Positions 1-64,000 of a DNA stretch of 64,000 nucleotides are shown one piece after another. Source of the stretch: an uncultured Taibaiella sp. (GTDB taxonomy: Bacteria; Bacteroidota; Bacteroidia; Chitinophagales; Chitinophagaceae). How positions within the stretch are numbered: the first letter of the stretch is position 1; the number at the start of each line of letters is the position of its first letter. The DNA is taken from contig CALMWT010000039.1 of assembly GCA_937870855.1 (NCBI GenBank), positions 1 through 64,000 on the forward strand, written 5' to 3'. The position numbers were made by a program, and so were the translations under genes. Under the pieces are notes generated by a model. It did no database searches, was not told the DNA's origin, and was given only the letters and a program-made list of their open reading frames with translations.

Positions 1-1970
1 GAAACAGACACTGTGGAAAAAGGAACGCTTTCCCAATTAGAAAGGTCATTGGGACTGCAATATGCTCTTACATGAAAGTAATATGGACTGTTTGGGTTCA
101 ACAACAAAGCCTTCGCATTGGTTTGTGAAGTGTAGGTATTGCTGTTGGGATCAGGAACATTGGTAGGCGTTACACTGTATTGATATTGCAGCGCTCCCGG
201 CACACCTGTCCAACTAAAATGTGCTGTGGTTGGAGTGATTCCAATAAGTGTAGGTGCGGAAGGGGTACTGCTGCAAATATTCTGTGTATTGAACGGTGTG
301 CTCGACCACGGAGAATAATTAAACGTATCGCATCTTATACGCAAATGGAAATAGTAGTTGGTACCACTAAATAGATTTCCTGCTGCAAGGTTATTAAATG
401 TAATAGCCGCACCACTGAAACTTGCGGGTGGCGGAGTAGCATTTGAATTGATCACATATTCGTATCCATAAATGCCGGGGTATTTTGTCCAAACAATATC
501 TGCACTTTTGGAAGTGACATTGGTGATGGTGGCACCGCTGGCAGCCCCACAAATGAGTGGTGTGGTAAAAGAATCAATCTTCCAGACACCAATATTAGAA
601 ACCGGAGGAACTGCATTGTTGGTACCGCAGTGTGTGCGAACATAGAAATAATATGTCTGGCCGCCTACAAGATTGGTTGCTGCGAAATTTGTATCCGTGG
701 TGAGCATAATTCCTGTGGTAGGTGGTGTAGCACTGGTAGTAAGCGCATATTGATATCCGTTAACCACATTTGGAGATGATGTCCATTTAATATCCGCGCC
801 GTGCATATTTACGCCTGTAATAGAAATTGTACTCGGCTGTGCGCAGGGAGTAAACGGATTTTGAAATTGTAGCGGACTGTAAACAGACTGATTAGTGCCA
901 CAATTGGAGGCCACGTGAATGTAATAGAATGACCCTGCAGTTAGCGCATTATCTGTTGCTGTTAAAGAACTTGTAGTAGTCCATAGAGGTGAATTGAAAG
1001 GAAGAATTGCTGCCGTGGGTGTTACTGCCCAGCGATAATTCAACACGCCGGAAGCACTGGTTCCCGGCCATGTGAACGTAACACTGCCAGGTACATTATT
1101 AGTGATCAAAGGTGTGCCTGCAACAGGACAGGCTGATGTGCTGAATGCCACCATAGCCCAATTAGAAAAAACTGCTGTTGAACATTTATTGCTCACCCAA
1201 AACCAATAGTTAGTTCCAACATTAAGTGTGGGAGCATTATAGGAGGTAGCAGTAGTGGGTGTACCCGCAGTTGTAGGGGGTGTACTTGATGTGGTAATTT
1301 GATATTCATAACCCTGAGAACCGGTAACAGCATTCCAGTTAAAGTTTGCACTTGTCATGGTAATACCAGAAACCGTCGCTCCTGTGGGGGCAGCACAAGG
1401 TGGGGCTGCTGGTACAAACGTAACAGAGCCACCCCAAAACCGTGGCGTTGTAGTTCCCCAGTAGCCTACATTCTGAGAGTTTACCTGATAACTTCCAGTG
1501 CCTATTGTTACCCCTCCGTTTGTAAAGGAGTTGGGAGTACTCCCTGAACCCCCATAGTTAAAGGAAGTTCCACTACTATGTACCAAAAATCTATAAGTAG
1601 TATTTGCAGGGATAGTAAAATTCATGCCTGTAAACGTCGGGTGAATTGCAGTGGTTGTAATAGCAGATAACGTAGTTGATGTTATGCTTGTCCATACGGC
1701 AGAGGGAAAAGTTGGTGTTCCACTTAACGAGGTTGAACTGTAGTATAAAGTAAATATGTTTCCATTACTCGTACTGGATCTAAACATCTCAATGTCGGTA
1801 ACATTAATACCAAAGCTGTTATTATTAGCAATTGCAAAAGTAAGCCAGGTATTACCGCTTCCTGCTGTTGGTGATGCAGGAGAACCAGTCGTTACGGTAG
1901 TTTGTGACCAACCAGTAAAAACTGTGAATAATAAAGTTACCAATAATAAATGATGTACAAATAGCTTCAT
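1..1970 (-). CDS. Fibronectin-III-rich secreted surface protein, 3' end beyond the window
   Basis: The minus-strand frame opens at an ATG (1968-1970) and stays open to base 1, so about 656 residues are visible and the C-terminus is missing. A signal peptide covers roughly residues 1-22 (hydrophobic core LLLVTLLF, then GWSQ). Residues ~23-170 form an N-terminal domain not found in the neighbouring paralogue. After it come repeated modules of about 85-95 residues with the pattern C-x-x-P...W...Y.Y..T...TPP...Y.F.VR..C, typical of fibronectin type III repeats in T9SS-exported Bacteroidota proteins. The visible last modules are nearly identical to those of the gene at 2591-5266, which ends in a T9SS sorting domain, so this one probably does too. 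The role is likely adhesion or ligand binding at the cell surface; the ligand is unknown. Confidence 0.85.
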   Translation of the reverse strand, partial: MKLFVHHLLLVTLLFTVFTGWSQTTVTTGSPASPTAGSGNTWLTFAIANNNSFGINVTDIEMFRSSTSNGNIFTLYYSSTSLSGTPTFPSAVWTSITSTTLSAITTTAIHPTFTGMNFTIPANTTYRFLVHSSGTSFNYGGSGSTPNSFTNGGVTIGTGSYQVNSQNVGYWGTTTPRFWGGSVTFVPAAPPCAAPTGATVSGITMTSANFNWNAVTGSQGYEYQITTSSTPPTTAGTPTTATSYNAPTLNVGTNYWFWVSNKCSTAVFSNWAMVAFSTSACPVAGTPLITNNVPGSVTFTWPGTSASGVLNYRWAVTPTAAILPFNSPLWTTTSSLTATDNALTAGSFYYIHVASNCGTNQSVYSPLQFQNPFTPCAQPSTISITGVNMHGADIKWTSSPNVVNGYQYALTTSATPPTTGIMLTTDTNFAATNLVGGQTYYFYVRTHCGTNNAVPPVSNIGVWKIDSFTTPLICGAASGATITNVTSKSADIVWTKYPGIYGYEYVINSNATPPPASFSGAAITFNNLAAGNLFSGTNYYFHLRIRCDTFNYSPWSSTPFNTQNICSSTPSAPTLIGITPTTAHFSWTGVPGALQYQYSVTPTNVPDPNSNTYTSQTNAKALLLNPNSPYYFHVRAYCSPNDLSNWESVPFSTVSV

Positions 1971-2024
1971 GGCATTGTGTTTAATTTGCATTTAAATCTT
2001 CCATTTTGATTATAAAGCATGTAA

Positions 2025-2426
2025 TTAAGGCGTTATGAGCAATTCAAACCAAGAGGGTGCTAATGCCCCTACACTTGCGTTAACGTTCCCACCGGCACAA
2101 GCTGTGGGATCGCTATGCGCAGGAATACCTCCACAGCCTCCACTGGTAGACATAGTTGGAAATACTATTGGGGTTCCCGAAGGATCTACCACAATGTCAA
2201 TAGTAAATTCTATCACGCTAACATTTGGTTCTCCAAAATCTGTGGACTGGTTGCCAGGAATATTGACCCATCCAAAATTCGTTATAGAATTACACAAGCC
2301 ATCATATGATATTACAAGTGCATTTACATCACAAGAAATAGTGTTATTTACGGTTATAGCCATTTGGGCTTCTGCACACAAAGGCACTGATAAAAAAAAC
2401 ATGATGGTCAACAAAAACACTTTCAT
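2025..2426 (-). CDS. Small secreted protein of unknown function
   Basis: 133 residues starting with a clear signal peptide (MKVFLLTIMFFLSVPLCAEA, likely cleaved near residue 20), followed by a Cys-containing, Thr/Ser/Gly-rich secreted domain with no recognised motif. It lies between the two tandem fibronectin-repeat genes, on their strand, which suggests a link to the same surface system. A 147-residue frame on the opposite strand covers the same DNA; the signal peptide and common orientation favour the minus-strand reading. No sorting domain is visible, so it may be periplasmic or released. Family not recognised. Confidence 0.65.
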   Translation of the reverse strand: MKVFLLTIMFFLSVPLCAEAQMAITVNNTISCDVNALVISYDGLCNSITNFGWVNIPGNQSTDFGEPNVSVIEFTIDIVVDPSGTPIVFPTMSTSGGCGGIPAHSDPTACAGGNVNASVGALAPSWFELLITP

Positions 2427-2540
2427 AAAAAAATTGTTGCAGCTGAGAAAAACTGTTTCTAAAGTTTTCTCAAGTTAGTAATTTCTTAAGAATACCAAAA
2501 AAAACACAGTAATTAATTTCCGCATTAAAAATTAATAAGA

Positions 2541-2566
2541 AAACCGCCCCTTTTCTGGGACGGTTT
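2541..2566 (-). terminator. Rho-independent terminator after the 891-aa surface protein
   Basis: On the minus strand AAACCGTCCC pairs with GGGGCGGTTT around a six-base loop (one U-G wobble), followed by TTCTTATT and further T-rich sequence. It sits 25 bases past the stop codon of the gene at 2591-5266. On the plus strand the same stem has a C-A mismatch, so minus-strand use is favoured. Confidence 0.7.
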
Positions 2567-2590
2567 CACATTTTCAAAAAGTCGTAGTTC

Positions 2591-5266
2591 TTACAGTTTC
2601 TGCACTCTCATTGTTGCAGCAATTTCATCGTCTCTGTATTTCAGTAAGTACATGCCTTGCGCAAGGTCGCTCATGTTCAATTCGCCGGTTGCATCTTTAA
2701 GTTCCATTTGTCTTAGCATTTTACCTGAAAGATCATAAAGTATTGCTCTACCCTTTCCTTTCATCTCGCCGCTTATCTCTATCCGCAAAACATCTTTTAC
2801 AGGATTTGGATAAGCAATTACATCAAAACCATTACCCGCACTTATGTAATTGACAGAAACTGAAACAGTAGAGAATGGAACACTTTCCCAATTAGAAAGA
2901 TCATTGGGACTACAATAAGCTCTTACATGAAAATAGTATGGACTGTTTGGGTTCAACAACAAAGCCTTCGCATTGGTTTGTGAAGTGTAGGTATTGCTAT
3001 TGGGATCAGGAACATTGGTAGGAGTTACACAGTATTGGTATTGCAGCGCTCCTGCTACACCTGTCCAGCTAAAATGTGCTGTGGTTGGGGTAATGCCAAT
3101 AAGTGTAGGTGCTGAAGGCGTACTGCTGCAAATGCTTTGTGTACTGAACGGTGTGCTTGTCCACGGAGAGTAATTGAATGTATCGCATCTTATACGCAAA
3201 TGGAAATAGTAGTTAGTACCGCTCTGTAGATTGACTGGTGCTAGCGTGTTGAAGTTTATTGCTACTCCTGCAAAATTTGCCGGTGGCGGAGTTGCACTTG
3301 AGTTCATCACATACTCATACCCATAAATGCCGGGGTATTTCGTCCAAACAATATCTGCACTGTTGGAAGTGACATTTGTAATAGTGGCGTTGGAAGAAGA
3401 TAAGCAGGTCAAGGGTGTTGTAAAAGAATCAATTTTCCAGGCACTGAGATTCGAAACCGGCGGAGTGGCCAGGTTTGCTCCGCAGTGTGTGCGCACATAG
3501 AAATAATATTTCTGTCCACCCACAAGATTAATAGCCGAAAAGTTGGTGTCAGACGTAAGTATAAGTCCTGTGGTAGGAGGTGTAGCACTTGTGGTAAGTG
3601 CATATTGGTAGCCATTCACCACATTAGCAGATGAAGTCCACTTGATGTCTGCTCCGTGCATATTTACAGCGGAGATAGAAAGCGTACCGGGCTGTGCACA
3701 TGGCGGAAAGGGATTGACAAATGGTAGAGCGGTATAGGCAGATTGAGTATTTGTACAATTAGACCGGACATGTATAAAATAATTAGAGCCTGCAATCAGC
3801 CCGTTCATGGTAGCAGTAAAACCGCTGGTAGAATTCCAGGATGTAGGTAATGCTGAGGTCGGAGTCACAGCCCATTGATAGTTTGCTACACCAGGAGTAG
3901 TTGTACCTGTCCATGTAAAACTTACACTGCCGGGAACATTATTGGTTATGGTCGGCGTACCCGCAGATGGACAAGGAGAAGTTGTAAAACTCTTAGCAAT
4001 CCAAACAGAATTAGAAGGCGATGCACATTTATTACGCACCCAGAGATAGTAAGTTGTGCCTGGCAATAACCCGGTTGCAGAGTAGGTGGTGGAAGTTTGT
4101 GTAGTGAATGAAGTGGGCGGTACGGTAGATGAGGTATTATGCCCTACATCATACCCACCGGAACCGGATACCGCTGTCCACGATAAATTGGCAGAAACCG
4201 TGGTGGTAGCTGTTATATTAATATTTGCTGCCGGAACAATTGGGCATGCCAGGGTTTGAAACTGAATCGAATTCCATATTGAAAAGGATGTACCCGAACA
4301 TTTGTTTCTTACATGAAACCAATAAGTGGTTCCATTATTAAGTCCCGTGGCACCTGCGCTATTTGTCGTTGCAGTATTTGTACCCGATGAAGGCGGTGTG
4401 GCTGTGGTAGTTACCGCCCATTCATAACCTGTTGAACCGGTATTGGCATTCCAGGTGAAATTAGCGCCCGTCATAGTAGGCGTACCACTTATTGGTAAAC
4501 AAGGTTGGTGATCCACAGTAATAGCCATAATGTTCAGTACACTTGTTGTTGCCGATCCTGTGGTTCTTGTTATAGTTACACTCTTAATAGTCTTAGTATA
4601 ATTTGAAAACAGCAACGGAATTTTCCATTCGAAGAAACGGGGATTGCCATTCGGGCCTGCATTTGCATCTATTGCACCCGTGCCACGCAGCGCTCTGCTA
4701 AAACCAGAAACCGCAGGAGTAGGTGTTGTCGTAAACCAATCGTTGAAAACAAAGGTAGAAGTGGCAGATTGTGTTGTGTTGTCCGTGAAAGTAATAATTG
4801 CTGATACCGTAGCAGTTCCGCTCCCGGTAGATCCTAAAATATACACATCGCCAATTAGTGTATTGGGCAAAGGGAAAGTAAGAATCCCTGTATTTGCCGG
4901 AGAAGCAGTTCCCGCCAATCGCAAAGAATTCAAACCGCTATAAGAAGCGAGTTGATAATTTAATCCAGTTGTAGTGGCACTACTGAGTGTGCCTGTAGTA
5001 GGTAAATAATAGGGCGCGGTCGGCAGTGGACTTGCCGCTGTTTGCTGATAGTTTTGAGCAATCAGCACGTAGTTAAGCGTAGCTGAAGCAGAATCGAAAG
5101 CAAGGGTCGTACTTGTTGTTGGGAGCCCTATGCCGTTTGCAATCACATCGGCTTTAAAACCGGTAAGCGTCACTGGGGTGTACACAGCTTTTGCTGCCTG
5201 AAATACACAAAGAAATATTCCGGTCAAAACCCACCCGAAATAGCGAAACGTAAAGATTTTATTCAT
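2591..5266 (-). CDS. Fibronectin-III repeat surface protein with T9SS type A sorting domain
   Basis: 891 residues. A signal peptide (about 1-27) is followed by an N-terminal beta-rich domain to about residue 255, then six or more fibronectin type III-like repeats of about 90 residues with paired cysteines and the YYF.VR..C strand motif. The last ~75 residues are a T9SS type A sorting domain: YPNPVKDVLRIEI, then LYDLSGKML, then GMYLLKY. T9SS cargo is exported across the outer membrane and attached to or released from the surface. The last ~280 residues before the sorting domain are almost identical to the upstream paralogue, a sign of recent duplication or gene conversion. Function is likely adhesion or matrix binding. 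Confidence 0.9.
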   Translation of the reverse strand: MNKIFTFRYFGWVLTGIFLCVFQAAKAVYTPVTLTGFKADVIANGIGLPTTSTTLAFDSASATLNYVLIAQNYQQTAASPLPTAPYYLPTTGTLSSATTTGLNYQLASYSGLNSLRLAGTASPANTGILTFPLPNTLIGDVYILGSTGSGTATVSAIITFTDNTTQSATSTFVFNDWFTTTPTPAVSGFSRALRGTGAIDANAGPNGNPRFFEWKIPLLFSNYTKTIKSVTITRTTGSATTSVLNIMAITVDHQPCLPISGTPTMTGANFTWNANTGSTGYEWAVTTTATPPSSGTNTATTNSAGATGLNNGTTYWFHVRNKCSGTSFSIWNSIQFQTLACPIVPAANINITATTTVSANLSWTAVSGSGGYDVGHNTSSTVPPTSFTTQTSTTYSATGLLPGTTYYLWVRNKCASPSNSVWIAKSFTTSPCPSAGTPTITNNVPGSVSFTWTGTTTPGVANYQWAVTPTSALPTSWNSTSGFTATMNGLIAGSNYFIHVRSNCTNTQSAYTALPFVNPFPPCAQPGTLSISAVNMHGADIKWTSSANVVNGYQYALTTSATPPTTGLILTSDTNFSAINLVGGQKYYFYVRTHCGANLATPPVSNLSAWKIDSFTTPLTCLSSSNATITNVTSNSADIVWTKYPGIYGYEYVMNSSATPPPANFAGVAINFNTLAPVNLQSGTNYYFHLRIRCDTFNYSPWTSTPFSTQSICSSTPSAPTLIGITPTTAHFSWTGVAGALQYQYCVTPTNVPDPNSNTYTSQTNAKALLLNPNSPYYFHVRAYCSPNDLSNWESVPFSTVSVSVNYISAGNGFDVIAYPNPVKDVLRIEISGEMKGKGRAILYDLSGKMLRQMELKDATGELNMSDLAQGMYLLKYRDDEIAATMRVQKL

Positions 5267-5444
5267 CGCTCTAAGTTTTTTTTAATCACTCAAAATAGTA
5301 GTAATTGTTTACTTATCAAGCAATCGAGGGAAATTTTTTTCTATGGGTTTAAGGGCTTTGGTAAAGACGTAACTGACTTGAAAGAAGTTAGAGACATGCT
5401 ACGTTGCCGGTGGTTGTGGAAGATTAATTTACTTTGTCGGCGAA

Positions 5445-6092
5445 ATGAAGCACTTTTTGACTGTCGTGATTTTACTGTGGAGCACCTGTTCTTCAGCACA
5501 GCTTTGGAGAGATTTCAAATACCAATCAGGCGACCTTGTATTTCAGGATTTGGATTGCGGAGCACTTTGTGATGCCATTGAAGCAGTGACACCCGCTTTG
5601 GGCCAAAAGCATTTTTCTCACGTGGGTTTGGTCTATGTAGCCAGAGATTCTATTTATGTTATTGAGGCAATAGATAAAGACGTTCATCTAACTTCTATTC
5701 AAAATTTCCTAAACCGCCAACGCGATACTACCGGTAATCCTAAAGTAGTGGTAGGACGACTTAAAAAAGCTCATCAGCGGCTCAATGCTCGTGCACTTGG
5801 GTTTGCATTGCAGCAACGAGGAAAACCTTATGATGATGCCTTCCTTTACAACAATGGAAAATATTATTGTAGTGAACTAATATACGATGCCTATCTACAT
5901 GCAAACGAAGACCGACCATTCTTCAATCTTTATCCCATGACTTTCATGGATCCTGCTACCGGAAAAACATATCCTGTCTGGAAAACTTACTTCAAAAATC
6001 TAAAAATGACCCTTCCAGAAGGAAAGCAGGGTTGTAATCCTGGCTCCATTGCAATAAGCGATGCTGTGGAGATAGTTGCTGAATTCTACTAA
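5445..6092 (+). CDS. YiiX/YebB-like permuted papain-fold hydrolase (NlpC/P60 superfamily)
   Basis: 215 residues with a short signal peptide (about 1-18, ending SSAQ). The mature part begins with the family GDLVFQ motif, followed by SHVGLVY with the candidate catalytic His59 and a downstream Glu in VIEAI. The nucleophile Cys142 lies in YYCSELIYDA. This order (His before Cys) is the circular permutation typical of YiiX/DUF830 proteins. Relatives act on peptidoglycan peptides or lipid amides, so the substrate here is uncertain; the L,D-transpeptidase next door favours a cell-wall role. The start chosen gives an intact signal peptide. Confidence 0.8.
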   Translation: MKHFLTVVILLWSTCSSAQLWRDFKYQSGDLVFQDLDCGALCDAIEAVTPALGQKHFSHVGLVYVARDSIYVIEAIDKDVHLTSIQNFLNRQRDTTGNPKVVVGRLKKAHQRLNARALGFALQQRGKPYDDAFLYNNGKYYCSELIYDAYLHANEDRPFFNLYPMTFMDPATGKTYPVWKTYFKNLKMTLPEGKQGCNPGSIAISDAVEIVAEFY

Positions 6093-6237
6093 GTTTCCCA
6101 CCGCTTTCAGTTTGTTAAAAATCTATGGAAATTCAAACTCAAACATGTTTTAGGTATGCTTTTTCTTTTTCCGTTTATACTGTCAACCTTAATTGGAAAT
6201 GGCGACAGAATGTATGAGTGGTTTAGAACGGAAACTT

Positions 6238-7101
6238 ATGAGACAGATTTTATTAAGCATGGCGCTAACAGTTGCAGCAATTGGGGTAAAGGCGCAAGGA
6301 TATGTAGATCAGGAAAAAACAGCTTCGCTTTCAGATGCACAATCAGCTTCGGTTGATCACATTCAAAAGGTGGTGTGGCATGTGTACGATTATAAAAAAG
6401 TTGCGACAGCAAGTAAGAAAGGACCATGGACACAACTCCTGAACCATCTCGACTCATTGCCAGGCGGGCAGCAAGGTTTGAGAAGAGAAATAGTGGAACT
6501 GGCAAACCGGGTTACGGGCGACAAATTAAAAACCGGCAGAAAACTTGTCATTCCTTCTGCTTTCCCTGATGATTATAAAGCGTATTCTCCCTACCCTTTC
6601 CATTATGCAGCAGCGGCAGACTTTCCCAAACTTTTCATCATTGATAAATACACCCAAACTTTTGGTGCCTATGAAAACGGACAACTTGTAAGATGGGGAC
6701 TTGTATCAACAGGCACTACCAACAATCTCACGCCAAACGGTAAATTCAACTTTACGTGGAAAGCCGAATACCGTGAAAGTTCTGCTGCGCCTCCCGGCGA
6801 AGTTTGGGAAATGCGGTATATGTTCAACTTCGAACCGAAAGAAGGAATTCATGTTCACCAATATGCCCTTCCAATTTCATCACCTGCGTCGCATGGCTGT
6901 GTGCGGGTTTCGATGGCAGACGCTATTTGGAATTATCATTGGGCGGATGGATCACAGGGAAAAACGAAGGGAACACCTGTATGGGTCATCAATCACAATC
7001 CTGTAGGAAGAGCAGCCCACTGGTATGCAACTGAAAGTGGTGGTGTGCGTTCACTGGTACGCCTGCCTGAAGATGATAAAGATGCTTTTGCTAACAATTA
7101 G
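6238..7101 (+). CDS. L,D-transpeptidase (YkuD family), secreted
   Basis: About 287 residues from the ATG at 6238, which begins a good signal peptide (MRQILLSMALTVAAIGVKAQ); an ATG at 6193 is in frame but would add a charged leader before the signal. The catalytic YkuD signature SHGCVRVS is at residues ~218-225 with nucleophile Cys221, preceded by the IHVHQYALP strand. The protein would cross-link peptidoglycan through 3-3 bonds or attach protein to the wall in the periplasm. The N-terminal ~100 residues resemble no domain I can name. It may be co-expressed with the YiiX-like gene 145 bases upstream. Confidence 0.85.
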   Translation: MRQILLSMALTVAAIGVKAQGYVDQEKTASLSDAQSASVDHIQKVVWHVYDYKKVATASKKGPWTQLLNHLDSLPGGQQGLRREIVELANRVTGDKLKTGRKLVIPSAFPDDYKAYSPYPFHYAAAADFPKLFIIDKYTQTFGAYENGQLVRWGLVSTGTTNNLTPNGKFNFTWKAEYRESSAAPPGEVWEMRYMFNFEPKEGIHVHQYALPISSPASHGCVRVSMADAIWNYHWADGSQGKTKGTPVWVINHNPVGRAAHWYATESGGVRSLVRLPEDDKDAFANN

Positions 7102-7206
7102 ATCTTCACCTGTATCAAATTTGCTTTTGACAATAGTTTCTTAAGGCGATTTCATGCTTTAGCATTTTTTGTAGCTTCGCGCGCATTTCAAACCTTTCTT
7201 GTAAAT

Positions 7207-8505
7207 ATGACACCGCAGAAGATAACTATGGGTTCCGATGGCAGGCTCAATGTTCCTGATTACCCTATCATTCCTTTCATTGAAGGCGACGGCATTGGGC
7301 CGGATGTGTGGCGGGCTTCCAAAATGGTGTTAGACGCTGCAATTCAAAAATGCTACAATGGCAAGCGAAAAATAGAGTGGATAGAAATGCTGGCGGGTGA
7401 AAAAGCATTCAACCAAACCGGCGAATGGCTTCCTAAAGAAACGCTGGAAAAAGCAATCGAATACATTGTTTCTATAAAAGGACCTTTGACTACTCCGGTG
7501 GGAGGTGGCATTCGCTCACTTAATGTTGCGCTCCGTCAAACGCTTGATCTCTATGTATGTCTTCGTCCGGTGCAGTGGTTTCATGGCGTGCCTTCTCCTG
7601 TTAAGCATCCCGAAGATGTGAACATGGTTATTTTCAGGGAAAATACCGAAGATATTTATGCCGGCATCGAATTCAATTACGATGATCCTAAGGCGAAAAA
7701 ATTGTTTGAATTTCTGAAAGAAATTGGCGGTGCCGATAAGGTTCGTTTTCCTGAAACTTCTTCATTTGGAATCAAACCTGTATCGAAGGAAGGATCTGAA
7801 AGATTAGTACGTGCTGCCATTAAATATGCGGTAGAAAATCGCCGCTCATCAGTTGCCCTCGTTCATAAAGGAAACATTATGAAGTTTACAGAAGGCGGCT
7901 TTAAAAATTGGGGCTACGAACTTGCAGAGCGTGAGTTTGGCGATGTTACCTACACATGGGGACAATGGGAAAAAACCAAAAAAGCACAAGGCGAGGATGC
8001 TGCGAATAGTGAAATGAAGCAGGCGCAGGCGGGAGGAAAAATCATTATAAAAGATGTGATAGCAGATAATTTTCTTCAGCAAATTTTGCTTGCACCAAAA
8101 GACTATTCAGTAGTTGCCACATTGAACCTAAACGGAGACTATATTTCTGATGCGCTGGCAGCCGCAGTTGGCGGTATTGGCATAGCTCCCGGTGCCAATA
8201 TAAATTACATGACCGGCTATGCAGTGTTTGAAGCAACGCATGGCACAGCGCCAAAATTTGCAAATACCGACACAATGAATCCTTCATCATTGTTGCTAAG
8301 TGGCGTGATGATGCTGGAATATATGGGATGGCAGGAAGCCGCAAATTGTATTTTAGAAGGCTTGAAAAAAACGATCATGCGCAAGCGTGTTACCATAGAT
8401 TTTTACAACCTGATGCACGATGCAACTTTGCTTAAAACAAGTGAGTTTGCCCAAGAGATAATTAAAAACATAGACGCTGAACCGCCGATAGCAAAAGCAG
8501 ATTAA
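7207..8505 (+). CDS. icd: Isocitrate dehydrogenase, NADP-dependent type
   Basis: 432 residues, close to the E. coli Icd length. Catalyses oxidative decarboxylation of isocitrate to 2-oxoglutarate in the TCA cycle. Visible motifs: [11 protein letters not shown] near the N-terminus, the substrate loop [10 protein letters not shown] (matching the E. coli RSLNV phospho-serine loop), [13 protein letters not shown], the conserved Lys region [26 protein letters not shown] with metal-binding aspartates, and [10 protein letters not shown] for coenzyme binding. It is the first gene of a tightly packed plus-strand run; deoC follows after 3 bases. Confidence 0.95.
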
Positions 8506-8508
8506 GAA

Positions 8509-9168
8509 ATGAACATCGCTTCTTACATAGACCACACCGTACTAAAACCTACTGCTACAGAAGATCAGATAATTACGCTGTGCAAAGAAGCCGTTATTTA
8601 TGGATTTGCGGCTGTGTGTGTGCCCCCGAATTACGTAAGGCTTGCGAAAATACAATTGCAGGATACAGCGGTAAAAATTGCTACGGTGAGTGGCTTTCCT
8701 TTTGGATATAGCAGCACACGTGCAAAGCTCGAAGAAATAAAAGAAGCGCTTGCAGATGGAGCTGATGAACTGGATATGGTCATTAACTTAACTGCTGTAA
8801 AAAACGGTGACTGGAACTTTTTAGAAAATGAAATAGAGCGTTGCGCAACTACTATTCATGCGTCGGGGAAAGTCATAAAACTTATAGTTGAAAGCGGGCT
8901 TTTAACGGACGCAGAACTGATCAGTTGTTGTGCATTGGCACGATCACATAAAATTGATTTCCTAAAAACCTCTACAGGTTATGCGGAAACTGGTGCTACA
9001 ATTCATGCAGTGCAGTTGATGCGACAACATCTTCCCAGCAGCATATTCATCAAAGCTTCCGGAGGTATTCGCAATTATGCGTTTGCCAAAGAACTTATAG
9101 AAAGTGGAGCCACTCGTCTGGGATGCTCCGCAGGCATTAAGATATTAGAGGAAAGCAAAACAGTTTAG
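8509..9168 (+). CDS. deoC: Deoxyribose-phosphate aldolase
   Basis: 219 residues, normal for bacterial DeoC. Cleaves 2-deoxyribose-5-phosphate to glyceraldehyde-3-phosphate and acetaldehyde in nucleoside catabolism. N-terminal IDHTVLKPTAT is the family opening motif; the Schiff-base lysine lies in FLKTSTGY (~residue 153) and the second active-site lysine in IKASGGIR. DELDMVINLTAVK contains the conserved Asp. It starts 3 bases after the icd stop and precedes a SPOR-domain gene by 12 bases, so the group is probably one transcript. Confidence 0.95.
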   Translation: MNIASYIDHTVLKPTATEDQIITLCKEAVIYGFAAVCVPPNYVRLAKIQLQDTAVKIATVSGFPFGYSSTRAKLEEIKEALADGADELDMVINLTAVKNGDWNFLENEIERCATTIHASGKVIKLIVESGLLTDAELISCCALARSHKIDFLKTSTGYAETGATIHAVQLMRQHLPSSIFIKASGGIRNYAFAKELIESGATRLGCSAGIKILEESKTV

Positions 9169-9180
9169 CTTTATCGTTCA

Positions 9181-9654
9181 ATGAAAATACTTGTAAGCAT
9201 ATTTGTAATTGTGGTGGTTTGCCTTACGGGTAATATGGTAATGGCTCAGGAAGAAGCTTCCGATTCAAGCGGTGTAATCATTCACGCAGATCCACGGTTG
9301 GCAATGGTTACTGCTTTTATGAAACCAAAAAGCTACGGAACTAATTCATCAGGAAGATCAGGGGTCATTCGTTCTGGGAGAGGATTTAGGGTGCAGATTT
9401 ATAATGGAAACGACCGCAACAAAGCAATTTCCACCAAAGTTGATTTTATGCGCCGCCACCCTAATGTGCCTACCTACATGTCTTATATTCAACCACAGTT
9501 TCGTGTAAAAGTGGGGAACTTTCGTTCACGGGGCGATGCACAAAAATTTGTTCAGCAGATAAGCGCAAACTACTCACCGGTTATGGTAGTGCCCGATATC
9601 ATTGTTATCAATACCTTTAAGGATGACCATCAATATTATAAGGCAGAAAACTGA
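9181..9654 (+). CDS. SPOR-domain secreted protein
   Basis: 157 residues: signal peptide (about 1-22, ending MVMAQ), a linker, then a SPOR domain from about residue 65 (FRVQIYNGNDRNKA ... FRVKVGNFRSRGDAQ). SPOR domains bind denuded peptidoglycan glycan strands, often at division sites. The FRV..YxG and VKVGxFxxxxxAQ strands are clear. The 3' end overlaps the next gene by about 30 bases, which supports translational coupling. Its specific partner is unknown. Confidence 0.85.
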   Translation: MKILVSIFVIVVVCLTGNMVMAQEEASDSSGVIIHADPRLAMVTAFMKPKSYGTNSSGRSGVIRSGRGFRVQIYNGNDRNKAISTKVDFMRRHPNVPTYMSYIQPQFRVKVGNFRSRGDAQKFVQQISANYSPVMVVPDIIVINTFKDDHQYYKAEN

Positions 9655-10813
9655 GCAATATTTTCCGGAGATTCAATCTATTCGTCATCACATTCATGCT
9701 CACCCTGAACTTTCATTTCAGGAACATGAGACTGCTAAATTCATCTCTGCAAAGCTCACCGAATTTGGTGTAGCACATAAAAACGGCGTAGCAGATACAG
9801 GCATAGTTGCGTTGATAAAAGGTAAAAATCCTGACAAAAAATGTATTGCCCTTCGCGCAGATATGGATGCGTTGCCGATAAAAGAAATGAATGAAGTTTC
9901 TTACAAATCGCAGAACGAAGGTGTGATGCATGCCTGCGGACATGATGTTCATTCAACTTGCCTTTTAGGAACTGCAAAAATCTTAAACGAACTTAAAGAC
10001 GAATTTGAAGGAACAATCAAATTGATTTTTCAACCGGGAGAAGAAAAGCATCCCGGCGGTGCAAGCCTTATGATAAAAGCGGGCGTACTTGAAAATCCGA
10101 AACCAGAAGCAATTTTTGCACTCCATGTTTATCCGCATTTACCCTTCGGCACGGCGGGTTTCCGCGCGGGGCAATACATGGCAAGCGCTGATGAAATTTA
10201 CATTACTATAGAAGGCAAAGGCGGCCATGCGGCGATGCCACATCAAACCATAGACCCCATCGCTATTGCAGCACAGGTAATCACAGCTTTGCAACAAATC
10301 ATTTCCCGAAAATCAAATCCTTTAATTCCTTCTGTATTGACTTTTGGAAAAATTGCAGGTGGTTTTGCCACGAACGTCATTCCCGACAAAGTAGAAATAC
10401 TGGGCACATTTCGCACGATGGATGAAAAATGGCGGTACGAAGCGCATAAATGGGTAAAAGAAATTACGGAGCAACTTTGCGAATCTTATGGAGCAAAAGC
10501 AACAGTCGAAATTCCGGTTGGCTATCCTTCTCTTTTCAATGATCCACACCTAACGCTGCAAGCAGAAACCTGGGCGCGCGAATACATCGGAATACAAAAT
10601 GTGCATACGCTTGACATGCGCTTGGCTGCCGAAGATTTTAGTTTCTATACCCATCATGTGCCGGGTTGTTTTTTCAGAATTGGAACCAACAGAAACAATG
10701 AGCAATTTACCGCTCCGGTTCACAATGCACACTTCGATATTGATGAGGAATCTTTAAAAACCGGCGTTGGATTATTTACCTGGATTGCTTTGAATGCACT
10801 AACGCATAATTAA
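9623..10813 (+). CDS. M20-family amidohydrolase (N-acyl-amino-acid / hippurate hydrolase-like)
   Basis: About 396 residues from the ATG at 9623; the frame also opens upstream at a TTG at 9602, inside the SPOR gene. Metal-dependent peptidase family M20D: RRHIH-type opening (IRHHIHAHPELSFQE), metal ligands in HACGHDVHSTCLLG, catalytic/metal glutamates in FQPGEEKHPGG, and the dimerisation-domain motif GKGGHAAMPH. Relatives release amino acids from N-acyl conjugates in the cytoplasm; the substrate is not deducible. The stop TAA shares its last A with the next start (TAATG). Confidence 0.9.
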   Translation: MTINIIRQKTEQYFPEIQSIRHHIHAHPELSFQEHETAKFISAKLTEFGVAHKNGVADTGIVALIKGKNPDKKCIALRADMDALPIKEMNEVSYKSQNEGVMHACGHDVHSTCLLGTAKILNELKDEFEGTIKLIFQPGEEKHPGGASLMIKAGVLENPKPEAIFALHVYPHLPFGTAGFRAGQYMASADEIYITIEGKGGHAAMPHQTIDPIAIAAQVITALQQIISRKSNPLIPSVLTFGKIAGGFATNVIPDKVEILGTFRTMDEKWRYEAHKWVKEITEQLCESYGAKATVEIPVGYPSLFNDPHLTLQAETWAREYIGIQNVHTLDMRLAAEDFSFYTHHVPGCFFRIGTNRNNEQFTAPVHNAHFDIDEESLKTGVGLFTWIALNALTHN

Positions 10814-11679
10814 TGTCGAATCTTAGTCAACGAAGCTATAGCAAAAAAGAGATTGCCAAGTATTACGATCTCAGCGAAGTACACTACCGTTTGTTTTGGA
10901 ACCTAAATCAAAGCAAGGCGCTTCATTACGGCTACTGGGATGCAACAACAAAAAACCTGCACGAGGCTTTAGTCAATTCAAATAAAATACTTTCCGAACG
11001 AGCATCCATTACTCCCAACGATGTAGTGCTTGATGCGGGCTGCGGCGTAGGAGGTTCTACTGTGTGGTTAGCAAAAAATATTGGTTGTAAGGCTACAGGC
11101 ATTACGCTTAGTGAAAAACAAGCAAAGCAAGCGTCTGAGTATGCACGCAAGGAGCAACTTGACCATCTTGCAAACTTTGAAGTAAAGGATTACACAAATA
11201 CAGGATACCCGCAAGAAAACTTTTCGGTTGTGTGGGCAATGGAAACTGTTTGCCATGCAGAAGACAAATCTGATTTTCTTCGGGAAGCTTTCAGAGTTTT
11301 AAAACCAGGCGGACGTTTGATTGTTGCTGACTTTTTCAAGAAAAAAAGTCTTGTTGGAAAGGATGCACAACAAATAAAAGATTGGGCAAACGGATGGGCA
11401 GTGACAGACTATGCAACGAGAGAGGAGTTTGAAAAAAAATTAAAAGAAGAAGGCTTTGGAAATGTTCGCATTGAAGATGCTACGCAAGCAGTAATGCCTT
11501 CTATCAAAAAACTTTACCGCGCTTATTTGCTGGGGGTGGTTCCTTCAAAACTGTACAATTTTTTCAACCGAAAGACAAGCGAGTATGGAAGGAAAAATGT
11601 GGAGACCGCAAAACTCCAATACATCACAGCTAAAAAAGAACTTTGGAAGTATCTAATTGTCTATGCAGAGAAGGCGTGA
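10813..11679 (+). CDS. SAM-dependent methyltransferase, sterol/tocopherol-methyltransferase-like
   Basis: 288 residues. Class I methyltransferase with motif I VLDAGCGVGGSTVWLA (~residues 75-90), an acidic end of strand 2 in GITLSEKQ, motif METVCHAEDK and RVLKPGGRLIVADFF. The sequence around GITLSEKQ and WAMETVCH resembles the gamma-tocopherol/sterol methyltransferase and cyclopropane-synthase side of the superfamily, so a lipid or isoprenoid substrate is possible, but this is only inferred. The start overlaps the previous stop by one base, indicating coupling. Last gene of the icd run. Confidence 0.85.
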   Translation: MSNLSQRSYSKKEIAKYYDLSEVHYRLFWNLNQSKALHYGYWDATTKNLHEALVNSNKILSERASITPNDVVLDAGCGVGGSTVWLAKNIGCKATGITLSEKQAKQASEYARKEQLDHLANFEVKDYTNTGYPQENFSVVWAMETVCHAEDKSDFLREAFRVLKPGGRLIVADFFKKKSLVGKDAQQIKDWANGWAVTDYATREEFEKKLKEEGFGNVRIEDATQAVMPSIKKLYRAYLLGVVPSKLYNFFNRKTSEYGRKNVETAKLQYITAKKELWKYLIVYAEKA

Positions 11680-11848
11680 ACCGTTGATTAAATTCAAAGA
11701 CCTAACAGAGAGTTATCTACTATGTTAAATGACCGCAAAAATCCACAGTCTGTCTTAGGATAACTGTCTATATCTGCTAATTTTACAAATCCCAACATAT
11801 AAGACGCTATTGCCGTCTCTATTACGGAAAAACACACTACCGATATTT

Positions 11849-13294
11849 ATGAAAGTAATTAAACTCTTTGCTCTGTTATTATTTGCAGGCATCGCGCAGC
11901 AATCGTTTGCAAAGGATGGCTATCGCATTCAGATCAAGCTAACCGGCACTAACGATTCCATTGTTTATCTGGCGCACTATTACGGAAAGGCTTTGCCCAC
12001 CATTTATAAAGTGGACTCTGCGAGGATTGATAAAAAAGGTGTGGCAGTATTGCAGAGAAGTGAAAAAGCACTTGGCGGTATTTACATTCTGCTTTTATCG
12101 GACAAGAAAACCTACATGGAGTTTTTGTTGAACAACGGTGATGAAATGAGTATTACTGCCGACGTATCAAAGCTACCTGATGGTGTCACTTTCAAAAACT
12201 CAAAAGAGAACGAACACTTTCAGAATTATGTGAAATTCCTGAAAGGATTTTCTGAAAGGCAACAAGGTTTCCAAAAGGAAATGAGCGATGCAAAAACAAA
12301 TGCAGATACTGCAAAAGTTCGGGAGAAAATGATAGCAGCGTCGAAGGAGTTAATGAACTACCGCAACGACTATCGTGATAAAAATAAAGGAACCTTACTA
12401 GCTGCAATATTTGGTGCGCTACACATGCCTACAGTACCGGAAGGAGATCACCGTTTGCCCGACGGAACCAAAGACACAATGTTTGCCTACAACTACTACA
12501 AAGCACACTATTGGGATGGTTTTAATTTTCAGGACGACCGCTTAATTCACACACCTATCTACGATCAAAAACTGGAAGAATACATGAACCGCGTGGTGGT
12601 GCCGCTTGAGGATAGTGTGATTAAAGAAAGTGATAAACTTCTTGCAAAAGCAAAAGGCCAACCGGAACTTTTTAAATACACACTTTGGTGGCTTACACGC
12701 AACGCAGAAACAAGCAAAATCATGGGAATGGATCGCGTCTTCGTTTACCTCGTAGAAAATTATTTCATGAAAGGCGATGCTTACTGGCTCGACAATGAAG
12801 CACTCGGAAAATATTATGACCGCGCAGCTAAGATTGCCCCGAACCTGATTGGCAGAGTGGGTGCAGAAATAAAAATGAAAGGACTGGATAATAAAGATTA
12901 TGCACTGTCTGAAACAAATTCAAAATATACGCTGCTGGTGTTTTGGGATCCCACCTGCGGACATTGCACCAAAGAAATTCCTGCTATTGATTCTGTTTAC
13001 AAGGCCCAATTGAAAAGCCGTGGCGTGAAAATCTATGCTGTGAGAACAGAAGGTGATGAAAAACTTTGGAAAGACTTCATTACCAAACACAACCTTACAG
13101 AGTGGACGCATGTTTATGACCCTGAGCACAAAAGCAATTACCGCTCTATGTACGATGTTTACAGCACTCCTGTTTTATATTTGCTCGACGACAAGAAAAT
13201 TATTCGCGGCAAGAGAATGGATCACACCAATGTGATAAACGTGATTAACATGCTTGAGAAGAAGGATAAAAACGGAAACAAACAAAAATCATAA
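11849..13294 (+). CDS. Periplasmic thioredoxin-like protein with DUF4369/DUF5106-type N-terminal regions
   Basis: About 481 residues from the ATG at 11849, chosen because it starts the signal peptide (MKVIKLFALLLFAGIAQQ); an upstream in-frame TTG adds a non-signal leader. Residues ~22-130 look like a DUF4369 beta domain (substrate NDSIVYLAHYYG, then YILLLSD), the middle is helical DUF5106-like, and the C-terminus is a TlpA/ResA-type thioredoxin fold with redox motif CGHC at Cys370/Cys373 (FWDPTCGHCTKEIP). Such Bacteroidota proteins reduce or rearrange disulphides in the periplasm. The foldase gene follows after 12 bases, suggesting a shared envelope-protein folding role. Confidence 0.85.
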   Translation: MKVIKLFALLLFAGIAQQSFAKDGYRIQIKLTGTNDSIVYLAHYYGKALPTIYKVDSARIDKKGVAVLQRSEKALGGIYILLLSDKKTYMEFLLNNGDEMSITADVSKLPDGVTFKNSKENEHFQNYVKFLKGFSERQQGFQKEMSDAKTNADTAKVREKMIAASKELMNYRNDYRDKNKGTLLAAIFGALHMPTVPEGDHRLPDGTKDTMFAYNYYKAHYWDGFNFQDDRLIHTPIYDQKLEEYMNRVVVPLEDSVIKESDKLLAKAKGQPELFKYTLWWLTRNAETSKIMGMDRVFVYLVENYFMKGDAYWLDNEALGKYYDRAAKIAPNLIGRVGAEIKMKGLDNKDYALSETNSKYTLLVFWDPTCGHCTKEIPAIDSVYKAQLKSRGVKIYAVRTEGDEKLWKDFITKHNLTEWTHVYDPEHKSNYRSMYDVYSTPVLYLLDDKKIIRGKRMDHTNVINVINMLEKKDKNGNKQKS

Positions 13295-13306
13295 ACATAC
13301 TGAAAC

Positions 13307-15271
13307 ATGCGTAAGCTGGTTTTAACTATTGCAGCATCCGGGTTAGTTATTACTTCCGGATGGGGGCAAACATTATTTACTTATGGCTCTAACCCCGTTA
13401 CGAAACAAGAGTTTTTAAGAAATTATCAAAAGAACGCACTCAACAAAAAGCCAGATTTTTCGGAAGCTGCATTGCGTGAATATCTTGATCTCTATTCGCT
13501 ATTTCGTATGAAAGTGAAGGAAGCCGAGTTGCAGCACATGGATACTATTCCGAGCATTCAACGGGAACTGGATAATTACAGAAAGCAACTTGCCAAAAAT
13601 TACCTTACTGATGCACAAGTAACCAACAGACTTTACCGTGAAGCTTACGACCGAATGAAAGAAGAGCGCAAAGTGGCGCACATTCTGCTTATGGCTCCCG
13701 CCAATATGGGGGGTGAAGACACTTTAAAACTGTTCAAAAGAATGGACAGCATTTACACGGCAATCACAAAAAAGAAAGCTGACTTTGGTGCACTTGCTTC
13801 ACAATATTCTGAAGATCGTGGTTCAAAAGAAAGAGGTGGAGAGATTGGCTTCATGACATCATTACAAACGCTCTACCCTTTTGAAAATGCAGTGTACACA
13901 ACTGACATTGGCAAAGTCTCAACTCCTTTTCGCACACAGCTTGGCTATCACATTGTAAAAGTGCTGGAAAAGCGACCTGCAAGAGGGGAAGTTCAAGTGG
14001 CACAAATTCTGGTTTCTACACCAAAATCGCGCGGAGATGAAGGCGTAGAAGCTGCACGAAAAAGAGTGGACAGCATACAAAATGATTTGAAGAAAGGTGT
14101 GGACTTTTCAAAACTTGTGACGAAATATTCAGACGATAAATTTACAGTGAACGATGGCGGTGTAATGGAACCATTTGGTGTAGGACGTATGATACCTGCA
14201 TTTGAAGATGCAGCTTTTGCCTTAAAAAAACCCGGCGATGTTTCCGCACCTATACAAACAGAATATGGTTTCCACATTATAAAACTGGTGCAAAAAAATC
14301 CTTTGCAACCCTACGATACGCTGCTTTCGCAAATAAAGAGACAAGTAGAAAATGATAGCCGCGCTCAAATAGCACGGGAACTCTATTTTGAAAAAGTAAA
14401 GCAAACAAATGGATATAAAGAGTACCCTGCCCAACTGGAAGAAGTGGTGAAAAGAATGGCTGCCGTGCCTGATACCGGTGAAAATGCAAACACGTTTAAA
14501 ACTTCTGATTTTAAAGATTTGAACAAAACCTTGTTCACGCTCGGAGGAAATAATTACACGCAACACGACTTTATTTCCTTTGCGGAAAACCTAACCCGTG
14601 GTCGCCTCATGGGACAAAAGCAAGTTGTAGTAAGAGATATTTACAAGCTTTATACGGATAGAATCATTAATGACTTTCAGGAGCAAAAACTGGTTCGGGA
14701 AAACGATGATTTTCGCAATCTGATGCAGGAATATCGCGACGGTATAATGCTGTTTGAATTGATGGATAAAAATGTTTGGGGTAAGGCGGGCAGAGACAGC
14801 GCGGGACTTGCAGCGTTTTTTGAATCTACTAAAGGAAAATATCAGTGGGAACCGGGCTTCACAGGTGTGGTCTATAGGTTTAAAGATGAAACTGCATTGA
14901 ACAAAGGTTTGAAACTACTCAATGCTAAAAAACCGGATGCCGATGAGAAAATTATGGAAGAGCTTAACAAGGATGGAGAAGCGCTGTCTGTACAACAAGG
15001 CCGCTACGAGTTTTCCCGGATGCCATCAATAGCCAAAGACAAATTGGTAAAAGGAAAATTATCTCTACCATTTAGAAACGAAGACGGTTCGTTTCTGGTA
15101 GTAAAAGCAAATCAGATCTACAATAGTACTCAACAAAAATCTTTAGACGATGCGCGTGGATATGTGGTGGCTGAATATCAGGATTACCTTGAGAAAAAAT
15201 GGAATGAGCAACTTCGCAGTAAATATCCATTGAAAGTAGAGGACAATATTTTGCGGGCAATGGTGCAATAA
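13307..15271 (+). CDS. Periplasmic peptidyl-prolyl isomerase with two parvulin (PpiC/SurA-like) domains
   Basis: 654 residues with an N-terminal signal (about 1-20, ending SGWGQ). Two successive rotamase domains are visible: one around residues 120-225 (VAHILLMAP ... GGEIGFMTS ... TPFRTQLGYHIVKVL) and one around 230-330 (VAQILVSTP ... DGGVMEPFG ... APIQTEYGFHIIKLV). The rest is a long C-terminal helical/beta region. Likely an outer-membrane-protein chaperone and prolyl isomerase. A terminator follows directly. A second SurA-like foldase is encoded at 49271-50662, so the functions are probably split. Confidence 0.9.
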   Translation: MRKLVLTIAASGLVITSGWGQTLFTYGSNPVTKQEFLRNYQKNALNKKPDFSEAALREYLDLYSLFRMKVKEAELQHMDTIPSIQRELDNYRKQLAKNYLTDAQVTNRLYREAYDRMKEERKVAHILLMAPANMGGEDTLKLFKRMDSIYTAITKKKADFGALASQYSEDRGSKERGGEIGFMTSLQTLYPFENAVYTTDIGKVSTPFRTQLGYHIVKVLEKRPARGEVQVAQILVSTPKSRGDEGVEAARKRVDSIQNDLKKGVDFSKLVTKYSDDKFTVNDGGVMEPFGVGRMIPAFEDAAFALKKPGDVSAPIQTEYGFHIIKLVQKNPLQPYDTLLSQIKRQVENDSRAQIARELYFEKVKQTNGYKEYPAQLEEVVKRMAAVPDTGENANTFKTSDFKDLNKTLFTLGGNNYTQHDFISFAENLTRGRLMGQKQVVVRDIYKLYTDRIINDFQEQKLVRENDDFRNLMQEYRDGIMLFELMDKNVWGKAGRDSAGLAAFFESTKGKYQWEPGFTGVVYRFKDETALNKGLKLLNAKKPDADEKIMEELNKDGEALSVQQGRYEFSRMPSIAKDKLVKGKLSLPFRNEDGSFLVVKANQIYNSTQQKSLDDARGYVVAEYQDYLEKKWNEQLRSKYPLKVEDNILRAMVQ

Positions 15272-15290
15272 AAAAACAATATTTGACAGA

Positions 15291-15320
15291 AAGAGCGGTC
15301 GGGAGATCGCTCTTTTTTTT
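15291..15320 (+). terminator. Rho-independent terminator after the parvulin gene
   Basis: AGAGCGGTC pairs with GATCGCTCT around a GGGA loop (nine pairs, one G-U), followed by eight T residues. It lies about 20 bases after the stop codon at 15271 and separates this operon from the polysaccharide locus. Confidence 0.9.
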
Positions 15321-15330
15321 GACTTTAAGA

Positions 15331-15359
15331 TTTGCAAGCATTTCGGTGCTATACTTTTG
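15331..15359 (+). promoter_or_regulatory. Candidate Bacteroidota promoter for the polysaccharide locus
   Basis: TTTG at 15331-15334 and TACTTTTG at 15352-15359 fit the -33 TTTG / -7 TAnnTTTG consensus with a 17-base spacer. It sits just after the terminator and would give a leader of about 300 bases before the Wza-like start at 15665. No other good match was seen between here and the gene. Confidence 0.5.
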
Positions 15360-15664
15360 CTGTTGTCAATAACAATCCGTTAGTACGAAATATCACTTCA
15401 CTGTTTCACTTTTGCAAAAGAGGTTCACTAAAAAAATAGAAGACCTGCGCAAATATGAGCGTGGATAAGCTGTTGATAAATATCGCCACGCATAGGCTGT
15501 AACGGAATATTGTCAGCTTTTCAACTTATTTTGCAAAGATTTAAGTGTTCTATAAAATAGGGACGGAGCATCCACTGAAATGCCTGATTTTACAGGTGTT
15601 TGAGCGAAGTAGCTTAACACGCAACAACATGATTTTTTCAACCAGATCATTAACTCACACAACC
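15360..15664 (+). other. Long untranslated leader region before wza, with a possible hairpin
   Basis: No convincing gene is present; the in-frame extension of wza from 15545 lacks a signal peptide and is not supported. A GCGTGG (15459-15464) / CCACGC (15486-15491) inverted repeat with a 21-base loop could form a weak hairpin in the RNA. No UpxY-type or ops-type antitermination element was recognised. A leader of this length before a capsule operon could hold regulation, but nothing here proves it. Confidence 0.3.
15459..15491 (+). promoter_or_regulatory. Possible leader hairpin before wza
   Basis: GCGTGG at 15459-15464 is the inverse complement of CCACGC at 15486-15491, with a 21-base loop. 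It would fold in the message upstream of the polysaccharide operon if transcription begins near 15366. The long loop makes stability modest. Confidence 0.25.
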
Positions 15665-16483
15665 ATGCGCCGGATACTTACAGCACTAACTGCCGGAATT
15701 ATTTTTTTCGCAGCATCGTGTGCTGGCCCAAAGAAGAGTATTTATTTTCAAAACAATATCCCTGTTGACCCCACTGTAACCACACAAAAAATAGACAGAG
15801 TTAAGGAAGCCATCATTCAAACGGACGATATACTTTCCATCAATGTTACCTCACCAAGTTCTATTGTAGAAGACAAAGGCAATACTACTGTAGCAATTTT
15901 CAATGGGGGTGGAACTCCCTTTGCTGCAACAGCAACACTCGGTGGCGGAAGCTCAAGCTCGAATGGCTATCTTGTTGATCCATCAGGGTATATTGACTAT
16001 CCGTTTTTAGGAAAAATGAAAGTGGGGGGACTAACAATCCGACAAGCGAAAGATGCAATTGCAAATAAGCTGAGAAATATTGTAAAGGAACCTGTGGTTG
16101 AAATAAGAATCGTAAACTATCGCATTACCGTATTGGGCGAAGTTGGGCGGGCAGGTACCATCATTGCTCCGAATCATAAAATAAGTGTGATTGATGCAAT
16201 TGCGGGGGCAGGCGATATTCCCATTACGGGAAGAAAAGATAATGTACTAATAGTAAGAGAAAACGAAGGCGTGCGCGAATTTGCCCGTTTAAATCTTAAC
16301 AGTAAAGAAGTGTTTACAAGCCCTTATTTCTACCTCAAACAAAACGACATTGTTTATGTAGAGCCTGCGCGTATTCGTCGTCAGGAGGGCAACGATTTCT
16401 TCAGATTTTATTTACCCACTATTACAACACTTATGTCAACATTGCTTGCGCTGTACGGAATTATTCAGCTCAGCAATCAATAA
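15665..16483 (+). CDS. Wza-like polysaccharide export outer-membrane lipoprotein
   Basis: About 272 residues from the ATG at 15665, chosen because it starts a lipoprotein signal whose lipobox places Cys19 as the lipidated residue (FFAASC). A polysaccharide export (Poly_export) domain covers roughly residues 45-140 and a SLBB beta-grasp domain follows (ITVLGEVGRAGTI ... DAIAGAGDI). The C-terminus ends in a hydrophobic segment (TLMSTLLALYGIIQL), as in Bacteroidota Wza relatives. It would form the outer-membrane channel for polysaccharide made by this locus, working with the Wzc-like kinase 18 bases downstream. Confidence 0.9.
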   Translation: MRRILTALTAGIIFFAASCAGPKKSIYFQNNIPVDPTVTTQKIDRVKEAIIQTDDILSINVTSPSSIVEDKGNTTVAIFNGGGTPFAATATLGGGSSSSNGYLVDPSGYIDYPFLGKMKVGGLTIRQAKDAIANKLRNIVKEPVVEIRIVNYRITVLGEVGRAGTIIAPNHKISVIDAIAGAGDIPITGRKDNVLIVRENEGVREFARLNLNSKEVFTSPYFYLKQNDIVYVEPARIRRQEGNDFFRFYLPTITTLMSTLLALYGIIQLSNQ

Positions 16484-16501
16484 CCTTGGCGCTGCGGCTT
16501 A

Positions 16502-18913
16502 ATGGAAAATAACCAGATATCGGACAGGTTACGGCAGATAAACTCTGGCATTGACTTTAAACGCTTGCTTGGCTCAGTGTTAAGCAAATGGTATTGGTTT
16601 ATTCTCTCACTGTTTGTCACCTTTTCACTTGGCTTTCTTTATTTGCGATACACCACCCCACTTTATTCTGTGCAAAGTCTTCTATTGATTGAGGACAAAC
16701 AGAAAGGCGTAGGTAGTCTTTTAAATAAACTGAATGATGGCAGCAGCGGTGGCGATGCGAGCGGCGGCAACAATCCCAATCTTTTCAATGAGATGTTTGT
16801 ACTTACCTCTCAGGATTTGGTGGGCATGGTGGTAGATTCCCTCGATCTCCATATTCAATATTGGGCGAAAGGCAGAGTTAGGGAAGATGAGTTGTATGAT
16901 AAATCACCGATCGTAATCGTGTTTGATTCTTTAGGATACCTGGGTGGCGGAACACAAGAACTAAGATTTACTCAATTGGTTGATGGGTTGTTTGAATTTA
17001 ATGAGGCAGATATAAAAAGCAATGTGCTGTATGGCAGTTGGATCAAACGACCCTACGGAAGATTCAAAATACTTTACCGGGAGGGACCAAATGTAAACAG
17101 AGGGTATCTTACCAATAAGACCGAGATTATTGCACGAATATCTCCTTCAAAGTTTACGATCAACTATGCACTTGCGGTTTTTAAGGTGACCGTGAGTGAT
17201 GGACGTACCAGTTTGCTTGATCTTAAATATACAGACAACATACCGCAAAGGGGTGTTGATTTCATGAATGCGCTGATCTACTACTACCGTAAAAAAGAAC
17301 TTGAAGACCTAAATATTTCTGCTGAAAAAACCCGCGAATTTATTAATCAGCAAAAGACAACCTTGATTGATGAACTTCAATCGCGCGATTCGATAGAAGA
17401 GGAAATAAAAACACAAAACAAGATAATTGACGTAAAAAGTCAGGCTTCAACAATTCTCACCGGGAAGGCTGTTCAGCAGGAAAAAATCCAACAGCTAATT
17501 ATTCAAAAACAAGCAGTTCAAAGTTTAAAGGACAATATTATAGATGGCGTAGGAAGCCGCTATGAAGTAATGGCAGGAGTAAGTGCAAATGACCCTGTGA
17601 TCACAGCACTTGTTACTGAATACAACACGCTGATTCAAAAGAAAGAACTGCTGGAAAGAAATACTGCACCACTTCACCCTTCGCTAGTAAAAATCAAAAA
17701 CGACATTGCTGCATTAAGAAAGAATATTGCAGATGCCTGCGATCGTGTAATTAGTTCCATAAACATCAGCATTCAGAACGCTTCAAGAAATGTAGCGGAG
17801 TACAATGAATCTATGGCTTCGATCCCTGCTGCCGAACGAAGCATAAACAATACAAAACGCGAATATCCACTCATTCAGGGCGTGTACTTATACCTCTACC
17901 AGCGCGGCGTAGAAAATGATATTGCACAATATGCAGCAGCCAACAAATCTAAAGTAGTTGTGGCTCCTTACTCCATAGATGCACCAATCAAGCCCGTTCG
18001 AAACACCGTGTATGCACTCGTGGTTTTGATGGGATTATTAATACCGTCCACCATCATCATTACGCGTGTAATGCTGAACAATAAAGTGATCAATGAAAAG
18101 GATATCGAAGCACTAACAACCTTACCTGTAATTGGATCTATAGCGCGAACACCCAATGGAGAAAAAAGACAGATAGTAGTGGGTCCGCATATTCGTACCG
18201 GCGTAGCAGAGCAGTTTCGTTTGATACGAGCAAACCTTGAATTTATGTCTTCTTCGGGAACAAAGAAGGTCTATCTTATTACCTCAAGTATGAGTGGTGA
18301 AGGAAAGACATTCGTATCGCTGAACCTGGGCATAACCATGACGCTTGCTAAAAAGCGCGTGGTAATTATGGAGTATGATTTGAGAAAACCCAAACTCTCC
18401 AGCTATCTGGGTTTGCACAACGAAGGAGGCATCAGTTCTTATCTCGCGGGCATTTCAGGAATTGAAAAAGTGATAAAGGCTTCCGGTGTACATGAAAATC
18501 TTTACATCGCTAATTGTGGCCCTATACCGCCAAATCCCGGAGAACTTCTTGTACTACCCACTGCCCAGCAATTGATAGAAGAACTGCATGAAATGTTCGA
18601 CATCATCATAATGGATACAGCGCCTATTGGTTTAGTTTCCGATGCTTTGATATTGTCGCAACATTCAGACATCAACATGTTTGTGGTGCGTCAGTCTTAC
18701 ACCATGAAAGAGCAAATAAAGCTGTTTGATACGCTATATCAGGAACGTAAGATTCGAAATGCGGCTATTGTATTTAACGGCGTAGAATATTTGCAGAAGT
18801 ATGGCTACGGCTATAGCGGCTCCTACGGTTATGGCTATCAATATAGTAGCGGGTATTATGAAGACGATGTAAAAAAGAAAAAGACGATTGTTGACAAACT
18901 ATTTAGAAAGTAA
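16502..18913 (+). CDS. Wzc-like polysaccharide co-polymerase and bacterial tyrosine autokinase
   Basis: 803 residues. N-terminal Wzz domain with a membrane helix (~residues 30-50) and a second helix at ~500-520, a long coiled-coil periplasmic part between them, and a C-terminal BY-kinase domain: Walker A SSMSGEGKT (~residue 594), Walker A' VVIMEYDLRKPKL, Walker B DIIIMDTAPIG. The C-terminus is a Tyr/Gly cluster (YGYGYSGSYGYGYQY) followed by lysines, the expected site of multiple autophosphorylation. Phospho-cycling of such kinases controls chain length and export through Wza. Directly downstream of the Wza-like gene. Confidence 0.93.
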   Translation: MENNQISDRLRQINSGIDFKRLLGSVLSKWYWFILSLFVTFSLGFLYLRYTTPLYSVQSLLLIEDKQKGVGSLLNKLNDGSSGGDASGGNNPNLFNEMFVLTSQDLVGMVVDSLDLHIQYWAKGRVREDELYDKSPIVIVFDSLGYLGGGTQELRFTQLVDGLFEFNEADIKSNVLYGSWIKRPYGRFKILYREGPNVNRGYLTNKTEIIARISPSKFTINYALAVFKVTVSDGRTSLLDLKYTDNIPQRGVDFMNALIYYYRKKELEDLNISAEKTREFINQQKTTLIDELQSRDSIEEEIKTQNKIIDVKSQASTILTGKAVQQEKIQQLIIQKQAVQSLKDNIIDGVGSRYEVMAGVSANDPVITALVTEYNTLIQKKELLERNTAPLHPSLVKIKNDIAALRKNIADACDRVISSINISIQNASRNVAEYNESMASIPAAERSINNTKREYPLIQGVYLYLYQRGVENDIAQYAAANKSKVVVAPYSIDAPIKPVRNTVYALVVLMGLLIPSTIIITRVMLNNKVINEKDIEALTTLPVIGSIARTPNGEKRQIVVGPHIRTGVAEQFRLIRANLEFMSSSGTKKVYLITSSMSGEGKTFVSLNLGITMTLAKKRVVIMEYDLRKPKLSSYLGLHNEGGISSYLAGISGIEKVIKASGVHENLYIANCGPIPPNPGELLVLPTAQQLIEELHEMFDIIIMDTAPIGLVSDALILSQHSDINMFVVRQSYTMKEQIKLFDTLYQERKIRNAAIVFNGVEYLQKYGYGYSGSYGYGYQYSSGYYEDDVKKKKTIVDKLFRK

Positions 18914-18934
18914 GAACAGAACGAAGGATGTAAA

Positions 18935-20704
18935 ATGGAGCGAAAAAGCAACAATGTTTTCTCAGCGCTGAGAAAATTGTATTCAATATTCAATCAAAGC
19001 CAAAAGAGAAAATTTGGTTGGCTTGTTTTTTTCACCTTTTTAAGTTCTATCAGTGATCTCGTAGGTCTTGGTTTTGTAATACCTGTAGTGGGGCTTGTTT
19101 TGTCTGAAAGTTTTCATGAGCGTTTTGTGGCATTTGCACCTTTCCTTTCTTCCTTCAATAAAGAACATCTTTTATTAATTACGGTAGGCTTGTTCTTTTT
19201 GTTGATTGTCGTTAAAAATCTGTTTGGTCTCTACATCAATAAATTGCAGGTAAATTTTGTACGCCATCTATACGTTACCTCCACTGAAAGTGTGCTAAAT
19301 AAAGTGTACGAAAAACCCCTACCCGAAATTCTTGAAGCGTCTTCCAATAAATGGGTGAATAAAGTGACGGAGCTACAAGTGATGCTATGCAGCAACATGG
19401 CCATTTCCATTATGATCATCATAAACGAAGCGATGATATTTGCGCTCACTACAATAATAGTTTGTGCGTGGAACTGGCATTTATTTTTACTTCTGATAGT
19501 GGTGCTTATCCCTTCCATTGGTTTCTTTTACTCTCGTGTAAAGCACATTATAAAAGATGCCGGTGCTGAAAAAAACAAAAACTATGTAAACCTGCATCAC
19601 AAAGCGCAGGAAATGATTTTTGGGTACACAGATATAAAGATTGCAGGCACAGAAAAGAATTTTAAAAAAACCTTCGTAGATACCGCCCGACGTTTTAGTA
19701 TAGTGCAGGGAAAGGTTGACTTTATTTTGTTCATTCCCACGCGCATTATTGAAGTAGCGATTTTCCTTTGCATTACAATTATATTGCTCTATGGGGTTTA
19801 TGTTATCAAAGACATCAACAATATTGTAACAACCATTACGCTCTTTTCGGTTATCGCTTACAGAAGTATTCCTTCGGTAAACCGCTTTGTGATAGCCATG
19901 AATAATGTTACAGCAGCAGAATTTGTTTTAAACGACAAAGACTTTTTTCCAGATCATTCAATCAACACCTCGGACGAAGAAATTGCGCCGCTTCCTTTCA
20001 AAAACCAAATTCATTTCGACCATATTTCTTATCAATATCCCGGCAATGCAAAAAACGTTTTAAACAACTGCAATCTGGTAATAAAGAAGGGAGAGAAAAT
20101 CGGAATTGTAGGAAAATCAGGAACGGGAAAATCTACGTTGGTAAATAATATTTTGGGATTTCTGCAACCAACTTCAGGAAAAATTTATGTGGACGATGCA
20201 GAACTTAATCGTTCAAATTTCAAAAACTGGTGGAAAATTCTTGGCTACGTTCGTCAGGATGCTTTTATTCTCAACACTACTCTTGCAGAAAATATTGCGC
20301 TGGGAGAAACACTTGAACAACTCGACACGCAACGTGTGCATCATGCTATAAAAATGGCTAGCCTTACCTCTTTGGTAGAAGAAATGCCTGAGGGGATAAA
20401 TACTTTATTAAGCGAGCGGGGAAACAATTTATCGGGAGGACAAAAACAAAGAATTGCCATTGCACGAGCAATTTATAAAGGTGCGCAGGTTTTGATTTTC
20501 GACGAAGCTACATCTGCACTCGATTCAAAAACAGAGGAAGAAATCACAGACGCCATCAATGAACTTGGTAAAGAAGATCTCACCATTATCATAATCGCAC
20601 ACAGATACACTTCATTGAGATTTTGCGAAAAGATCTATAAAATAGATGACGGAATGATAAGCGATACATATTCCTATCAGGAGCTGGTGAAATCTGTTAA
20701 TTGA
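18935..20704 (+). CDS. ABC transporter, fused membrane and ATPase domains, PglK-like lipid-oligosaccharide flippase candidate
   Basis: 589 residues. Residues ~1-330 contain about six membrane helices; residues ~345-585 are an ATPase with Walker A GKSGTGKST (~392), signature LSGGQKQR (~499), and Walker B VLIFDEATSALD. The membrane part, especially VIAYRSIPSVNRF before the linker, resembles PglK, which flips lipid-linked oligosaccharides. No Wzx flippase was found in the window, so this is the best candidate for moving lipid-linked repeat units across the inner membrane. A generic lipid/peptide exporter remains possible. Confidence 0.85.
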   Translation: MERKSNNVFSALRKLYSIFNQSQKRKFGWLVFFTFLSSISDLVGLGFVIPVVGLVLSESFHERFVAFAPFLSSFNKEHLLLITVGLFFLLIVVKNLFGLYINKLQVNFVRHLYVTSTESVLNKVYEKPLPEILEASSNKWVNKVTELQVMLCSNMAISIMIIINEAMIFALTTIIVCAWNWHLFLLLIVVLIPSIGFFYSRVKHIIKDAGAEKNKNYVNLHHKAQEMIFGYTDIKIAGTEKNFKKTFVDTARRFSIVQGKVDFILFIPTRIIEVAIFLCITIILLYGVYVIKDINNIVTTITLFSVIAYRSIPSVNRFVIAMNNVTAAEFVLNDKDFFPDHSINTSDEEIAPLPFKNQIHFDHISYQYPGNAKNVLNNCNLVIKKGEKIGIVGKSGTGKSTLVNNILGFLQPTSGKIYVDDAELNRSNFKNWWKILGYVRQDAFILNTTLAENIALGETLEQLDTQRVHHAIKMASLTSLVEEMPEGINTLLSERGNNLSGGQKQRIAIARAIYKGAQVLIFDEATSALDSKTEEEITDAINELGKEDLTIIIIAHRYTSLRFCEKIYKIDDGMISDTYSYQELVKSVN

Positions 20705-20723
20705 AATTTGCACACACTCGTTC

Positions 20724-21908
20724 ATGAAAAATAAAATTCTGGTCGCTTCATTTGAATCGCTTACAGCTACAAGCGCGGGAGGAATCGGACACTTGGGCTA
20801 TAAGGTTGCAAAAGAATTACATCAGCGAGAACGATTAAAGAAGTTTGTAGTATCTGCTAAAGGAAAATTTGAAACACCTTTTTCTTCCTCACCAGTTAGT
20901 TTTACTTCTCGCTACTACCTCTTCCTTCTTCACAGGCTGGAAAAACTTTTCAATATTCAGATTTACAAATCGCGCTATCTGCAAGAGGTTTTGTACGATC
21001 ATTTTTGCTCCTTTCATTTAGATAAAACGGTCACCACACTTGTTACAACCACACCCTATCTTTTCCAAACTTTTCAGAAAGCACGAAAACTGGGAATTAC
21101 TATCTACTTCATTCCAGGAAATCCAGAAGACAACTACATCGCACAATTGGTGCACGAAGAAAATGCGAAGTATAACATTCAAGAAGACGATGCCTATACT
21201 TACCTGAACCGTTTAAATTATTACAATAAGTCATTGCCGCTTACGAACTACATCATTACCTATTCGGCTTTGATGGAAGAGTCTTACCGAAAGAAAGGTT
21301 ACGGCGATAAACTGATCAGTACGCGTGGATACTTGAAGCCGGATTTTTCTAAACACAAAACAACATCAGGTCAACAATCAGTTTTTAAAGTTTCATTTCT
21401 TGCCTTTACAGTTTTACTGAAAGGATTGCAATACTTACTGGAAGCTTGGAAAGATCTGCAACATCTGAACATAGAACTTCATGTGGGCGGACCGATTGAC
21501 AAGAATGTTCAAAACCTTATTGACGAACAATACAGCGACCTTAAGAATGTATTTTATCATGGTCGCGTAACAGATATTCCTTCCTTCTTTGAAAATAAAT
21601 CGCTGTATGTATTACCGAGTATTATTGACGGAGCACCGGTTACTATACTTGAAGCAATGCATTGCAGCGTTCCTGTGATAGTGAGTGATAATTGCGGCAC
21701 AAAGGACATAGTAGCAGAGGGAAAAAGTGGGTGGGTAGTGCCCAACAGAAATGCAGTGGCAATCAAGGAAAAGATATTAGAAGCCTATCACGATCCTCAA
21801 CGAACTGCTGAAATGGGACGGAATGGTAAAGAGATATTGGACAATTATAACATGCAGGATTTCGTTACCACCTTAGCCGATATTGTTTGCCACAACAAGT
21901 CTGCTTAG
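20724..21908 (+). CDS. Glycosyltransferase family 4-type
   Basis: 394 residues. N-terminal half begins ILVASFESLTATSAGGIGHLGYKVA, a GT-B acceptor-domain start; the C-terminal half carries the nucleotide-sugar site with GLQYLLEAWKDL, HGRVTDIPSFFENKSLYVLPS and the EAMHCSVPVIVSDNCGTKDIV signature (E-x7-E region). Retaining GT4 enzymes transfer sugar from nucleotide donors in the cytoplasm. Donor and acceptor cannot be assigned. Separated by 19 bases from the ABC gene upstream. Confidence 0.85.
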   Translation: MKNKILVASFESLTATSAGGIGHLGYKVAKELHQRERLKKFVVSAKGKFETPFSSSPVSFTSRYYLFLLHRLEKLFNIQIYKSRYLQEVLYDHFCSFHLDKTVTTLVTTTPYLFQTFQKARKLGITIYFIPGNPEDNYIAQLVHEENAKYNIQEDDAYTYLNRLNYYNKSLPLTNYIITYSALMEESYRKKGYGDKLISTRGYLKPDFSKHKTTSGQQSVFKVSFLAFTVLLKGLQYLLEAWKDLQHLNIELHVGGPIDKNVQNLIDEQYSDLKNVFYHGRVTDIPSFFENKSLYVLPSIIDGAPVTILEAMHCSVPVIVSDNCGTKDIVAEGKSGWVVPNRNAVAIKEKILEAYHDPQRTAEMGRNGKEILDNYNMQDFVTTLADIVCHNKSA

Positions 21909-22012
21909 TGCTTCTGTAAAGAACTGGTTAATAGGCTTAATTAGTTTTTAATAGAACCGTGATTGACCAATATTTGCAACGGAAACAATTTACTATAGAG
22001 ATAAATCATCGC

Positions 22013-22948
22013 ATGAAGGTTAGTGTTATCATGTGTGCTTACAATGTAAGCGAGTTTATTGATCGTGCGATCAATAGCATTCTGGAGCAAACATACCAGG
22101 ATTGGGAGCTAATAATATGCGACGATGCTTCAACCGACAATACCATTGAACTCATCGGCAAATACTTAAAAGACGAAAGAATAAAGCTTCATCAGCAAAC
22201 AAAAAACGTAGGCTATTTAAAGAATAAGAACTACGCTTTTACTCTTTACTCTGGCGATCTTATTACGCAACTTGATGCCGACGATACTTGCCCGCCCGAT
22301 AGACTCGAAAAGCAAGTAGCTGTTTTTAAAAATCATCCTGAAATAAAAATATGCGGTTCAAATTATCAGCAAATTGATCTGCACGACAAACCATTGGGCG
22401 CCACAAAACATCAAGAGGATTTTCTTATTTCCGATTTGAAAGATGAGTATCCATTTTGGTTTCCAGGCTTGATTTTTCACAAGGAACTGATAGACGAATT
22501 CGGTTTATTCTCAGAATACTTTTCAGGAATTTTTGGCGATGACAATTATTGGACTATCCGTGTAAACAGAAAATATCCTATCTACTTTCTCAAAGACGTT
22601 TTGTACAACTACCGGATCAATCCAAACTCAATTACCAATGTTTTCAATAACCCACGAAAATTAATTGTTGCCGAAATCATTCAAAAACTGATTGAACAAC
22701 AGATAGAAAGGAACACGGATTGGTTGGAAGAAGGACAGCAGGAAAAATTGCGGGCGTATGAAAAAGAACTGATGAGCAACAGCAACCTGATGGCGGAAAA
22801 ATACCGCTTGTGGGCGGCAAAAGCCATTGACAAAGGCGATATGGATCAAGCAAAAATGTTGCTGGGAAGATCGCTGAAATTGCAAGGAAGTAATCAGAAT
22901 ACTTACAAAACGATGCTCTACTATTTGCGTAGAAAGATTTTCAAATAA
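22013..22948 (+). CDS. Glycosyltransferase family 2-type
   Basis: About 311 residues from the ATG at 22013, where the GT-A fold begins (KVSVIMCAYNVSEFIDRAI); an upstream in-frame GTG at 21959 adds only a poorly conserved leader. Motifs: ELIICDDASTDNT (nucleotide binding), LDADDTCPPDRLEKQ (the metal-binding DxD), GDDNYWTIRV. The C-terminus is helical. An inverting sugar transferase of the polysaccharide assembly line. Confidence 0.85.
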   Translation: MKVSVIMCAYNVSEFIDRAINSILEQTYQDWELIICDDASTDNTIELIGKYLKDERIKLHQQTKNVGYLKNKNYAFTLYSGDLITQLDADDTCPPDRLEKQVAVFKNHPEIKICGSNYQQIDLHDKPLGATKHQEDFLISDLKDEYPFWFPGLIFHKELIDEFGLFSEYFSGIFGDDNYWTIRVNRKYPIYFLKDVLYNYRINPNSITNVFNNPRKLIVAEIIQKLIEQQIERNTDWLEEGQQEKLRAYEKELMSNSNLMAEKYRLWAAKAIDKGDMDQAKMLLGRSLKLQGSNQNTYKTMLYYLRRKIFK

Positions 22949-22963
22949 ACAGTTTCACGAAAG

Positions 22964-24043
22964 ATGTCTGCTGTATTAAACAAGATAAATTACTGGGCTG
23001 CGCCTTACGTTTGGAAGAAAAAATCTGCCGGACAAATAAAGGTGCTGCATCAGAACGTACAGCAGCCGTTTTTCAACCACATACCAAAGGTTACCGATAG
23101 CGCAATAGCAAACGCAATCATTCACGACAACCAAAAATGGGATCATCTTGAGTACATAAAAGAAGTAGAAGGGAATCTGTGTATTGATCCAAAATCTGGT
23201 TTTTTAATTGACGAAGACGGAATGATATTGAAAGAGAGCATCATTTTCGATCATTACGGCGCGTATCCTGAAAAGCTATCGTTCAACACGCTAAAGAAAA
23301 CTAAGATACCCGAAGTTGTTTTGTATGACCATTATTGGTCGCAAAACTATTTTCATTTCTACTCTGATATTTTTACAAAGCTCTGCCTCCTCAACGATAA
23401 AGCCTCACACTTAAAAAAGCTATCTCTTGTTGTCAGCAAAAAAATAAGTGAGACACGGGCATTCAAATTTTTTACACAATTTCCTGAAGCCGCATCTTTC
23501 AACTGGTATGTGCAGGAACCCGATGAGATCATTGAAACAAAGAAGGCCTATTTATTGCAACCTATGCCCTACGCAGCAAATAATTGGAACTGGGTAAAGC
23601 AACTGGCACAAGATTATCTAAAGCCTTACGACCCTACCAAAAAAATATTCATCAACCGCCCTGCTGCCACGGGAAGGCATATTGCCAACTTCGAGGAAAT
23701 AAAACCAATATTGATACAAGAAGGTTTTGAGATTGAAGAAATGGAAGGAAAAACAATCGAGGAGCAAATTGCACTGTTTTCCTCTGCTTCGGTTGTTGCC
23801 TCCATTCATGGCGCTGCGATGGCAAACATAGTTTACTGCGATAAACGATGTAAAATATTGGAGGTAACTGCCGACGAATGCATCAACTCACACTACTACT
23901 GGCTTACTACTTCGTTAGGATTGTCCGAGTACGATTGTCTTACGGGTACTAAGCTGGAAGTAAAAAGATTCTTTTATCCAAAAGGCCGTTTTTTTCTTGA
24001 TGCTGAAAAAACCAGAAAATACTTAAGAAAAATATCCGCGTAA
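22964..24043 (+). CDS. Glycosyltransferase family 61-type (DUF563)
   Basis: 359 residues. The central segment VVLYDHYWSQNYFHFYSDIF and the C-terminal SIHGAAMANIVYC match the two hallmark regions of DUF563/GT61 proteins (a W..NY.H...D motif and an HGA.x.N motif). IFINRPAATGRHI is the usual R-containing strand. GT61 enzymes in bacteria occur in capsule and LPS loci. Starts 15 bases after the GT2 gene and precedes FkbH by 10 bases. Confidence 0.8.
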   Translation: MSAVLNKINYWAAPYVWKKKSAGQIKVLHQNVQQPFFNHIPKVTDSAIANAIIHDNQKWDHLEYIKEVEGNLCIDPKSGFLIDEDGMILKESIIFDHYGAYPEKLSFNTLKKTKIPEVVLYDHYWSQNYFHFYSDIFTKLCLLNDKASHLKKLSLVVSKKISETRAFKFFTQFPEAASFNWYVQEPDEIIETKKAYLLQPMPYAANNWNWVKQLAQDYLKPYDPTKKIFINRPAATGRHIANFEEIKPILIQEGFEIEEMEGKTIEEQIALFSSASVVASIHGAAMANIVYCDKRCKILEVTADECINSHYYWLTTSLGLSEYDCLTGTKLEVKRFFYPKGRFFLDAEKTRKYLRKISA

Positions 24044-24053
24044 CTGTTCACAA

Positions 24054-25790
24054 ATGAAAACCTTCAATCAGCTAAAGAAAAACCTGAAAAAAGATAAGTC
24101 TGAATTAAAGACTGTATCCGTGGCGGTGCTCGCTGATGCTGCTTCGCAATTACTTACACAGGCAATACAAGCTTATGGCATTGAGGCTGGCTACAATTAT
24201 GATATTTACGAAGCCGATTACGACCAGATAAATAGCGAGGTATTCAATTCAAATTCCGATCTCTATCAATTCGCTCCCGAATACATTTTCCTCAACATTT
24301 GCAGCGAGCATTTACTCAAAGAATTTTCTAAAAAAACAATAGTAGAGAGAAGGAATTTTTCTGCTACAAAGCATGAATATCTTGAAACACTGATCCAAAA
24401 TATTTCGTCTGCAATTCCCTCAAAAATTATCATTACCAACTTTCCCGAAATTGAAGATGGTGTGTTTGGCAACTATGCCAATAAGCTGGACAATTCATTC
24501 TGTTATCAGATCAGAAAACTGAACGTGCAAATGATGGAAATGGCGATGGCATACAACAACGTTTTCATTTGTGATGTGCAGCAATTGCAACAGAGACTAG
24601 GGCGCAACTTCACCTTCGACCCAAAGATGTATATCAACGGCGATATGGTTTATAGCGTAGATTTCCTTCCATTCATTGCTAAAAATGTTACCGACATCAT
24701 TGCTTCGATAAAAGGAAGTTTTAAAAAGTGCATCATTCTAGATCTTGACAATACGATGTGGGGAGGAATTATTGGTGATGATGGAATAGAAGGAATTCAG
24801 GTTGGAAGTCTGGGAATTGGAAAAGCATTTACTGAATTGCAATTATGGATTAAACAATTAAAAGAGCGCGGAATTATAGTTGCGGTTTGCAGCAAAAACA
24901 CAGAGGAAATAGCAAAAGAGCCTTTTGAAAAACACCCGGAAATGGTTTTGCGATTGGATGACATTGCTGTATTTGTAGCCAATTGGGAAACTAAAGTTGA
25001 CAACATTCGTCACATCCAAAACATCCTCAACATCGGGTTTGATTCGATGGTGTTTATTGATGATAATCCGTTTGAGCGGGAAATGGTAAAGAGCGCAATT
25101 GCCGAAATTATTGTGCCTGAATTACCGGAAGATCCTGCGGAATATCTTACCTATTTACGAAGTATAAACCTTTTTGAAACGGCATCATTTACAAACGAAG
25201 ACACCGAACGGACAAAGCAGTATCAGGAAGAAGCGCAACGAAATGTGCTGCAAAAATCTTTTGCAAATGAGGATGCATTTTTAGAAAGCCTCGGAATGAC
25301 CGCTACGACAAAACCATTCGATAAATTTTCAATTCCCCGTGTAGCACAGCTTACACAACGCTCAAATCAATTTAACCTGCGTACTATACGCTACACAGAA
25401 GAAGACATCAACAATATCTCATCCAATAAAAATTACCACACCTTGAGCATAGCCCTTCAGGATAAGTTTGGCGACTATGGTTTAATTGCTGTAATAATTT
25501 TAAAAGAAACGGCGAACGATACACTTTTCATTGACACCTGGATAATGAGTTGCAGAGTATTGAAAAGAGGAGTAGAAAACTTTACTTTAAACAAGATCAT
25601 AGTGCTTGCAAAAGAGAACGGTTACCGCAAAGTGGTTGGAGAATATATTCCTACACCCAAAAATGGACTGGTAAAAAACCACTACGAATCACTTGGATTT
25701 AAAATGACAGACAACCATTGGGAGTTGAGCATTGATGAATACCTGCTCCTCACGAATTTTATTACCGAACAAATAGAAGTAACACAATAG
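24054..25790 (+). CDS. FkbH-like HAD-superfamily protein with C-terminal acetyltransferase-like domain
   Basis: 578 residues. The N-terminal ~220 residues resemble the SGNH-like extension of FkbH proteins; the HAD domain starts with CIILDLDNTMWGGIIGDDG (Asp230/Asp232 as nucleophile pair), then VAVCSKNTEE (motif II) and VFIDDNPFEREMV (motif IV). The last ~150 residues look like a GNAT fold (LRTIRYTEED ... GLVKNHYESLGF). FkbH enzymes take 1,3-bisphosphoglycerate and load a glyceryl group onto an acyl carrier protein. An ACP gene lies 8 bases downstream, followed by an MBOAT acyltransferase, so here the glyceryl (or a related acyl) is probably destined for the polysaccharide. Confidence 0.88.
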   Translation: MKTFNQLKKNLKKDKSELKTVSVAVLADAASQLLTQAIQAYGIEAGYNYDIYEADYDQINSEVFNSNSDLYQFAPEYIFLNICSEHLLKEFSKKTIVERRNFSATKHEYLETLIQNISSAIPSKIIITNFPEIEDGVFGNYANKLDNSFCYQIRKLNVQMMEMAMAYNNVFICDVQQLQQRLGRNFTFDPKMYINGDMVYSVDFLPFIAKNVTDIIASIKGSFKKCIILDLDNTMWGGIIGDDGIEGIQVGSLGIGKAFTELQLWIKQLKERGIIVAVCSKNTEEIAKEPFEKHPEMVLRLDDIAVFVANWETKVDNIRHIQNILNIGFDSMVFIDDNPFEREMVKSAIAEIIVPELPEDPAEYLTYLRSINLFETASFTNEDTERTKQYQEEAQRNVLQKSFANEDAFLESLGMTATTKPFDKFSIPRVAQLTQRSNQFNLRTIRYTEEDINNISSNKNYHTLSIALQDKFGDYGLIAVIILKETANDTLFIDTWIMSCRVLKRGVENFTLNKIIVLAKENGYRKVVGEYIPTPKNGLVKNHYESLGFKMTDNHWELSIDEYLLLTNFITEQIEVTQ

Positions 25791-25798
25791 AAAAAATC

Positions 25799-26044
25799 AT
25801 GGAAAAGAACCAAATCATCAACGAAGTAAACCACATTTTTAAAGACGTGCTGGATAACGACGACATAATGATAAATGAAAGTACAACTGCAAAAGATGTG
25901 GAAGAATGGGATTCACTCAATCATATTCAACTGGTAGTAGCCATTGAAAAGCATTTTAAAATTCGCTTCACAACGCAGGAAATCCAGAACTGGAAAAATG
26001 TAGGCGAAATGGCAGATTGCATTTTGCAAAAGAGATCAAACTAA
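25799..26044 (+). CDS. Acyl carrier protein
   Basis: 81 residues, typical ACP size. The phosphopantetheine site is Ser39 in EEWDSLNHIQLVVAIE, and residues up to ~20 and from ~45 form the usual acidic helices. It lies between the FkbH-like gene (8 bases) and the MBOAT gene (51 bases). The position argues for a dedicated carrier of the FkbH product rather than the fatty-acid ACP. It needs a phosphopantetheinyl transferase, which is not in the window. Confidence 0.92.
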   Translation: MEKNQIINEVNHIFKDVLDNDDIMINESTTAKDVEEWDSLNHIQLVVAIEKHFKIRFTTQEIQNWKNVGEMADCILQKRSN

Positions 26045-26095
26045 TATTTTAATCAGAAGGAAGAAGCTCATAAAAACTTTTTAACGCTCAACAAC

Positions 26096-27571
26096 ATGTT
26101 GTTTAATTCTTTTGAGTTTCTGATATTTTTTCCGGTAGTAACCGCCCTCTATTTTTTGCTGCCGCATAAAGCAAGATGGAGTTGGTTGCTGGCAGCTTCC
26201 TGTTTTTTCTACATGTTCTTTAAACCGGAGTATATTCTTATTCTCGGTTTCACCATCGTCATAGATTATTACGCAGGCATTTTAATAGAGCAGCAAACCA
26301 ATGCAAAGCGGCGAAAACAATATTTGCTGCTCAGCCTTATTGCCAACATAGGTGTGCTTGCTATTTTCAAATACTACAATTTTATTAACGACAACATCAC
26401 CGGACTTGCAGGATTTCTGGGATTCGAGAATAAGATCCCCTATCTCACAATGTTGTTGCCCATCGGACTCTCGTTCCATACGTTTCAGGCAATGAGTTAC
26501 ACCATAGAAGTGCATAGAGGCAACCAGAAAGCAGAGCGGCATTTTGGTATTTATGCATTGTACGTAATGTTCTATCCACAGCTCGTAGCGGGCCCAATAG
26601 AACGCCCACAAAATATCCTGCATCAGTTTCATGAAAAGCACAGTTTCAAACTTTCCAATCTCTATGAAGGTTTACAACAAATAGTATGGGGAGTTTTTAA
26701 AAAGGTGGTAATCGCAGATAGGATTGCAATAATCGCAGATCATGTTTTTGCTAATCCGCAACAGCACACAGGCTTTGCTTTGCTATTGACGATTGTACTT
26801 TATTCCTTCCAGATTTATTGCGATTTCTCCGGCTATTCTGACATTGCACTCGGCACCGCGAAAGTGATGGGTTTTGATTTGATGAAGAATTTCAATTTTC
26901 CCTTCCGAAGCAAATCTGTTACAGAATTTTGGCGGAGGTGGCATATCTCATTGTACACCTGGTTCAATGACTATCTATATACACCACTGGCAATTGCAAA
27001 ACGCGACTGGGGAAAGTTGGGAATTATCTTTGCAATTATGATCACCTTCAGCCTAAGCGGGCTGTGGCACGGCGCAAGTTGGACCTTTGTAGTATATGGT
27101 GTGTTGCATGGCATTGCCATAAGCTACGAAGCGCTGACCAAAAAATTCCGCAAAAATCTTTCAAAGAAAATTCCATCCTTTATCTACAATCCTTTCAGCG
27201 TACTAACTACTTTTTTCTTTTGCTCACTGGCTTGGGTTTACTTCAGAGCAATTTCCTTCACGGATGCAAATTATATTCTTACGCATCTCTTTACTACGAA
27301 GGAAGGACAATCGTATTTTCAATTGCCAGCGGTGCAAACCTGGGGTGTGCCCGATCTTTATCTGGGAGTTACGCTTACGGAGCTTTTCGGCACATTAAGT
27401 CTTATACCTCTATTGCTATTGTTGGAGCAACTAATTAGTAACAGAAAAAATGAACCCGTAATTAGCAAGCTACCGGCAACCGTTCGCTGGCCGCTTTATT
27501 ACACCGTTTTATTCCTGCTAATTTTTCTGGGAGTTTATGGCAAAAACAACTTCATCTACTTTCAATTTTAA
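26096..27571 (+). CDS. MBOAT-family O-acyltransferase (AlgI/DltB-like)
   Basis: 491 residues with about ten to twelve membrane helices. Family motifs: LPIGLSFHTFQAMSYTIEV, FYPQLVAGPIER, FPFRSKSVTEFWRRWHISL and the essential-His region SGLWHGASWTFVVYGVLHG (His ~324). AlgI and DltB carry acyl groups from a cytoplasmic donor across the membrane to a periplasmic polymer. The ACP directly upstream suggests an ACP-thioester donor, as for DltB. The next gene encodes an anchored SGNH-like partner. Confidence 0.92.
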   Translation: MLFNSFEFLIFFPVVTALYFLLPHKARWSWLLAASCFFYMFFKPEYILILGFTIVIDYYAGILIEQQTNAKRRKQYLLLSLIANIGVLAIFKYYNFINDNITGLAGFLGFENKIPYLTMLLPIGLSFHTFQAMSYTIEVHRGNQKAERHFGIYALYVMFYPQLVAGPIERPQNILHQFHEKHSFKLSNLYEGLQQIVWGVFKKVVIADRIAIIADHVFANPQQHTGFALLLTIVLYSFQIYCDFSGYSDIALGTAKVMGFDLMKNFNFPFRSKSVTEFWRRWHISLYTWFNDYLYTPLAIAKRDWGKLGIIFAIMITFSLSGLWHGASWTFVVYGVLHGIAISYEALTKKFRKNLSKKIPSFIYNPFSVLTTFFFCSLAWVYFRAISFTDANYILTHLFTTKEGQSYFQLPAVQTWGVPDLYLGVTLTELFGTLSLIPLLLLLEQLISNRKNEPVISKLPATVRWPLYYTVLFLLIFLGVYGKNNFIYFQF

Positions 27572-27585
27572 ACGGAGCAGTGAAA

Positions 27586-28563
27586 ATGACGAAACGCGAT
27601 TTATATAAGATTATCTTGTTCCTGATGATTCCGGTGCCAGTATTATTTCTGGGCAATTACATCATAGATAAGGGACTTCAAAAATCAAAAAGCCAATACT
27701 TTGATGTATGGAACGAAATAAGAAGTGGTGGAATCAATGCCGATGTTTTAGTGATGGGATCATCGCGTGCATGGGTACATATTTCACCGGCAATTTTAGA
27801 CTCATCATTGCACCTATCCTCTTACAACCTGGGGCTTGACAATTGGAGTTTCTTAATGCAGCATTGCCGGCTAAAAGTTTTTCTCGAACACAATCCTAAG
27901 CCCAGATTGATAGTTCACAGTCTCGACTACTTGATGTTTGAAAAGAACAAAGAATTGTATGGCGACATTCAGTTTCTTCCCTACATGGAGGATGAAACAA
28001 TTTATGAAGCGACAGAAGGCTACATGGGGAGTTTCAATATGCTACAACGATTTGTACCGATGTATAAATACAGGAACAACGGGGACCTTATGATAGAAGG
28101 AATTGCAAGTTTTCTCGGCTTTCAGGTAAACAAATCGCATAAGTACAAAGGGTATGAAGGCATGGTAAAAAACTGGGACAGTACATTCGCCGACTTCGTA
28201 CACGAAAATCCGAAAGGCTACAAAGTGCAACTGGATAGTGTAATCATAAAAGATTTTGAACGATACCTGCAATATTGTAACGACAATAAAATACCGGTAA
28301 TACTTACTTACACACCCGAATATTACAGAGCACAACAAATAACCACTAACAGACAAGAAGAATTTGCGCTTTACCACTACTTCGCAAAAAAGTACGGATG
28401 CGTTTTGCTCGATTATTCACAAGATTCACTGTGCTACAACACCGATTATTTCTATAACTCACAACACCTGAACAAGGAAGGATCTGAAATATTTAGTCGA
28501 AAACTTGCGAGGGATTTGCAACCCTATTTAACGAACCGGGCAAACATTGCCCTACGAAAATGA
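27586..28563 (+). CDS. Membrane-anchored SGNH-like protein, partner of the MBOAT transferase
   Basis: About 325 residues from the ATG at 27586, which has a GGAG at 27574-27577 with eight bases of spacing; the upstream GTG at 27580 would be too close. One N-terminal membrane helix (~residues 8-26) is followed by an extracytoplasmic domain opening with VLVMGSSRAWVHISP, an SGNH-like block I with candidate Ser59/60. Near the C-terminus LLDYSQDSLCYN and FYNSQHLNKEGSEIFS resemble the block with paired Asp/His. This architecture parallels DltD and AlgX/AlgJ-type partners of MBOAT enzymes. Nine to fifteen bases after the MBOAT stop. Confidence 0.75.
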   Translation: MTKRDLYKIILFLMIPVPVLFLGNYIIDKGLQKSKSQYFDVWNEIRSGGINADVLVMGSSRAWVHISPAILDSSLHLSSYNLGLDNWSFLMQHCRLKVFLEHNPKPRLIVHSLDYLMFEKNKELYGDIQFLPYMEDETIYEATEGYMGSFNMLQRFVPMYKYRNNGDLMIEGIASFLGFQVNKSHKYKGYEGMVKNWDSTFADFVHENPKGYKVQLDSVIIKDFERYLQYCNDNKIPVILTYTPEYYRAQQITTNRQEEFALYHYFAKKYGCVLLDYSQDSLCYNTDYFYNSQHLNKEGSEIFSRKLARDLQPYLTNRANIALRK

Positions 28564-28636
28564 TAACTGTTAGTTAAACGCTTGCAATAGACAAGTTAAG
28601 CATGTGAAGAAAGACCCGTGCCCATTAGTAGAAAAA

Positions 28637-28644
28637 TAGTTTTG
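28637..28644 (+). promoter_or_regulatory. Candidate -7 element, internal promoter of the polysaccharide locus
   Basis: TAGTTTTG matches TAnnTTTG, 23 bases before the ATG at 28668, in a 104-base gap after the SGNH-like gene. No TTTG is present at the expected -33 position, so support is partial. Confidence 0.35.
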
Positions 28645-28667
28645 TAATTGACAACCACTACACCACC

Positions 28668-29594
28668 ATGCGTTTTGCCATAAGGGACGACGACACCAAT
28701 TTTTTCACCATACCTGAAGCTATTCAAAATAGCTACTCAGATGTCTGGCACTTAGTACCACCTTCTCTTTGTGTAATCACTAAAGTAAAGGGCAACTGGC
28801 CTGATTGGGTAGAACATATTTACAGACACAAACAAAAAACGGACTGGCAGGCGTGGGAAAGAGATAATACGGTTCATCCGCTTGACAGAAATAAAGATTT
28901 GGTGGACTTTCTGAAATCATGTTTGCAAGGCAAAACAATTGACGTATGCTTTCATGCAAAGCACCACAGAAATGATGATGCTACACTGCCACCGGAAGTA
29001 GAAAGTAACTATGTGAGATGCGCGGAATACCTGACCACTAAAGACCGCACAAAGGAAATTGTTGAAGAGATTGAATATCTCAGCCAACTCCTGAATTACA
29101 AAGTATCAGTATTTGCACCACCACAAGATTTGCTATCTATGGAAGGCTATAATTCTGTTTTAAAAGCCGGTCTGAATGTTTGTGGTGGGGGAATAAGTTT
29201 TTTGAAGAAACAAAAAGATACAAGGGGCGTAATGAATTTGCTGAAGCAATTTTCTTTTAAAACAATTTATCCGAATGAGCCATATCCCTACGTTCTTGAT
29301 TATAAAACGCACAGGGAAATACCCTATTACTATCCTTTGCTTCCAGATACAACTTTAGATGAGTTGATCAAGCATTTTGAAATGGTGAGACGGCACGATG
29401 GCGATTTTGTATTATCTACACATCATGCTGAATTCAATTACAGAATGGAATACGACAACGCAATAACCGTAAAAAATGTACTTGACATGTTTTTAGAACA
29501 CATTTCCAAGTACGAACTAAGTTATGTAACACTGTCGCAGTTGCTAAGTAAAGAAACACTGTCGAGAGCTTTCGTAATACCTATGTTATCTTAA
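28668..29594 (+). CDS. Polysaccharide-deacetylase-like (NodB/CE4-superfamily) protein
   Basis: 308 residues without a signal peptide. The N-terminal FAIRDDDTNFF supplies an aspartate pair (around residues 7-9) and CFHAKHHR supplies histidines 96, 99 and 100, the metal-site arrangement of the NodB fold; FAPPQDL and LSTHHAEF resemble later motifs. It may remove acetyl groups from a sugar intermediate or cap, but lack of export signals suggests cytoplasmic action on a lipid-linked or nucleotide-linked substrate. Probably read from its own promoter. The family call is by motif only. Confidence 0.7.
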   Translation: MRFAIRDDDTNFFTIPEAIQNSYSDVWHLVPPSLCVITKVKGNWPDWVEHIYRHKQKTDWQAWERDNTVHPLDRNKDLVDFLKSCLQGKTIDVCFHAKHHRNDDATLPPEVESNYVRCAEYLTTKDRTKEIVEEIEYLSQLLNYKVSVFAPPQDLLSMEGYNSVLKAGLNVCGGGISFLKKQKDTRGVMNLLKQFSFKTIYPNEPYPYVLDYKTHREIPYYYPLLPDTTLDELIKHFEMVRRHDGDFVLSTHHAEFNYRMEYDNAITVKNVLDMFLEHISKYELSYVTLSQLLSKETLSRAFVIPMLS

Positions 29595-29606
29595 AAATTT
29601 TGCCTC

Positions 29607-30584
29607 ATGAAATTAGTATCCATTGTAGTTCCAAATTATAATTGCGAAGAGTTCCTTCCTAAGTGCCTGGATTCCGTAATAAACCAAACCTACCGGAACA
29701 CAGAAATAATCATTTGCGACAATGGTTCTTCAGATCGTTCCGTAGAGATCCTTAATGAATATGCTGCAAAAGACAGCCGCATAAAAGTTTTGATCAATGA
29801 AGAGAATCAGGGTTTGATCAACTGCTACAACCGCATGTTTTTTGCTGCAACCGGCGACTACATTATGATACAGGATGCTGACGATTGGGCTGATCTTACA
29901 CGGGTAGAAAAACAAGCTGCAATAATGGATGAGCATGGCGTAGGATTATGTCTTACCGATAGTTATTATCATTCTCCACTTTTCCCTACCAGCAGAGTGC
30001 AAAGAAATTATAATGGTCCAATCTATGCGGCCGATGAAGAAACATGGGCTCCTGCAACCATCATGTTTCGTCGGGAGGTATTGAATGAAATACCAGGCTT
30101 TCATTCCTACTTCGATCGCCTCACAAGCTATGATCGTTATTTTATTCTCGATATTATCTCTCGCTATGGTGGTTATTATATTGATGAATGTCTGTATCAT
30201 GTATGGGCAAGACCCAACAGCGACCATCGGAGCATTGATCTTACAGACAAGCGAGCAATCAAGAAGCTAATATCGGAAGACATTTACTACAAATTGAAAG
30301 AGCAACGCGTAAAATCGGGCACCGACTATCTGAAAGAAAACAACACAGATGGAATGGAAAAACTGGAAGGTCCAATGTTGCATAACAAAGTATTTGTTGC
30401 CGATAAACTACGTCTGATGGCCTGCATTCAAATAGACTATGGAAATTTGAAAGCCGCAAAACAATTGCTCTTAAACGCTATTAAAATTGCTCCCTTCTTT
30501 TCAAAAAATTACCGCTCATTGCTGTATTATTACAAAGCCAACAGAGCGCAAGAATCTTCGGGCGCACAACCAAAACTGGCATAA
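29607..30584 (+). CDS. Glycosyltransferase family 2-type
   Basis: 325 residues. GT-A fold start LVSIVVPNYNCEEFLPKCLDSVINQTY, EIIICDNGSSDRS, and the DxD-type MIQDADDWADLTRVEKQ. ATIMFRREVLNEIPGF lies at the acceptor side. Overall organisation, including the C-terminal helical tail ending in AKQLLLNAIKIAP, resembles the GT2 at 22013, suggesting the two are distant paralogues. Starts 12 bases after the deacetylase-like gene. Confidence 0.85.
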   Translation: MKLVSIVVPNYNCEEFLPKCLDSVINQTYRNTEIIICDNGSSDRSVEILNEYAAKDSRIKVLINEENQGLINCYNRMFFAATGDYIMIQDADDWADLTRVEKQAAIMDEHGVGLCLTDSYYHSPLFPTSRVQRNYNGPIYAADEETWAPATIMFRREVLNEIPGFHSYFDRLTSYDRYFILDIISRYGGYYIDECLYHVWARPNSDHRSIDLTDKRAIKKLISEDIYYKLKEQRVKSGTDYLKENNTDGMEKLEGPMLHNKVFVADKLRLMACIQIDYGNLKAAKQLLLNAIKIAPFFSKNYRSLLYYYKANRAQESSGAQPKLA

Positions 30585-30591
30585 ACCAAAC

Positions 30592-31788
30592 TTGAAAATT
30601 CTGATTGCAACAGAAGTAATTCATCCGGGAGGAGCAGAAACTTTTTTGCTGAGACTATCTCAGTCGCTGCATGAAAAAGGGCACAACATTACCATCTTTA
30701 ATTTTCATGGGGACATTTACAACAGAGAATTAAAATCGAAAATTGCACCTGATGTAAAAGTGGTGTGCGCTACTAATCCTGTAGGATCACTTACCCGCTT
30801 CGTTGACTCGTTGTTCCTGAAAATAGGAATTGATTTTAGCTTTAGAAATTATTTCATCGGAAAGAGTTTACAGCGATTCTTAGAAGCCAATAAGCCTGAA
30901 ATAATTCATAGCCATCTGTTTAAAACGGATGTCATTTGCTGTAAGGTTGCTAACGAAAATATTCCCGTTGTATCAACCATGCACGGCGACTATGCTATGT
31001 ACTACAACAGTATCTCCCAAAATGAAAAGCCAAAGCTCTTAGACTTTAAGAACAAACTGAAATTTGTACTTCAGCAACTAAAAAGCATTGTATGTATTTC
31101 AAAAGAGCAGGAGATTTTCTTTGCTCAGGAAATGCAGTCGTTATCTTCAACTCCTTTACAACTCACAAAAATTTACAACGGTTATACAGCCACTGAAAAT
31201 CCAGAAGTTACCATTTCGCGTCATACGCTTAACATCCCAAAAGATGCGTTTGTTTTTGGAATGGTGGCACGCGGTATTCCGGCAAAGGGATGGGAAGAAT
31301 TAATTGAAGCATTTACTCGCCTCAACAAAAAAAATAGTTTTCTGGTATTAGTAGGTGGTAGCGACTATGTAAATAAGCTTCAGGAAAAATACAAGAACAA
31401 CCAACAAATAATTTACAGCGGTACGGTTACAAACCCGCTTGAATGGATTAAATTATTCGATGTAGGCCTGCTTCCTTCGTATTTTGGATCGGAAAGTTTA
31501 CCAACAGTTATCATGGAGTATCTTTATTGCCACAAGCCCGTTATCGCAACGAGAATCGGTGAAATTCCTGCAATGATAGAATATGAAAAACAGACCGCAG
31601 GTTTGTTGGTTGAAATTGTGAATGGACGAACAGATATAGATCAGCTGCACGAAAAAATGTTGAAGGTGTACACAGATAAAAACACCTACAATGATTTGAA
31701 AAATGCAACAACAAAATGTTTTGAACAGTTCGACATGGATCGCTGTGTAAAGGCTTACGAAGAGATATACAAACAACACATTTTTTGA
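30592..31788 (+). CDS. Glycosyltransferase family 4-type with TTG start
   Basis: About 398 residues. The fold begins LKILIATEVIHPGGAETFLLRLS at a TTG at 30592, seven bases after the previous stop; no ATG is available nearby, and the frame further upstream (to a TTG at 30487) only re-reads the end of the GT2 gene. GT4 features: IIHSHLFKTDVICC, FGMVARGIPAKGWEELIEAF, and LLPSYFGSESLPTVIMEYLYCHKPVIAT. A sugar transferase of the locus. Its stop TGA overlaps the next gene's TTG start. Confidence 0.82.
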   Translation: MKILIATEVIHPGGAETFLLRLSQSLHEKGHNITIFNFHGDIYNRELKSKIAPDVKVVCATNPVGSLTRFVDSLFLKIGIDFSFRNYFIGKSLQRFLEANKPEIIHSHLFKTDVICCKVANENIPVVSTMHGDYAMYYNSISQNEKPKLLDFKNKLKFVLQQLKSIVCISKEQEIFFAQEMQSLSSTPLQLTKIYNGYTATENPEVTISRHTLNIPKDAFVFGMVARGIPAKGWEELIEAFTRLNKKNSFLVLVGGSDYVNKLQEKYKNNQQIIYSGTVTNPLEWIKLFDVGLLPSYFGSESLPTVIMEYLYCHKPVIATRIGEIPAMIEYEKQTAGLLVEIVNGRTDIDQLHEKMLKVYTDKNTYNDLKNATTKCFEQFDMDRCVKAYEEIYKQHIF

Positions 31789-33008
31789 GGGAGAAAATAT
31801 TACTACTAATTACCAATCTGGGCCAAGGAGGTGCGCAACGAGTCTTCCACGACCACAGTGTTTTTCTGAATGAATCTTATCATGTGGACGAGGCAGTTTT
31901 TAACCTTGACGAGAGCGATAATCTCTTCCAATCGGGCAACAAACTTTTTTCGTTAGACGTAAACGCCGGAAAAGGATTTGTGGGAAAAGCGCTTAACTTT
32001 TTTCGCCGATGCTTACGCCTGAAAAAAATTATTGAAGGAGAAGAGTACAGCGTTTGTATCAGTCACATGGATGGCGCCAATTGGGTAAATGTACTTTCGC
32101 TTTCAAAAGCCAAAAAAATTCTTGTGGTGCATGGAACTATTTTGCACGACCACAACCAAAGCAAATGGATGCAGTTTATCCGCAAAAATCTGATCATACC
32201 ATTTGTTTACAATAAAGCTAACGTTACAGTTACCGTAAGTGAAGGAATAAAGTACGAGCTACAACAATTTTGCAAAGTGAAAAATGCCGTTGCAATACCC
32301 AACTATTTTGATGTTGAAAAAATTCGTTCACTTGCCAAAAAACCACTGGAGCCGCATTGGGAAAATCTATTCTCTACACACGAAATACTGATTACCTCTG
32401 GAAGGTTTAACGAGCAGAAAAAACAACGGTTTCTGTTCCCCTTATTGAAACGACTCAAAGAAATAAACCCCAGAGTGCGCCTTGTATTGCTTGGTGATGG
32501 CAAACTGCGGGGAAACCTTATGCAGATAGCGAAGGAAAATGGTCTTTCTTACTATTCCGTTTGGGATGATATGCAGCCATTTTCGGAAGATTATGATGTT
32601 TATTTTACCGGTTATACGACTAATCCATTTCAATATTTGCGTCGAAGTAAACTCTTCCTATTTCCATCGGGGTGGGAAGGATTTCCTATGGCGCTTTGCG
32701 AAGCCATGATCAGCGGTGTGCCTGTGCTAACAGCAGATTGCCCTACAGGTCCGCGACAAATATTAGCGCCTCATTCTTTCGACCCAACTTACTCCTTGAA
32801 AAAAGCAGAACAAACGGACTATGGATGGCTGATGCCAATGACCGATAAAGCAAGTTTTGAAGATGAGTGGCATAACGCAATTGTAAAAATGTTGCACCAT
32901 GAAAAACTGAGCGAAAACATTAGAGAAAATGCGGCGGCGCGAATGATGATGTATAGCAAAGAAAAAGTAGTAGGGCAATGGAAAGAACTTATTGACTCGT
33001 TATTATAG
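31785..33008 (+). CDS. Glycosyltransferase family 4-type with TTG start overlapping the previous stop
   Basis: 407 residues. The start is TTG in TTGA, four bases shared with the upstream stop, an arrangement expected for translational coupling. N-terminal KILLLITNLGQGGAQRVF is the typical GT4 opening with the GGA loop; the donor domain has LITSGRFNEQKKQRFLFPLL, LLGDGKLRGN, LFLFPSGWEGFPMALCEAM and PVLTADCPTGPRQI. The PTGPR.I ending is common in N-acetylgalactosamine-type GT4 enzymes (PglJ/PglH relatives), which would fit a GalNAc-derived polymer, though this is inference. Confidence 0.85.
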   Translation: MREKILLLITNLGQGGAQRVFHDHSVFLNESYHVDEAVFNLDESDNLFQSGNKLFSLDVNAGKGFVGKALNFFRRCLRLKKIIEGEEYSVCISHMDGANWVNVLSLSKAKKILVVHGTILHDHNQSKWMQFIRKNLIIPFVYNKANVTVTVSEGIKYELQQFCKVKNAVAIPNYFDVEKIRSLAKKPLEPHWENLFSTHEILITSGRFNEQKKQRFLFPLLKRLKEINPRVRLVLLGDGKLRGNLMQIAKENGLSYYSVWDDMQPFSEDYDVYFTGYTTNPFQYLRRSKLFLFPSGWEGFPMALCEAMISGVPVLTADCPTGPRQILAPHSFDPTYSLKKAEQTDYGWLMPMTDKASFEDEWHNAIVKMLHHEKLSENIRENAAARMMMYSKEKVVGQWKELIDSLL

Positions 33009-33012
33009 TAGT

Positions 33013-34110
33013 GTGAAGATTCTGATCATAGATAATTCTGTTGCCTACACAGGTGCATTCAAATGTGCTTTGAATGAGGCAGATATTTTATCAGATCAAC
33101 ACAACTTCATTTTCATTCTTCCGCAGGAAAGCAAAGTAGTTTCAATTCTTCAGGAAAAAGGTTATTGCGTTTATACACTTCCGCTAAAAGAAATTAGCAA
33201 GTCACTTTTTGCAATAGCGAAATACCCGTTTTATTACCTTAAAAATCTTCTTGCAGTAAAGAAAATAGTGCGACAGGAAAAAGTAGAAGTTGTTCAAATC
33301 AACGACTTCTATAACCTGCTCGGTGCGGGAATAAAAGCTGCGGGCTATAAAGGAAAACTCATTACTTATGTGCGTTTTCTTCCATCAACTTTGCCAACAC
33401 CATTAAGGAAAATATGTACAAATGCCGCGCAACATTTTTCTGATAAAGTAGTAGCCGTTTCTGATGCAGTGCTAAAACAATTGCCACCACACGATAAGAA
33501 CATTCGCATTTACGACCCAGTAAAACTTTCTGAAAAAATCTACACAGAAGAATTACATACCAACCATATTCAGCTTCTTTATCTCGCAAATTTCACCAGA
33601 GGAAAAGGTCAGGAACATGCTGTTGAAGCATTTTGCAAAGCGTATAAAAAAAACAAAGACTTACGATTAAAATTCACTGGCGGTGATATGGGTTTGGCAA
33701 AAAATGCAGCTTTCAGATCCGAGCTTATAAATAGGGTAAAGAAATTAGGGTTGGAAGATGTGGTGGCTTTTGAAAACTTCGCTACAGACGTGGAAAGCGA
33801 AATAAATAGCGCCAGTATCGTCCTCAATTTTTCTGAAGCTGAATCATTCTCCATGACTTGTCTTGAAGCTTCGTTTTACGGAACACCCGTTATAGCTACA
33901 AAATGTGGAGGCCCTGAAGAGATAATCGCACACAATGAAACAGGTTTGCTGGTAGTAAAAAAAGATGTGGACGCAATGACTGAAGCAATTTTAGACCTTG
34001 CAAATAATCCTGAAAAAAGACTACGATTTTCGATGCGTGGGAAGCAGTATGTGCGGGAAAAATTCAGCATTGAGGTGTTCAAAAAATCGTTCACAGAAAT
34101 TCTTCGCTAA
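33013..34110 (+). CDS. Glycosyltransferase family 4-type with GTG start
   Basis: About 365 residues from the GTG at 33013, four bases past the previous stop; the in-frame TTG at 32992 lies inside the upstream gene. The N-terminus (KILIIDNSVAYTGAF) and the donor domain (LLYLANFTRGKGQEHAVEAF, VLNFSEAESFSMTCLEASFYGTPVIATKCGGPEEII) are standard GT4. The stop TAA shares one base with the following ATG. Specificity unknown. Confidence 0.83.
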   Translation: MKILIIDNSVAYTGAFKCALNEADILSDQHNFIFILPQESKVVSILQEKGYCVYTLPLKEISKSLFAIAKYPFYYLKNLLAVKKIVRQEKVEVVQINDFYNLLGAGIKAAGYKGKLITYVRFLPSTLPTPLRKICTNAAQHFSDKVVAVSDAVLKQLPPHDKNIRIYDPVKLSEKIYTEELHTNHIQLLYLANFTRGKGQEHAVEAFCKAYKKNKDLRLKFTGGDMGLAKNAAFRSELINRVKKLGLEDVVAFENFATDVESEINSASIVLNFSEAESFSMTCLEASFYGTPVIATKCGGPEEIIAHNETGLLVVKKDVDAMTEAILDLANNPEKRLRFSMRGKQYVREKFSIEVFKKSFTEILR

Positions 34111-35183
34111 TGGCCAAAAGTGTTTTATTTCTTGTGCCCTACCCTCTTAAAGTTGCGCCTTCCCAACGCTTCCGTGTAGAGCTTTATGAACCTGTATTGC
34201 AGGAGCATAATGTGCGTTATGAAATTGCAAGCTTTATGGATGACGCAACATGGAACATCATCTTCAAACCGGGAAATACTTTTAAGAAAATAGCAGGAAT
34301 TGCCAAAGGTTATCTGAGACGAATCGGACATCTCTTCAAAGCCACGCAATACGATTATGTATTTATCCATCGCGAAGTCGCCCCACTTGGGCCTCCGATA
34401 TTTGAATGGATCATTGCGAAGGTGCTTCACAAAAAAATCATCTACGATTTTGACGACGCAATATGGATTTCTAATATCAGTACCGCTAATAAATTTGCGA
34501 GTTGGTTGAAGGCTTTTTGGAAAGTGAAATACATCTGCAAGTGGGCACACGTAGTAACCGGTGGCAACGAATATCTGAACAATTATGCAAGGCAACATAA
34601 CGCCAGACAAACAATCATTCTTCCTACTTGTGTGGACGTTGAAAGGAAGCATAACAAAGTAAAAATTCATGGGAACCACAAACCGGTTATTGGATGGACG
34701 GGTAGCCATTCAACGCTATTTTATCTTGATGAAATTGTTCCTCTTTTAAAGAAATTGCAAGAGGAAAACAACTTTACCTTTCTTGTAATTGCAGACAAAA
34801 AACCAGAAATAGATTTAAGAGACTGGCAGTTTATAAAATGGAATGAAGCAACAGAAGGAAGTGATCTTTTGAAGATGGACATTGGAATAATGCCCCTAAA
34901 ATCTGATGCATGGAGCGAGGGTAAATGCGGGTTTAAACTGATTCAATATTTATCTTGCGGCATACCTGCAATCGCCGACCCAATAGGCGTAAACAAAGTG
35001 ATTATTGACAACGAAAAGAATGGTTTTATCTGTAGTACAAAAGAAGAGTGGAAAGAAAAATTACAACTCCTCATCACCGATCCTGCACTGAGAAAAGAAC
35101 TTGGAGAAAAAGGCAGAGAAAAAATTAAAAAGGAATACAGTATTCAATCGCAGGCTCAGAAATTTCTTGCTTTGTTCCAATAA
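34110..35183 (+). CDS. Glycosyltransferase family 4-type
   Basis: 357 residues, starting in TAATG overlap with the upstream gene. N-terminal SVLFLVPYPLKVAPSQRFRVELY is the start seen in a Bacteroidota subgroup of GT4 proteins; VIHREVAPLGPPIFEW-like and YDFDDAIWISNIS follow, and the donor site includes IGWTGSHSTLFYL and GIMPLKSDAWSEGKCGFKLIQYLSCGIPAIA. Its stop codon directly abuts the stop of the opposing Wzy-like gene with no spacer. Confidence 0.83.
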   Translation: MAKSVLFLVPYPLKVAPSQRFRVELYEPVLQEHNVRYEIASFMDDATWNIIFKPGNTFKKIAGIAKGYLRRIGHLFKATQYDYVFIHREVAPLGPPIFEWIIAKVLHKKIIYDFDDAIWISNISTANKFASWLKAFWKVKYICKWAHVVTGGNEYLNNYARQHNARQTIILPTCVDVERKHNKVKIHGNHKPVIGWTGSHSTLFYLDEIVPLLKKLQEENNFTFLVIADKKPEIDLRDWQFIKWNEATEGSDLLKMDIGIMPLKSDAWSEGKCGFKLIQYLSCGIPAIADPIGVNKVIIDNEKNGFICSTKEEWKEKLQLLITDPALRKELGEKGREKIKKEYSIQSQAQKFLALFQ

Positions 35184-36530
35184 CTACCACCTCAAAGAAA
35201 GTATATTCTTCTCCATCGGATTGTGCTTGTAGTAAATCAGCACCAACGCAATACCATAAAACGGTAAACAAGGAATCCGGTAACGCGACAATGCACCAAA
35301 ATTTCCTGAAGAAAGCCCCACAGCAAAGGCAAAAATGATAGTGAAGATGAGACAAAACTGAATAGTGGGATCGCTTCCTATGGTTTTCCAAACCCGGCGA
35401 GGTCCAATGCCAAACAATACTTTGATCGTTACCCACATGAACAAAAATGCTTCGGCTGCATTTAGAAATTGCAAGGGCTTTCTCGTTTCCCAGAGATAAG
35501 GACGGAATAAAGTAACATTAACAGCAAGAGGAAATTTTTTCAACATGCCTCCAATAGATGGATCCATATCGCCCAGACTATATGCTGTACCATCATCGCC
35601 CGAAACCGCAGCGATGTATGAACTCGTAACATAGGACGTGTTTGCAACATTCTCCAAAGAGTATTTCCCTAACTCTACTGCAAACTTTTGGGAAAAGATC
35701 AGAAAGCCACCAACACAAGCTACAATAACAAAAAGCTTAACTGCAAATCGCGTCGTCGCACTTGAAATCTTGTGAGAGTATGTGAATAAAATCCAAAGCA
35801 ACAATGCAGGGATGAACGCAAGTAAAATGTAGAGTTTAATACTCGCAATCAGCCAAAAGCTTACAATGGTGAGTACGATATTTTTCAATGAAAAATCGCG
35901 CAACAGCAACATGCGGAATGCGCCGTAAGTCATCCACCCAAGCCCGAACATGCAAATGGTGTCTTTAAAAATTCCGGAGCCCCACATGATAGTGCTTGGA
36001 ATGAAAAGCGTACACCAGGCGATGTATCTCGTGTACTGAGGATACTTTGTTGCGAACGTTTGAAACAAGGCCCAAATACCAGTGAAAGAAATTGCACCGA
36101 ATAAAACTGCAGTTGGTAAGTAAGTAGTAAATGTAATGATGCCCAAAAAAGCTGTGATGCAACCAACCGTATATTCTGTAGGCGCTTCGTACCACCACAA
36201 CTTTGAAATATAGTCTGAATAGTCGCCGTCATACCACGGAGGTATGCGCAAAATCAAGTTGAACCATTTTGAAGGAGATTCACTAAAAGAACTATTGATG
36301 ACCGTAGCATGAAAATGATAATTGGCGGTGTCTCCTCCGCCATAGTAATACTGGTAAATAAGACCGATGAAAATTGCACCGCCAACTTTTGCGATCAATC
36401 CCGGCATAAAATATTCTCTCCACGGATGCCCGATTGGATAAAGGTTATCACGAAAAAAATAAGCAACAACGAAAACGATGACAAGGAAGATGGGCAATAA
36501 TAAATAGTCCAGCAGCGATATAAATTCCAT
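35184..36530 (-). CDS. Polytopic membrane protein, Wzy-like polymerase candidate
   Basis: 448 residues with about ten predicted membrane helices and a large loop near residues 290-340 (SYIAAVSGDDGTAYSL ... FRPYLWETRKPL). The last ~60 residues, with the GNFGALSRYRIPCLPFYGIALV stretch, are typical of Bacteroidota proteins annotated as O-antigen polymerase-like or family-39-like. It is the only polytopic candidate for a repeat-unit polymerase in the locus. It lies on the strand opposite to its neighbours, sharing a 40-base divergent gap with asnB and abutting stops with the GT4 gene. Function is inferred from topology and position. Confidence 0.6.
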   Translation of the reverse strand: MEFISLLDYLLLPIFLVIVFVVAYFFRDNLYPIGHPWREYFMPGLIAKVGGAIFIGLIYQYYYGGGDTANYHFHATVINSSFSESPSKWFNLILRIPPWYDGDYSDYISKLWWYEAPTEYTVGCITAFLGIITFTTYLPTAVLFGAISFTGIWALFQTFATKYPQYTRYIAWCTLFIPSTIMWGSGIFKDTICMFGLGWMTYGAFRMLLLRDFSLKNIVLTIVSFWLIASIKLYILLAFIPALLLWILFTYSHKISSATTRFAVKLFVIVACVGGFLIFSQKFAVELGKYSLENVANTSYVTSSYIAAVSGDDGTAYSLGDMDPSIGGMLKKFPLAVNVTLFRPYLWETRKPLQFLNAAEAFLFMWVTIKVLFGIGPRRVWKTIGSDPTIQFCLIFTIIFAFAVGLSSGNFGALSRYRIPCLPFYGIALVLIYYKHNPMEKNILSLRW

Positions 36531-36570
36531 TGTATCTTTAGGTTATTGCATTAATCTCCATTGTCCTTCC

Positions 36571-38487
36571 ATGTGCGGTATAACAGGCTTGTTTGCTTAC
36601 AATTCGCAGGCAAAATCGAACCTTTCAAAAATAACACAATCAACTCAGAAATTATTTTTAAGAGGCCCTGATAGTGGTGACGTTTTCAGTGACGATAAGT
36701 GTGCGTTGGGGCACAGGAGACTTTCCATCATTGATACTTCAACTGGTGCGTCACAACCAATGACAGATGTTACAGAGAGATTTGTACTTGTCTTCAATGG
36801 GGAGATTTTCAACTATCAAGAGCTTTCTAAAAAATATCTTGAAGAAATCTGGCAGCAAATCGGGGGCGCAAAAACCACCTCCGATACAGAAGTGCTTTTG
36901 TACTTGTTGATTGAATATGGTACAGAATGCCTTACGTGGTTGAGTGGCTTCTTTGCTTTTGCTTTATACGACAAACAAACCGGAGAGCTACTCTTAGCAA
37001 GAGACCGATTTGGGAAAAAGCCATTGAACTATTTTAGCGATGAAAATCATTTCGCTTTTGCGTCGGAAATGAAGGCGCTGTTTGAGTTGGGCATTCCTCG
37101 TGAAATTGACTTCACTGTACTTCATCAATATCTTCAGCTTAACTACGTTCCGCAACCTCAAAGCATGATAAAAGGTGTGGAAAAATTAAAGCCTGGACAT
37201 TTTCTAAAAATCAAAAACAATAAAATAGCCGACTACAAAGCCTACTATTCAATAAACATAAAAGCGGAGAAGTACAACGAATATTCTTACGAAGAAGCGC
37301 AGCAGGAATTTGTGAAACTGATGGATGTATCTGTGCAGGAAAGAATGATAGCGGATGTTCCTTTAGGTGCTTTTCTTAGCGGTGGAATTGATTCTTCTAT
37401 TATCGTTGCACTTGCAAGTCGCTATACGGACAAGCTCAATACTTTTTCGATAGGTTATAAAGACAATCCATTTTTCGATGAAACCTATTACGCAAAACTC
37501 GTTGCTGACAAATACAAAACCAACCACACGGTTTTTTCACTAACTACCAATGATTTTCTCGAACATGTACACGACGTGCTCGATTATATGGATGAACCCT
37601 TCGCCGATTCTTCTGCGATTCCGGTTTATATTTTGAGTATGCACACCAGAAAGCACGTAACTGTTGCGCTAAGCGGTGATGGCGGAGACGAAGTGTTTGC
37701 AGGCTACAACAAACATGCGGCAGAATGGAAAATCAGACAACAATCACTGGCGAAAACATTAGTTAGTGCGGGTCTTCCTATTTGGGAAATGTTACCTAAA
37801 AGCCGCAACAATAAGGTCACGAATATTTTTCGGCAATTACACCGTTTTGCAGAAGGTGCGAACCTTAGTTTAAAGGATAGATACTGGCGATGGGCTTCTT
37901 ACAACACTGCTGAAAAGGTAAACACATTGCTGCATTCTTCCATTGTTGCAAAAGTGAATAACCACAAATTGAAAGTCGAAAAAAACAGCATTTTGTCGGG
38001 CTTGAACAATGGCGATTTCAATGAAGTATTGCTTACCGATATGAACCTTGTTTTGCTGAGCGATATGCTGGTGAAGGTTGATTTGATGAGCATGGCAAAC
38101 AGCCTGGAAGTGCGTAGCCCTTTCCTCGACTACAAAGTGGTGGATTTTGCATTCAGCCTTCCTTCTTCTTACAAGATTGATGGAAAACTGAAAAAGAAAA
38201 TTGTGCAGGATTCGTTTCGATCTATGTTGCCGGAAGAATTATACAATCGTCCCAAACATGGCTTTGAAATCCCCTTGCTCGATTGGTTTAGAAAGGATCT
38301 GTGGAGTATGATTGATACAGACCTGCTGGAAAAAGAATTTGTTGCCCAACAAGGCATCTTTAACGTAGCAAGTATTGAGGCATTGAAGAAAAAACTTTTG
38401 AGCAGCAATCCTGAAGACAGCCACGCAACTATTTGGGCTTTGATTGTTTTTCAATATTGGTGGAAGAAATATTTGGGTGAAGGGTGA
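36571..38487 (+). CDS. asnB: AsnB-type glutamine-dependent amidotransferase
   Basis: 638 residues. The N-terminal Ntn glutaminase domain begins with MCGITGLFAYN (Cys2 nucleophile exposed after Met removal), and includes RGPDSGDVF and GHRRLSIID. The synthetase domain carries the PP-loop LGAFLSGGIDSSIIVALAS (~residues 265-283) and VALSGDGGDEVFAGYNKH. Classical members make asparagine, but copies inside polysaccharide loci (such as WbpS in Pseudomonas aeruginosa O6) amidate uronic acids. UDP-GalNAcA-forming enzymes are encoded at 42.5-44.8 kb, which makes a uronamide role attractive here. Confidence 0.9.
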   Translation: MCGITGLFAYNSQAKSNLSKITQSTQKLFLRGPDSGDVFSDDKCALGHRRLSIIDTSTGASQPMTDVTERFVLVFNGEIFNYQELSKKYLEEIWQQIGGAKTTSDTEVLLYLLIEYGTECLTWLSGFFAFALYDKQTGELLLARDRFGKKPLNYFSDENHFAFASEMKALFELGIPREIDFTVLHQYLQLNYVPQPQSMIKGVEKLKPGHFLKIKNNKIADYKAYYSINIKAEKYNEYSYEEAQQEFVKLMDVSVQERMIADVPLGAFLSGGIDSSIIVALASRYTDKLNTFSIGYKDNPFFDETYYAKLVADKYKTNHTVFSLTTNDFLEHVHDVLDYMDEPFADSSAIPVYILSMHTRKHVTVALSGDGGDEVFAGYNKHAAEWKIRQQSLAKTLVSAGLPIWEMLPKSRNNKVTNIFRQLHRFAEGANLSLKDRYWRWASYNTAEKVNTLLHSSIVAKVNNHKLKVEKNSILSGLNNGDFNEVLLTDMNLVLLSDMLVKVDLMSMANSLEVRSPFLDYKVVDFAFSLPSSYKIDGKLKKKIVQDSFRSMLPEELYNRPKHGFEIPLLDWFRKDLWSMIDTDLLEKEFVAQQGIFNVASIEALKKKLLSSNPEDSHATIWALIVFQYWWKKYLGEG

Positions 38488-38489
38488 TG

Positions 38490-38552
38490 AAAAGGTAAAA
38501 GGTAAAAAGTAAAATCAAAAAGAAAGGAAAGGTAGAAAGGTGAGGGGGAGAA
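38490..38552 (+). repeat. Heptanucleotide-period purine tract after asnB
   Basis: Starting two bases after the asnB stop, successive seven-base units read AAAAGGT, AAAAGGT, AAAAAGT, AAAATCA, AAAAGAA, then degenerate purine-rich units to about 38552. The strict seven-base register is clear for at least five units. Similar tracts lie at 46821 and 57214. Confidence 0.7.
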
Positions 38553-38654
38553 ATTGCCTTTATGAACAAGCTCACAACCTTACAGTTTGACAACCTCAGC
38601 AACTTCACAGCATCTAATAACAACCGCTTAATATTCTTTACAATTCAATTGTTT

Positions 38655-38662
38655 TACTTTTG
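38655..38662 (+). promoter_or_regulatory. Candidate -7 element before the GT4 gene at 38683
   Basis: TACTTTTG matches TAnnTTTG and ends 20 bases before the ATG. No TTTG at the expected distance upstream, so only half of the consensus is supported. Confidence 0.35.
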
Positions 38663-38682
38663 ATTTCAACGTATATCTATCC

Positions 38683-39879
38683 ATGCCTCGCGTCTTACGA
38701 ATACACAACCGTCTTATCATTGGCGGCCCTGCTATCAATGTAACTTACCTAACCCGGTATATGCAGCCGGAGTTTGAAACAACGCTTGTTATAGGGGGTA
38801 AAGACGATCATGAGCAAGATGCTATTCACCTTACAAAAGACCTGGGCATAGAGCCTGTGGTGGTAAATGAAATGCGCCGCGATATTCATCCTTTGCAAGA
38901 TGGAGTAGCCTATCAAAAGATCAAAGCACTAATAGAAAAACACAAACCCGATGTAGTGCATACCCATGCAGCAAAAGCAGGCGTTATAGGACGGCTTGCC
39001 GCTGAAGCTTGCAATGTGCCTGTTATAATTCACACTTTTCACGGACATGTATTTCACAGCTATTTCAACAAATGGCAAACCAATATGTTCATTCACATAG
39101 AACGTTATCTTGCCAAAAAATCTACCGGAATAGTTGCCATTAGCTCCAGCCAGAAACACGAACTGGCAAACATCTATAAGATTTGTCCTGAAGAAAAATT
39201 ACAAGTCATTCCGTTGGGTCTCGACCTCGATAAATTTCAATACAAGCAAGAAGAAAAACGTGCAGCTTTTCGAAGTAAATACAAAATAGACGACGACGAA
39301 TTAGCCATAGGAGTTATCGGTAGAATTGTCCCTGTAAAAAACCATTCATTGTTTGTTGCCGCCGCCAAAAAAGTGCTGGAATTCACTACGCAAAAAGTGC
39401 GGTTCATTATTGTGGGCGATGGCGATATGCGTCCGCAAATGGAAGAGGAATTTCGTGCAGCAAGAATAGACTATGCTTACTTTCCTGAGAATAATAAAAA
39501 AGCCACTGCTATCTGCACTTCATGGCTTACCGCTATGGACGAGGTACTTGCCGGACTCGACATGGTTGCCCTCACTTCCCACAACGAAGGCACGCCTGTA
39601 TCGCTCATCGAAGCACAAGCAGCAGGAAAGCCAGTGGTTTCTACTAATGTGGGTGGCGTGTCGGATGTGGTTATGAATGGAAAATGTGGTTTTGTAACTC
39701 CAGCGGGACAAACCAACGAAATGGCAGAGGGGCTGTTATATCTTTTGGAGCGCCCTGATAAACGCATATTGTTTGGCGAATTTGGACGGAACTATGTGCA
39801 GAGCAAATTTTCTTATCAGCGCCTGGTGAGCGATATGTCGGAATATTATAACCGACTTATTGCGGAGAGGAAAAGATAA
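38683..39879 (+). CDS. Glycosyltransferase family 4-type
   Basis: 398 residues. RVLRIHNRLIIGGPAINVTYL is a GT4 start seen in Bacteroidota; VVHTHAAKAGVIGRLAAE, IHTFHGHVFHSYF and IGVIGRIVPVKNHSLFVAA follow, and the donor site is VALTSHNEGTPVSLIEAQAAGKPVVSTNVGGVSDVV. Separated from asnB by 195 bases containing a heptamer tract and a promoter candidate, so it may be its own transcript. Downstream lies the first 30-bp repeat bordering the methyltransferase segment. Confidence 0.88.
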   Translation: MPRVLRIHNRLIIGGPAINVTYLTRYMQPEFETTLVIGGKDDHEQDAIHLTKDLGIEPVVVNEMRRDIHPLQDGVAYQKIKALIEKHKPDVVHTHAAKAGVIGRLAAEACNVPVIIHTFHGHVFHSYFNKWQTNMFIHIERYLAKKSTGIVAISSSQKHELANIYKICPEEKLQVIPLGLDLDKFQYKQEEKRAAFRSKYKIDDDELAIGVIGRIVPVKNHSLFVAAAKKVLEFTTQKVRFIIVGDGDMRPQMEEEFRAARIDYAYFPENNKKATAICTSWLTAMDEVLAGLDMVALTSHNEGTPVSLIEAQAAGKPVVSTNVGGVSDVVMNGKCGFVTPAGQTNEMAEGLLYLLERPDKRILFGEFGRNYVQSKFSYQRLVSDMSEYYNRLIAERKR

Positions 39880-39890
39880 TGGAATGTTCT

Positions 39891-39920
39891 TACCGGTCGA
39901 AGCGTCCCACTTCATTCTAA
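39891..39920. repeat. 30-bp direct repeat, left copy
   Basis: Begins TACCGGTCGAAGCGTCCC and ends CTTCATTCTAA; 29 of 30 bases match the copy at 42511-42540, with an A/G difference at the 19th base. Contains an inverted repeat (GAAGTG-GGA-CGCTTC on the minus strand, with a U-G pair) just past the methyltransferase stop codon. Confidence 0.85.
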
Positions 39921-39922
39921 AT

Positions 39923-42103
39923 TCATACCTTATCATACACTTCATCCTTATCCAAAAAACCATATTCCTCTATTTGTGGTAATAACTTTCCTGCAAGTGC
40001 GTTGTGTGCAATGCTAAGGTCTGCGAGTTCGTCTGCTGCAAGATGATGTTCTTTCAGACATTGCCTTATTTGATACCAGCCAGCATCCCAGGTGGCTATT
40101 TTCCATTTACCTGTAACCATGCTTTTTAGGTTGGCAAAATAAATTTTGTAAACGGCTTTTGCCTTATTCAATACATGCCGGGCTTCTTCTGACAATTCGT
40201 TTTTAGCAAGCCATTGGGCAACGAATCTATCCTCATCGTTTGTCAATTCAATTCTAAAATCAGCATCTGTAACCTCCCAGCGCTTTAGCTCCGATATTTT
40301 GAAAGGGAAAAAATTGTTTTTGATCTGAAAGACCTTGCGGTGATAAGAAACATTCTTTAATGCCGCTGTTTCGTTTGACAATGCAAAAAGGCTCCACACC
40401 ACACAATCATTCAGAAATTCTTTGGAAGGCTCAGTATGCGGAACAAGGAATTGGTTTCTGTCGTTAAGCCACGTTGGTTTAGGGATTTTTCTTACAGCAT
40501 GGAGCGTCAACGCTTTCTCGAAATTTTCTTTGATAATAGTAAAGGCTCCTGCGCTCACACTTGGGGAAGATAGTATTACAACATACTTCGAGTTTTGAAA
40601 GTCGTTTCCTTTACTACATATCGAAGCAAGAAAATCTGGTCTTGCTCTATGCCTCGTATCTATGTTGCCCGACTTTACAGTGATTGCATTACTTAATGCT
40701 GGAAGAATATAGTTGTTAGAATTTTGGGGGCGTTGTACCCAGTTGTTTAATACATCAGTAGCACTAATAAGACGAAGGTGTTTAATCCCTACTGTTTCGG
40801 CATCATCATTGGCGATGTCAAGTTGTATTTCTGCCTGCTTTGCTGTTCTTTTTTTTGAAAGATTCCAAATGAGAAATCCAATCGGGTATTTTCCTCTTAC
40901 TCCATGAAAGTTTGTTGATTTAAAAACGAAACCCTTTTCAAATCTGTAATTGAAATAGCGATCACGATAATCAACGCTATCGGGCGCATTAAGATACTTT
41001 AGCTTCGAAAACATTCCGAGATATGTCTTTGAAGGAAACTCGTGTGATATTCGATACATGAACTGCACAAATAACTCTCTCTTTGCATGACCCACCCCTT
41101 GCATGTCCATTATTTGCTCAACTTTTGTTTTGCTCACTCCAGTCTTGGACACTTTCTTCTTCGCATCTTGTGCCGTAGCAAATGGAGGGTTTATGTAAAC
41201 GATCCAGATAATGTCGGGGTTTGCAAGATCGTCGCGTAATTTTTTCGGGAGTTTCCAATTAGGTGTAAATGGAAGGTTGTCTTTGTTGAAGAGATATTCT
41301 ACATCATCATTCAGATAATCGTACTGAAAGCAAGTAGCGTCTTTAAAAACCTTGCGCAAATGATCTGCCTCACCAGTATGAAGGGTTGAGAGATATAGGT
41401 ATTTATACGCTGCTGCCGGAAGATGATATTCAAGATTGCCCGTGCCCGCAGCCATATCCCAAATACGATACTTGCCTGACTGATACCAATTCTTACCCAG
41501 TGTTTCTGTAAAATAATGGATTGACTTTTTAGCAAACCGAAGCGGGGTATAAAACTCTCCTTCAAACCTCCTTTGGTTCTCATCCGTAAGCCTGTCGAGT
41601 TTGGAATGAATACCTGTGATTACATCGGGGTTTGACACATAATCATAAACACTCCAGAAGTAATCATAGTCTTTCATGAGTATCTTCTGCGTCTTCGAGT
41701 TCTTATCCTCAAAGGTGAAAACGACTCTGTTATGCTCTCTGTCTATGATGATCTTTTCTTTCTGAATATTGGCGAGAAAGTAAAAGGAATCTTTGTAGCC
41801 ATTTTGAATGTAATGTCCCAACACATGCTTCCAATGATCGAACACGGCTTCAAAGTTTTCTTCATTGATCACCTTCTTATCACCGAAGTCGAGCAGCATT
41901 TGGGGGTTCAGCGCATTTTGTAGATTTTTAGTGAATGCAGCGTGTTCTCCTTTTAATGTAATCTTATAAACATGTAGGCTGTCGGTTTGCGGCTCCTTTA
42001 CAAGATGGTTTTGGGTCGGGCTTGCTTGCGGGTCTTTCCCAGTCGTAGCTGTCGTTTGAATAATAGTTAGCCCATTTGCGCGTTTCGGTAATAGTTGCCT
42101 CAT
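39923..42103 (-). CDS. N6-adenine DNA methyltransferase (Eco57I/type IIG-like), main part
   Basis: Up to ~726 residues. Methyltransferase motifs: GEFYTPLRFAKKSIH (the conserved pre-motif X region), motif I IWDMAAGTGNLEYHL, and catalytic motif IV INPPFATAQ (NPPF). The C-terminal half is a likely target-recognition region, with no named domain. The first ~35 residues of the frame look like out-of-frame reading of the gene at 41964-42380, which overlaps in another frame; the two are probably one protein split by a one-base frameshift near 42000. Transfers methyl to adenine in a specific DNA sequence. No separate restriction subunit is adjacent. Confidence 0.8.
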   Translation of the reverse strand: MRQLLPKRANGLTIIQTTATTGKDPQASPTQNHLVKEPQTDSLHVYKITLKGEHAAFTKNLQNALNPQMLLDFGDKKVINEENFEAVFDHWKHVLGHYIQNGYKDSFYFLANIQKEKIIIDREHNRVVFTFEDKNSKTQKILMKDYDYFWSVYDYVSNPDVITGIHSKLDRLTDENQRRFEGEFYTPLRFAKKSIHYFTETLGKNWYQSGKYRIWDMAAGTGNLEYHLPAAAYKYLYLSTLHTGEADHLRKVFKDATCFQYDYLNDDVEYLFNKDNLPFTPNWKLPKKLRDDLANPDIIWIVYINPPFATAQDAKKKVSKTGVSKTKVEQIMDMQGVGHAKRELFVQFMYRISHEFPSKTYLGMFSKLKYLNAPDSVDYRDRYFNYRFEKGFVFKSTNFHGVRGKYPIGFLIWNLSKKRTAKQAEIQLDIANDDAETVGIKHLRLISATDVLNNWVQRPQNSNNYILPALSNAITVKSGNIDTRHRARPDFLASICSKGNDFQNSKYVVILSSPSVSAGAFTIIKENFEKALTLHAVRKIPKPTWLNDRNQFLVPHTEPSKEFLNDCVVWSLFALSNETAALKNVSYHRKVFQIKNNFFPFKISELKRWEVTDADFRIELTNDEDRFVAQWLAKNELSEEARHVLNKAKAVYKIYFANLKSMVTGKWKIATWDAGWYQIRQCLKEHHLAADELADLSIAHNALAGKLLPQIEEYGFLDKDEVYDKV

Positions 42104-42380
42104 TCTTATCTGCAAGGCATATAAAAAAGGGAATTGGTACTTCTACTTCTATAAACTTTAGCCTTCGGATGTAATAAAGCGACTGTGCTAATACCGTAGC
42201 TCGAGCTTTGAGGTTATTAAAGTTTTTGTCTGTTTTAAATTCAAATAAAATCTGCGGCGTGTACAGATCGTGCCGATGCGTTGTATCGTAGGGAAGGTTA
42301 TAAAAAGAAGCGAAAGCTGCTTTCACCATTTCTTCAGTTGCAGCAACATCCAGTTTTTGTTTGAATTCTTCGAAAGTCAT
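41964..42380 (-). CDS. N-terminal nuclease-like part of the frameshifted DNA methyltransferase
   Basis: 138 residues. MTFEEFKQKLDVAATEEMV is followed by DLYTPQILFEFKTDKN, which resembles a PD-(D/E)xK nuclease core (Asp ... Glu-x-Lys), as at the start of type IIG restriction-methylation enzymes. The last ~18 residues (after PKP) are probably frameshift-derived. A switch to the +1 frame near the CCCAAAACC tract at about 41997-42005 would join it to HLVKEPQTDSLHVYKITL of the methyltransferase. Either a true mutation or a sequencing error. Confidence 0.65.
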   Translation of the reverse strand: MTFEEFKQKLDVAATEEMVKAAFASFYNLPYDTTHRHDLYTPQILFEFKTDKNFNNLKARATVLAQSLYYIRRLKFIEVEVPIPFFICLADKNEATITETRKWANYYSNDSYDWERPASKPDPKPSCKGAANRQPTCL

Positions 42381-42510
42381 TGGAAAGAAGTTCGTTGGCG
42401 AGTGTTTCGTAAAAGTGCAGAATTAATTGGGACATTGCAATTTTAGATAACGGTCATTGTTGCAATTTCCGTCGTTGCCGCCTTTTGCAGGCATTTTACT
42501 ATAATTTCTG

Positions 42511-42540
42511 TACCGGTCGAAGCGTCCCGCTTCATTCTAA
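42511..42540. repeat. 30-bp direct repeat, right copy
   Basis: Same sequence as 39891-39920 with G instead of A at base 19; here the inverted repeat GAAGCG-GGA-CGCTTC is perfect on the minus strand. The copy overlaps the stop codon of the WbpP-like gene (42537-42539). Together the two copies enclose the methyltransferase segment of about 2.6 kb. Confidence 0.85.
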
Positions 42541-43532
42541 TCCATAACCTCCTGCTGATATTTCTCCTTAAAGAAATTCACCGTCTGTTTCAATCCATCC
42601 ATAAATCTTTGAGTAGGTTGGTAGCCAAGCAACTTTTGTGCTTTTGAAATATCGGCAAGTGAGTTCCTAATATCGCCTTCGCGTGGGTCTCTATAAGTCG
42701 CTTCGTGCGTTGCACCCAACATTTCGCGGATAGATTCGTACAAAAAGTTTACAGAGAAATTTTCACCAACAGCTACGTTATAGGCTTCCCCAAATGCCTG
42801 CTCATTCTCACAAAGCAACCCGCAAATATTTGCCTGCACTGCGTTGTCAACATAAGTGAAATCGCGTGTTTGTTCGCCATCGCCGTTAATGTACACTGGC
42901 GTTTGCTTTAGTATTCCACTAACGAACAAAGGAATCACTGCGGCATAAGGCCCATCAGGGTCTTGTCGGGGGCCAAACACGTTGAAATAACGTAGCCCTA
43001 CTACCTTCATGCCGTAAAGTTTTGCGAACACATCCGCATACAGCTCGTTCGTTTTTTTAGTAACCGCATAAGGCGATAATGGGTTGCCAACACGATCTTC
43101 TACTTTCGGCAAATTAGGTTCATCGCCATAAACAGACGAAGAAGAAGCATAGACAAATGTTTTCACACCACTATCTTTTGCGGCAGTTATCATGTTGAGG
43201 AAACCGGTAACATTCACTTCATTGCTCGTAACAGGATCTTTTACTGAACGCGGCACAGAACCCAGCGCCGCTTGATGCGTAACATGATCTACGCTTTCAC
43301 ATGCACGTTTGCAAGTTTCAAAATCGCGAATATCACCTTCAAGAAATTCAAAAGCTGGATGATCTTTGAAAGGCGCAATATTCTTTTCAAAACCCGTCAT
43401 AAAATTATCAAGTACACGCACTTTGCCTGCACCATTTTTAAGAAGGTATTCGACAATATGCGAGCCGATGAAACCTGCGCCACCCGTTATTAGAAAACTT
43501 TTTGAAGAAATATCAGCGTTATGAAATTGCAT
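42537..43532 (-). CDS. wbpP: WbpP-like UDP-N-acetylglucosamine 4-epimerase (extended SDR)
   Basis: 331 residues. Rossmann start FLITGGAGFIGSHIVEYLL, then VTHQAALGSVPRSVKDP, catalytic SSSVYGDEPNLPKVED and SPYAVTKKTNELYADV (Tyr-x3-Lys), and LRYFNVFGPRQDPDGPYAAVIP. The pattern matches WbpP, which interconverts UDP-GlcNAc and UDP-GalNAc (or their uronic forms). Its start overlaps the stop of the dehydrogenase gene by one base (TAATG), so the two act together. Confidence 0.88.
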   Translation of the reverse strand: MQFHNADISSKSFLITGGAGFIGSHIVEYLLKNGAGKVRVLDNFMTGFEKNIAPFKDHPAFEFLEGDIRDFETCKRACESVDHVTHQAALGSVPRSVKDPVTSNEVNVTGFLNMITAAKDSGVKTFVYASSSSVYGDEPNLPKVEDRVGNPLSPYAVTKKTNELYADVFAKLYGMKVVGLRYFNVFGPRQDPDGPYAAVIPLFVSGILKQTPVYINGDGEQTRDFTYVDNAVQANICGLLCENEQAFGEAYNVAVGENFSVNFLYESIREMLGATHEATYRDPREGDIRNSLADISKAQKLLGYQPTQRFMDGLKQTVNFFKEKYQQEVMD

Positions 43533-44818
43533 TAGAGACTCCAGTATTTTAGTTCTTTAATCTTGTTTCTAAAAATGCCTTTGATGTCAACAAAAATGGC
43601 ATTCGGTTTTGTAAGCGATTTGAAATACGCTTCGTCTTTATTCGTGTACTCATTGTGGTTTACAGCAACAATTACCGCATCGTAATCTTTCTCTATTTCA
43701 TTTAAACCATAACCATATTCGTGCATCAATTCTTCGTGCTCGGCATAGGGATCAGTAACATGAACATTGATGCAATAATCTTTCAGTTCCTTCACCATAT
43801 CCGAAACTTTTGAATTGCGGATGTCGGAAACATTCTCTTTGAAAGTAGTTCCCATCACCAGCACTTTAGCTTCAAGAATATTGGTGCCGCCTTTTATAAG
43901 ATCGCGAATTAGTTTCTTTGCAACGTAAGCAGCCATTTCATCGTTGATGCTGCGCCCTGCAAGTATCACCTTCGATTGATAACCTAACTTGTTGGCTTTG
44001 TAAGTGAGATAGTAAGGATCCACACCAATGCAATGTCCACCTACAAGACCCGGAAAAAACTTCAGGAAATTCCATTTTGTACCCGCCGCTTCGAGCACTT
44101 CAAAAGTATTAATGTCCATCTTGCCAAAAATGATGGATAGCTCATTCATCAAGGCAATGTTCAAATCGCGCTGTGTGTTTTCAATAATCTTCGCGGCCTC
44201 GGCAACCTTCACAGATGATGCACGATGCACTCCGGCTCTCACTACAAGTTCGTAAGTCTTTGCAATTTCATCAAGCGCCTCCGCATCATTGCCTGAAACT
44301 ACTTTTACTACATTTTCCAGGGTATGCACCGTATCTCCAGGGTTAATGCGTTCGGGAGAATAACCGTATTTAAAATCAACCCCAGCTTGCAAACCTGAAA
44401 CTTTTTCCACTACAGGCAAGCAATCTTCTTCCGTACATCCGGGGTAAACTGTTGATTCGTACACCACATAATCGCCCTTCTTTATTACTCTTCCAATAGT
44501 TTCTGATGCTTTTAAAACAGGCGTAAGATCTGGCACATTGTGGTCATCAACTGGCGTGGGAACTGCCACTACAAAAAACTTAGCCTCTCGCAATAAAGAA
44601 AGGTCGTTTGTAAATTCTATATCGCTGTTTTCAAAAGCCTCCTGGGGCAATTCATTGCTGGGATCAATACCCTGCTTCATCAGTTCGATTCGCCTGGCGT
44701 TTATATCGAACCCAATGACTTTGGTATGTTTCGCGAATGCAAGAGCAATAGGCAAACCAACGTAGCCGAGACCAATTACGGCCAGCTTCTCCTCCTTGTT
44801 TATCAGACTTTGGTACAT
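43532..44818 (-). CDS. wbpO: WbpO/TviB-like UDP-N-acetylhexosamine 6-dehydrogenase
   Basis: 428 residues. N-terminal NAD site LAVIGLGYVGLPIALAFA, substrate domain with VYESTVYPGCTEEDCLP and the catalytic-Cys loop GGHCIGVDPYYLTYKANKLGY, then C-terminal VLVMGTTFKENVSDIRNSK. The VDPYYLT ending is characteristic of the WbpO/TviB/CapL branch that oxidises UDP-GalNAc or UDP-GlcNAc to the uronic acid. With the epimerase it would supply UDP-GalNAcA to the polysaccharide locus. On the minus strand, so not part of the main plus-strand operon. Confidence 0.9.
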   Translation of the reverse strand: MYQSLINKEEKLAVIGLGYVGLPIALAFAKHTKVIGFDINARRIELMKQGIDPSNELPQEAFENSDIEFTNDLSLLREAKFFVVAVPTPVDDHNVPDLTPVLKASETIGRVIKKGDYVVYESTVYPGCTEEDCLPVVEKVSGLQAGVDFKYGYSPERINPGDTVHTLENVVKVVSGNDAEALDEIAKTYELVVRAGVHRASSVKVAEAAKIIENTQRDLNIALMNELSIIFGKMDINTFEVLEAAGTKWNFLKFFPGLVGGHCIGVDPYYLTYKANKLGYQSKVILAGRSINDEMAAYVAKKLIRDLIKGGTNILEAKVLVMGTTFKENVSDIRNSKVSDMVKELKDYCINVHVTDPYAEHEELMHEYGYGLNEIEKDYDAVIVAVNHNEYTNKDEAYFKSLTKPNAIFVDIKGIFRNKIKELKYWSL

Positions 44819-44921
44819 ACAGGTATTTGGGAAAATTTATGACGGTGCAAAATAGAAGAATAACTAAGAATATGGAAGTGACGCATAGTAGATAACACGG
44901 TACTAACACACAAGAAAAGAG

Positions 44922-44945
44922 AAAAGCCACTCATCGTGGCTTTTT
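44922..44945 (-). terminator. Terminator after bTHX (symmetrical hairpin)
   Basis: AAAAGCCAC and GTGGCTTTT pair around TCATC, with T runs on both sides; on the minus strand it follows the bTHX stop by five bases and is followed by CTCTTTTCTT. It insulates bTHX from the dehydrogenase gene. Confidence 0.85.
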
Positions 44946-44950
44946 CTAAG

Positions 44951-45064
44951 TTATTCAGCTTTCTTTTCCGGCTTGGTGTTCGTTTTGATTTTTGCAGGAC
45001 GGCTTTTGCCAAAAGTTCCTTTTGAAATTTTACCGCGCTTTGTGCGTTTATCACCTCTTCCCAT
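44951..45064 (-). CDS. Ribosomal protein bTHX (30S subunit, very short)
   Basis: 37 residues, shorter than most gene-finding cutoffs. It begins MGRGDKRTKRGKIS and continues KGTFGKSRPAK before a Lys-rich tail; the GDKxTxRGKI...GxxGxxRP pattern is that of the THX protein found bound to the 30S head in Thermus and conserved in Bacteroidota. The gene has an A-rich upstream region typical of ribosome binding in this phylum and its own terminator. Neighbouring hup is also a basic nucleic-acid-binding protein. Confidence 0.85.
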   Translation of the reverse strand: MGRGDKRTKRGKISKGTFGKSRPAKIKTNTKPEKKAE

Positions 45065-45094
45065 TTTTTTCTGTTTTTTTTAAGTTGTAAAAAT

Positions 45095-45129
45095 AAAAAA
45101 AGCAAAAGACAATGTCCCTTGCTTTTTTT
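45095..45129 (-). terminator. Rho-independent terminator after hup
   Basis: On the minus strand AAAAAAAGCAA pairs with TTGCTTTTTTT, with an inner GAC/GTC pair, ending in seven Ts. It starts 18 bases past the hup stop. Confidence 0.8.
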
Positions 45130-45146
45130 CTCCTTCTTAGCGAAAA

Positions 45147-45434
45147 TTATTTTTTACCACCGCCGCCAATTTTTGTAGAAAATTCTTTTCCTGCCTTGAA
45201 CTTAGGAACCTTCCTTGCTTTGATCTTGATCGTTTCTCCTGTTTGTGGGTTGCGACCATTGCGTGCAGAGCGCTCAGAGACAGAGAATGTACCGAAGCCT
45301 ACCAGCGTAACGCGATCCCCTTTCTTCAAAGAAGTAACCACTGCATTAGTAAATGAATCTAACGCTTCGTTCGCTTGTGTTTTTGTAACGCCTGCGTCTT
45401 TTGAGATCTTATCGATCAGTTCAGCTTTGTTCAT
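45147..45434 (-). CDS. hup: HU-family histone-like DNA-binding protein
   Basis: 95 residues, standard HU size. MNKAELIDKISKDAGVTKTQA is the HU dimerisation start; VTLVGFGTFSVSERSARNGRNPQTGE is the arm region with the GFGTF and RxGRNPxTG motifs that intercalate into DNA. A short Gly-Lys tail ends it. It bends and compacts DNA in the nucleoid. It has its own consensus promoter and terminator, as expected for a highly expressed single gene. Confidence 0.96.
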   Translation of the reverse strand: MNKAELIDKISKDAGVTKTQANEALDSFTNAVVTSLKKGDRVTLVGFGTFSVSERSARNGRNPQTGETIKIKARKVPKFKAGKEFSTKIGGGGKK

Positions 45435-45478
45435 AGCTTGTGTGTGTTTTTTGTTGTGAACAAATAATTCAGATGTAA

Positions 45479-45509
45479 CAAATATACTTAGGTTTAGGGC
45501 ACTTCCAAA
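45479..45509 (-). promoter_or_regulatory. Consensus promoter of hup
   Basis: On the minus strand TTTG (45506-45509), 19 bases, then TATATTTG (45479-45486): an exact match to the TTTG-N19-TAnnTTTG consensus. The leader to the hup start is about 40 bases. Confidence 0.8.
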
Positions 45510-45569
45510 TATCTTTAGAATAATTTACTCGCTCAAACGCTTGCCTGTGGCAGCTTTTCGCAAGTGTCG

Positions 45570-45875
45570 TCAGGATTCTACCTGCATTACCGTTCTGAAA
45601 GCAATAAATCTATTTCCAAATTTTTGAAAGCCTTTGTCGCGCATAGCGGGTGCGTATTCTGAAATGTAGGTATCGTATTGTTCGAGGCTTTTGCAAAAGT
45701 ACTGCACTGAATAAGTAATGCCTTCAGTTTCATCTTGCTCCAGCAATCTGCATAAACGATAATCTAAAAATAAGCCCGTTTTCATAAGATCGGGAATATG
45801 TTCGGTTTTCATCCAATTGACCCACGCTCCCGCCAACGCACTTTCAATTTTTACAGTTACATTGTATATGATCAT
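45570..45875 (-). CDS. DUF4286 family protein
   Basis: 101 residues. MIIYNVTVKIESALAGAWVNWM and HIPDLMKTGLFLDYRLCRLL match the DUF4286 pattern: a ferredoxin-like alpha/beta protein of unknown function common in Bacteroidota, with the repeat YSVQYFCKSLEQYDTYIS in the second half. No catalytic motif is evident. It lies 13 bases downstream of rsgA on the same strand and may be co-transcribed with it. Confidence 0.85.
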   Translation of the reverse strand: MIIYNVTVKIESALAGAWVNWMKTEHIPDLMKTGLFLDYRLCRLLEQDETEGITYSVQYFCKSLEQYDTYISEYAPAMRDKGFQKFGNRFIAFRTVMQVES

Positions 45876-45888
45876 GAAAAGATTTTTA

Positions 45889-46815
45889 CTACCATTTTTC
45901 TTCTATTGAAGCCATTATAGTTAAATAACTAACGTAGCGATCTTGGGAAATTTCCTCTCTTTCCACAGCATTTTTCACCGCACAGTCCGGCTCATTAAAG
46001 TGCAGGCAATTGTTGAATTTACATTCATTCAAAATGCTTCTCATTTCCGGGAAATAATGAGACAATTCTTCTTTCTCAATATCAATTAAACCAAACTCTT
46101 TTACACCGGGTGTATCTATGATTCTACCACCGAAAGGAAGATCGAACATCTCAGCAAAAGTAGTAGTGTGCTGTCCTTTACCACTCCACTCGCTTACCTC
46201 GGTAGTTCGCAAATTAATATCAGGAATTAACTGGTTGATAAGCGTACTTTTTCCCACACCTGAGTGCCCGCTAAACAGAGTCGTTTTTCCCTTAAGTCTT
46301 TCTTCCAGCGGCGCTACACTTGCATGTTGCAGTGCGGTAACTGCATAGACTTCGTACCCGGCTTTTGTGTACATTTCCGTCCATGCCTCAAGCTGATGCT
46401 GATGCTTCTTTTTGAGAACGTCAGTTTTGTTGATGACGATAATTGCAGGGATGTGATAGGCCTCGGCGGTTAGCAAAAAACGATCTATAAATCCTTGCGA
46501 AGTTCTCGGCGCTGCAATGGTTGCAACTACAAGAGCAAGATCAAGATTTGCCGCTACAATATGCTTTTGGTTTTTGTTGTGGGGGGAGACACGAACGATA
46601 TAATTAGTTCTGTCTTCAATTTGTTTAATGACAAGATTGTTTTCCTCACCAGGCTCTTCGTCAAACACTACAATATCGCCCACGGCAATCGGATTGGTAG
46701 AAGAAATAGCATCGTCTATTTTCAACTTCCCTTTGATGCGGGCATTTCTGAAAGTGCCTTGCGCATCCCGCACCAGATACCAACTTCCTGTAGATTTATA
46801 AATGATTCCCTGCAC
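45889..46815 (-). CDS. rsgA: Ribosome small-subunit-dependent GTPase RsgA
   Basis: 308 residues with GTG start. OB-fold N-terminus (VRDAQGTFRNARIKGKL, GDIVVFDEE), then a circularly permuted GTPase: NKTDV (G4), FSGHSGVGKSTLINQL (G1), and IDTPGVKEFGL (G3), ending in a zinc knuckle with cysteines in CKFNNCLHFNEPDC. It checks maturation of the 30S subunit. A heptamer array lies only six bases upstream of the GTG, so the usual ribosome binding position is occupied by repeat DNA. Confidence 0.95.
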   Translation of the reverse strand: MQGIIYKSTGSWYLVRDAQGTFRNARIKGKLKIDDAISSTNPIAVGDIVVFDEEPGEENNLVIKQIEDRTNYIVRVSPHNKNQKHIVAANLDLALVVATIAAPRTSQGFIDRFLLTAEAYHIPAIIVINKTDVLKKKHQHQLEAWTEMYTKAGYEVYAVTALQHASVAPLEERLKGKTTLFSGHSGVGKSTLINQLIPDINLRTTEVSEWSGKGQHTTTFAEMFDLPFGGRIIDTPGVKEFGLIDIEKEELSHYFPEMRSILNECKFNNCLHFNEPDCAVKNAVEREEISQDRYVSYLTIMASIEEKW

Positions 46816-46820
46816 CGATC

Positions 46821-46876
46821 AAAATTCAAATTCCAAATTCCAAATTCCAAATCACAAATTCCAAATCACAAATTCC
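46821..46876. repeat. Heptanucleotide tandem array in the rsgA leader
   Basis: Eight seven-base units on the plus strand: AAAATTC, then AAATTCC three times, AAATCAC, AAATTCC, AAATCAC, AAATTCC. The register is perfect. Lies between the ABC permease gene and rsgA, both minus, so it is transcribed into the rsgA leader if they share a message. Confidence 0.9.
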
Positions 46877-46893
46877 AATGACGACAATAAAAA

Positions 46894-48135
46894 CTATTCG
46901 TAACGCAATGCCACAATCGGATCAAGCCTGGATGCTTTCATAGCAGGATAGATACCAGAAAGAACGCCGACAATTGCACATAAACTTACGCCCACTCCCA
47001 TCCATAACCAGGGAATAATAAAACCTGTATCAAAAACAAGGCTCAGTGCATTTCCAGTAAGAATACCAGCAATAATACCGATGCCGCCACCAAAGAGACT
47101 AATGAGTACTGCCTCTGTAAGAAATTGCTGCTGTATGGTAGATGAGCGTGCGCCAAGCGCTTTACTGATTCCAATTTCGCGGGTGCGTTCTGCCACAGAT
47201 ACCAGCATGATGTTCATTAAACCAATAACGGAGCCAAGCAACGTGATGATACCAATTACAAGTGCAGCCCAGCCTATGTAGTTTACAATGTCAAGTAATG
47301 ACTCAGCAAGCGTATCATTCTGATTAATGGAAAAGTTGCTTTCAGATTCGAGCGGAAGCTTTCGGATAATCCTAAAAATTCCCTCGGCTTCTTCTGCGGC
47401 AAACTTCTTTTTGTTTACGTCATCTACCATCACACTGATTGTGTAGCTGCGACTTCCACCATACACACTGCGCACATTGGCTATGGGCAGCAGCACAGTA
47501 TTGTCGGCATTCATAAACATGCTTCCACCCTTCGATTCAGATATTCCTACCACCCGATATTTTATATCGCCGATAGACACAACAGTGCCGAGCGCCTTTT
47601 TATATTTCGTTTTGAAAAGCTTTTTTGCAACACCATTTCCCAGTATGCAGACGTAACCGCCTGAATACAATTCATAGTCGGAAAAATTTCTTCCTGCATC
47701 AAGTTTTGTATCGGTGAGTTTGAGATAATTTTCATCAATGCCAACCGTTCTGATGTTGGGATTTGTTTTTAAGGAACCATGCTTTACAGTTGCAATCATA
47801 GCTCCTGAAACAGAAATACCGATAGTGGATGGAAAAGTAAAACGCTCTTTAAATTCCTTTGCCTCTTCGTACTTTATATTTTTCACTTCTGTGGAAGAAA
47901 TGCTCACACCACCCGATCTTCTTTTCTTCTTTACAACTTCATTTGTGATTTGAAAAGAGTTAGCACCCAGACTGCTAAAATTGCTGTTTACACTCGCTTT
48001 CAAAACTTCTATGCAAGTAAGAATTCCTATCAGTGCCCACAAGCCCAGACCAATGATGGAGATGGTAAGAATGGAGCGTAGCCGATTGTTACGAAGCGCA
48101 CGAAAAGCAAGTGTAAGATTGAAAAATAGTTGCAT
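46894..48135 (-). CDS. MacB/FtsX-type ABC transporter permease
   Basis: 413 residues: N-terminal membrane helix ([19 protein letters not shown]), a large periplasmic MacB-like domain (~45-270), then three C-terminal helices. The segment [20 protein letters not shown] is the FtsX-family coupling region, and [10 protein letters not shown] is the typical C-terminus. It would work with a separate ATPase, which is not adjacent, in extrusion of a lipoprotein, peptide or toxin. Gene order suggests possible read-through from the DUF4421 gene 47 bases upstream. Confidence 0.9.
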
Positions 48136-48182
48136 TGCCTGCCGCCAAAGTTAGCAGAAATGAGGAAGGAGATTTGATGCCA

Positions 48183-49199
48183 TTATTTTTTTCTGAGCGT
48201 GATGCGGCGGGCGACAACAATGCGATAAATTCCATTTTCAGTTTGTTGCCAGAGATCGGCATTATTGAGGCGTGCAAAGTTTCTGTTCGCAAAATTCACG
48301 TAGTACACACCGGCATACCATTTTTCGGAATTGTAACCAGCCGCCGCACGAGCTGTTCCGTTGAGATGCAACCCAAATGACGATTCAGATGTTCCGGTTG
48401 TGTTTTCACTGAAACTGGTATTATTCCCACCTATTCCCAGTGTAAGTGCCAACGTAGCAAACCAATGCTCTCTATACACAAAAGTGTGGGCATAACCACC
48501 ATTGACCCCAACGCTTGAAATGCTCGTTTTATCAAAAAGAATCGGAGATGCTCCAGGAGCGGTAAACTCTGGCGGAAGAATTGCCGAATCACCTTTTACG
48601 CGTGTATGATTTAGATTAATGCCTACCAGAAACGAACCTGCACTTTTGCGCTGCCATTCATTTTGCACAAAAGAAGCGCGGTAAGAAAATCGCTTATCGT
48701 TGAAGATGTATTGCCCGTTAAGACTGTAGAACTGGCTTTCCATATCGGGTCGTAAAGCATAAGGAGCAACCACCGGACGGGAAGAAATTAAGTCATTATC
48801 GCTCAGGTAATGTCCTTTATACACTTTTGCAAGTACGTCAATCGCAAACGTTGGTCGGTAAATATAACTTGCGAGATCAAGCCCTTTGGTTTTGCCATAC
48901 ACATCATCGTCATTATTGAGTAGCGGAATACCGAATGTAATATTCAACCCGAAAGACCCATAGTTAAAACCAAGACCTACTCCGGTAATATCGTTGGGAG
49001 AATATTCGGCTTCATGCTTTTTTCCTTTCTGCCCTATTTGGTAATCGTTGATCTTTCTGGAGCCTAATAAACGCAGCACTAAAGTGTGGGAATAATTAGA
49101 AATGTAGGTGTCATCAGTAGGCGGAGTTATTTCATCCTGGGCTATAGCGATGAACGGTAAGAAAAAGAATATTACGAAAAAGCGGATTGCCTGAATCAT
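48183..49199 (-). CDS. DUF4421 family protein (predicted outer-membrane beta-barrel)
   Basis: 338 residues with a signal peptide (about 1-20, ending AIAQ). The mature protein opens with DTYISNYSHTLVLRLLGSRK and has many alternating aromatic strands (GVGLGFNYGSFGLNITFGIP, FAIDVLAKVYKGHYL), the DUF4421 pattern. Such proteins are thought to be small outer-membrane barrels or lipid-binding; function unknown. Upstream of the permease by 47 bases. Confidence 0.85.
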   Translation of the reverse strand: MIQAIRFFVIFFFLPFIAIAQDEITPPTDDTYISNYSHTLVLRLLGSRKINDYQIGQKGKKHEAEYSPNDITGVGLGFNYGSFGLNITFGIPLLNNDDDVYGKTKGLDLASYIYRPTFAIDVLAKVYKGHYLSDNDLISSRPVVAPYALRPDMESQFYSLNGQYIFNDKRFSYRASFVQNEWQRKSAGSFLVGINLNHTRVKGDSAILPPEFTAPGASPILFDKTSISSVGVNGGYAHTFVYREHWFATLALTLGIGGNNTSFSENTTGTSESSFGLHLNGTARAAAGYNSEKWYAGVYYVNFANRNFARLNNADLWQQTENGIYRIVVARRITLRKK

Positions 49200-49270
49200 A
49201 AAATTCTATTATTAAAAAATCAAGCCGTGTCTTTCAGCTATTTCTAATAACGTCATTTCATCAGCGCTAC

Positions 49271-50662
49271 TTATTTGTTAGAGGCAAGTTGCCAACGGGA
49301 AAAATTACTGCAAGAAGCGTACTTAGGGTCTATTCTAATGTAGTAGTTAGGAAGCCTGTTCATTAACCACTCTTCTGTTTTTTTAGCCTGCTTTTGCTGC
49401 AAAGCTACCTGTTGTATTTTGCTGTAATCGTCTTTAAGATTTGCCTTGTGCGGCTCAGTTCTCGATTTCAAATAAACAATACGAAGCGAACGCTCACCAC
49501 GGTCTGTATTGAATAATTGCGGTTGAGAAAATGAACCCACTTTCATCGTATCAATCATTAGCACCATCGCTGGGTCAAGGCGGTCAATTTCCAATTGTGC
49601 AGTGCCGGTTTGAGGATCAATGACCATACCGCCCGTATTTTTTGCAGCTTCATCGGTTGAAAATTTTCCTACCGCTTCAGGAAAAGTGAACTTGCCTGCA
49701 ATAAGCAATGCGCGAACGCTATCCAACTTTTCTGATGCAAGTTTAAAATCTGCCGAAGTTCTTTCCGGACGAATAAGAATATGGCGCACGTCTGCAACCT
49801 CTCCTTTGCGCTGTATCATTTGAATAATGTGATAGCCAAACTGTGTTTTCACGAGCGGCGACACTTCTCCATTTTGCAGTTTGAAGGCTGCGGCCACAAA
49901 TTCAGGGGCCCAGCCACCACCAGTACGGTTTATGTCGTTGTATCTTCCACCATTATCACGGCTGCCGGGGTCGTCGCTATAAAGTCCTGCGAGGGTTTCA
50001 AAGCTTTTCCCCTCCACTACCACCTGATTGCGAATATCTTCAAGCTTCTTTTTTGCATATTCATCCAACTCTGCGCTAACGGGAGGATCAATCACTATTT
50101 GTCCCACTTCTACCGATGCAGGAAAAAACGGCAAACTGTCAACAGGAATTTTATTGTAAAACTGCTGCACTTCGCTCGGAGTAATTTTTACGTTCTCCAA
50201 TATTTTCTGTTGCATCTTTTCAGCCATCAACTGCTCCTTAAAAAGTTCGCGGTTTTCTTCCTTTAACTGATAGATTGTCTTACCCGCAATTTCTTCCAAC
50301 TTTTCTTTAGAACCGTACTGTCTTATGAAGGTGCGAATGCGATTTTCAATTGTTCCTTCCACATCTTCATCCGACACCAATAAACTATCACGATCAGCCT
50401 GCTCTACCAACAATTTTTGGATAACCATCTGTTGTAGCAAATAGCATTTTACGGTATCACTTATTCCAGGATCCTGAGCTTTCATGGTGCTAAACTGCAC
50501 ATCAAGATCGGACTGCAATACAATTCTGTTTTTTCCTACCACCGCCATTATTTTATCTGCCGTTCCCAAAATATCCTGCGCCTTAGCAAATGGAGATATG
50601 GCAAATAAACAAACGAGCAAAAAACCAATTTTATTGGGCAATGGAAACTTTGAAAAATTCAT
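49271..50662 (-). CDS. SurA-like periplasmic peptidyl-prolyl isomerase
   Basis: About 463 residues from the ATG at 50660-50662, which starts the signal peptide (NKIGFLLVCLFAISPFAKAQ inside); an earlier in-frame start at 50686 is less likely. A SurA N-terminal domain (DKIMAVVGKNRIVLQSDLD) is followed by two parvulin domains: VEVGQIVIDPP ... GGGWAPEF ... TQFGYHIIQMI and VRHILIRPER ... TGGMVIDPQTG. Helps outer-membrane proteins fold. Paired with the TPR gene upstream, 79 bases away. Confidence 0.93.
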   Translation of the reverse strand: MNFSKFPLPNKIGFLLVCLFAISPFAKAQDILGTADKIMAVVGKNRIVLQSDLDVQFSTMKAQDPGISDTVKCYLLQQMVIQKLLVEQADRDSLLVSDEDVEGTIENRIRTFIRQYGSKEKLEEIAGKTIYQLKEENRELFKEQLMAEKMQQKILENVKITPSEVQQFYNKIPVDSLPFFPASVEVGQIVIDPPVSAELDEYAKKKLEDIRNQVVVEGKSFETLAGLYSDDPGSRDNGGRYNDINRTGGGWAPEFVAAAFKLQNGEVSPLVKTQFGYHIIQMIQRKGEVADVRHILIRPERTSADFKLASEKLDSVRALLIAGKFTFPEAVGKFSTDEAAKNTGGMVIDPQTGTAQLEIDRLDPAMVLMIDTMKVGSFSQPQLFNTDRGERSLRIVYLKSRTEPHKANLKDDYSKIQQVALQQKQAKKTEEWLMNRLPNYYIRIDPKYASCSNFSRWQLASNK

Positions 50663-50683
50663 AACTGAATGATGAGATGATGG

Positions 50684-50691
50684 CAAAACTA
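50684..50691 (-). promoter_or_regulatory. Candidate -7 element for the surA-like gene
   Basis: On the minus strand TAGTTTTG matches TAnnTTTG, about 22 bases before the chosen start. No clear -33 TTTG at the right distance. Confidence 0.3.
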
Positions 50692-50741
50692 TGCTTAATT
50701 GAATGTGATAGGCGACGCAATAAATATTTTAACGTTATGGC

Positions 50742-51836
50742 TTAACCCTTCTTTTTCTTCAGGAAAAGGCTACGCAAATCTTTAGTGTTGTAAAATTCGG
50801 CTGCTAATGGTTTGTACTGATTGCCACGCACCCAGCTTTCAAATTCAGGAATGGCCTGCTCATGAAACTTAGTCCATGCTTGGTAAGTGTTTGCATTTTC
50901 TGCCATACCGAACAACCATTGATTGTAAGCATCAAACTCGCCTTCCCGCAGCATTTTATCGTGATAACTAAATAATGAAAACGGGTATTTACCGGCAAAG
51001 CTATTGTTCCAATCCATAGCGAAGCGAGTGCGCAACATGATGAGATTTTCAGTAGTAATGCCATCTGAAACTACGGGCGCAAGTGGCAACATTACCTGCA
51101 TCACTGCGGCTTCAAAACTGGTTTCTTCGCCGCTGGTAATATCAGAACCATATTTAGGAACTATGGTAGCATTGGTAGTGGTAAATATTTTTTGATAGGC
51201 TTGTATCATTAGCTTTCGCACTTCCGTGCTGCGGCCAGTGTGGCGCTCAAGGTTAGAAAATATTTCTCCATAAATGACAGTCCATATTGGCCGGTTAGTG
51301 CTTTGATAAAAACGTGCAGCATCGTAGTAGTTCAGGTGGTAAATCGGATCTCTTTCTATTCCCTGAAGCACTGCATCTAAAGCATATTCCGCATCGTTGT
51401 TCAATTCATAATAGCGCCCAAGCTCCCGATAAAGAATGCCGGAATTCGGATAAGCTTTCAGTCCTTTTTCCGTGATGTTTTTTGCCTTCTTTTTTTCATT
51501 TTGCCCAAACAATGCAGTAGCTGCAATCTGATAAGTTAGTTCATCTGCCTGATCGTTTTTAATAAGTGGGTCAACAGTTTTATAAGCTGCCTCATAACTT
51601 TTGCCAAGATTAAGTGCCTGGGCAAGATCGCGGTGCAGCAACGGAATTTTTGGCGCTAATTGTATTGCCTGTCGTAAAAGTGTAACGGACTGATTTATTG
51701 CTCCCCTCGACAACTGTTCTTTTGCTTGCTTGTATAATTGCTCCACTTCGGGAGATGGCCAGCTAATGTTAGTTTGGGTAAATGCGTTTGTAGAAAAAAA
51801 GATAACTGCTACTAATAATGAAAATCGCCTCAACAT
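50742..51836 (-). CDS. Secreted TPR-repeat protein
   Basis: About 364 residues from the ATG at 51834-51836; an upstream in-frame TTG is less likely. Signal peptide (LRRFSLLVAVIFFSTNAFTQ) then tetratricopeptide units around residues 30-170 (QLYKQAKEQLSRGAINQSVTLLRQAI; GILYRELGRYYELNNDAEYALDAVL). The C-terminal ~190 residues show no named domain. TPR proteins scaffold protein complexes in the periplasm; partners unknown, though the SurA-like gene next door suggests envelope biogenesis. Confidence 0.85.
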   Translation of the reverse strand: MLRRFSLLVAVIFFSTNAFTQTNISWPSPEVEQLYKQAKEQLSRGAINQSVTLLRQAIQLAPKIPLLHRDLAQALNLGKSYEAAYKTVDPLIKNDQADELTYQIAATALFGQNEKKKAKNITEKGLKAYPNSGILYRELGRYYELNNDAEYALDAVLQGIERDPIYHLNYYDAARFYQSTNRPIWTVIYGEIFSNLERHTGRSTEVRKLMIQAYQKIFTTTNATIVPKYGSDITSGEETSFEAAVMQVMLPLAPVVSDGITTENLIMLRTRFAMDWNNSFAGKYPFSLFSYHDKMLREGEFDAYNQWLFGMAENANTYQAWTKFHEQAIPEFESWVRGNQYKPLAAEFYNTKDLRSLFLKKKKG

Positions 51837-51942
51837 AATGGGGCGCAAAATATCGAAAAATATGGCTCAAAGCCGCATTAACTCTTTTGTAGTGTGGAGA
51901 ATATCACAACCCAATTAACATTTTCTTGGTAGTGCCAGGTTC

Positions 51943-51970
51943 TTTGGAAAATAATTTTCCCTTTACTTTG
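51943..51970 (+). promoter_or_regulatory. Promoter of the small protein / SulP / carbonic anhydrase operon
   Basis: TTTG at 51943-51946, 17 bases, then TACTTTG at 51964-51970 (one base shorter than TAnnTTTG). It ends five bases before the GTG at 51976, so transcription would begin at or next to the start codon. Confidence 0.5.
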
Positions 51971-51975
51971 CCACA

Positions 51976-52290
51976 GTGAAAAAGTGGATCGCCTATATTT
52001 TTATCGCCATTTTCTCTTTGCAGGTTATACCTATAAAGGAAATAGGGAAGATATTGTATAAAGGGCAGATCACTGAAGAAGAAGTACATGGATACAGTGG
52101 ACCAGCAAAGGGTGATGATAATTCAAAGCTCAAAAAAGAGGGCGACCCGCTGCTTCATCAAAACGTAAATTTTCAAGACCAGGCTCGTGCAGCTTTCTTA
52201 ACGCACAAAATCATTACTGCCATTCACAGGTCAGAACACATTCCGGATTTCCACGTCGCGGACATAATTACTCCCCCTCCCAACTGCTAA
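51976..52290 (+). CDS. Small membrane-anchored or secreted protein of unknown function
   Basis: 104 residues from a GTG. The N-terminus KKWIAYIFIAIFSLQVIPI is a signal peptide or anchor; the remainder is charged (EEEVHGYSGPAKGDDNSKL) and ends ADIITPPPNC. The anchor fixes the start, and no ATG fits. It precedes the SulP gene by 89 bases and is likely co-transcribed, which suggests a role tied to anion transport. Family not recognised. The promoter position would make the message nearly leaderless. Confidence 0.6.
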   Translation: MKKWIAYIFIAIFSLQVIPIKEIGKILYKGQITEEEVHGYSGPAKGDDNSKLKKEGDPLLHQNVNFQDQARAAFLTHKIITAIHRSEHIPDFHVADIITPPPNC

Positions 52291-52379
52291 TAGCATTTCC
52301 TTAAGTTTTGATTACTGCTTCGCATTTCCCATTGCGTCGCAAATTCTACTTTACATTACAAATTTGTCATTCAATTTTT

Positions 52380-54071
52380 ATGAAGCAAGGATCTTCACTA
52401 TTTGGCCATTTAAGAAAAGATCTGGTATCTGGGCTTGTTGTTTTTCTTATTGCTCTTCCTTTATGCCTTGGTATTGCTCAAGCCTCTAATGCGCCGCTGT
52501 TTTCAGGTATTGTGGCGGGAGTAATCGGCGGTATCGTTATCGGTATGCTCAGCGGATCTCATGTAAGTGTTGCCGGCCCGGCTGCAGGTCTTACAGCTAT
52601 TGTGCTTACTGCATTAGGTGATCTGGGCGCTTTCGATATTTTTCTGTGCTCCGTAATTGTTGCCGGTGGCATTCAACTTTTATTGGGTTTCGCCAGAGCC
52701 GGAAGTATTGCCAATTATTTTCCTTCTTCGGTAATTGAAGGAATGCTGGCAGGTATCGGTCTTACCATTATTATCAAACAAATACCCGAAGCTTTAGGAT
52801 ACGATCCTAATAATGGGCAGAGTCCTGCTGCGGAAGATGGATTTTCGTTTAGCTACTTTACAGATGCTCTTCAGCATATTGAAATGGGCGCTGTGGTAAT
52901 AGCATTTGTAGGGTTTAGCATTTTGATACTTTGGCAAACCAAAGCGTTTAAAAAATTAGGACTTATTCCGAGTGGCTTGCTGGTGGTATTGATAGGAACA
53001 TTGATCAATGAAATGTTTCGCTCAAATGGCTCTTCACTTTTTCTTGCTGAAACGCATCTTGTAAACCTTCCGGTTGCATCTAATCCTGAAGAATTTGTAG
53101 ATCAGTTTACGGTTCCTAATCTGCAAGGCTTTCTAAATCCAAAAGTTTGGATGACGGGTGTAGTGATTGCAATAGTTGCCTCAATAGAAACGCTTTTGTG
53201 TATAGAGGCTACTGACAAACTCGATCCTTTGAAAAGATACACACCTACAAACCGGGAACTTAAGGCACAAGGTCTGGCAAATATGTTTAGCGGTTTCCTT
53301 GGTGGCCTGCCAATGACGAGCGTAATTGTTCGTTCATCTGCCAACATAAATGCCGGAGCAAAAACAAAGCTATCCACCATTTTTCATGGTGTGCTTTTAT
53401 TAGTATGCGTGGCTACCATCCCTATGCTTTTAAACAAAATTCCAAAAGCAACATTGGCTGTCATTCTGATATTTACCGGCTACAAACTATGCAATCCGAA
53501 AGTGTTTAAGCACATGTGGAAAGAAGGTGGTGTTACCCAGTTCATTCCATTTTTAGCTACCACTGTTGCAGTTGTTTCGCTCGATCTGTTGAAGGGTGTG
53601 GGTATTGGTTTGCTCATTAGCATCTTCTACATTTTGCGTCACAATATGCGCATTCCGTATTTCTACAGCCGCAACACTTATAGCAATGGCGAACTGATAA
53701 AACTGACACTGGCGCAAGAGGTTTCGTTTTTGAATAAAGCAACTATTAAAAACACACTCGAAAACCTACCAGAAGGTAGCAGCGTAATCATTGATGCCAC
53801 ACAAACTGGGTACATAGACTTTGATGTTCTTGACCTAATCAGAGAATTCCATAAAACCAAAGCGCCGGAAAAGAACATAAAAATGTCGCTGATAGGCTTT
53901 AAAGATGTTTACAAAATTCCATACACGGATGACGAAAAAGAAATCGCGTCTCCTTTTATAGGCAAGCCGGAACCAAAAGAACATACATCGGGCGACTACA
54001 AAGAGCTTCTGAAACACTTGACTCACGATAGTGACGATAAGGGGAGCGTGACCAAAACAAAAACTAATTAA
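52380..54071 (+). CDS. SulP/SLC26-family anion transporter with STAS domain
   Basis: About 563 residues from the ATG at 52380; an in-frame start at 52308 adds a leader with no matching membrane signal. Around twelve to fourteen membrane helices: LVSGLVVFLIALPLCLGIAQASNAPLFSGIVAG is the SulP opening motif, and GFLGGLPMTSVIVRSSANINAGAKTK the central motif. A C-terminal STAS domain lies around 440-540 (GSSVIIDATQTGYIDFDVLD). It likely imports bicarbonate or another anion, since a carbonic anhydrase gene follows after 23 bases. Confidence 0.92.
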   Translation: MKQGSSLFGHLRKDLVSGLVVFLIALPLCLGIAQASNAPLFSGIVAGVIGGIVIGMLSGSHVSVAGPAAGLTAIVLTALGDLGAFDIFLCSVIVAGGIQLLLGFARAGSIANYFPSSVIEGMLAGIGLTIIIKQIPEALGYDPNNGQSPAAEDGFSFSYFTDALQHIEMGAVVIAFVGFSILILWQTKAFKKLGLIPSGLLVVLIGTLINEMFRSNGSSLFLAETHLVNLPVASNPEEFVDQFTVPNLQGFLNPKVWMTGVVIAIVASIETLLCIEATDKLDPLKRYTPTNRELKAQGLANMFSGFLGGLPMTSVIVRSSANINAGAKTKLSTIFHGVLLLVCVATIPMLLNKIPKATLAVILIFTGYKLCNPKVFKHMWKEGGVTQFIPFLATTVAVVSLDLLKGVGIGLLISIFYILRHNMRIPYFYSRNTYSNGELIKLTLAQEVSFLNKATIKNTLENLPEGSSVIIDATQTGYIDFDVLDLIREFHKTKAPEKNIKMSLIGFKDVYKIPYTDDEKEIASPFIGKPEPKEHTSGDYKELLKHLTHDSDDKGSVTKTKTN

Positions 54072-54094
54072 TCCACTTAATAAAATTTACAACC

Positions 54095-54775
54095 ATGGGC
54101 ATACACGTGCATGATTCAATCTCAAAAGACATTACCCCTCAAGATGCTTTACAACGTTTAAAAGAGGGAAATTTTCGCTTCGTTAGCAATTTGAAGATGA
54201 ACCGCAATTTGCTGGAGCAGGTAAATGAAACTAAAGACGGACAGTGGCCATTTGCAGCCATTCTCAGTTGTATGGACAGCCGCACCTCTGCTGAACTATT
54301 GTTCGATCAGGGACTCGGTGATATTTTCAGTATCCGCATTGCAGGCAATATTATTTCTCCGGGTATTCTTGGAAGTCTCGAATTTGCAACGGCCGTTGCG
54401 GGTTCCAAATTGATTTTGGTATTGGGACATACTGGTTGTGGGGCAATAAAAGGAGCCTGCGATGATGTACAACTTGGTCATCTTACTTCTTTGCTGCAAA
54501 AAATAAAACCTGCAGTACAAAGCGAGGACACTATAAAAAATAACCGGTCGAGCAAGAATGCTGAGTTTGTAGATGCTGTTGCCAAACTAAATGTTCATAA
54601 CAGCGTAAACCAAATAGTAAATCATAGCGAGACAATCAGAAACCTTGTGGCAGAAGGAAAGGTTGCAATAGTACCTGCAATGTATGATGTGGCAACCGGC
54701 CACGTAACTTTTTATGATGAAGACATTTTTCTGGAAGAACATCAGGAAAAAGCTACGACACTCGCAGCCGACTAA
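54095..54775 (+). CDS. Beta-class carbonic anhydrase
   Basis: 226 residues. Zinc ligands Cys59 (ILSCMDSRTSAEL, with Asp61-Arg63 dyad), His112 and Cys115 (LVLGHTGCGAIKGA) are all in place. Interconverts carbon dioxide and bicarbonate. Pairing with a SulP transporter points to bicarbonate supply for carboxylation, or pH control. A terminator follows. Confidence 0.95.
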   Translation: MGIHVHDSISKDITPQDALQRLKEGNFRFVSNLKMNRNLLEQVNETKDGQWPFAAILSCMDSRTSAELLFDQGLGDIFSIRIAGNIISPGILGSLEFATAVAGSKLILVLGHTGCGAIKGACDDVQLGHLTSLLQKIKPAVQSEDTIKNNRSSKNAEFVDAVAKLNVHNSVNQIVNHSETIRNLVAEGKVAIVPAMYDVATGHVTFYDEDIFLEEHQEKATTLAAD

Positions 54776-54824
54776 ACCTCGGCTGTCCCCTGCCATCATG
54801 AAGATTTACGTGTTCATAGGGGGA

Positions 54825-54864
54825 ACACAAAACGGGCTGCTCTTTTGGGCAGCCTTCTTTGTGT
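54825..54864 (+). terminator. Rho-independent terminator after carbonic anhydrase
   Basis: ACACAAA pairs with TTTGTGT outside an inner GGCTGC/GCAGCC stem with TCTTTTGG loop, the inner stem being followed by TTCTTT. It lies 50 bases past the stop. Confidence 0.75.
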
Positions 54865-54880
54865 GGTATGATTTTCAAAA
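54862..54880. repeat. 19-bp direct repeat, left copy
   Basis: TGTGGTATGATTTTCAAAA, identical to 56159-56177. It begins within the terminator of the carbonic anhydrase gene and marks the left border of the inserted-looking CrtA-like segment. Confidence 0.85.
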
Positions 54881-54895
54881 AAGGGTTTGCAATGG

Positions 54896-55172
54896 TTATC
54901 GCTGTTGTGTGTAGTTTATCTTGTATTTAAATTCAGCCACTTTCCAGTTCCAAAGTTTTAAAGTCGGTTTTGCTTGTAAATTATCTGCGACTTCTTTAAT
55001 TGTCAATTCATCAGTAAAGGAACTAATGAATTTTGCCCAATAATTATCTTTAGAATCATTTAAGAGAAAGTAAAATCCTGCATCGCCGAAACGCTTATTG
55101 TTGTCCGCTTAGTATTACCCATTGTTGAGTAAACCAATCTTGAAATTTTTGCATTGTATATGCCAAATTCAT
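54896..55172 (-). pseudogene. Frameshifted small gene downstream of the CrtA-like gene
   Basis: An ATG overlaps the CrtA-like stop in ATGA (55169-55172) and encodes MNLAYTMQKFQDWFTQQW, but the frame stops at 55095 after 25 residues. A different frame then reads on through NKRFGDAGFYFLLNDSKDNY and WAKFISSFTDELTIKEVADN to a stop at 54896. Joined with a one-base shift near 55100 the product would be about 90 residues. Family not recognised. Either a decaying gene or a sequencing error. Confidence 0.55.
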
Positions 55173-55900
55173 AGGTCGGTTTTAACATTCGGTAGATAAT
55201 TTGATTTTCCGTTCCAAGTACCGTGTTCCGAAACTGGAAGAAATCTTAATGTAGTAAACTCAAAATGAAAGTCTTTTCGATTTCTTTCTTTCATTGCATC
55301 AAAATGACGTTTAGCTTGTGGCATTTTCGAATGCCCATACACCATATCGCTCATCTCTTTTTGGGATTTCCAAACGGAGAAAGTAGATATTAGATTAGGA
55401 TATCGAATTGATGCTAACGACATAGCAGTTCCCGAATGATCACGAACTAATTTTTCGACTGGTTTTCCCCAACGTAAAAATCTTGGAATTTCTGTGTATT
55501 TCATTCTAGCCAGCGTTACAGCTACAATAGGTTGAAATTCATTTTGAATTACAATCTCTGACTTTGGAATATCATAATGAGAGATTGAACCCCATTGTCT
55601 TATGAATCTCAACTTTAAATACCAGCTTTTTGAAAGTTGATTTCCGAAAGAATCTGTACGTAGAAATTTATTTAGAGCATCTTCATTATTCCATTGAGCA
55701 AATACAACTATTGTTCTGGAAAATAATCTTGTTGGTGCAAATATGGAAGAACCAAGCATCATTGCACTCATTGTTTCTGCATGAATTAGCCCATTGATTT
55801 TCGATGATTTTATTGGAAATAGAACACATTTTAAAGCCGATAAAAACGATACTTTAATTAAATGGTAGGTAAACAAACTTTTGTTTTCGACTTCGGTCAT
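55169..55900 (-). CDS. Spheroidene-monooxygenase-like (CrtA family) protein
   Basis: About 243 residues from the ATG at 55898-55900; the frame opens earlier at 55981 but that leader does not look conserved. The order VVFAQWNNEDALNKFL, then STFSVWKSQKEMSDMVYGHS, then HFEFTTLRFLPVSEHGTW follows the CrtA pattern, including the paired W/Y residues. CrtA uses a heme to oxidise carotenoids in photosynthetic bacteria, but homologues in non-phototrophs have unknown substrates. No carotenoid genes are adjacent. The gene is inverted relative to its plus-strand neighbours and lies within 19-bp repeats, consistent with acquisition. Confidence 0.7.
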   Translation of the reverse strand: MTEVENKSLFTYHLIKVSFLSALKCVLFPIKSSKINGLIHAETMSAMMLGSSIFAPTRLFSRTIVVFAQWNNEDALNKFLRTDSFGNQLSKSWYLKLRFIRQWGSISHYDIPKSEIVIQNEFQPIVAVTLARMKYTEIPRFLRWGKPVEKLVRDHSGTAMSLASIRYPNLISTFSVWKSQKEMSDMVYGHSKMPQAKRHFDAMKERNRKDFHFEFTTLRFLPVSEHGTWNGKSNYLPNVKTDL

Positions 55901-56230
55901 TTTATGACAGGTTCTATATAAATCACACAAACGGTCAGTCTGTAAAAAAACTATCACCAAACTGCTTTCAAACATAGCCAATATTCCGTTTGCTTAATAA
56001 GCATTGAAATAGCTTACATGCCTGTTGTAAACTGTTTAGATAGATAAGAGCGATCATTTTCTAGTTGAAAGATGGTATTTCAGCAAACAATAAAGTTCAT
56101 TTTATTGATGCCTCATAAGAACCTCCGCTTATCTCCCTGTAGTTAGTGTTATCTTTTATGTGGTATGATTTTCAAAACAGAACTTTATATTGACAGGGAT
56201 TTATACTTCCCCGAAAACTTGCACCATATT
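55901..56230. other. 330-base gap before pfkA
   Basis: Contains the right copy of the 19-bp repeat (56159-56177) and AT-rich sequence from the end of the CrtA-like segment. The in-frame upstream extension of pfkA (from 56165) falls inside the repeat and is not supported. No promoter of the exact consensus was recognised. Confidence 0.4.
56159..56177. repeat. 19-bp direct repeat, right copy
   Basis: TGTGGTATGATTTTCAAAA, identical to 54862-54880. Lies in the pfkA upstream region. Confidence 0.85.
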
Positions 56231-57211
56231 ATGAGCAACATCACGAAAATCGGACTACTTACTTCGGGTGGCGACAGCCCCGGAATGAATGCAGCTATAA
56301 GGGCAATTGTTCGTACTGCTATTTATTACGGAATAGAAGTCTATGGAATCCGCCGGGGATATCAGGGAATGATAGAGGGGGATATTTTTAAAATGCAAAC
56401 TACCGATGTTGCTAATATCATTCAGCGGGGAGGTACCATTTTAAAAACTGCACGAAGCAAAGCTTTTATGACCGACGAAGGCATGAATACGGCTTATGAA
56501 CAACTACAAAAACATAGTATTGATGCGCTGGCTTTGATAGGTGGCGATGGAACATTTCGGGGTGCCGTTTCTTTTTTTAAAAAATATGCTATTCCTGCAA
56601 TTGGCTTGCCCGGAACTATAGATAAAGACCTGGCAGGAACGGATTATACAATTGGGTTTGACACGGCTGTAAACACGGCAGTAGAAGCAATAGATAAAAT
56701 TAGAGATACCGCCGAAGCGCACGACCGGTTGTTTATAGTGGAAGTAATGGGCAGGGATGCCGGATACATTGCGCTGAACAGTGGCATAGCTTGCGGCGCT
56801 GAAGATATTTTGATTCCGGAGTTGGTAACCCACACCGAAGAGGTATTGAAACGGATAGACTACGATGAAAAAAGAAAGAAGACAGTTCACATACTTGTAG
56901 TAGCAGAAGGGGATGATTTTGGCGGTGCGGAAGATTTACTCAAATTGGTAAAACAGCGCTTTCCAAAATTAGATACGCGCGCTACCGTGTTAGGACATAT
57001 CCAACGAGGCGGATCGCCCACTTATGCCGACCGAGTACTTGCCAGTCGGCTCGGTCATGCTGCTGTGAATGCCTTGCGGGATGGAAAAACGCAGATGATG
57101 GTGGGTTTAATTAACGGCAAACTTGTTTACACACCTTTTGAAAATGTGGTGAAAGAAAATGCGAAGATGAGTGACGATATGATAGAGATGATAAGGGTGT
57201 TGGCGATATAG
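56231..57211 (+). CDS. pfkA: ATP-dependent 6-phosphofructokinase
   Basis: About 326 residues from the ATG at 56231, matching the usual start (MSNITKIGLLTSGGDSPGMN). The ATP site GGDSPGMNAAIRA, catalytic GTIDKDLAGTDYTIGFDTA, and substrate motifs MGRDAGYIAL and GHIQRGGSPT are present. Phosphorylates fructose-6-phosphate in glycolysis. The gene's upstream region carries a 19-bp repeat shared with the carbonic anhydrase side, and a heptamer array follows the stop by two bases. Confidence 0.95.
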   Translation: MSNITKIGLLTSGGDSPGMNAAIRAIVRTAIYYGIEVYGIRRGYQGMIEGDIFKMQTTDVANIIQRGGTILKTARSKAFMTDEGMNTAYEQLQKHSIDALALIGGDGTFRGAVSFFKKYAIPAIGLPGTIDKDLAGTDYTIGFDTAVNTAVEAIDKIRDTAEAHDRLFIVEVMGRDAGYIALNSGIACGAEDILIPELVTHTEEVLKRIDYDEKRKKTVHILVVAEGDDFGGAEDLLKLVKQRFPKLDTRATVLGHIQRGGSPTYADRVLASRLGHAAVNALRDGKTQMMVGLINGKLVYTPFENVVKENAKMSDDMIEMIRVLAI

Positions 57212-57213
57212 TT

Positions 57214-57290
57214 GAAAATGGAAAATGGAAAAATGAGGAGGGAGGGTTGAGGAGTGAGAGGTGAGAGGTGAAGATTGAGGATTGAAAGGA
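57214..57290 (+). repeat. Heptanucleotide-period array after pfkA
   Basis: Eleven consecutive seven-base units, each starting GA: GAAAATG twice, GAAAAAT, GAGGAGG, GAGGGTT, GAGGAGT, GAGAGGT twice, GAAGATT, GAGGATT, GAAAGGA. The register is perfect although the unit sequence drifts. Lies between pfkA and the terminator of the opposing T9SS gene. Confidence 0.9.
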
Positions 57291-57319
57291 AGGAGAAAGA
57301 AAATATAGAATAGAAAACA

Positions 57320-57347
57320 ACAAAGCCCGTCTTGCGACAGGCTTTGT
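57320..57347 (-). terminator. Terminator between pfkA and the T9SS cargo gene
   Basis: ACAAAGCC / GGCTTTGT with an inner GTC/GAC pair and a TTGC loop; on the minus strand it is followed by TGTTTTCTATTC. Serves the gene at 57373-59214. Confidence 0.75.
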
Positions 57348-57372
57348 AAAAATCCGTTTGGTCACCTTATTT

Positions 57373-59214
57373 CTATTCAATAATTGCCTTGGTGACCCCA
57401 TAAATATCAGGGGCAGCCACTTTAATGATATACATACCTGATCCGGCCAAAGCAGGAGCAATGGTGGTTTGATTTACGCCAGCTTTCGCATTAACGGCTT
57501 CTCTAAACAGCTCCCGTCCTGTAAGATCATACACTGAAACGATAATAACTTCCGCTTTTGCAATTGCATAAGCAAGCGTCAACTTCTGAGCAGATGCTTT
57601 TCCATAAACAACTACTGAAAATTGATTGTTTTCTTTTGCGCTCACTATACTCGATGTTCCGGTCGTAACAATACTATCCACACGCCATTGTGCACAATTT
57701 GACGCACTTTGGCTACATGCGTATTTGAAAGCAACGTATAGTTGTTGAGCAGGAAGGTTTGCACTATAAGATGCCCAGCTATTTGTGGCTCCGGCAAAGT
57801 TGATATTTAGGTTAGTCCACGAAGCAACATTTGGGTTTCCTGTTCCAGTATAATTTGTAGCATAAGAAACTTCAAGATCAGTTCCTGAAAAACCTTTGTA
57901 TGCTTCAAAATTCAATTGCGGATTCGATACTCCCGTTAGGTTTACCATTGGCGATATTAACCAGTCTTCATTGTCATTGTGAGTGGTAGGGTTTCCTACT
58001 GCGCCATTCATCTGCATGTATTTGTCAACACCTGCACCCGCACAACCCCATTGTTGATTTGTTCCAGTCACGTTTTGACGAGACCAGCCTGAAGGCAATA
58101 CTCCCGACCCACACGAAATATCAAACAATTCGTTCAATACAGTAGGTGTTGGAAAGACTGTGGTGAAATCCCAATCGGTAGTATCGTAAATACCAAAAGA
58201 ATTAAATCCCGCAGTATCGAAAGCGGTAGAGTCGAATGTAACGTGATAGGTAGTACCCATAGCCAATACCACACCGCTTACTGTTACAGCAGTGCCTGAA
58301 GCTGCAACATTGGAAGATGAAGCTGCAATAGTCTGGGTGTTTTGTGTGGTTCTGTTTTTTACATAAATATTGCCTGCACCTTTTGAAATATTCCGGTCGA
58401 ATGTGATTGTAAGATTACTTGACGTAGCAACATTGCTACTATTATCAGCAGGAGTTAGTAACACTACATTAGGTTTAACACTTCCGGCTGCCGAACCCGA
58501 CCAGCTGAGCGTATAGTCATCAATACCAGTAGTTGGACGGCTGCCCGCGCCGCTTGTTCCTGTTAGATTTACAATGCGTATCCAAACAGGACCAGGGTTG
58601 TTATTCAACGCATTCCCAAAGTTTGCTGTGATGATTGAATTGCTGAACGTGTTGCTACCTGTAGCTGGTGAAACAGGAATAGTGTTTACGGGTATAAAAG
58701 TGGTGGGATTATTTCCTATACCATAATCTACAACCCAATTGCTAACTCTCGCTATCATTGAATCAAGCCCTTGAAGTTTGAAAGACAATGAAAAATTGCT
58801 AAGGGTAGTAGTATTAGCGATTTGAAGAACAAAGGCAACGCCTGTATCGCTGGGAAAAACACCACTTGTTTGGGCTACCTGGCGAACTCCTAATGGCCGA
58901 TCAGTTGCCGCTTGCTGCGCAGCCGTTGTTCCACTTGCAAAAGTCAGAAAAGCATTTGCTGACGCAAGATTTTTAAACCCACCAGTTGTGCTAGTCCATG
59001 ACGCACTAGCGCCTGTAGCATTTGCAATAAAACCATTGGATGAGTCTATTCCAAGGAAAGTAGAAGACGCTTTAATCCGTACCGACCAACCTATTGGCAA
59101 GCCTCCGCTCAAGTTGTTGAAATTTTGGGTGTAGCTGGTACCAGATAAGCTAAGCTGTGCTTGGGAAATAATCCCCATCAACAGCATCGAAAATAGTAAA
59201 GCAAGTTTTTTCAT
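57373..59214 (-). CDS. T9SS-sorted surface protein with SbsA Ig-like and choice-of-anchor J domains
   Basis: 613 residues. Signal peptide (about 1-19, ending ISQA), an N-terminal lectin-like region (~20-235), an SbsA/Big_5 Ig-like domain around 245-345 (LLTPADNSSNVATSSNLTIT, ITFDRNIS), a choice-of-anchor J region (LNELFDISCGSGVLPSGWSR ... DWLISPMVNLTGVSNPQLNF), and a C-terminal T9SS sorting domain (VVYGKASAQKLTL, VSVYDLTGREL, GMYIIKV). It would be placed on the cell surface. It follows the DUF5689 lipoprotein on the same strand, with a 127-base gap. Confidence 0.88.
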   Translation of the reverse strand: MKKLALLFSMLLMGIISQAQLSLSGTSYTQNFNNLSGGLPIGWSVRIKASSTFLGIDSSNGFIANATGASASWTSTTGGFKNLASANAFLTFASGTTAAQQAATDRPLGVRQVAQTSGVFPSDTGVAFVLQIANTTTLSNFSLSFKLQGLDSMIARVSNWVVDYGIGNNPTTFIPVNTIPVSPATGSNTFSNSIITANFGNALNNNPGPVWIRIVNLTGTSGAGSRPTTGIDDYTLSWSGSAAGSVKPNVVLLTPADNSSNVATSSNLTITFDRNISKGAGNIYVKNRTTQNTQTIAASSSNVAASGTAVTVSGVVLAMGTTYHVTFDSTAFDTAGFNSFGIYDTTDWDFTTVFPTPTVLNELFDISCGSGVLPSGWSRQNVTGTNQQWGCAGAGVDKYMQMNGAVGNPTTHNDNEDWLISPMVNLTGVSNPQLNFEAYKGFSGTDLEVSYATNYTGTGNPNVASWTNLNINFAGATNSWASYSANLPAQQLYVAFKYACSQSASNCAQWRVDSIVTTGTSSIVSAKENNQFSVVVYGKASAQKLTLAYAIAKAEVIIVSVYDLTGRELFREAVNAKAGVNQTTIAPALAGSGMYIIKVAAPDIYGVTKAIIE

Positions 59215-59341
59215 AAAGGATATTTACATTGTTTGACAAATTTGAAATGATTTCTCTTAACTCTCGAATTTTCGGATTAATAAATCATCAATTGTGATGA
59301 GAATCATCAAACGCACGAAGCCTGATAGTCAATTCTAAAAC

Positions 59342-60700
59342 TTAGTCCGCCACTACAATCACATCATCCAATTCGAAAGTTGTGGTTTTTTTAGTGCCTG
59401 ATGCTGGGTCGCTTCCTTCGTACAGAAAAGAGATATACACCGCGCCCGAAAAAGTATTGAGATTAATATTGCCGGAAAATGTCCACGTTGACGCATATCC
59501 ACTTGCCGGACCTTTACTAATTACAGCAGAAAGAGGCATCCAGGTTGCAGTGGTTGGGTCGCCAATTCCAGCATAGTCGTCACTGATAAATACTTTCAAC
59601 GTTGCTCCGTTATCATACCCTGCTAGTGTTTTAAAAATCAATTTAGGATTGATGGTTCCGGAAAGATTAACCAAAGGCGATATCAACCATGATTTTACAG
59701 TGGCCTGTGTAGAACCAAAAGCGGACACTTTCGCAAATTTTGTTCCTCCAAAAGAATCAACGGCATAAAGTTCATTACCTGTTTGCGCGTAGTTTACCCA
59801 GCCTGTTATGTTGGTGGTGTTCCTTGGTAAATTTTCAAAAGTTTGAGCAAGAAGTATATTTCCGGTTACAACTCCACAACGAGGTTTTGTAAACTGAACA
59901 TCACCGGTATCCCGAATCAGCAATTGCGGAGTAGCTCTTGAACTGCTAATAAAGACTGTATAAATTCCAGTAATTCCTCCTCTGCCTTTCGCTACCGGCA
60001 CGTTGGCAAAATTGGAGTAGTTACTTGTGCGCACAACTAATGTATTTCCACTACAATCTTTAATATCTCTGTTCGTGGTGCTGTTGGGTTGTGAGTACGC
60101 CTGGTTGGTATCGGCAAATTCCGCCTCTCTGATATGAATCAGTCTGTTGTAGTAGCGCGCTTGTGCAGCTTTTATAGTTGCAAGATCTACAGTGTCTGCT
60201 TTCACCGTATTACCGATGTTTGCCCTTACAATAAAATCGTTCATGCGCTGCTGCGGAATAAGATTCAGACCATTTTGTTCATTAGGAGAATATCCGAGAA
60301 CAGGAAGACCGCCATCGTACCCCAGCCAAAGACCTTTGCATTTTACATACACTTTACGTCCCACCGGATAATCGTTGTAAAGATTGTTTGCATCAATCAC
60401 CAGCATGATAGCAGACGTATCATCTTGTATTACGAGTTGCTTATAAAAATTACCTGAACGATCGTTTGCAGTTACGATACCGGAAATCACAATATCCTGT
60501 CCGATAAAAGTTGTGTCTCCACCATTCGACGGATTGTATGCACCATTCAATGCTTTCAGTTGGGCAATGTTGTGTGTCACTTTCAGCATCGGGTCGAAGC
60601 TTGTAAGATCGGGCGGTGCATCGTATTCTTTTTTCAAACACGAAGTGATGGAGATGGCACTTAACATCAATATTCCGAGTGCGAGATGTAAAGCTTTCAT
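59342..60700 (-). CDS. DUF5689 lipoprotein with choice-of-anchor J domain
   Basis: 452 residues. Lipoprotein signal ending ISITSC with Cys21 as lipid site. A DUF5689 domain covers ~45-250; its segment GQDIVISGIVTANDRSGNFY and LVIQDDTSAIMLVID read like an OB-fold. The C-terminal ~180 residues (ILLAQTFENLP ... WLISPLVNLSG ... YISFLYEGSDP) are a choice-of-anchor J domain. An outer-membrane-tethered binding protein located directly downstream (32 bases) of a TonB-dependent receptor, so probably its substrate-binding partner, comparable in position to SusD. Confidence 0.82.
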   Translation of the reverse strand: MKALHLALGILMLSAISITSCLKKEYDAPPDLTSFDPMLKVTHNIAQLKALNGAYNPSNGGDTTFIGQDIVISGIVTANDRSGNFYKQLVIQDDTSAIMLVIDANNLYNDYPVGRKVYVKCKGLWLGYDGGLPVLGYSPNEQNGLNLIPQQRMNDFIVRANIGNTVKADTVDLATIKAAQARYYNRLIHIREAEFADTNQAYSQPNSTTNRDIKDCSGNTLVVRTSNYSNFANVPVAKGRGGITGIYTVFISSSRATPQLLIRDTGDVQFTKPRCGVVTGNILLAQTFENLPRNTTNITGWVNYAQTGNELYAVDSFGGTKFAKVSAFGSTQATVKSWLISPLVNLSGTINPKLIFKTLAGYDNGATLKVFISDDYAGIGDPTTATWMPLSAVISKGPASGYASTWTFSGNINLNTFSGAVYISFLYEGSDPASGTKKTTTFELDDVIVVAD

Positions 60701-60732
60701 TACAGTAGTATTTAGTTTCTTGAAAAATTGTT

Positions 60733-63561
60733 TTAGAATTTCAGGCTCACGTTTGCAAAGTAATTTCTGCCGTAACCAATAAAGTATTTGCCTGGAAATT
60801 TGTTGGGGGCAGCATTATCAAAACGCAGTTGTTCAAATCCACCGGTTCTTATGTTTTGATTGTCGAGCAAGTTATTTACACCCAGGCTTAGGTACAGAAA
60901 GGTGTTTTTCGGTAAAAATTTGAATGTGCGGGATAAGAGTAAAGATTTATAAACGAACAGATCAATCGTAAAGAAGTTGGGTAATTTTTCCTGATCCAGA
61001 ATTGTGTGCCACTCTGACGAACCAGGTGTAAGTGCGGACACTGTATTAGCGGTTCTCCTGTCCGGATTTACATCTACATAATTCCTGTCGAAATAATTAA
61101 AGCTTAGTGTGCCAAACCAATATTGCTTTGAACTGTACTTGAACCCTAAAGAATAAGCGGACTGCGGACCAACTGCGAGGTAATAATTCTTTAAGTAGGT
61201 TTCTCGTGCCACTGCTACAATAGAGGTGTCATTGTCGCCATACACACTCACCTTTGGGCGGTTTGTATAAAATGCCTGATTGAGTGCGGCAACTCCCGTT
61301 ACATTTATAGAAGGCGTGACCTTATATTCTATAGCAATCTCCGCACCGGTAAATCGCATGTCTATGTCCTGCATTGCATAGTTCACAAACGTTTGAAAGT
61401 CTTCATGGTAAAAACGCTTGATCTCTGATGCGCCTTTCACATCTGTTGAATACCCTACTATTCGCCCATTTAGTTTTGGCGCGCGCAACAAATACCCACC
61501 TTCTATTGAGTAGGTGTTTTGTTCAATTGGATTATTTACTGCCTGATTTCTTGTTCTTGGAGAAATATAAGTATTGTCCATTGTAGGCGCATCTTGCAAC
61601 GTAGCTGCATTTACAAACAAATAATTGCGTCCGTTTAGCTTATAAGTCACCCCACCCTTCAGGGCATAAGTAAGAAATTTTTGCGTTGGTGAAAACCCTA
61701 AAGAACTTGCCGGATACAAACCATTTCTAAACATTCCTTCTCTGCGAAAACTATTGAACCCACCGGATGCTGAAACAAAAAAGTCAACCTTGTTGTAAGT
61801 AAATACCGCCTGCGCCCACACCCAGCTTTTCATAAAATGACTGTTGTAATGGTAATTGTATTTATCTCCTTCTTTGATGATTCGGTTCGGTGTTTCAAGA
61901 TCGTTCTGGCGAATGGAGGGATTAGCGATGTATTCGCGCTCTGCAAACTGATTATAGTTTATGTAAAAATCGCCACCAAGTAAATCATCCAGTCTTCTGT
62001 AAGACTCTGTGCGTTGGTTCAACAATGTAAAACCTTCATAAAGTGTGACGTGGTCGTTAAGCACATGTTGCACGTAAGTGTTCAAAGTGTATTTCCTAAT
62101 GTCATCAACATCGCTGCCAACCACATACACAGAGCGACGGCCAAAAACATTATTGTTGGCAATTCCATTCACATCATTCACCATTTCATAATTCCCAAAA
62201 TTCACCTGATGCAAACGATCCCAGTTTACCTGAGAAACACTCGGCTCATTTTGCCAACGGCTTCTTACATCTTCTGCTTCCTGTGCTGCAAGTGTCGGAT
62301 TATTTGCATACAGTTCGTTTCTCCAACTTGGTAAATAACGATAGTAATCGGGACGAGGATCTGACCCGTTGTACCAATCTATACTGGAGTTTGCATTTAT
62401 ACCATATTGATAACCGATGCTTGTGTGCCAATTGGTCTTTTTTGTAGGAGCATATTTGTAATTAAGTATGAAAGTTGGCTGATGATAGTCTGCAACTCTT
62501 GCATTTCTTTTCTCTCCATTTTGATAACCCCAATTTGGGTTGTAAAAATTACTTCCGGCTATATTGTAAACCTCCTGTATCGCTGGTGCCACTTTACCTC
62601 TCCTTGTTGGCGCACCAAAAGCCGTGAAATTGATTTCATGTTTTAACCCAAATCTTTTTGTAACTGCTGCGAAATAAGAATACGCGTCATAAAATGTTCC
62701 CTGAATAAATCCTTCCTGTCCCCAGCGCTTGCCGAGCGAAATTGAATACGCCCAATCTCCTTTTAATAAACCACTATTATGAGTTACCATCAGCCGATTT
62801 CGGTATTGCCGATTGGAATTGGAATAAGTAATGCGCGTTTGTTTACGTTGATTGGCAGCAGTGGCATCAAAATAAACAGTTCCGTTTATGCCGCCCATTG
62901 CATACTCCGAAGGTTCCAGTCCGTAAGTAGAACTCCGTCCGCGAAATACATCGTTAAGTCCGCCCCATTGATTCCAGAAAGCATCGCCTGTTTCAATATC
63001 ATTCATCGGAGTTCCGTTTACAAAAATCTGTTGTGCGCTTCGATCATAACCGCGTGGTTGAAAGCGATAAGGTCCAAAAATAAAAGCCGCAGTATTTTGA
63101 AAAGGGTCTCGCGAGGCGGTAAGCAAACCACTTACATTTTGAGAGGAAATGCCATCGTCATCTGCGGCCATATTATTTTCATCGAGCAGCAAAGTGGGGA
63201 TGAGTGCATTTTGCAAAACATTTCCCTGGTCGTTGGCTGTGATGTTGATAAGACCAAGATCAATGACTTTCTTGTTTACCACAATCCGAACTGTATCTGA
63301 AAATGTAGATGTGCCACCAATCACCATTGTGTGCGTACCAAATGGTACATGGCTAAAATTGAAATCGCCATTACCATCAGAGGTTGCCAGCAATCGAAGA
63401 AAAGGAATTGTGACCTGCACATCGTGCGCAGCTTCGTTCAACGCTGTATTTATCAGTTTACCTTTTACAAGAGCAGTACCTTTTTCATCCTGTGCATACA
63501 TGGGTATTGCAAAAACAACCAACCACAACAGCAACATTCGGAACTTAAAATACATAGACAT
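60733..63561 (-). CDS. TonB-dependent outer-membrane receptor with carboxypeptidase-regulatory-like N-terminal domain
   Basis: 942 residues. Signal peptide (about 1-25), a CarboxypepD_reg-like domain (ALVKGKLINTALNEAAHDV, GTHTMVIGG, ~25-110), a plug with PRGYDRSAQQIFVNGTPMNDI, and a large 22-strand-type barrel rich in aromatic strands, ending in FANVSLKF, the usual C-terminal aromatic. It imports a substrate using TonB energy. The two downstream genes encode a lipoprotein and a T9SS protein on the same strand, and a nuclease-like gene diverges from it. An exact consensus promoter precedes it. Confidence 0.92.
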   Translation of the reverse strand: MSMYFKFRMLLLWLVVFAIPMYAQDEKGTALVKGKLINTALNEAAHDVQVTIPFLRLLATSDGNGDFNFSHVPFGTHTMVIGGTSTFSDTVRIVVNKKVIDLGLINITANDQGNVLQNALIPTLLLDENNMAADDDGISSQNVSGLLTASRDPFQNTAAFIFGPYRFQPRGYDRSAQQIFVNGTPMNDIETGDAFWNQWGGLNDVFRGRSSTYGLEPSEYAMGGINGTVYFDATAANQRKQTRITYSNSNRQYRNRLMVTHNSGLLKGDWAYSISLGKRWGQEGFIQGTFYDAYSYFAAVTKRFGLKHEINFTAFGAPTRRGKVAPAIQEVYNIAGSNFYNPNWGYQNGEKRNARVADYHQPTFILNYKYAPTKKTNWHTSIGYQYGINANSSIDWYNGSDPRPDYYRYLPSWRNELYANNPTLAAQEAEDVRSRWQNEPSVSQVNWDRLHQVNFGNYEMVNDVNGIANNNVFGRRSVYVVGSDVDDIRKYTLNTYVQHVLNDHVTLYEGFTLLNQRTESYRRLDDLLGGDFYINYNQFAEREYIANPSIRQNDLETPNRIIKEGDKYNYHYNSHFMKSWVWAQAVFTYNKVDFFVSASGGFNSFRREGMFRNGLYPASSLGFSPTQKFLTYALKGGVTYKLNGRNYLFVNAATLQDAPTMDNTYISPRTRNQAVNNPIEQNTYSIEGGYLLRAPKLNGRIVGYSTDVKGASEIKRFYHEDFQTFVNYAMQDIDMRFTGAEIAIEYKVTPSINVTGVAALNQAFYTNRPKVSVYGDNDTSIVAVARETYLKNYYLAVGPQSAYSLGFKYSSKQYWFGTLSFNYFDRNYVDVNPDRRTANTVSALTPGSSEWHTILDQEKLPNFFTIDLFVYKSLLLSRTFKFLPKNTFLYLSLGVNNLLDNQNIRTGGFEQLRFDNAAPNKFPGKYFIGYGRNYFANVSLKF

Positions 63562-63589
63562 ATAAATATGCTTTTTCAGGGGAAACGCA

Positions 63590-63620
63590 CAAATATAGTA
63601 GCGGCGTCTATCATATCAAA
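63590..63620 (-). promoter_or_regulatory. Consensus promoter of the TonB receptor operon
   Basis: On the minus strand TTTG (63617-63620), 19 bases, then TATATTTG (63590-63597), identical in layout and -7 sequence to the hup promoter. The leader to the receptor start is about 25 bases. Confidence 0.8.
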
Positions 63621-63699
63621 ATGAAGCTAAAGTTAAGTAGTGCCACCCGGATAAGATTTGTCCTATTATTTCTTTCCTTTGCTTTATTAAAAAGATCAG

Positions 63700-64000
63700 G
63701 TGATCATCAAAAAAATTCTCCTTTCGTTTCTGCTTTTTTGTTCTTACTGTGCTGTTGCTCAAAAGAAAAATTATCAGGTAAGCGCTATTGCTTTTTACAA
63801 TTTTGAAAACCTGTTTGACACCGAAGACGATCCCAAAAACTGGGGCGATGATGAATTTCTTCCGACTGGACCTTATCGTTATACCCAAGAAATTTATGAA
63901 CAAAAACTGCACAATCTCGCCACAGTAATAAAGCAATTAGGAACAGACGTAACGCCCGATGGAGCAGCAATTATTGGAACAGCCGAAATTGAAAATGACA
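63700..64000 (+). CDS. Endonuclease/exonuclease/phosphatase-family protein, 3' end beyond the window
   Basis: The frame starts at GTG (63700), 12 bases past an in-frame TAA, and is open to the window end (about 100 residues visible). The signal peptide KKILLSFLLFCSYCAVAQ is clear. The mature N-terminus VSAIAFYNFENLFDTEDDP and FLPTGPYRYTQEIYEQKLHN is the opening of EEP nucleases and phosphatases of Bacteroidota (Asn and Glu of FYNFENLFD as first metal-site residues), and GAAIIGTAEIEND carries the next conserved Glu. Secreted or periplasmic. Diverges from the TonB receptor with a 138-base gap. Confidence 0.85.
   Translation, partial: MIIKKILLSFLLFCSYCAVAQKKNYQVSAIAFYNFENLFDTEDDPKNWGDDEFLPTGPYRYTQEIYEQKLHNLATVIKQLGTDVTPDGAAIIGTAEIEND

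Follow-up and report, generated by a model that had tools for sequence, protein, structure and literature searches.

The question raised by this locus is where a membrane acyltransferase obtains its acyl group when its neighbors encode an FkbH enzyme and an acyl carrier protein (ACP), which group that is, and what receives it. The stretch of DNA analyzed, referred to here as the window, covers 64,000 nucleotides from an uncultured Taibaiella sp. Its four cassette genes lie at 24054-28563, all on the plus strand, with intergenic gaps of 8, 51 and 8 bp in the order FkbH, ACP, MBOAT, SGNH (Table 1). They sit between Wza/Wzc/ABC and glycosyltransferase genes in a single run, both here and in a syntenic Flavipsychrobacter locus (L053) that has the same operon gene order at 63-83% identity. 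The original prediction of these four genes, placed within an export locus, is borne out by profile and fold matches and by the export operon that surrounds the cassette in both genomes. We suggest, with a probability of about 0.7, that the cassette acylates a polymer through an MBOAT-SGNH pair that draws on a carrier protein loaded by FkbH as its donor.

Table 1. Positions of the cassette genes and the flanking operon parts in the window.
Feature	Position	Strand	Support
FkbH protein, 578 aa	24054..25790	+	TIGR01686 and FkbH_N profiles; conserved residues; structure
Acyl carrier protein (ACP), 81 aa	25799..26044	+	PP-binding profile; phosphopantetheine Ser39 (WDSL)
MBOAT O-acyltransferase, 491 aa	26096..27571	+	PF03062; essential-type His325 in LWHGA
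FIYFQF, an FXYXXF acyl-shuttle motif with Tyr488; DltX-like element fused to the MBOAT C-terminus	27551..27568	+	sequence
DltD-like SGNH protein, 327 aa, N-terminal TM anchor	27580..28563	+	AlphaFold model; Foldseek; conserved Ser62/His296
Upstream operon part: Wza-like export, Wzc-like chain-length, ABC transporter, GT4, GT2, GT61	15545..24043	+	
Downstream operon part: 308-aa protein without Pfam match, one GT2, four GT4	28668..35183	+	

The FkbH protein scores 304.7 bits against TIGR01686 (cut-off 146.65) and 219.7 bits against FkbH_N, and has an SGNH-like N-domain (~19-221), a HAD-IIIC domain and a GNAT-fold C-domain (~415-562); BF1531 (3SLR) is a solved structural relative. The HAD-IIIC residues D230, D232, S280, K314, D336 and D337 are invariant in the alignment, and Cys500 of the GNAT-fold domain is kept in 101 of 102 aligned members, PKS-type enzymes included. 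The GNAT-like part had been proposed to make a derivative of the loaded group; because the domain and its Cys occur family-wide, we reject it as an extra tailoring enzyme and regard it as a standard FkbH domain. Cys279 in HAD motif II was ruled out as the catalytic Cys, being conserved in just 83/102. The ACP matches the PP-binding profile with 31.5 bits, and its Ser39 is invariant in 24 sequences; a genome search found one FkbH, and the window ACP as the only close ACP of its type. For tetronate and methoxymalonyl pathways it is accepted that FkbH proteins load glyceryl from 1,3-bisphosphoglycerate onto standalone ACPs (PMC7489565), and PMC10099666 cites a demonstration, for vioprolide, that FkbH activates 3-phosphoglycerate.

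The MBOAT protein matches PF03062 with 93.9 bits, and the His of its WHG motif, H325, is invariant in 36 sequences. Its C-terminal FIYFQF, which the first reading of the DNA had missed, has an invariant Y488 and F491 and a nearly invariant F486, and an FXYXXF tail is found in every complete cassette MBOAT; this motif carries the acyl-Tyr in PatA, where the acyl-Tyr shuttle has been demonstrated for PatA/PatB (PMC12148441). By sequence, the SGNH protein gave no significant match in Pfam, NCBIfam or PDB sequences (the Pfam hit to DUF1574, E 0.0018, is below the cut-off). Its AlphaFold model (pLDDT 92.9) has an SGNH fold, with the DltD structures 3bma, 6o93 and 7dxm as top Foldseek matches; judged by this modeled fold, the fourth gene is a DltD-like SGNH protein. 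Ser62 and His296 are invariant, while block V (DxxH) reads NSQH in the window, with Asn293 where most relatives have Asp, a replacement shared with five relatives (L053, L065, L072, L078 and L111); catalytic activity of the SGNH protein is therefore not certain. The individual motifs first pointed out, namely Asp230/Asp232 in FkbH, Ser39 in the ACP and the essential His of LWHGA in the MBOAT, hold in all relatives aligned, and the membrane-anchored SGNH-like protein is supported by the modeled fold and one N-terminal transmembrane segment.

A close parallel is Dlt (DltABCD/DltX), which likewise combines a carrier-protein donor, an MBOAT, a DltD-like SGNH protein and an FXYXXF shuttle. However, the cassette has FkbH in place of the adenylating ligase DltA, its shuttle forms part of the MBOAT and not of a separate DltX, and its setting is Bacteroidota exopolysaccharide rather than teichoic-acid D-alanylation. 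A plain Dlt system is ruled out: no AMP-binding ligase was matched in the 20 genes scanned (13307 to 39879), there is no separate DltX microprotein in the mere 8 bp between the MBOAT and SGNH genes, and the MBOAT scores 167.8 bits against the DltB equivalog TIGR04091, far under the cut-off of 375. PatA/PatB, AlgI/AlgJ/AlgX and WssH/WssI share the MBOAT with a C-terminal FXYXXF tail and the periplasmic SGNH partner, but use acetyl-CoA with no dedicated ACP, whereas the cassette brings an ACP and its loader. The fused shuttle and the DltD-like partner thus argue for an MBOAT-SGNH acyltransferase built as PatA and carrier-supplied as Dlt. This is in line with the Dlt-like ACP-MBOAT-SGNH route first proposed, with FkbH in the DltA slot, and comparator loci with an AMP-binding ligase, ACP and MBOAT do exist.

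FkbH and a standalone ACP are also paired in polyketide pathways (tetronates, methoxymalonyl-ACP), where dehydrogenase, methyltransferase or KAS III enzymes later act on glyceryl-ACP; there the product enters a PKS, while the cassette product would go to the MBOAT and out of the cell. The suomilide/banyaside cluster holds both an FkbH domain and an MBOAT, BslP, but there FkbH is inside an NRPS, and the proposal for BslP is that it independently acylates a hexose (PMC13122637). Rhodobacteraceae SC52 and Sinorhizobium meliloti have cassettes in which the same four functions are adjacent, under the annotations ACP, HAD-IIIC phosphatase, MBOAT, hypothetical and VOC, but the FkbH of these cassettes is only 33-38% identical, the gene order differs and VOC is added.

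Carrying the FkbH chemistry and the acyl-Tyr shuttle over from these relatives, we propose that FkbH would take a hydroxyacyl group of three carbons from 1,3-bisphosphoglycerate, its HAD domain removing the phosphate, and pass it via Cys500 to the ACP phosphopantetheine to give glyceryl-ACP. A MaoC dehydratase and an SDR reductase encoded in trans may then turn this, via an enol/pyruvyl stage, into lactyl-ACP. Using His325, the MBOAT would then carry the acyl group across the membrane to Tyr488 in its C-terminal FIYFQF tail. From this tail the group would pass to Ser62 of the DltD-like protein, the putative enzyme that esterifies the capsule or exopolysaccharide produced by the operon around the cassette.

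The gene order recurs widely: an FkbH-ACP pair is present in 80 of the 85 loci examined and is followed by MBOAT in 54/85. Of 65 other Bacteroidota MBOATs sampled without bias, only 3 have an adjacent ACP, each with an AMP-binding ligase in the slot that FkbH fills here, and the comparison of these counts excludes chance. Some FkbH-ACP pairs occur without MBOAT and therefore feed other routes too.

Which acyl group is transferred is a less certain matter. Many relatives insert MaoC-SDR (dehydratase plus reductase), epimerase-like VOC or methyltransferase genes, and the FkbH tree indicates that these modules were swapped repeatedly. The window's operon has no MaoC, SDR, VOC or methyltransferase gene, and a glyceryl product was at one point read from the missing MaoC-SDR; this was dropped once a cassette-type MaoC-SDR pair was found in trans, 51 kb away in the same genome (contig C39:76846-78017). 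In the syntenic Flavipsychrobacter genome such a pair is likewise detached from the cassette. The MaoC-SDR enzymes carry active-site motifs, and the trans SDR nests among cassette SDRs, apart from two other SDRs of the window's genome; at E<1e-50 it was found in 2/296 Bacteroidota genomes, both with FkbH. From gene linkage only, we infer that the MaoC-SDR pair would act on the FkbH-ACP product, and the pair's presence in this genome favors a processed C3 acyl, for example lactyl; conversion of glyceryl-ACP to lactyl-ACP has a precedent in the bryostatin BryA loading module. The glycerate decoration of the original prediction is thus not secure. Lactyl or another processed C3 hydroxyacyl is predicted to be at least as likely as glyceryl: we give lactyl or another MaoC/SDR product about even odds, glyceryl a smaller though substantial chance, and any other group little.

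Unprocessed D-glyceryl might nevertheless pass from ACP to polysaccharide while the trans pair serves another purpose. The bare operon of the window fits this, as do the 18 of 54 MBOAT cassettes, about a third, that lack local modules; most of the tested genomes with such cassettes have no cassette-type SDR elsewhere, and a glyceryl-only version therefore probably exists in some genomes. For the window itself, however, we find it rather unlikely, as both its genome and the syntenic relative have the pair, and no other substrate for the pair is obvious, given a single FkbH and a single close ACP.

The acceptor might also be something other than the polysaccharide of the locus, for example a lipid, LPS core, glycoprotein glycan or peptidoglycan. 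Whether the cassette always lies in polysaccharide loci had been raised as a check, and it does not: a glycosyltransferase was recognized within ~9 kb of 26/53 MBOAT cassettes and none near the other 27, so that a polysaccharide encoded nearby may not be the acceptor in every case. We consider a different acceptor improbable for the window, since there and in L053 the cassette is embedded among export and glycosyltransferase genes, and the S. meliloti pSymB cassette adjoins capsule-export genes.

Least probable is that MBOAT-SGNH is an ordinary acetyl-CoA-dependent O-acetyltransferase merely sharing an operon with an FkbH-ACP pair that feeds a separate cytoplasmic step, e.g. sugar-nucleotide N-acylation: all well-studied Gram-negative MBOAT-SGNH pairs do use acyl-CoA (PMC12148441) and many loci have FkbH-ACP without MBOAT, but the cassette MBOATs form a few clades separate from ACP-less MBOATs (6 changes on the tree vs 39.5 in shuffles), all 11 FkbH loci with an MBOAT in a sample across the class contain an ACP, the ligase-ACP-MBOAT comparators show recurrent ACP use with MBOATs, and some cassettes stand alone where sugar genes are absent. 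This MBOAT lineage is linked to ACP.

The MBOAT-SGNH mechanism was recently unified, with Dlt using a carrier-protein donor and separate shuttle, Pat a CoA donor and fused shuttle, and pathways other than Dlt lacking a carrier protein (PMC12148441). The cassette pairs the carrier-protein donor with the fused shuttle and points to FkbH as a different loader, and we therefore predict hydroxyacyl esters on bacterial surface polymers, which routine base-treated glycan analysis could miss. Literature searches returned only aeruginosin/suomilide papers for FkbH with MBOAT and no matches for MBOAT, acyl carrier protein and exopolysaccharide together; no report of the cassette's product was found in the literature searched. 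We speculate, giving the idea equal chances of being right or wrong, that a widespread acylation class has a constant FkbH-ACP-MBOAT-SGNH frame in which exchangeable modules (none, MaoC-SDR, VOC, methyltransferase) convert 1,3-bisphosphoglycerate, a glycolytic intermediate, into an assortment of small hydroxyacyl esters on envelope polymers (glyceryl, epimerized glyceryl, O-methylglyceryl, lactyl). If true, bacteria would have an exchangeable code of acyl groups on their surface glycans, and the decoration could be read from genes. More distant versions of the frame occur in Alphaproteobacteria, including that on S. meliloti pSymB, a copy through which a laboratory strain becomes available for testing the cassette model.

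The four genes lie on a single strand, as originally predicted, with gaps of 8, 51 and 8 bp, and judged from sequence and predicted structure they are a real, conserved acylation cassette of the Dlt/Pat type with a putative FkbH loader. The FkbH protein scores 304.7 bits against TIGR01686, about twice the cut-off of 146.65, and can be aligned over 380 residues with a BF1531 fragment of known structure (3SLR), whose deposition describes the protein as uncharacterized. The ACP matches the PP-binding family, and its Ser39, within WDSL, is invariant in an alignment of 24 sequences. The MBOAT matches PF03062 and also the DltB model, but well under the equivalog cut-off; solved DltB structures are among its sequence matches, and H325 is invariant across 36 aligned sequences. 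Family searches with the fourth protein gave no significant match. Its AlphaFold model (mean pLDDT 92.9) has an SGNH fold behind a single N-terminal TM segment; Foldseek ranked DltD structures at the top (3bma, 6o93, 7dxm; E 1e-5 to 3e-4), and VIA-align gave Z scores of 16 for TesA, 13.8 for PatB and 13.0 for DltD (262 residues). The block V Asp is replaced by Asn in this protein and in five relatives.

Coordinates of the cassette and of related features
Feature	Location	Coordinates	Strand
FkbH	window	24054-25790	+
ACP	window	25799-26044	+
MBOAT	window	26096-27571	+
SGNH-like protein	window	27580-28563	+
448-aa protein	window	35184-36530	-
730-aa protein	window	39923-42115	-
MaoC-SDR pair	G000:C39 (window's genome and contig)	76846-78017	
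MaoC-SDR pair, same genes	L131	12846-14017	
Ligase-type cluster	L215	2098-7023	
S. meliloti pSymB cassette	L222	8477-13677	
S. meliloti pSymB cassette	L224	7796-13677	
FkbH homologue	MT835480.1	71479-73140	
FkbH homologue	MT839313.1	3-896	

The MBOAT ends in FIYFQF, a tail that the original prediction did not mention. In the Dlt system the transmembrane acyl carrier is the Tyr of the FXYXXF motif of DltX, while PatA carries this motif as a C-terminal extension of the MBOAT itself, and acetylation of its Tyr, with onward use by PatB, has been demonstrated; MBOAT/SGNH pathways besides Dlt are stated to lack a carrier protein (PMC12148441). The cassette has the shuttle-motif Tyr in common with Dlt, but bears it on the MBOAT, as PatA does. 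The motif is present in every complete MBOAT among the FkbH-locus relatives, with Y488 and F491 invariant in the 36-sequence alignment. Of 65 other Bacteroidota MBOATs (an unbiased set), 60 carry FXYXXF and the remaining five PIYLQF, so the tail belongs to MBOAT-SGNH systems in general; a neighbouring ACP is rare (3/65).

In these three ACP-MBOAT pairs (loci L215, L218 and L221) an AMP-binding ligase immediately precedes the ACP, and FkbH stands in exactly this place in the window, which bears out its proposed position in the DltA slot. The three loci, whose loader is of DltA type, offer a natural comparison. They form GDSL - AMP-binding ligase - ACP - MBOAT clusters, Dlt-like with a fused shuttle tail; the GDSL-like protein precedes the ligase in both loci checked.

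Among 85 FkbH loci (the 80 closest relatives from 84,980 species genomes and five others, part of them interrupted by contig ends), an ACP accompanies FkbH in 80 and an MBOAT in 54. A class-wide sample of 37 loci, picked regardless of closeness to the window FkbH, gave an ACP in 22 and an MBOAT in 11, with an ACP in all 11 MBOAT-bearing loci. The MBOAT tree groups the cassette MBOATs, which were sampled via FkbH: 54 rows require 6 label changes against a shuffled mean of 39.5, and none of 500 shuffles reached 6 changes or fewer.

The FkbH model has three domains: SGNH-like (19-221), HAD and GNAT (415-562), the last with Z about 15 against GNAT structures. Within the GNAT domain, Cys500 (SCR motif) is kept in 101 of 102 FkbH proteins, PKS-type ones among them. 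We propose Cys500 as the point at which the acyl-enzyme forms, with the GNAT fold accepting the pantetheine arm; with such a loading role, the suggestion that the GNAT part is an extra derivatising enzyme is not borne out. Cys279, by HAD motif II, was rejected as a candidate, being conserved in 83 of 102.

Which acyl group is carried is a matter of probability. FkbH loads glyceryl from 1,3-BPG onto the standalone ACPs of tetronate and methoxymalonyl pathways (PMC7489565), and activation of 3-phosphoglycerate by the vioprolide FkbH has been demonstrated (cited in PMC10099666). No MaoC, SDR, VOC or methyltransferase gene lies in the window's operon, and plain glyceryl was therefore favoured initially. 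This reading changed with the finding that the contig also carries a MaoC-SDR pair, 51 kb from FkbH and ~13 kb past the window end. On the cassette SDR model this pair's SDR reaches 354 bits, inside the 315-367 range of MaoC-linked cassette members from independent samples and above the 154 and 158 of two further SDRs in the genome; it nests within the cassette SDR clade. A Flavipsychrobacter genome in which the polysaccharide operon corresponds to the window's gene by gene (54-83% identity) has the same detached pair with shared neighbours; the remaining genomes examined, most of which have locally minimal cassettes, lack the pair. A search of 296 Bacteroidota genomes for the SDR at E<1e-50 found it in two, each of which also has FkbH. 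The window's genome contains a single FkbH and a single close ACP. From these findings together we give lactyl, or a related MaoC/SDR product, a probability of about 0.5, and regard plain glyceryl as a somewhat less likely alternative. MaoC would dehydrate glyceryl-ACP to the enol of pyruvyl-ACP, which the SDR would reduce to lactyl-ACP. The bryostatin BryA loading module reportedly converts glyceryl-ACP to lactyl-ACP by dehydration and reduction.

Most relatives' loci carry additions: MaoC in 33, SDR in 37, VOC in 18, SAM methyltransferase in 10 and KAS III in 6, with active-site motifs intact in 30/33 MaoC and 38/38 SDR proteins. Of 54 MBOAT cassettes, 18 lack a local tailoring gene and 19 have MaoC-SDR; VOC, methyltransferase, single members or mixtures make up the remainder. 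Switching between sets is frequent along the FkbH tree, with no fewer than 8-9 changes forced for either of the two commonest, and four differing sets are spread over five Weeksellaceae-type loci that are close relatives. Closely related loci of this type (L034, L035, L101, L126, L129) have up to three tandem MBOAT-SGNH pairs, and differing tailoring modules apparently at one same site. Three loci (L085, L092, L102) have FkbH-ACP-KAS III near glycosyltransferases and lack an MBOAT, possibly for tetronate-like or extended acyl groups.

The window's cassette does lie inside an export locus, flanked by Wza/Wzc/ABC/GT genes and five further glycosyltransferases. The FkbH-ACP-MBOAT order recurs, but not always in a polysaccharide setting: a glycosyltransferase was recognised within about 9 kb in at least 26 of 53 MBOAT cassettes, a lower bound set by window-derived profiles, and none was recognised in 27. 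Near the locus, the 448-aa protein (about 8 predicted TM segments, no Pfam match) is a candidate polymerase or flippase; the 730-aa protein at the locus edge, also without a Pfam match, has a DNA N6-adenine methyltransferase-like NPPF motif and an AAGTG motif, and is perhaps a restriction-modification protein.

Outside Bacteroidota, loci with ACP and MBOAT occur in Clostridium, Ignavibacteria and one genome labelled Deltaproteobacteria, while Treponema has FkbH-ACP and no MBOAT. A Rhodobacteraceae SC52 plasmid carries ACP-FkbH-MBOAT-SGNH-VOC. On S. meliloti pSymB the order is VOC-MBOAT-SGNH-like-ACP-FkbH, the MBOAT ends in FLYQGF, and the set adjoins genes annotated as capsule biosynthesis, ABC export and RkpR; its SGNH-like gene is annotated, apparently wrongly, as a TonB-dependent receptor in one record. 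FkbH homologues are also found in two GenBank records from human faeces labelled Bacteriophage sp.
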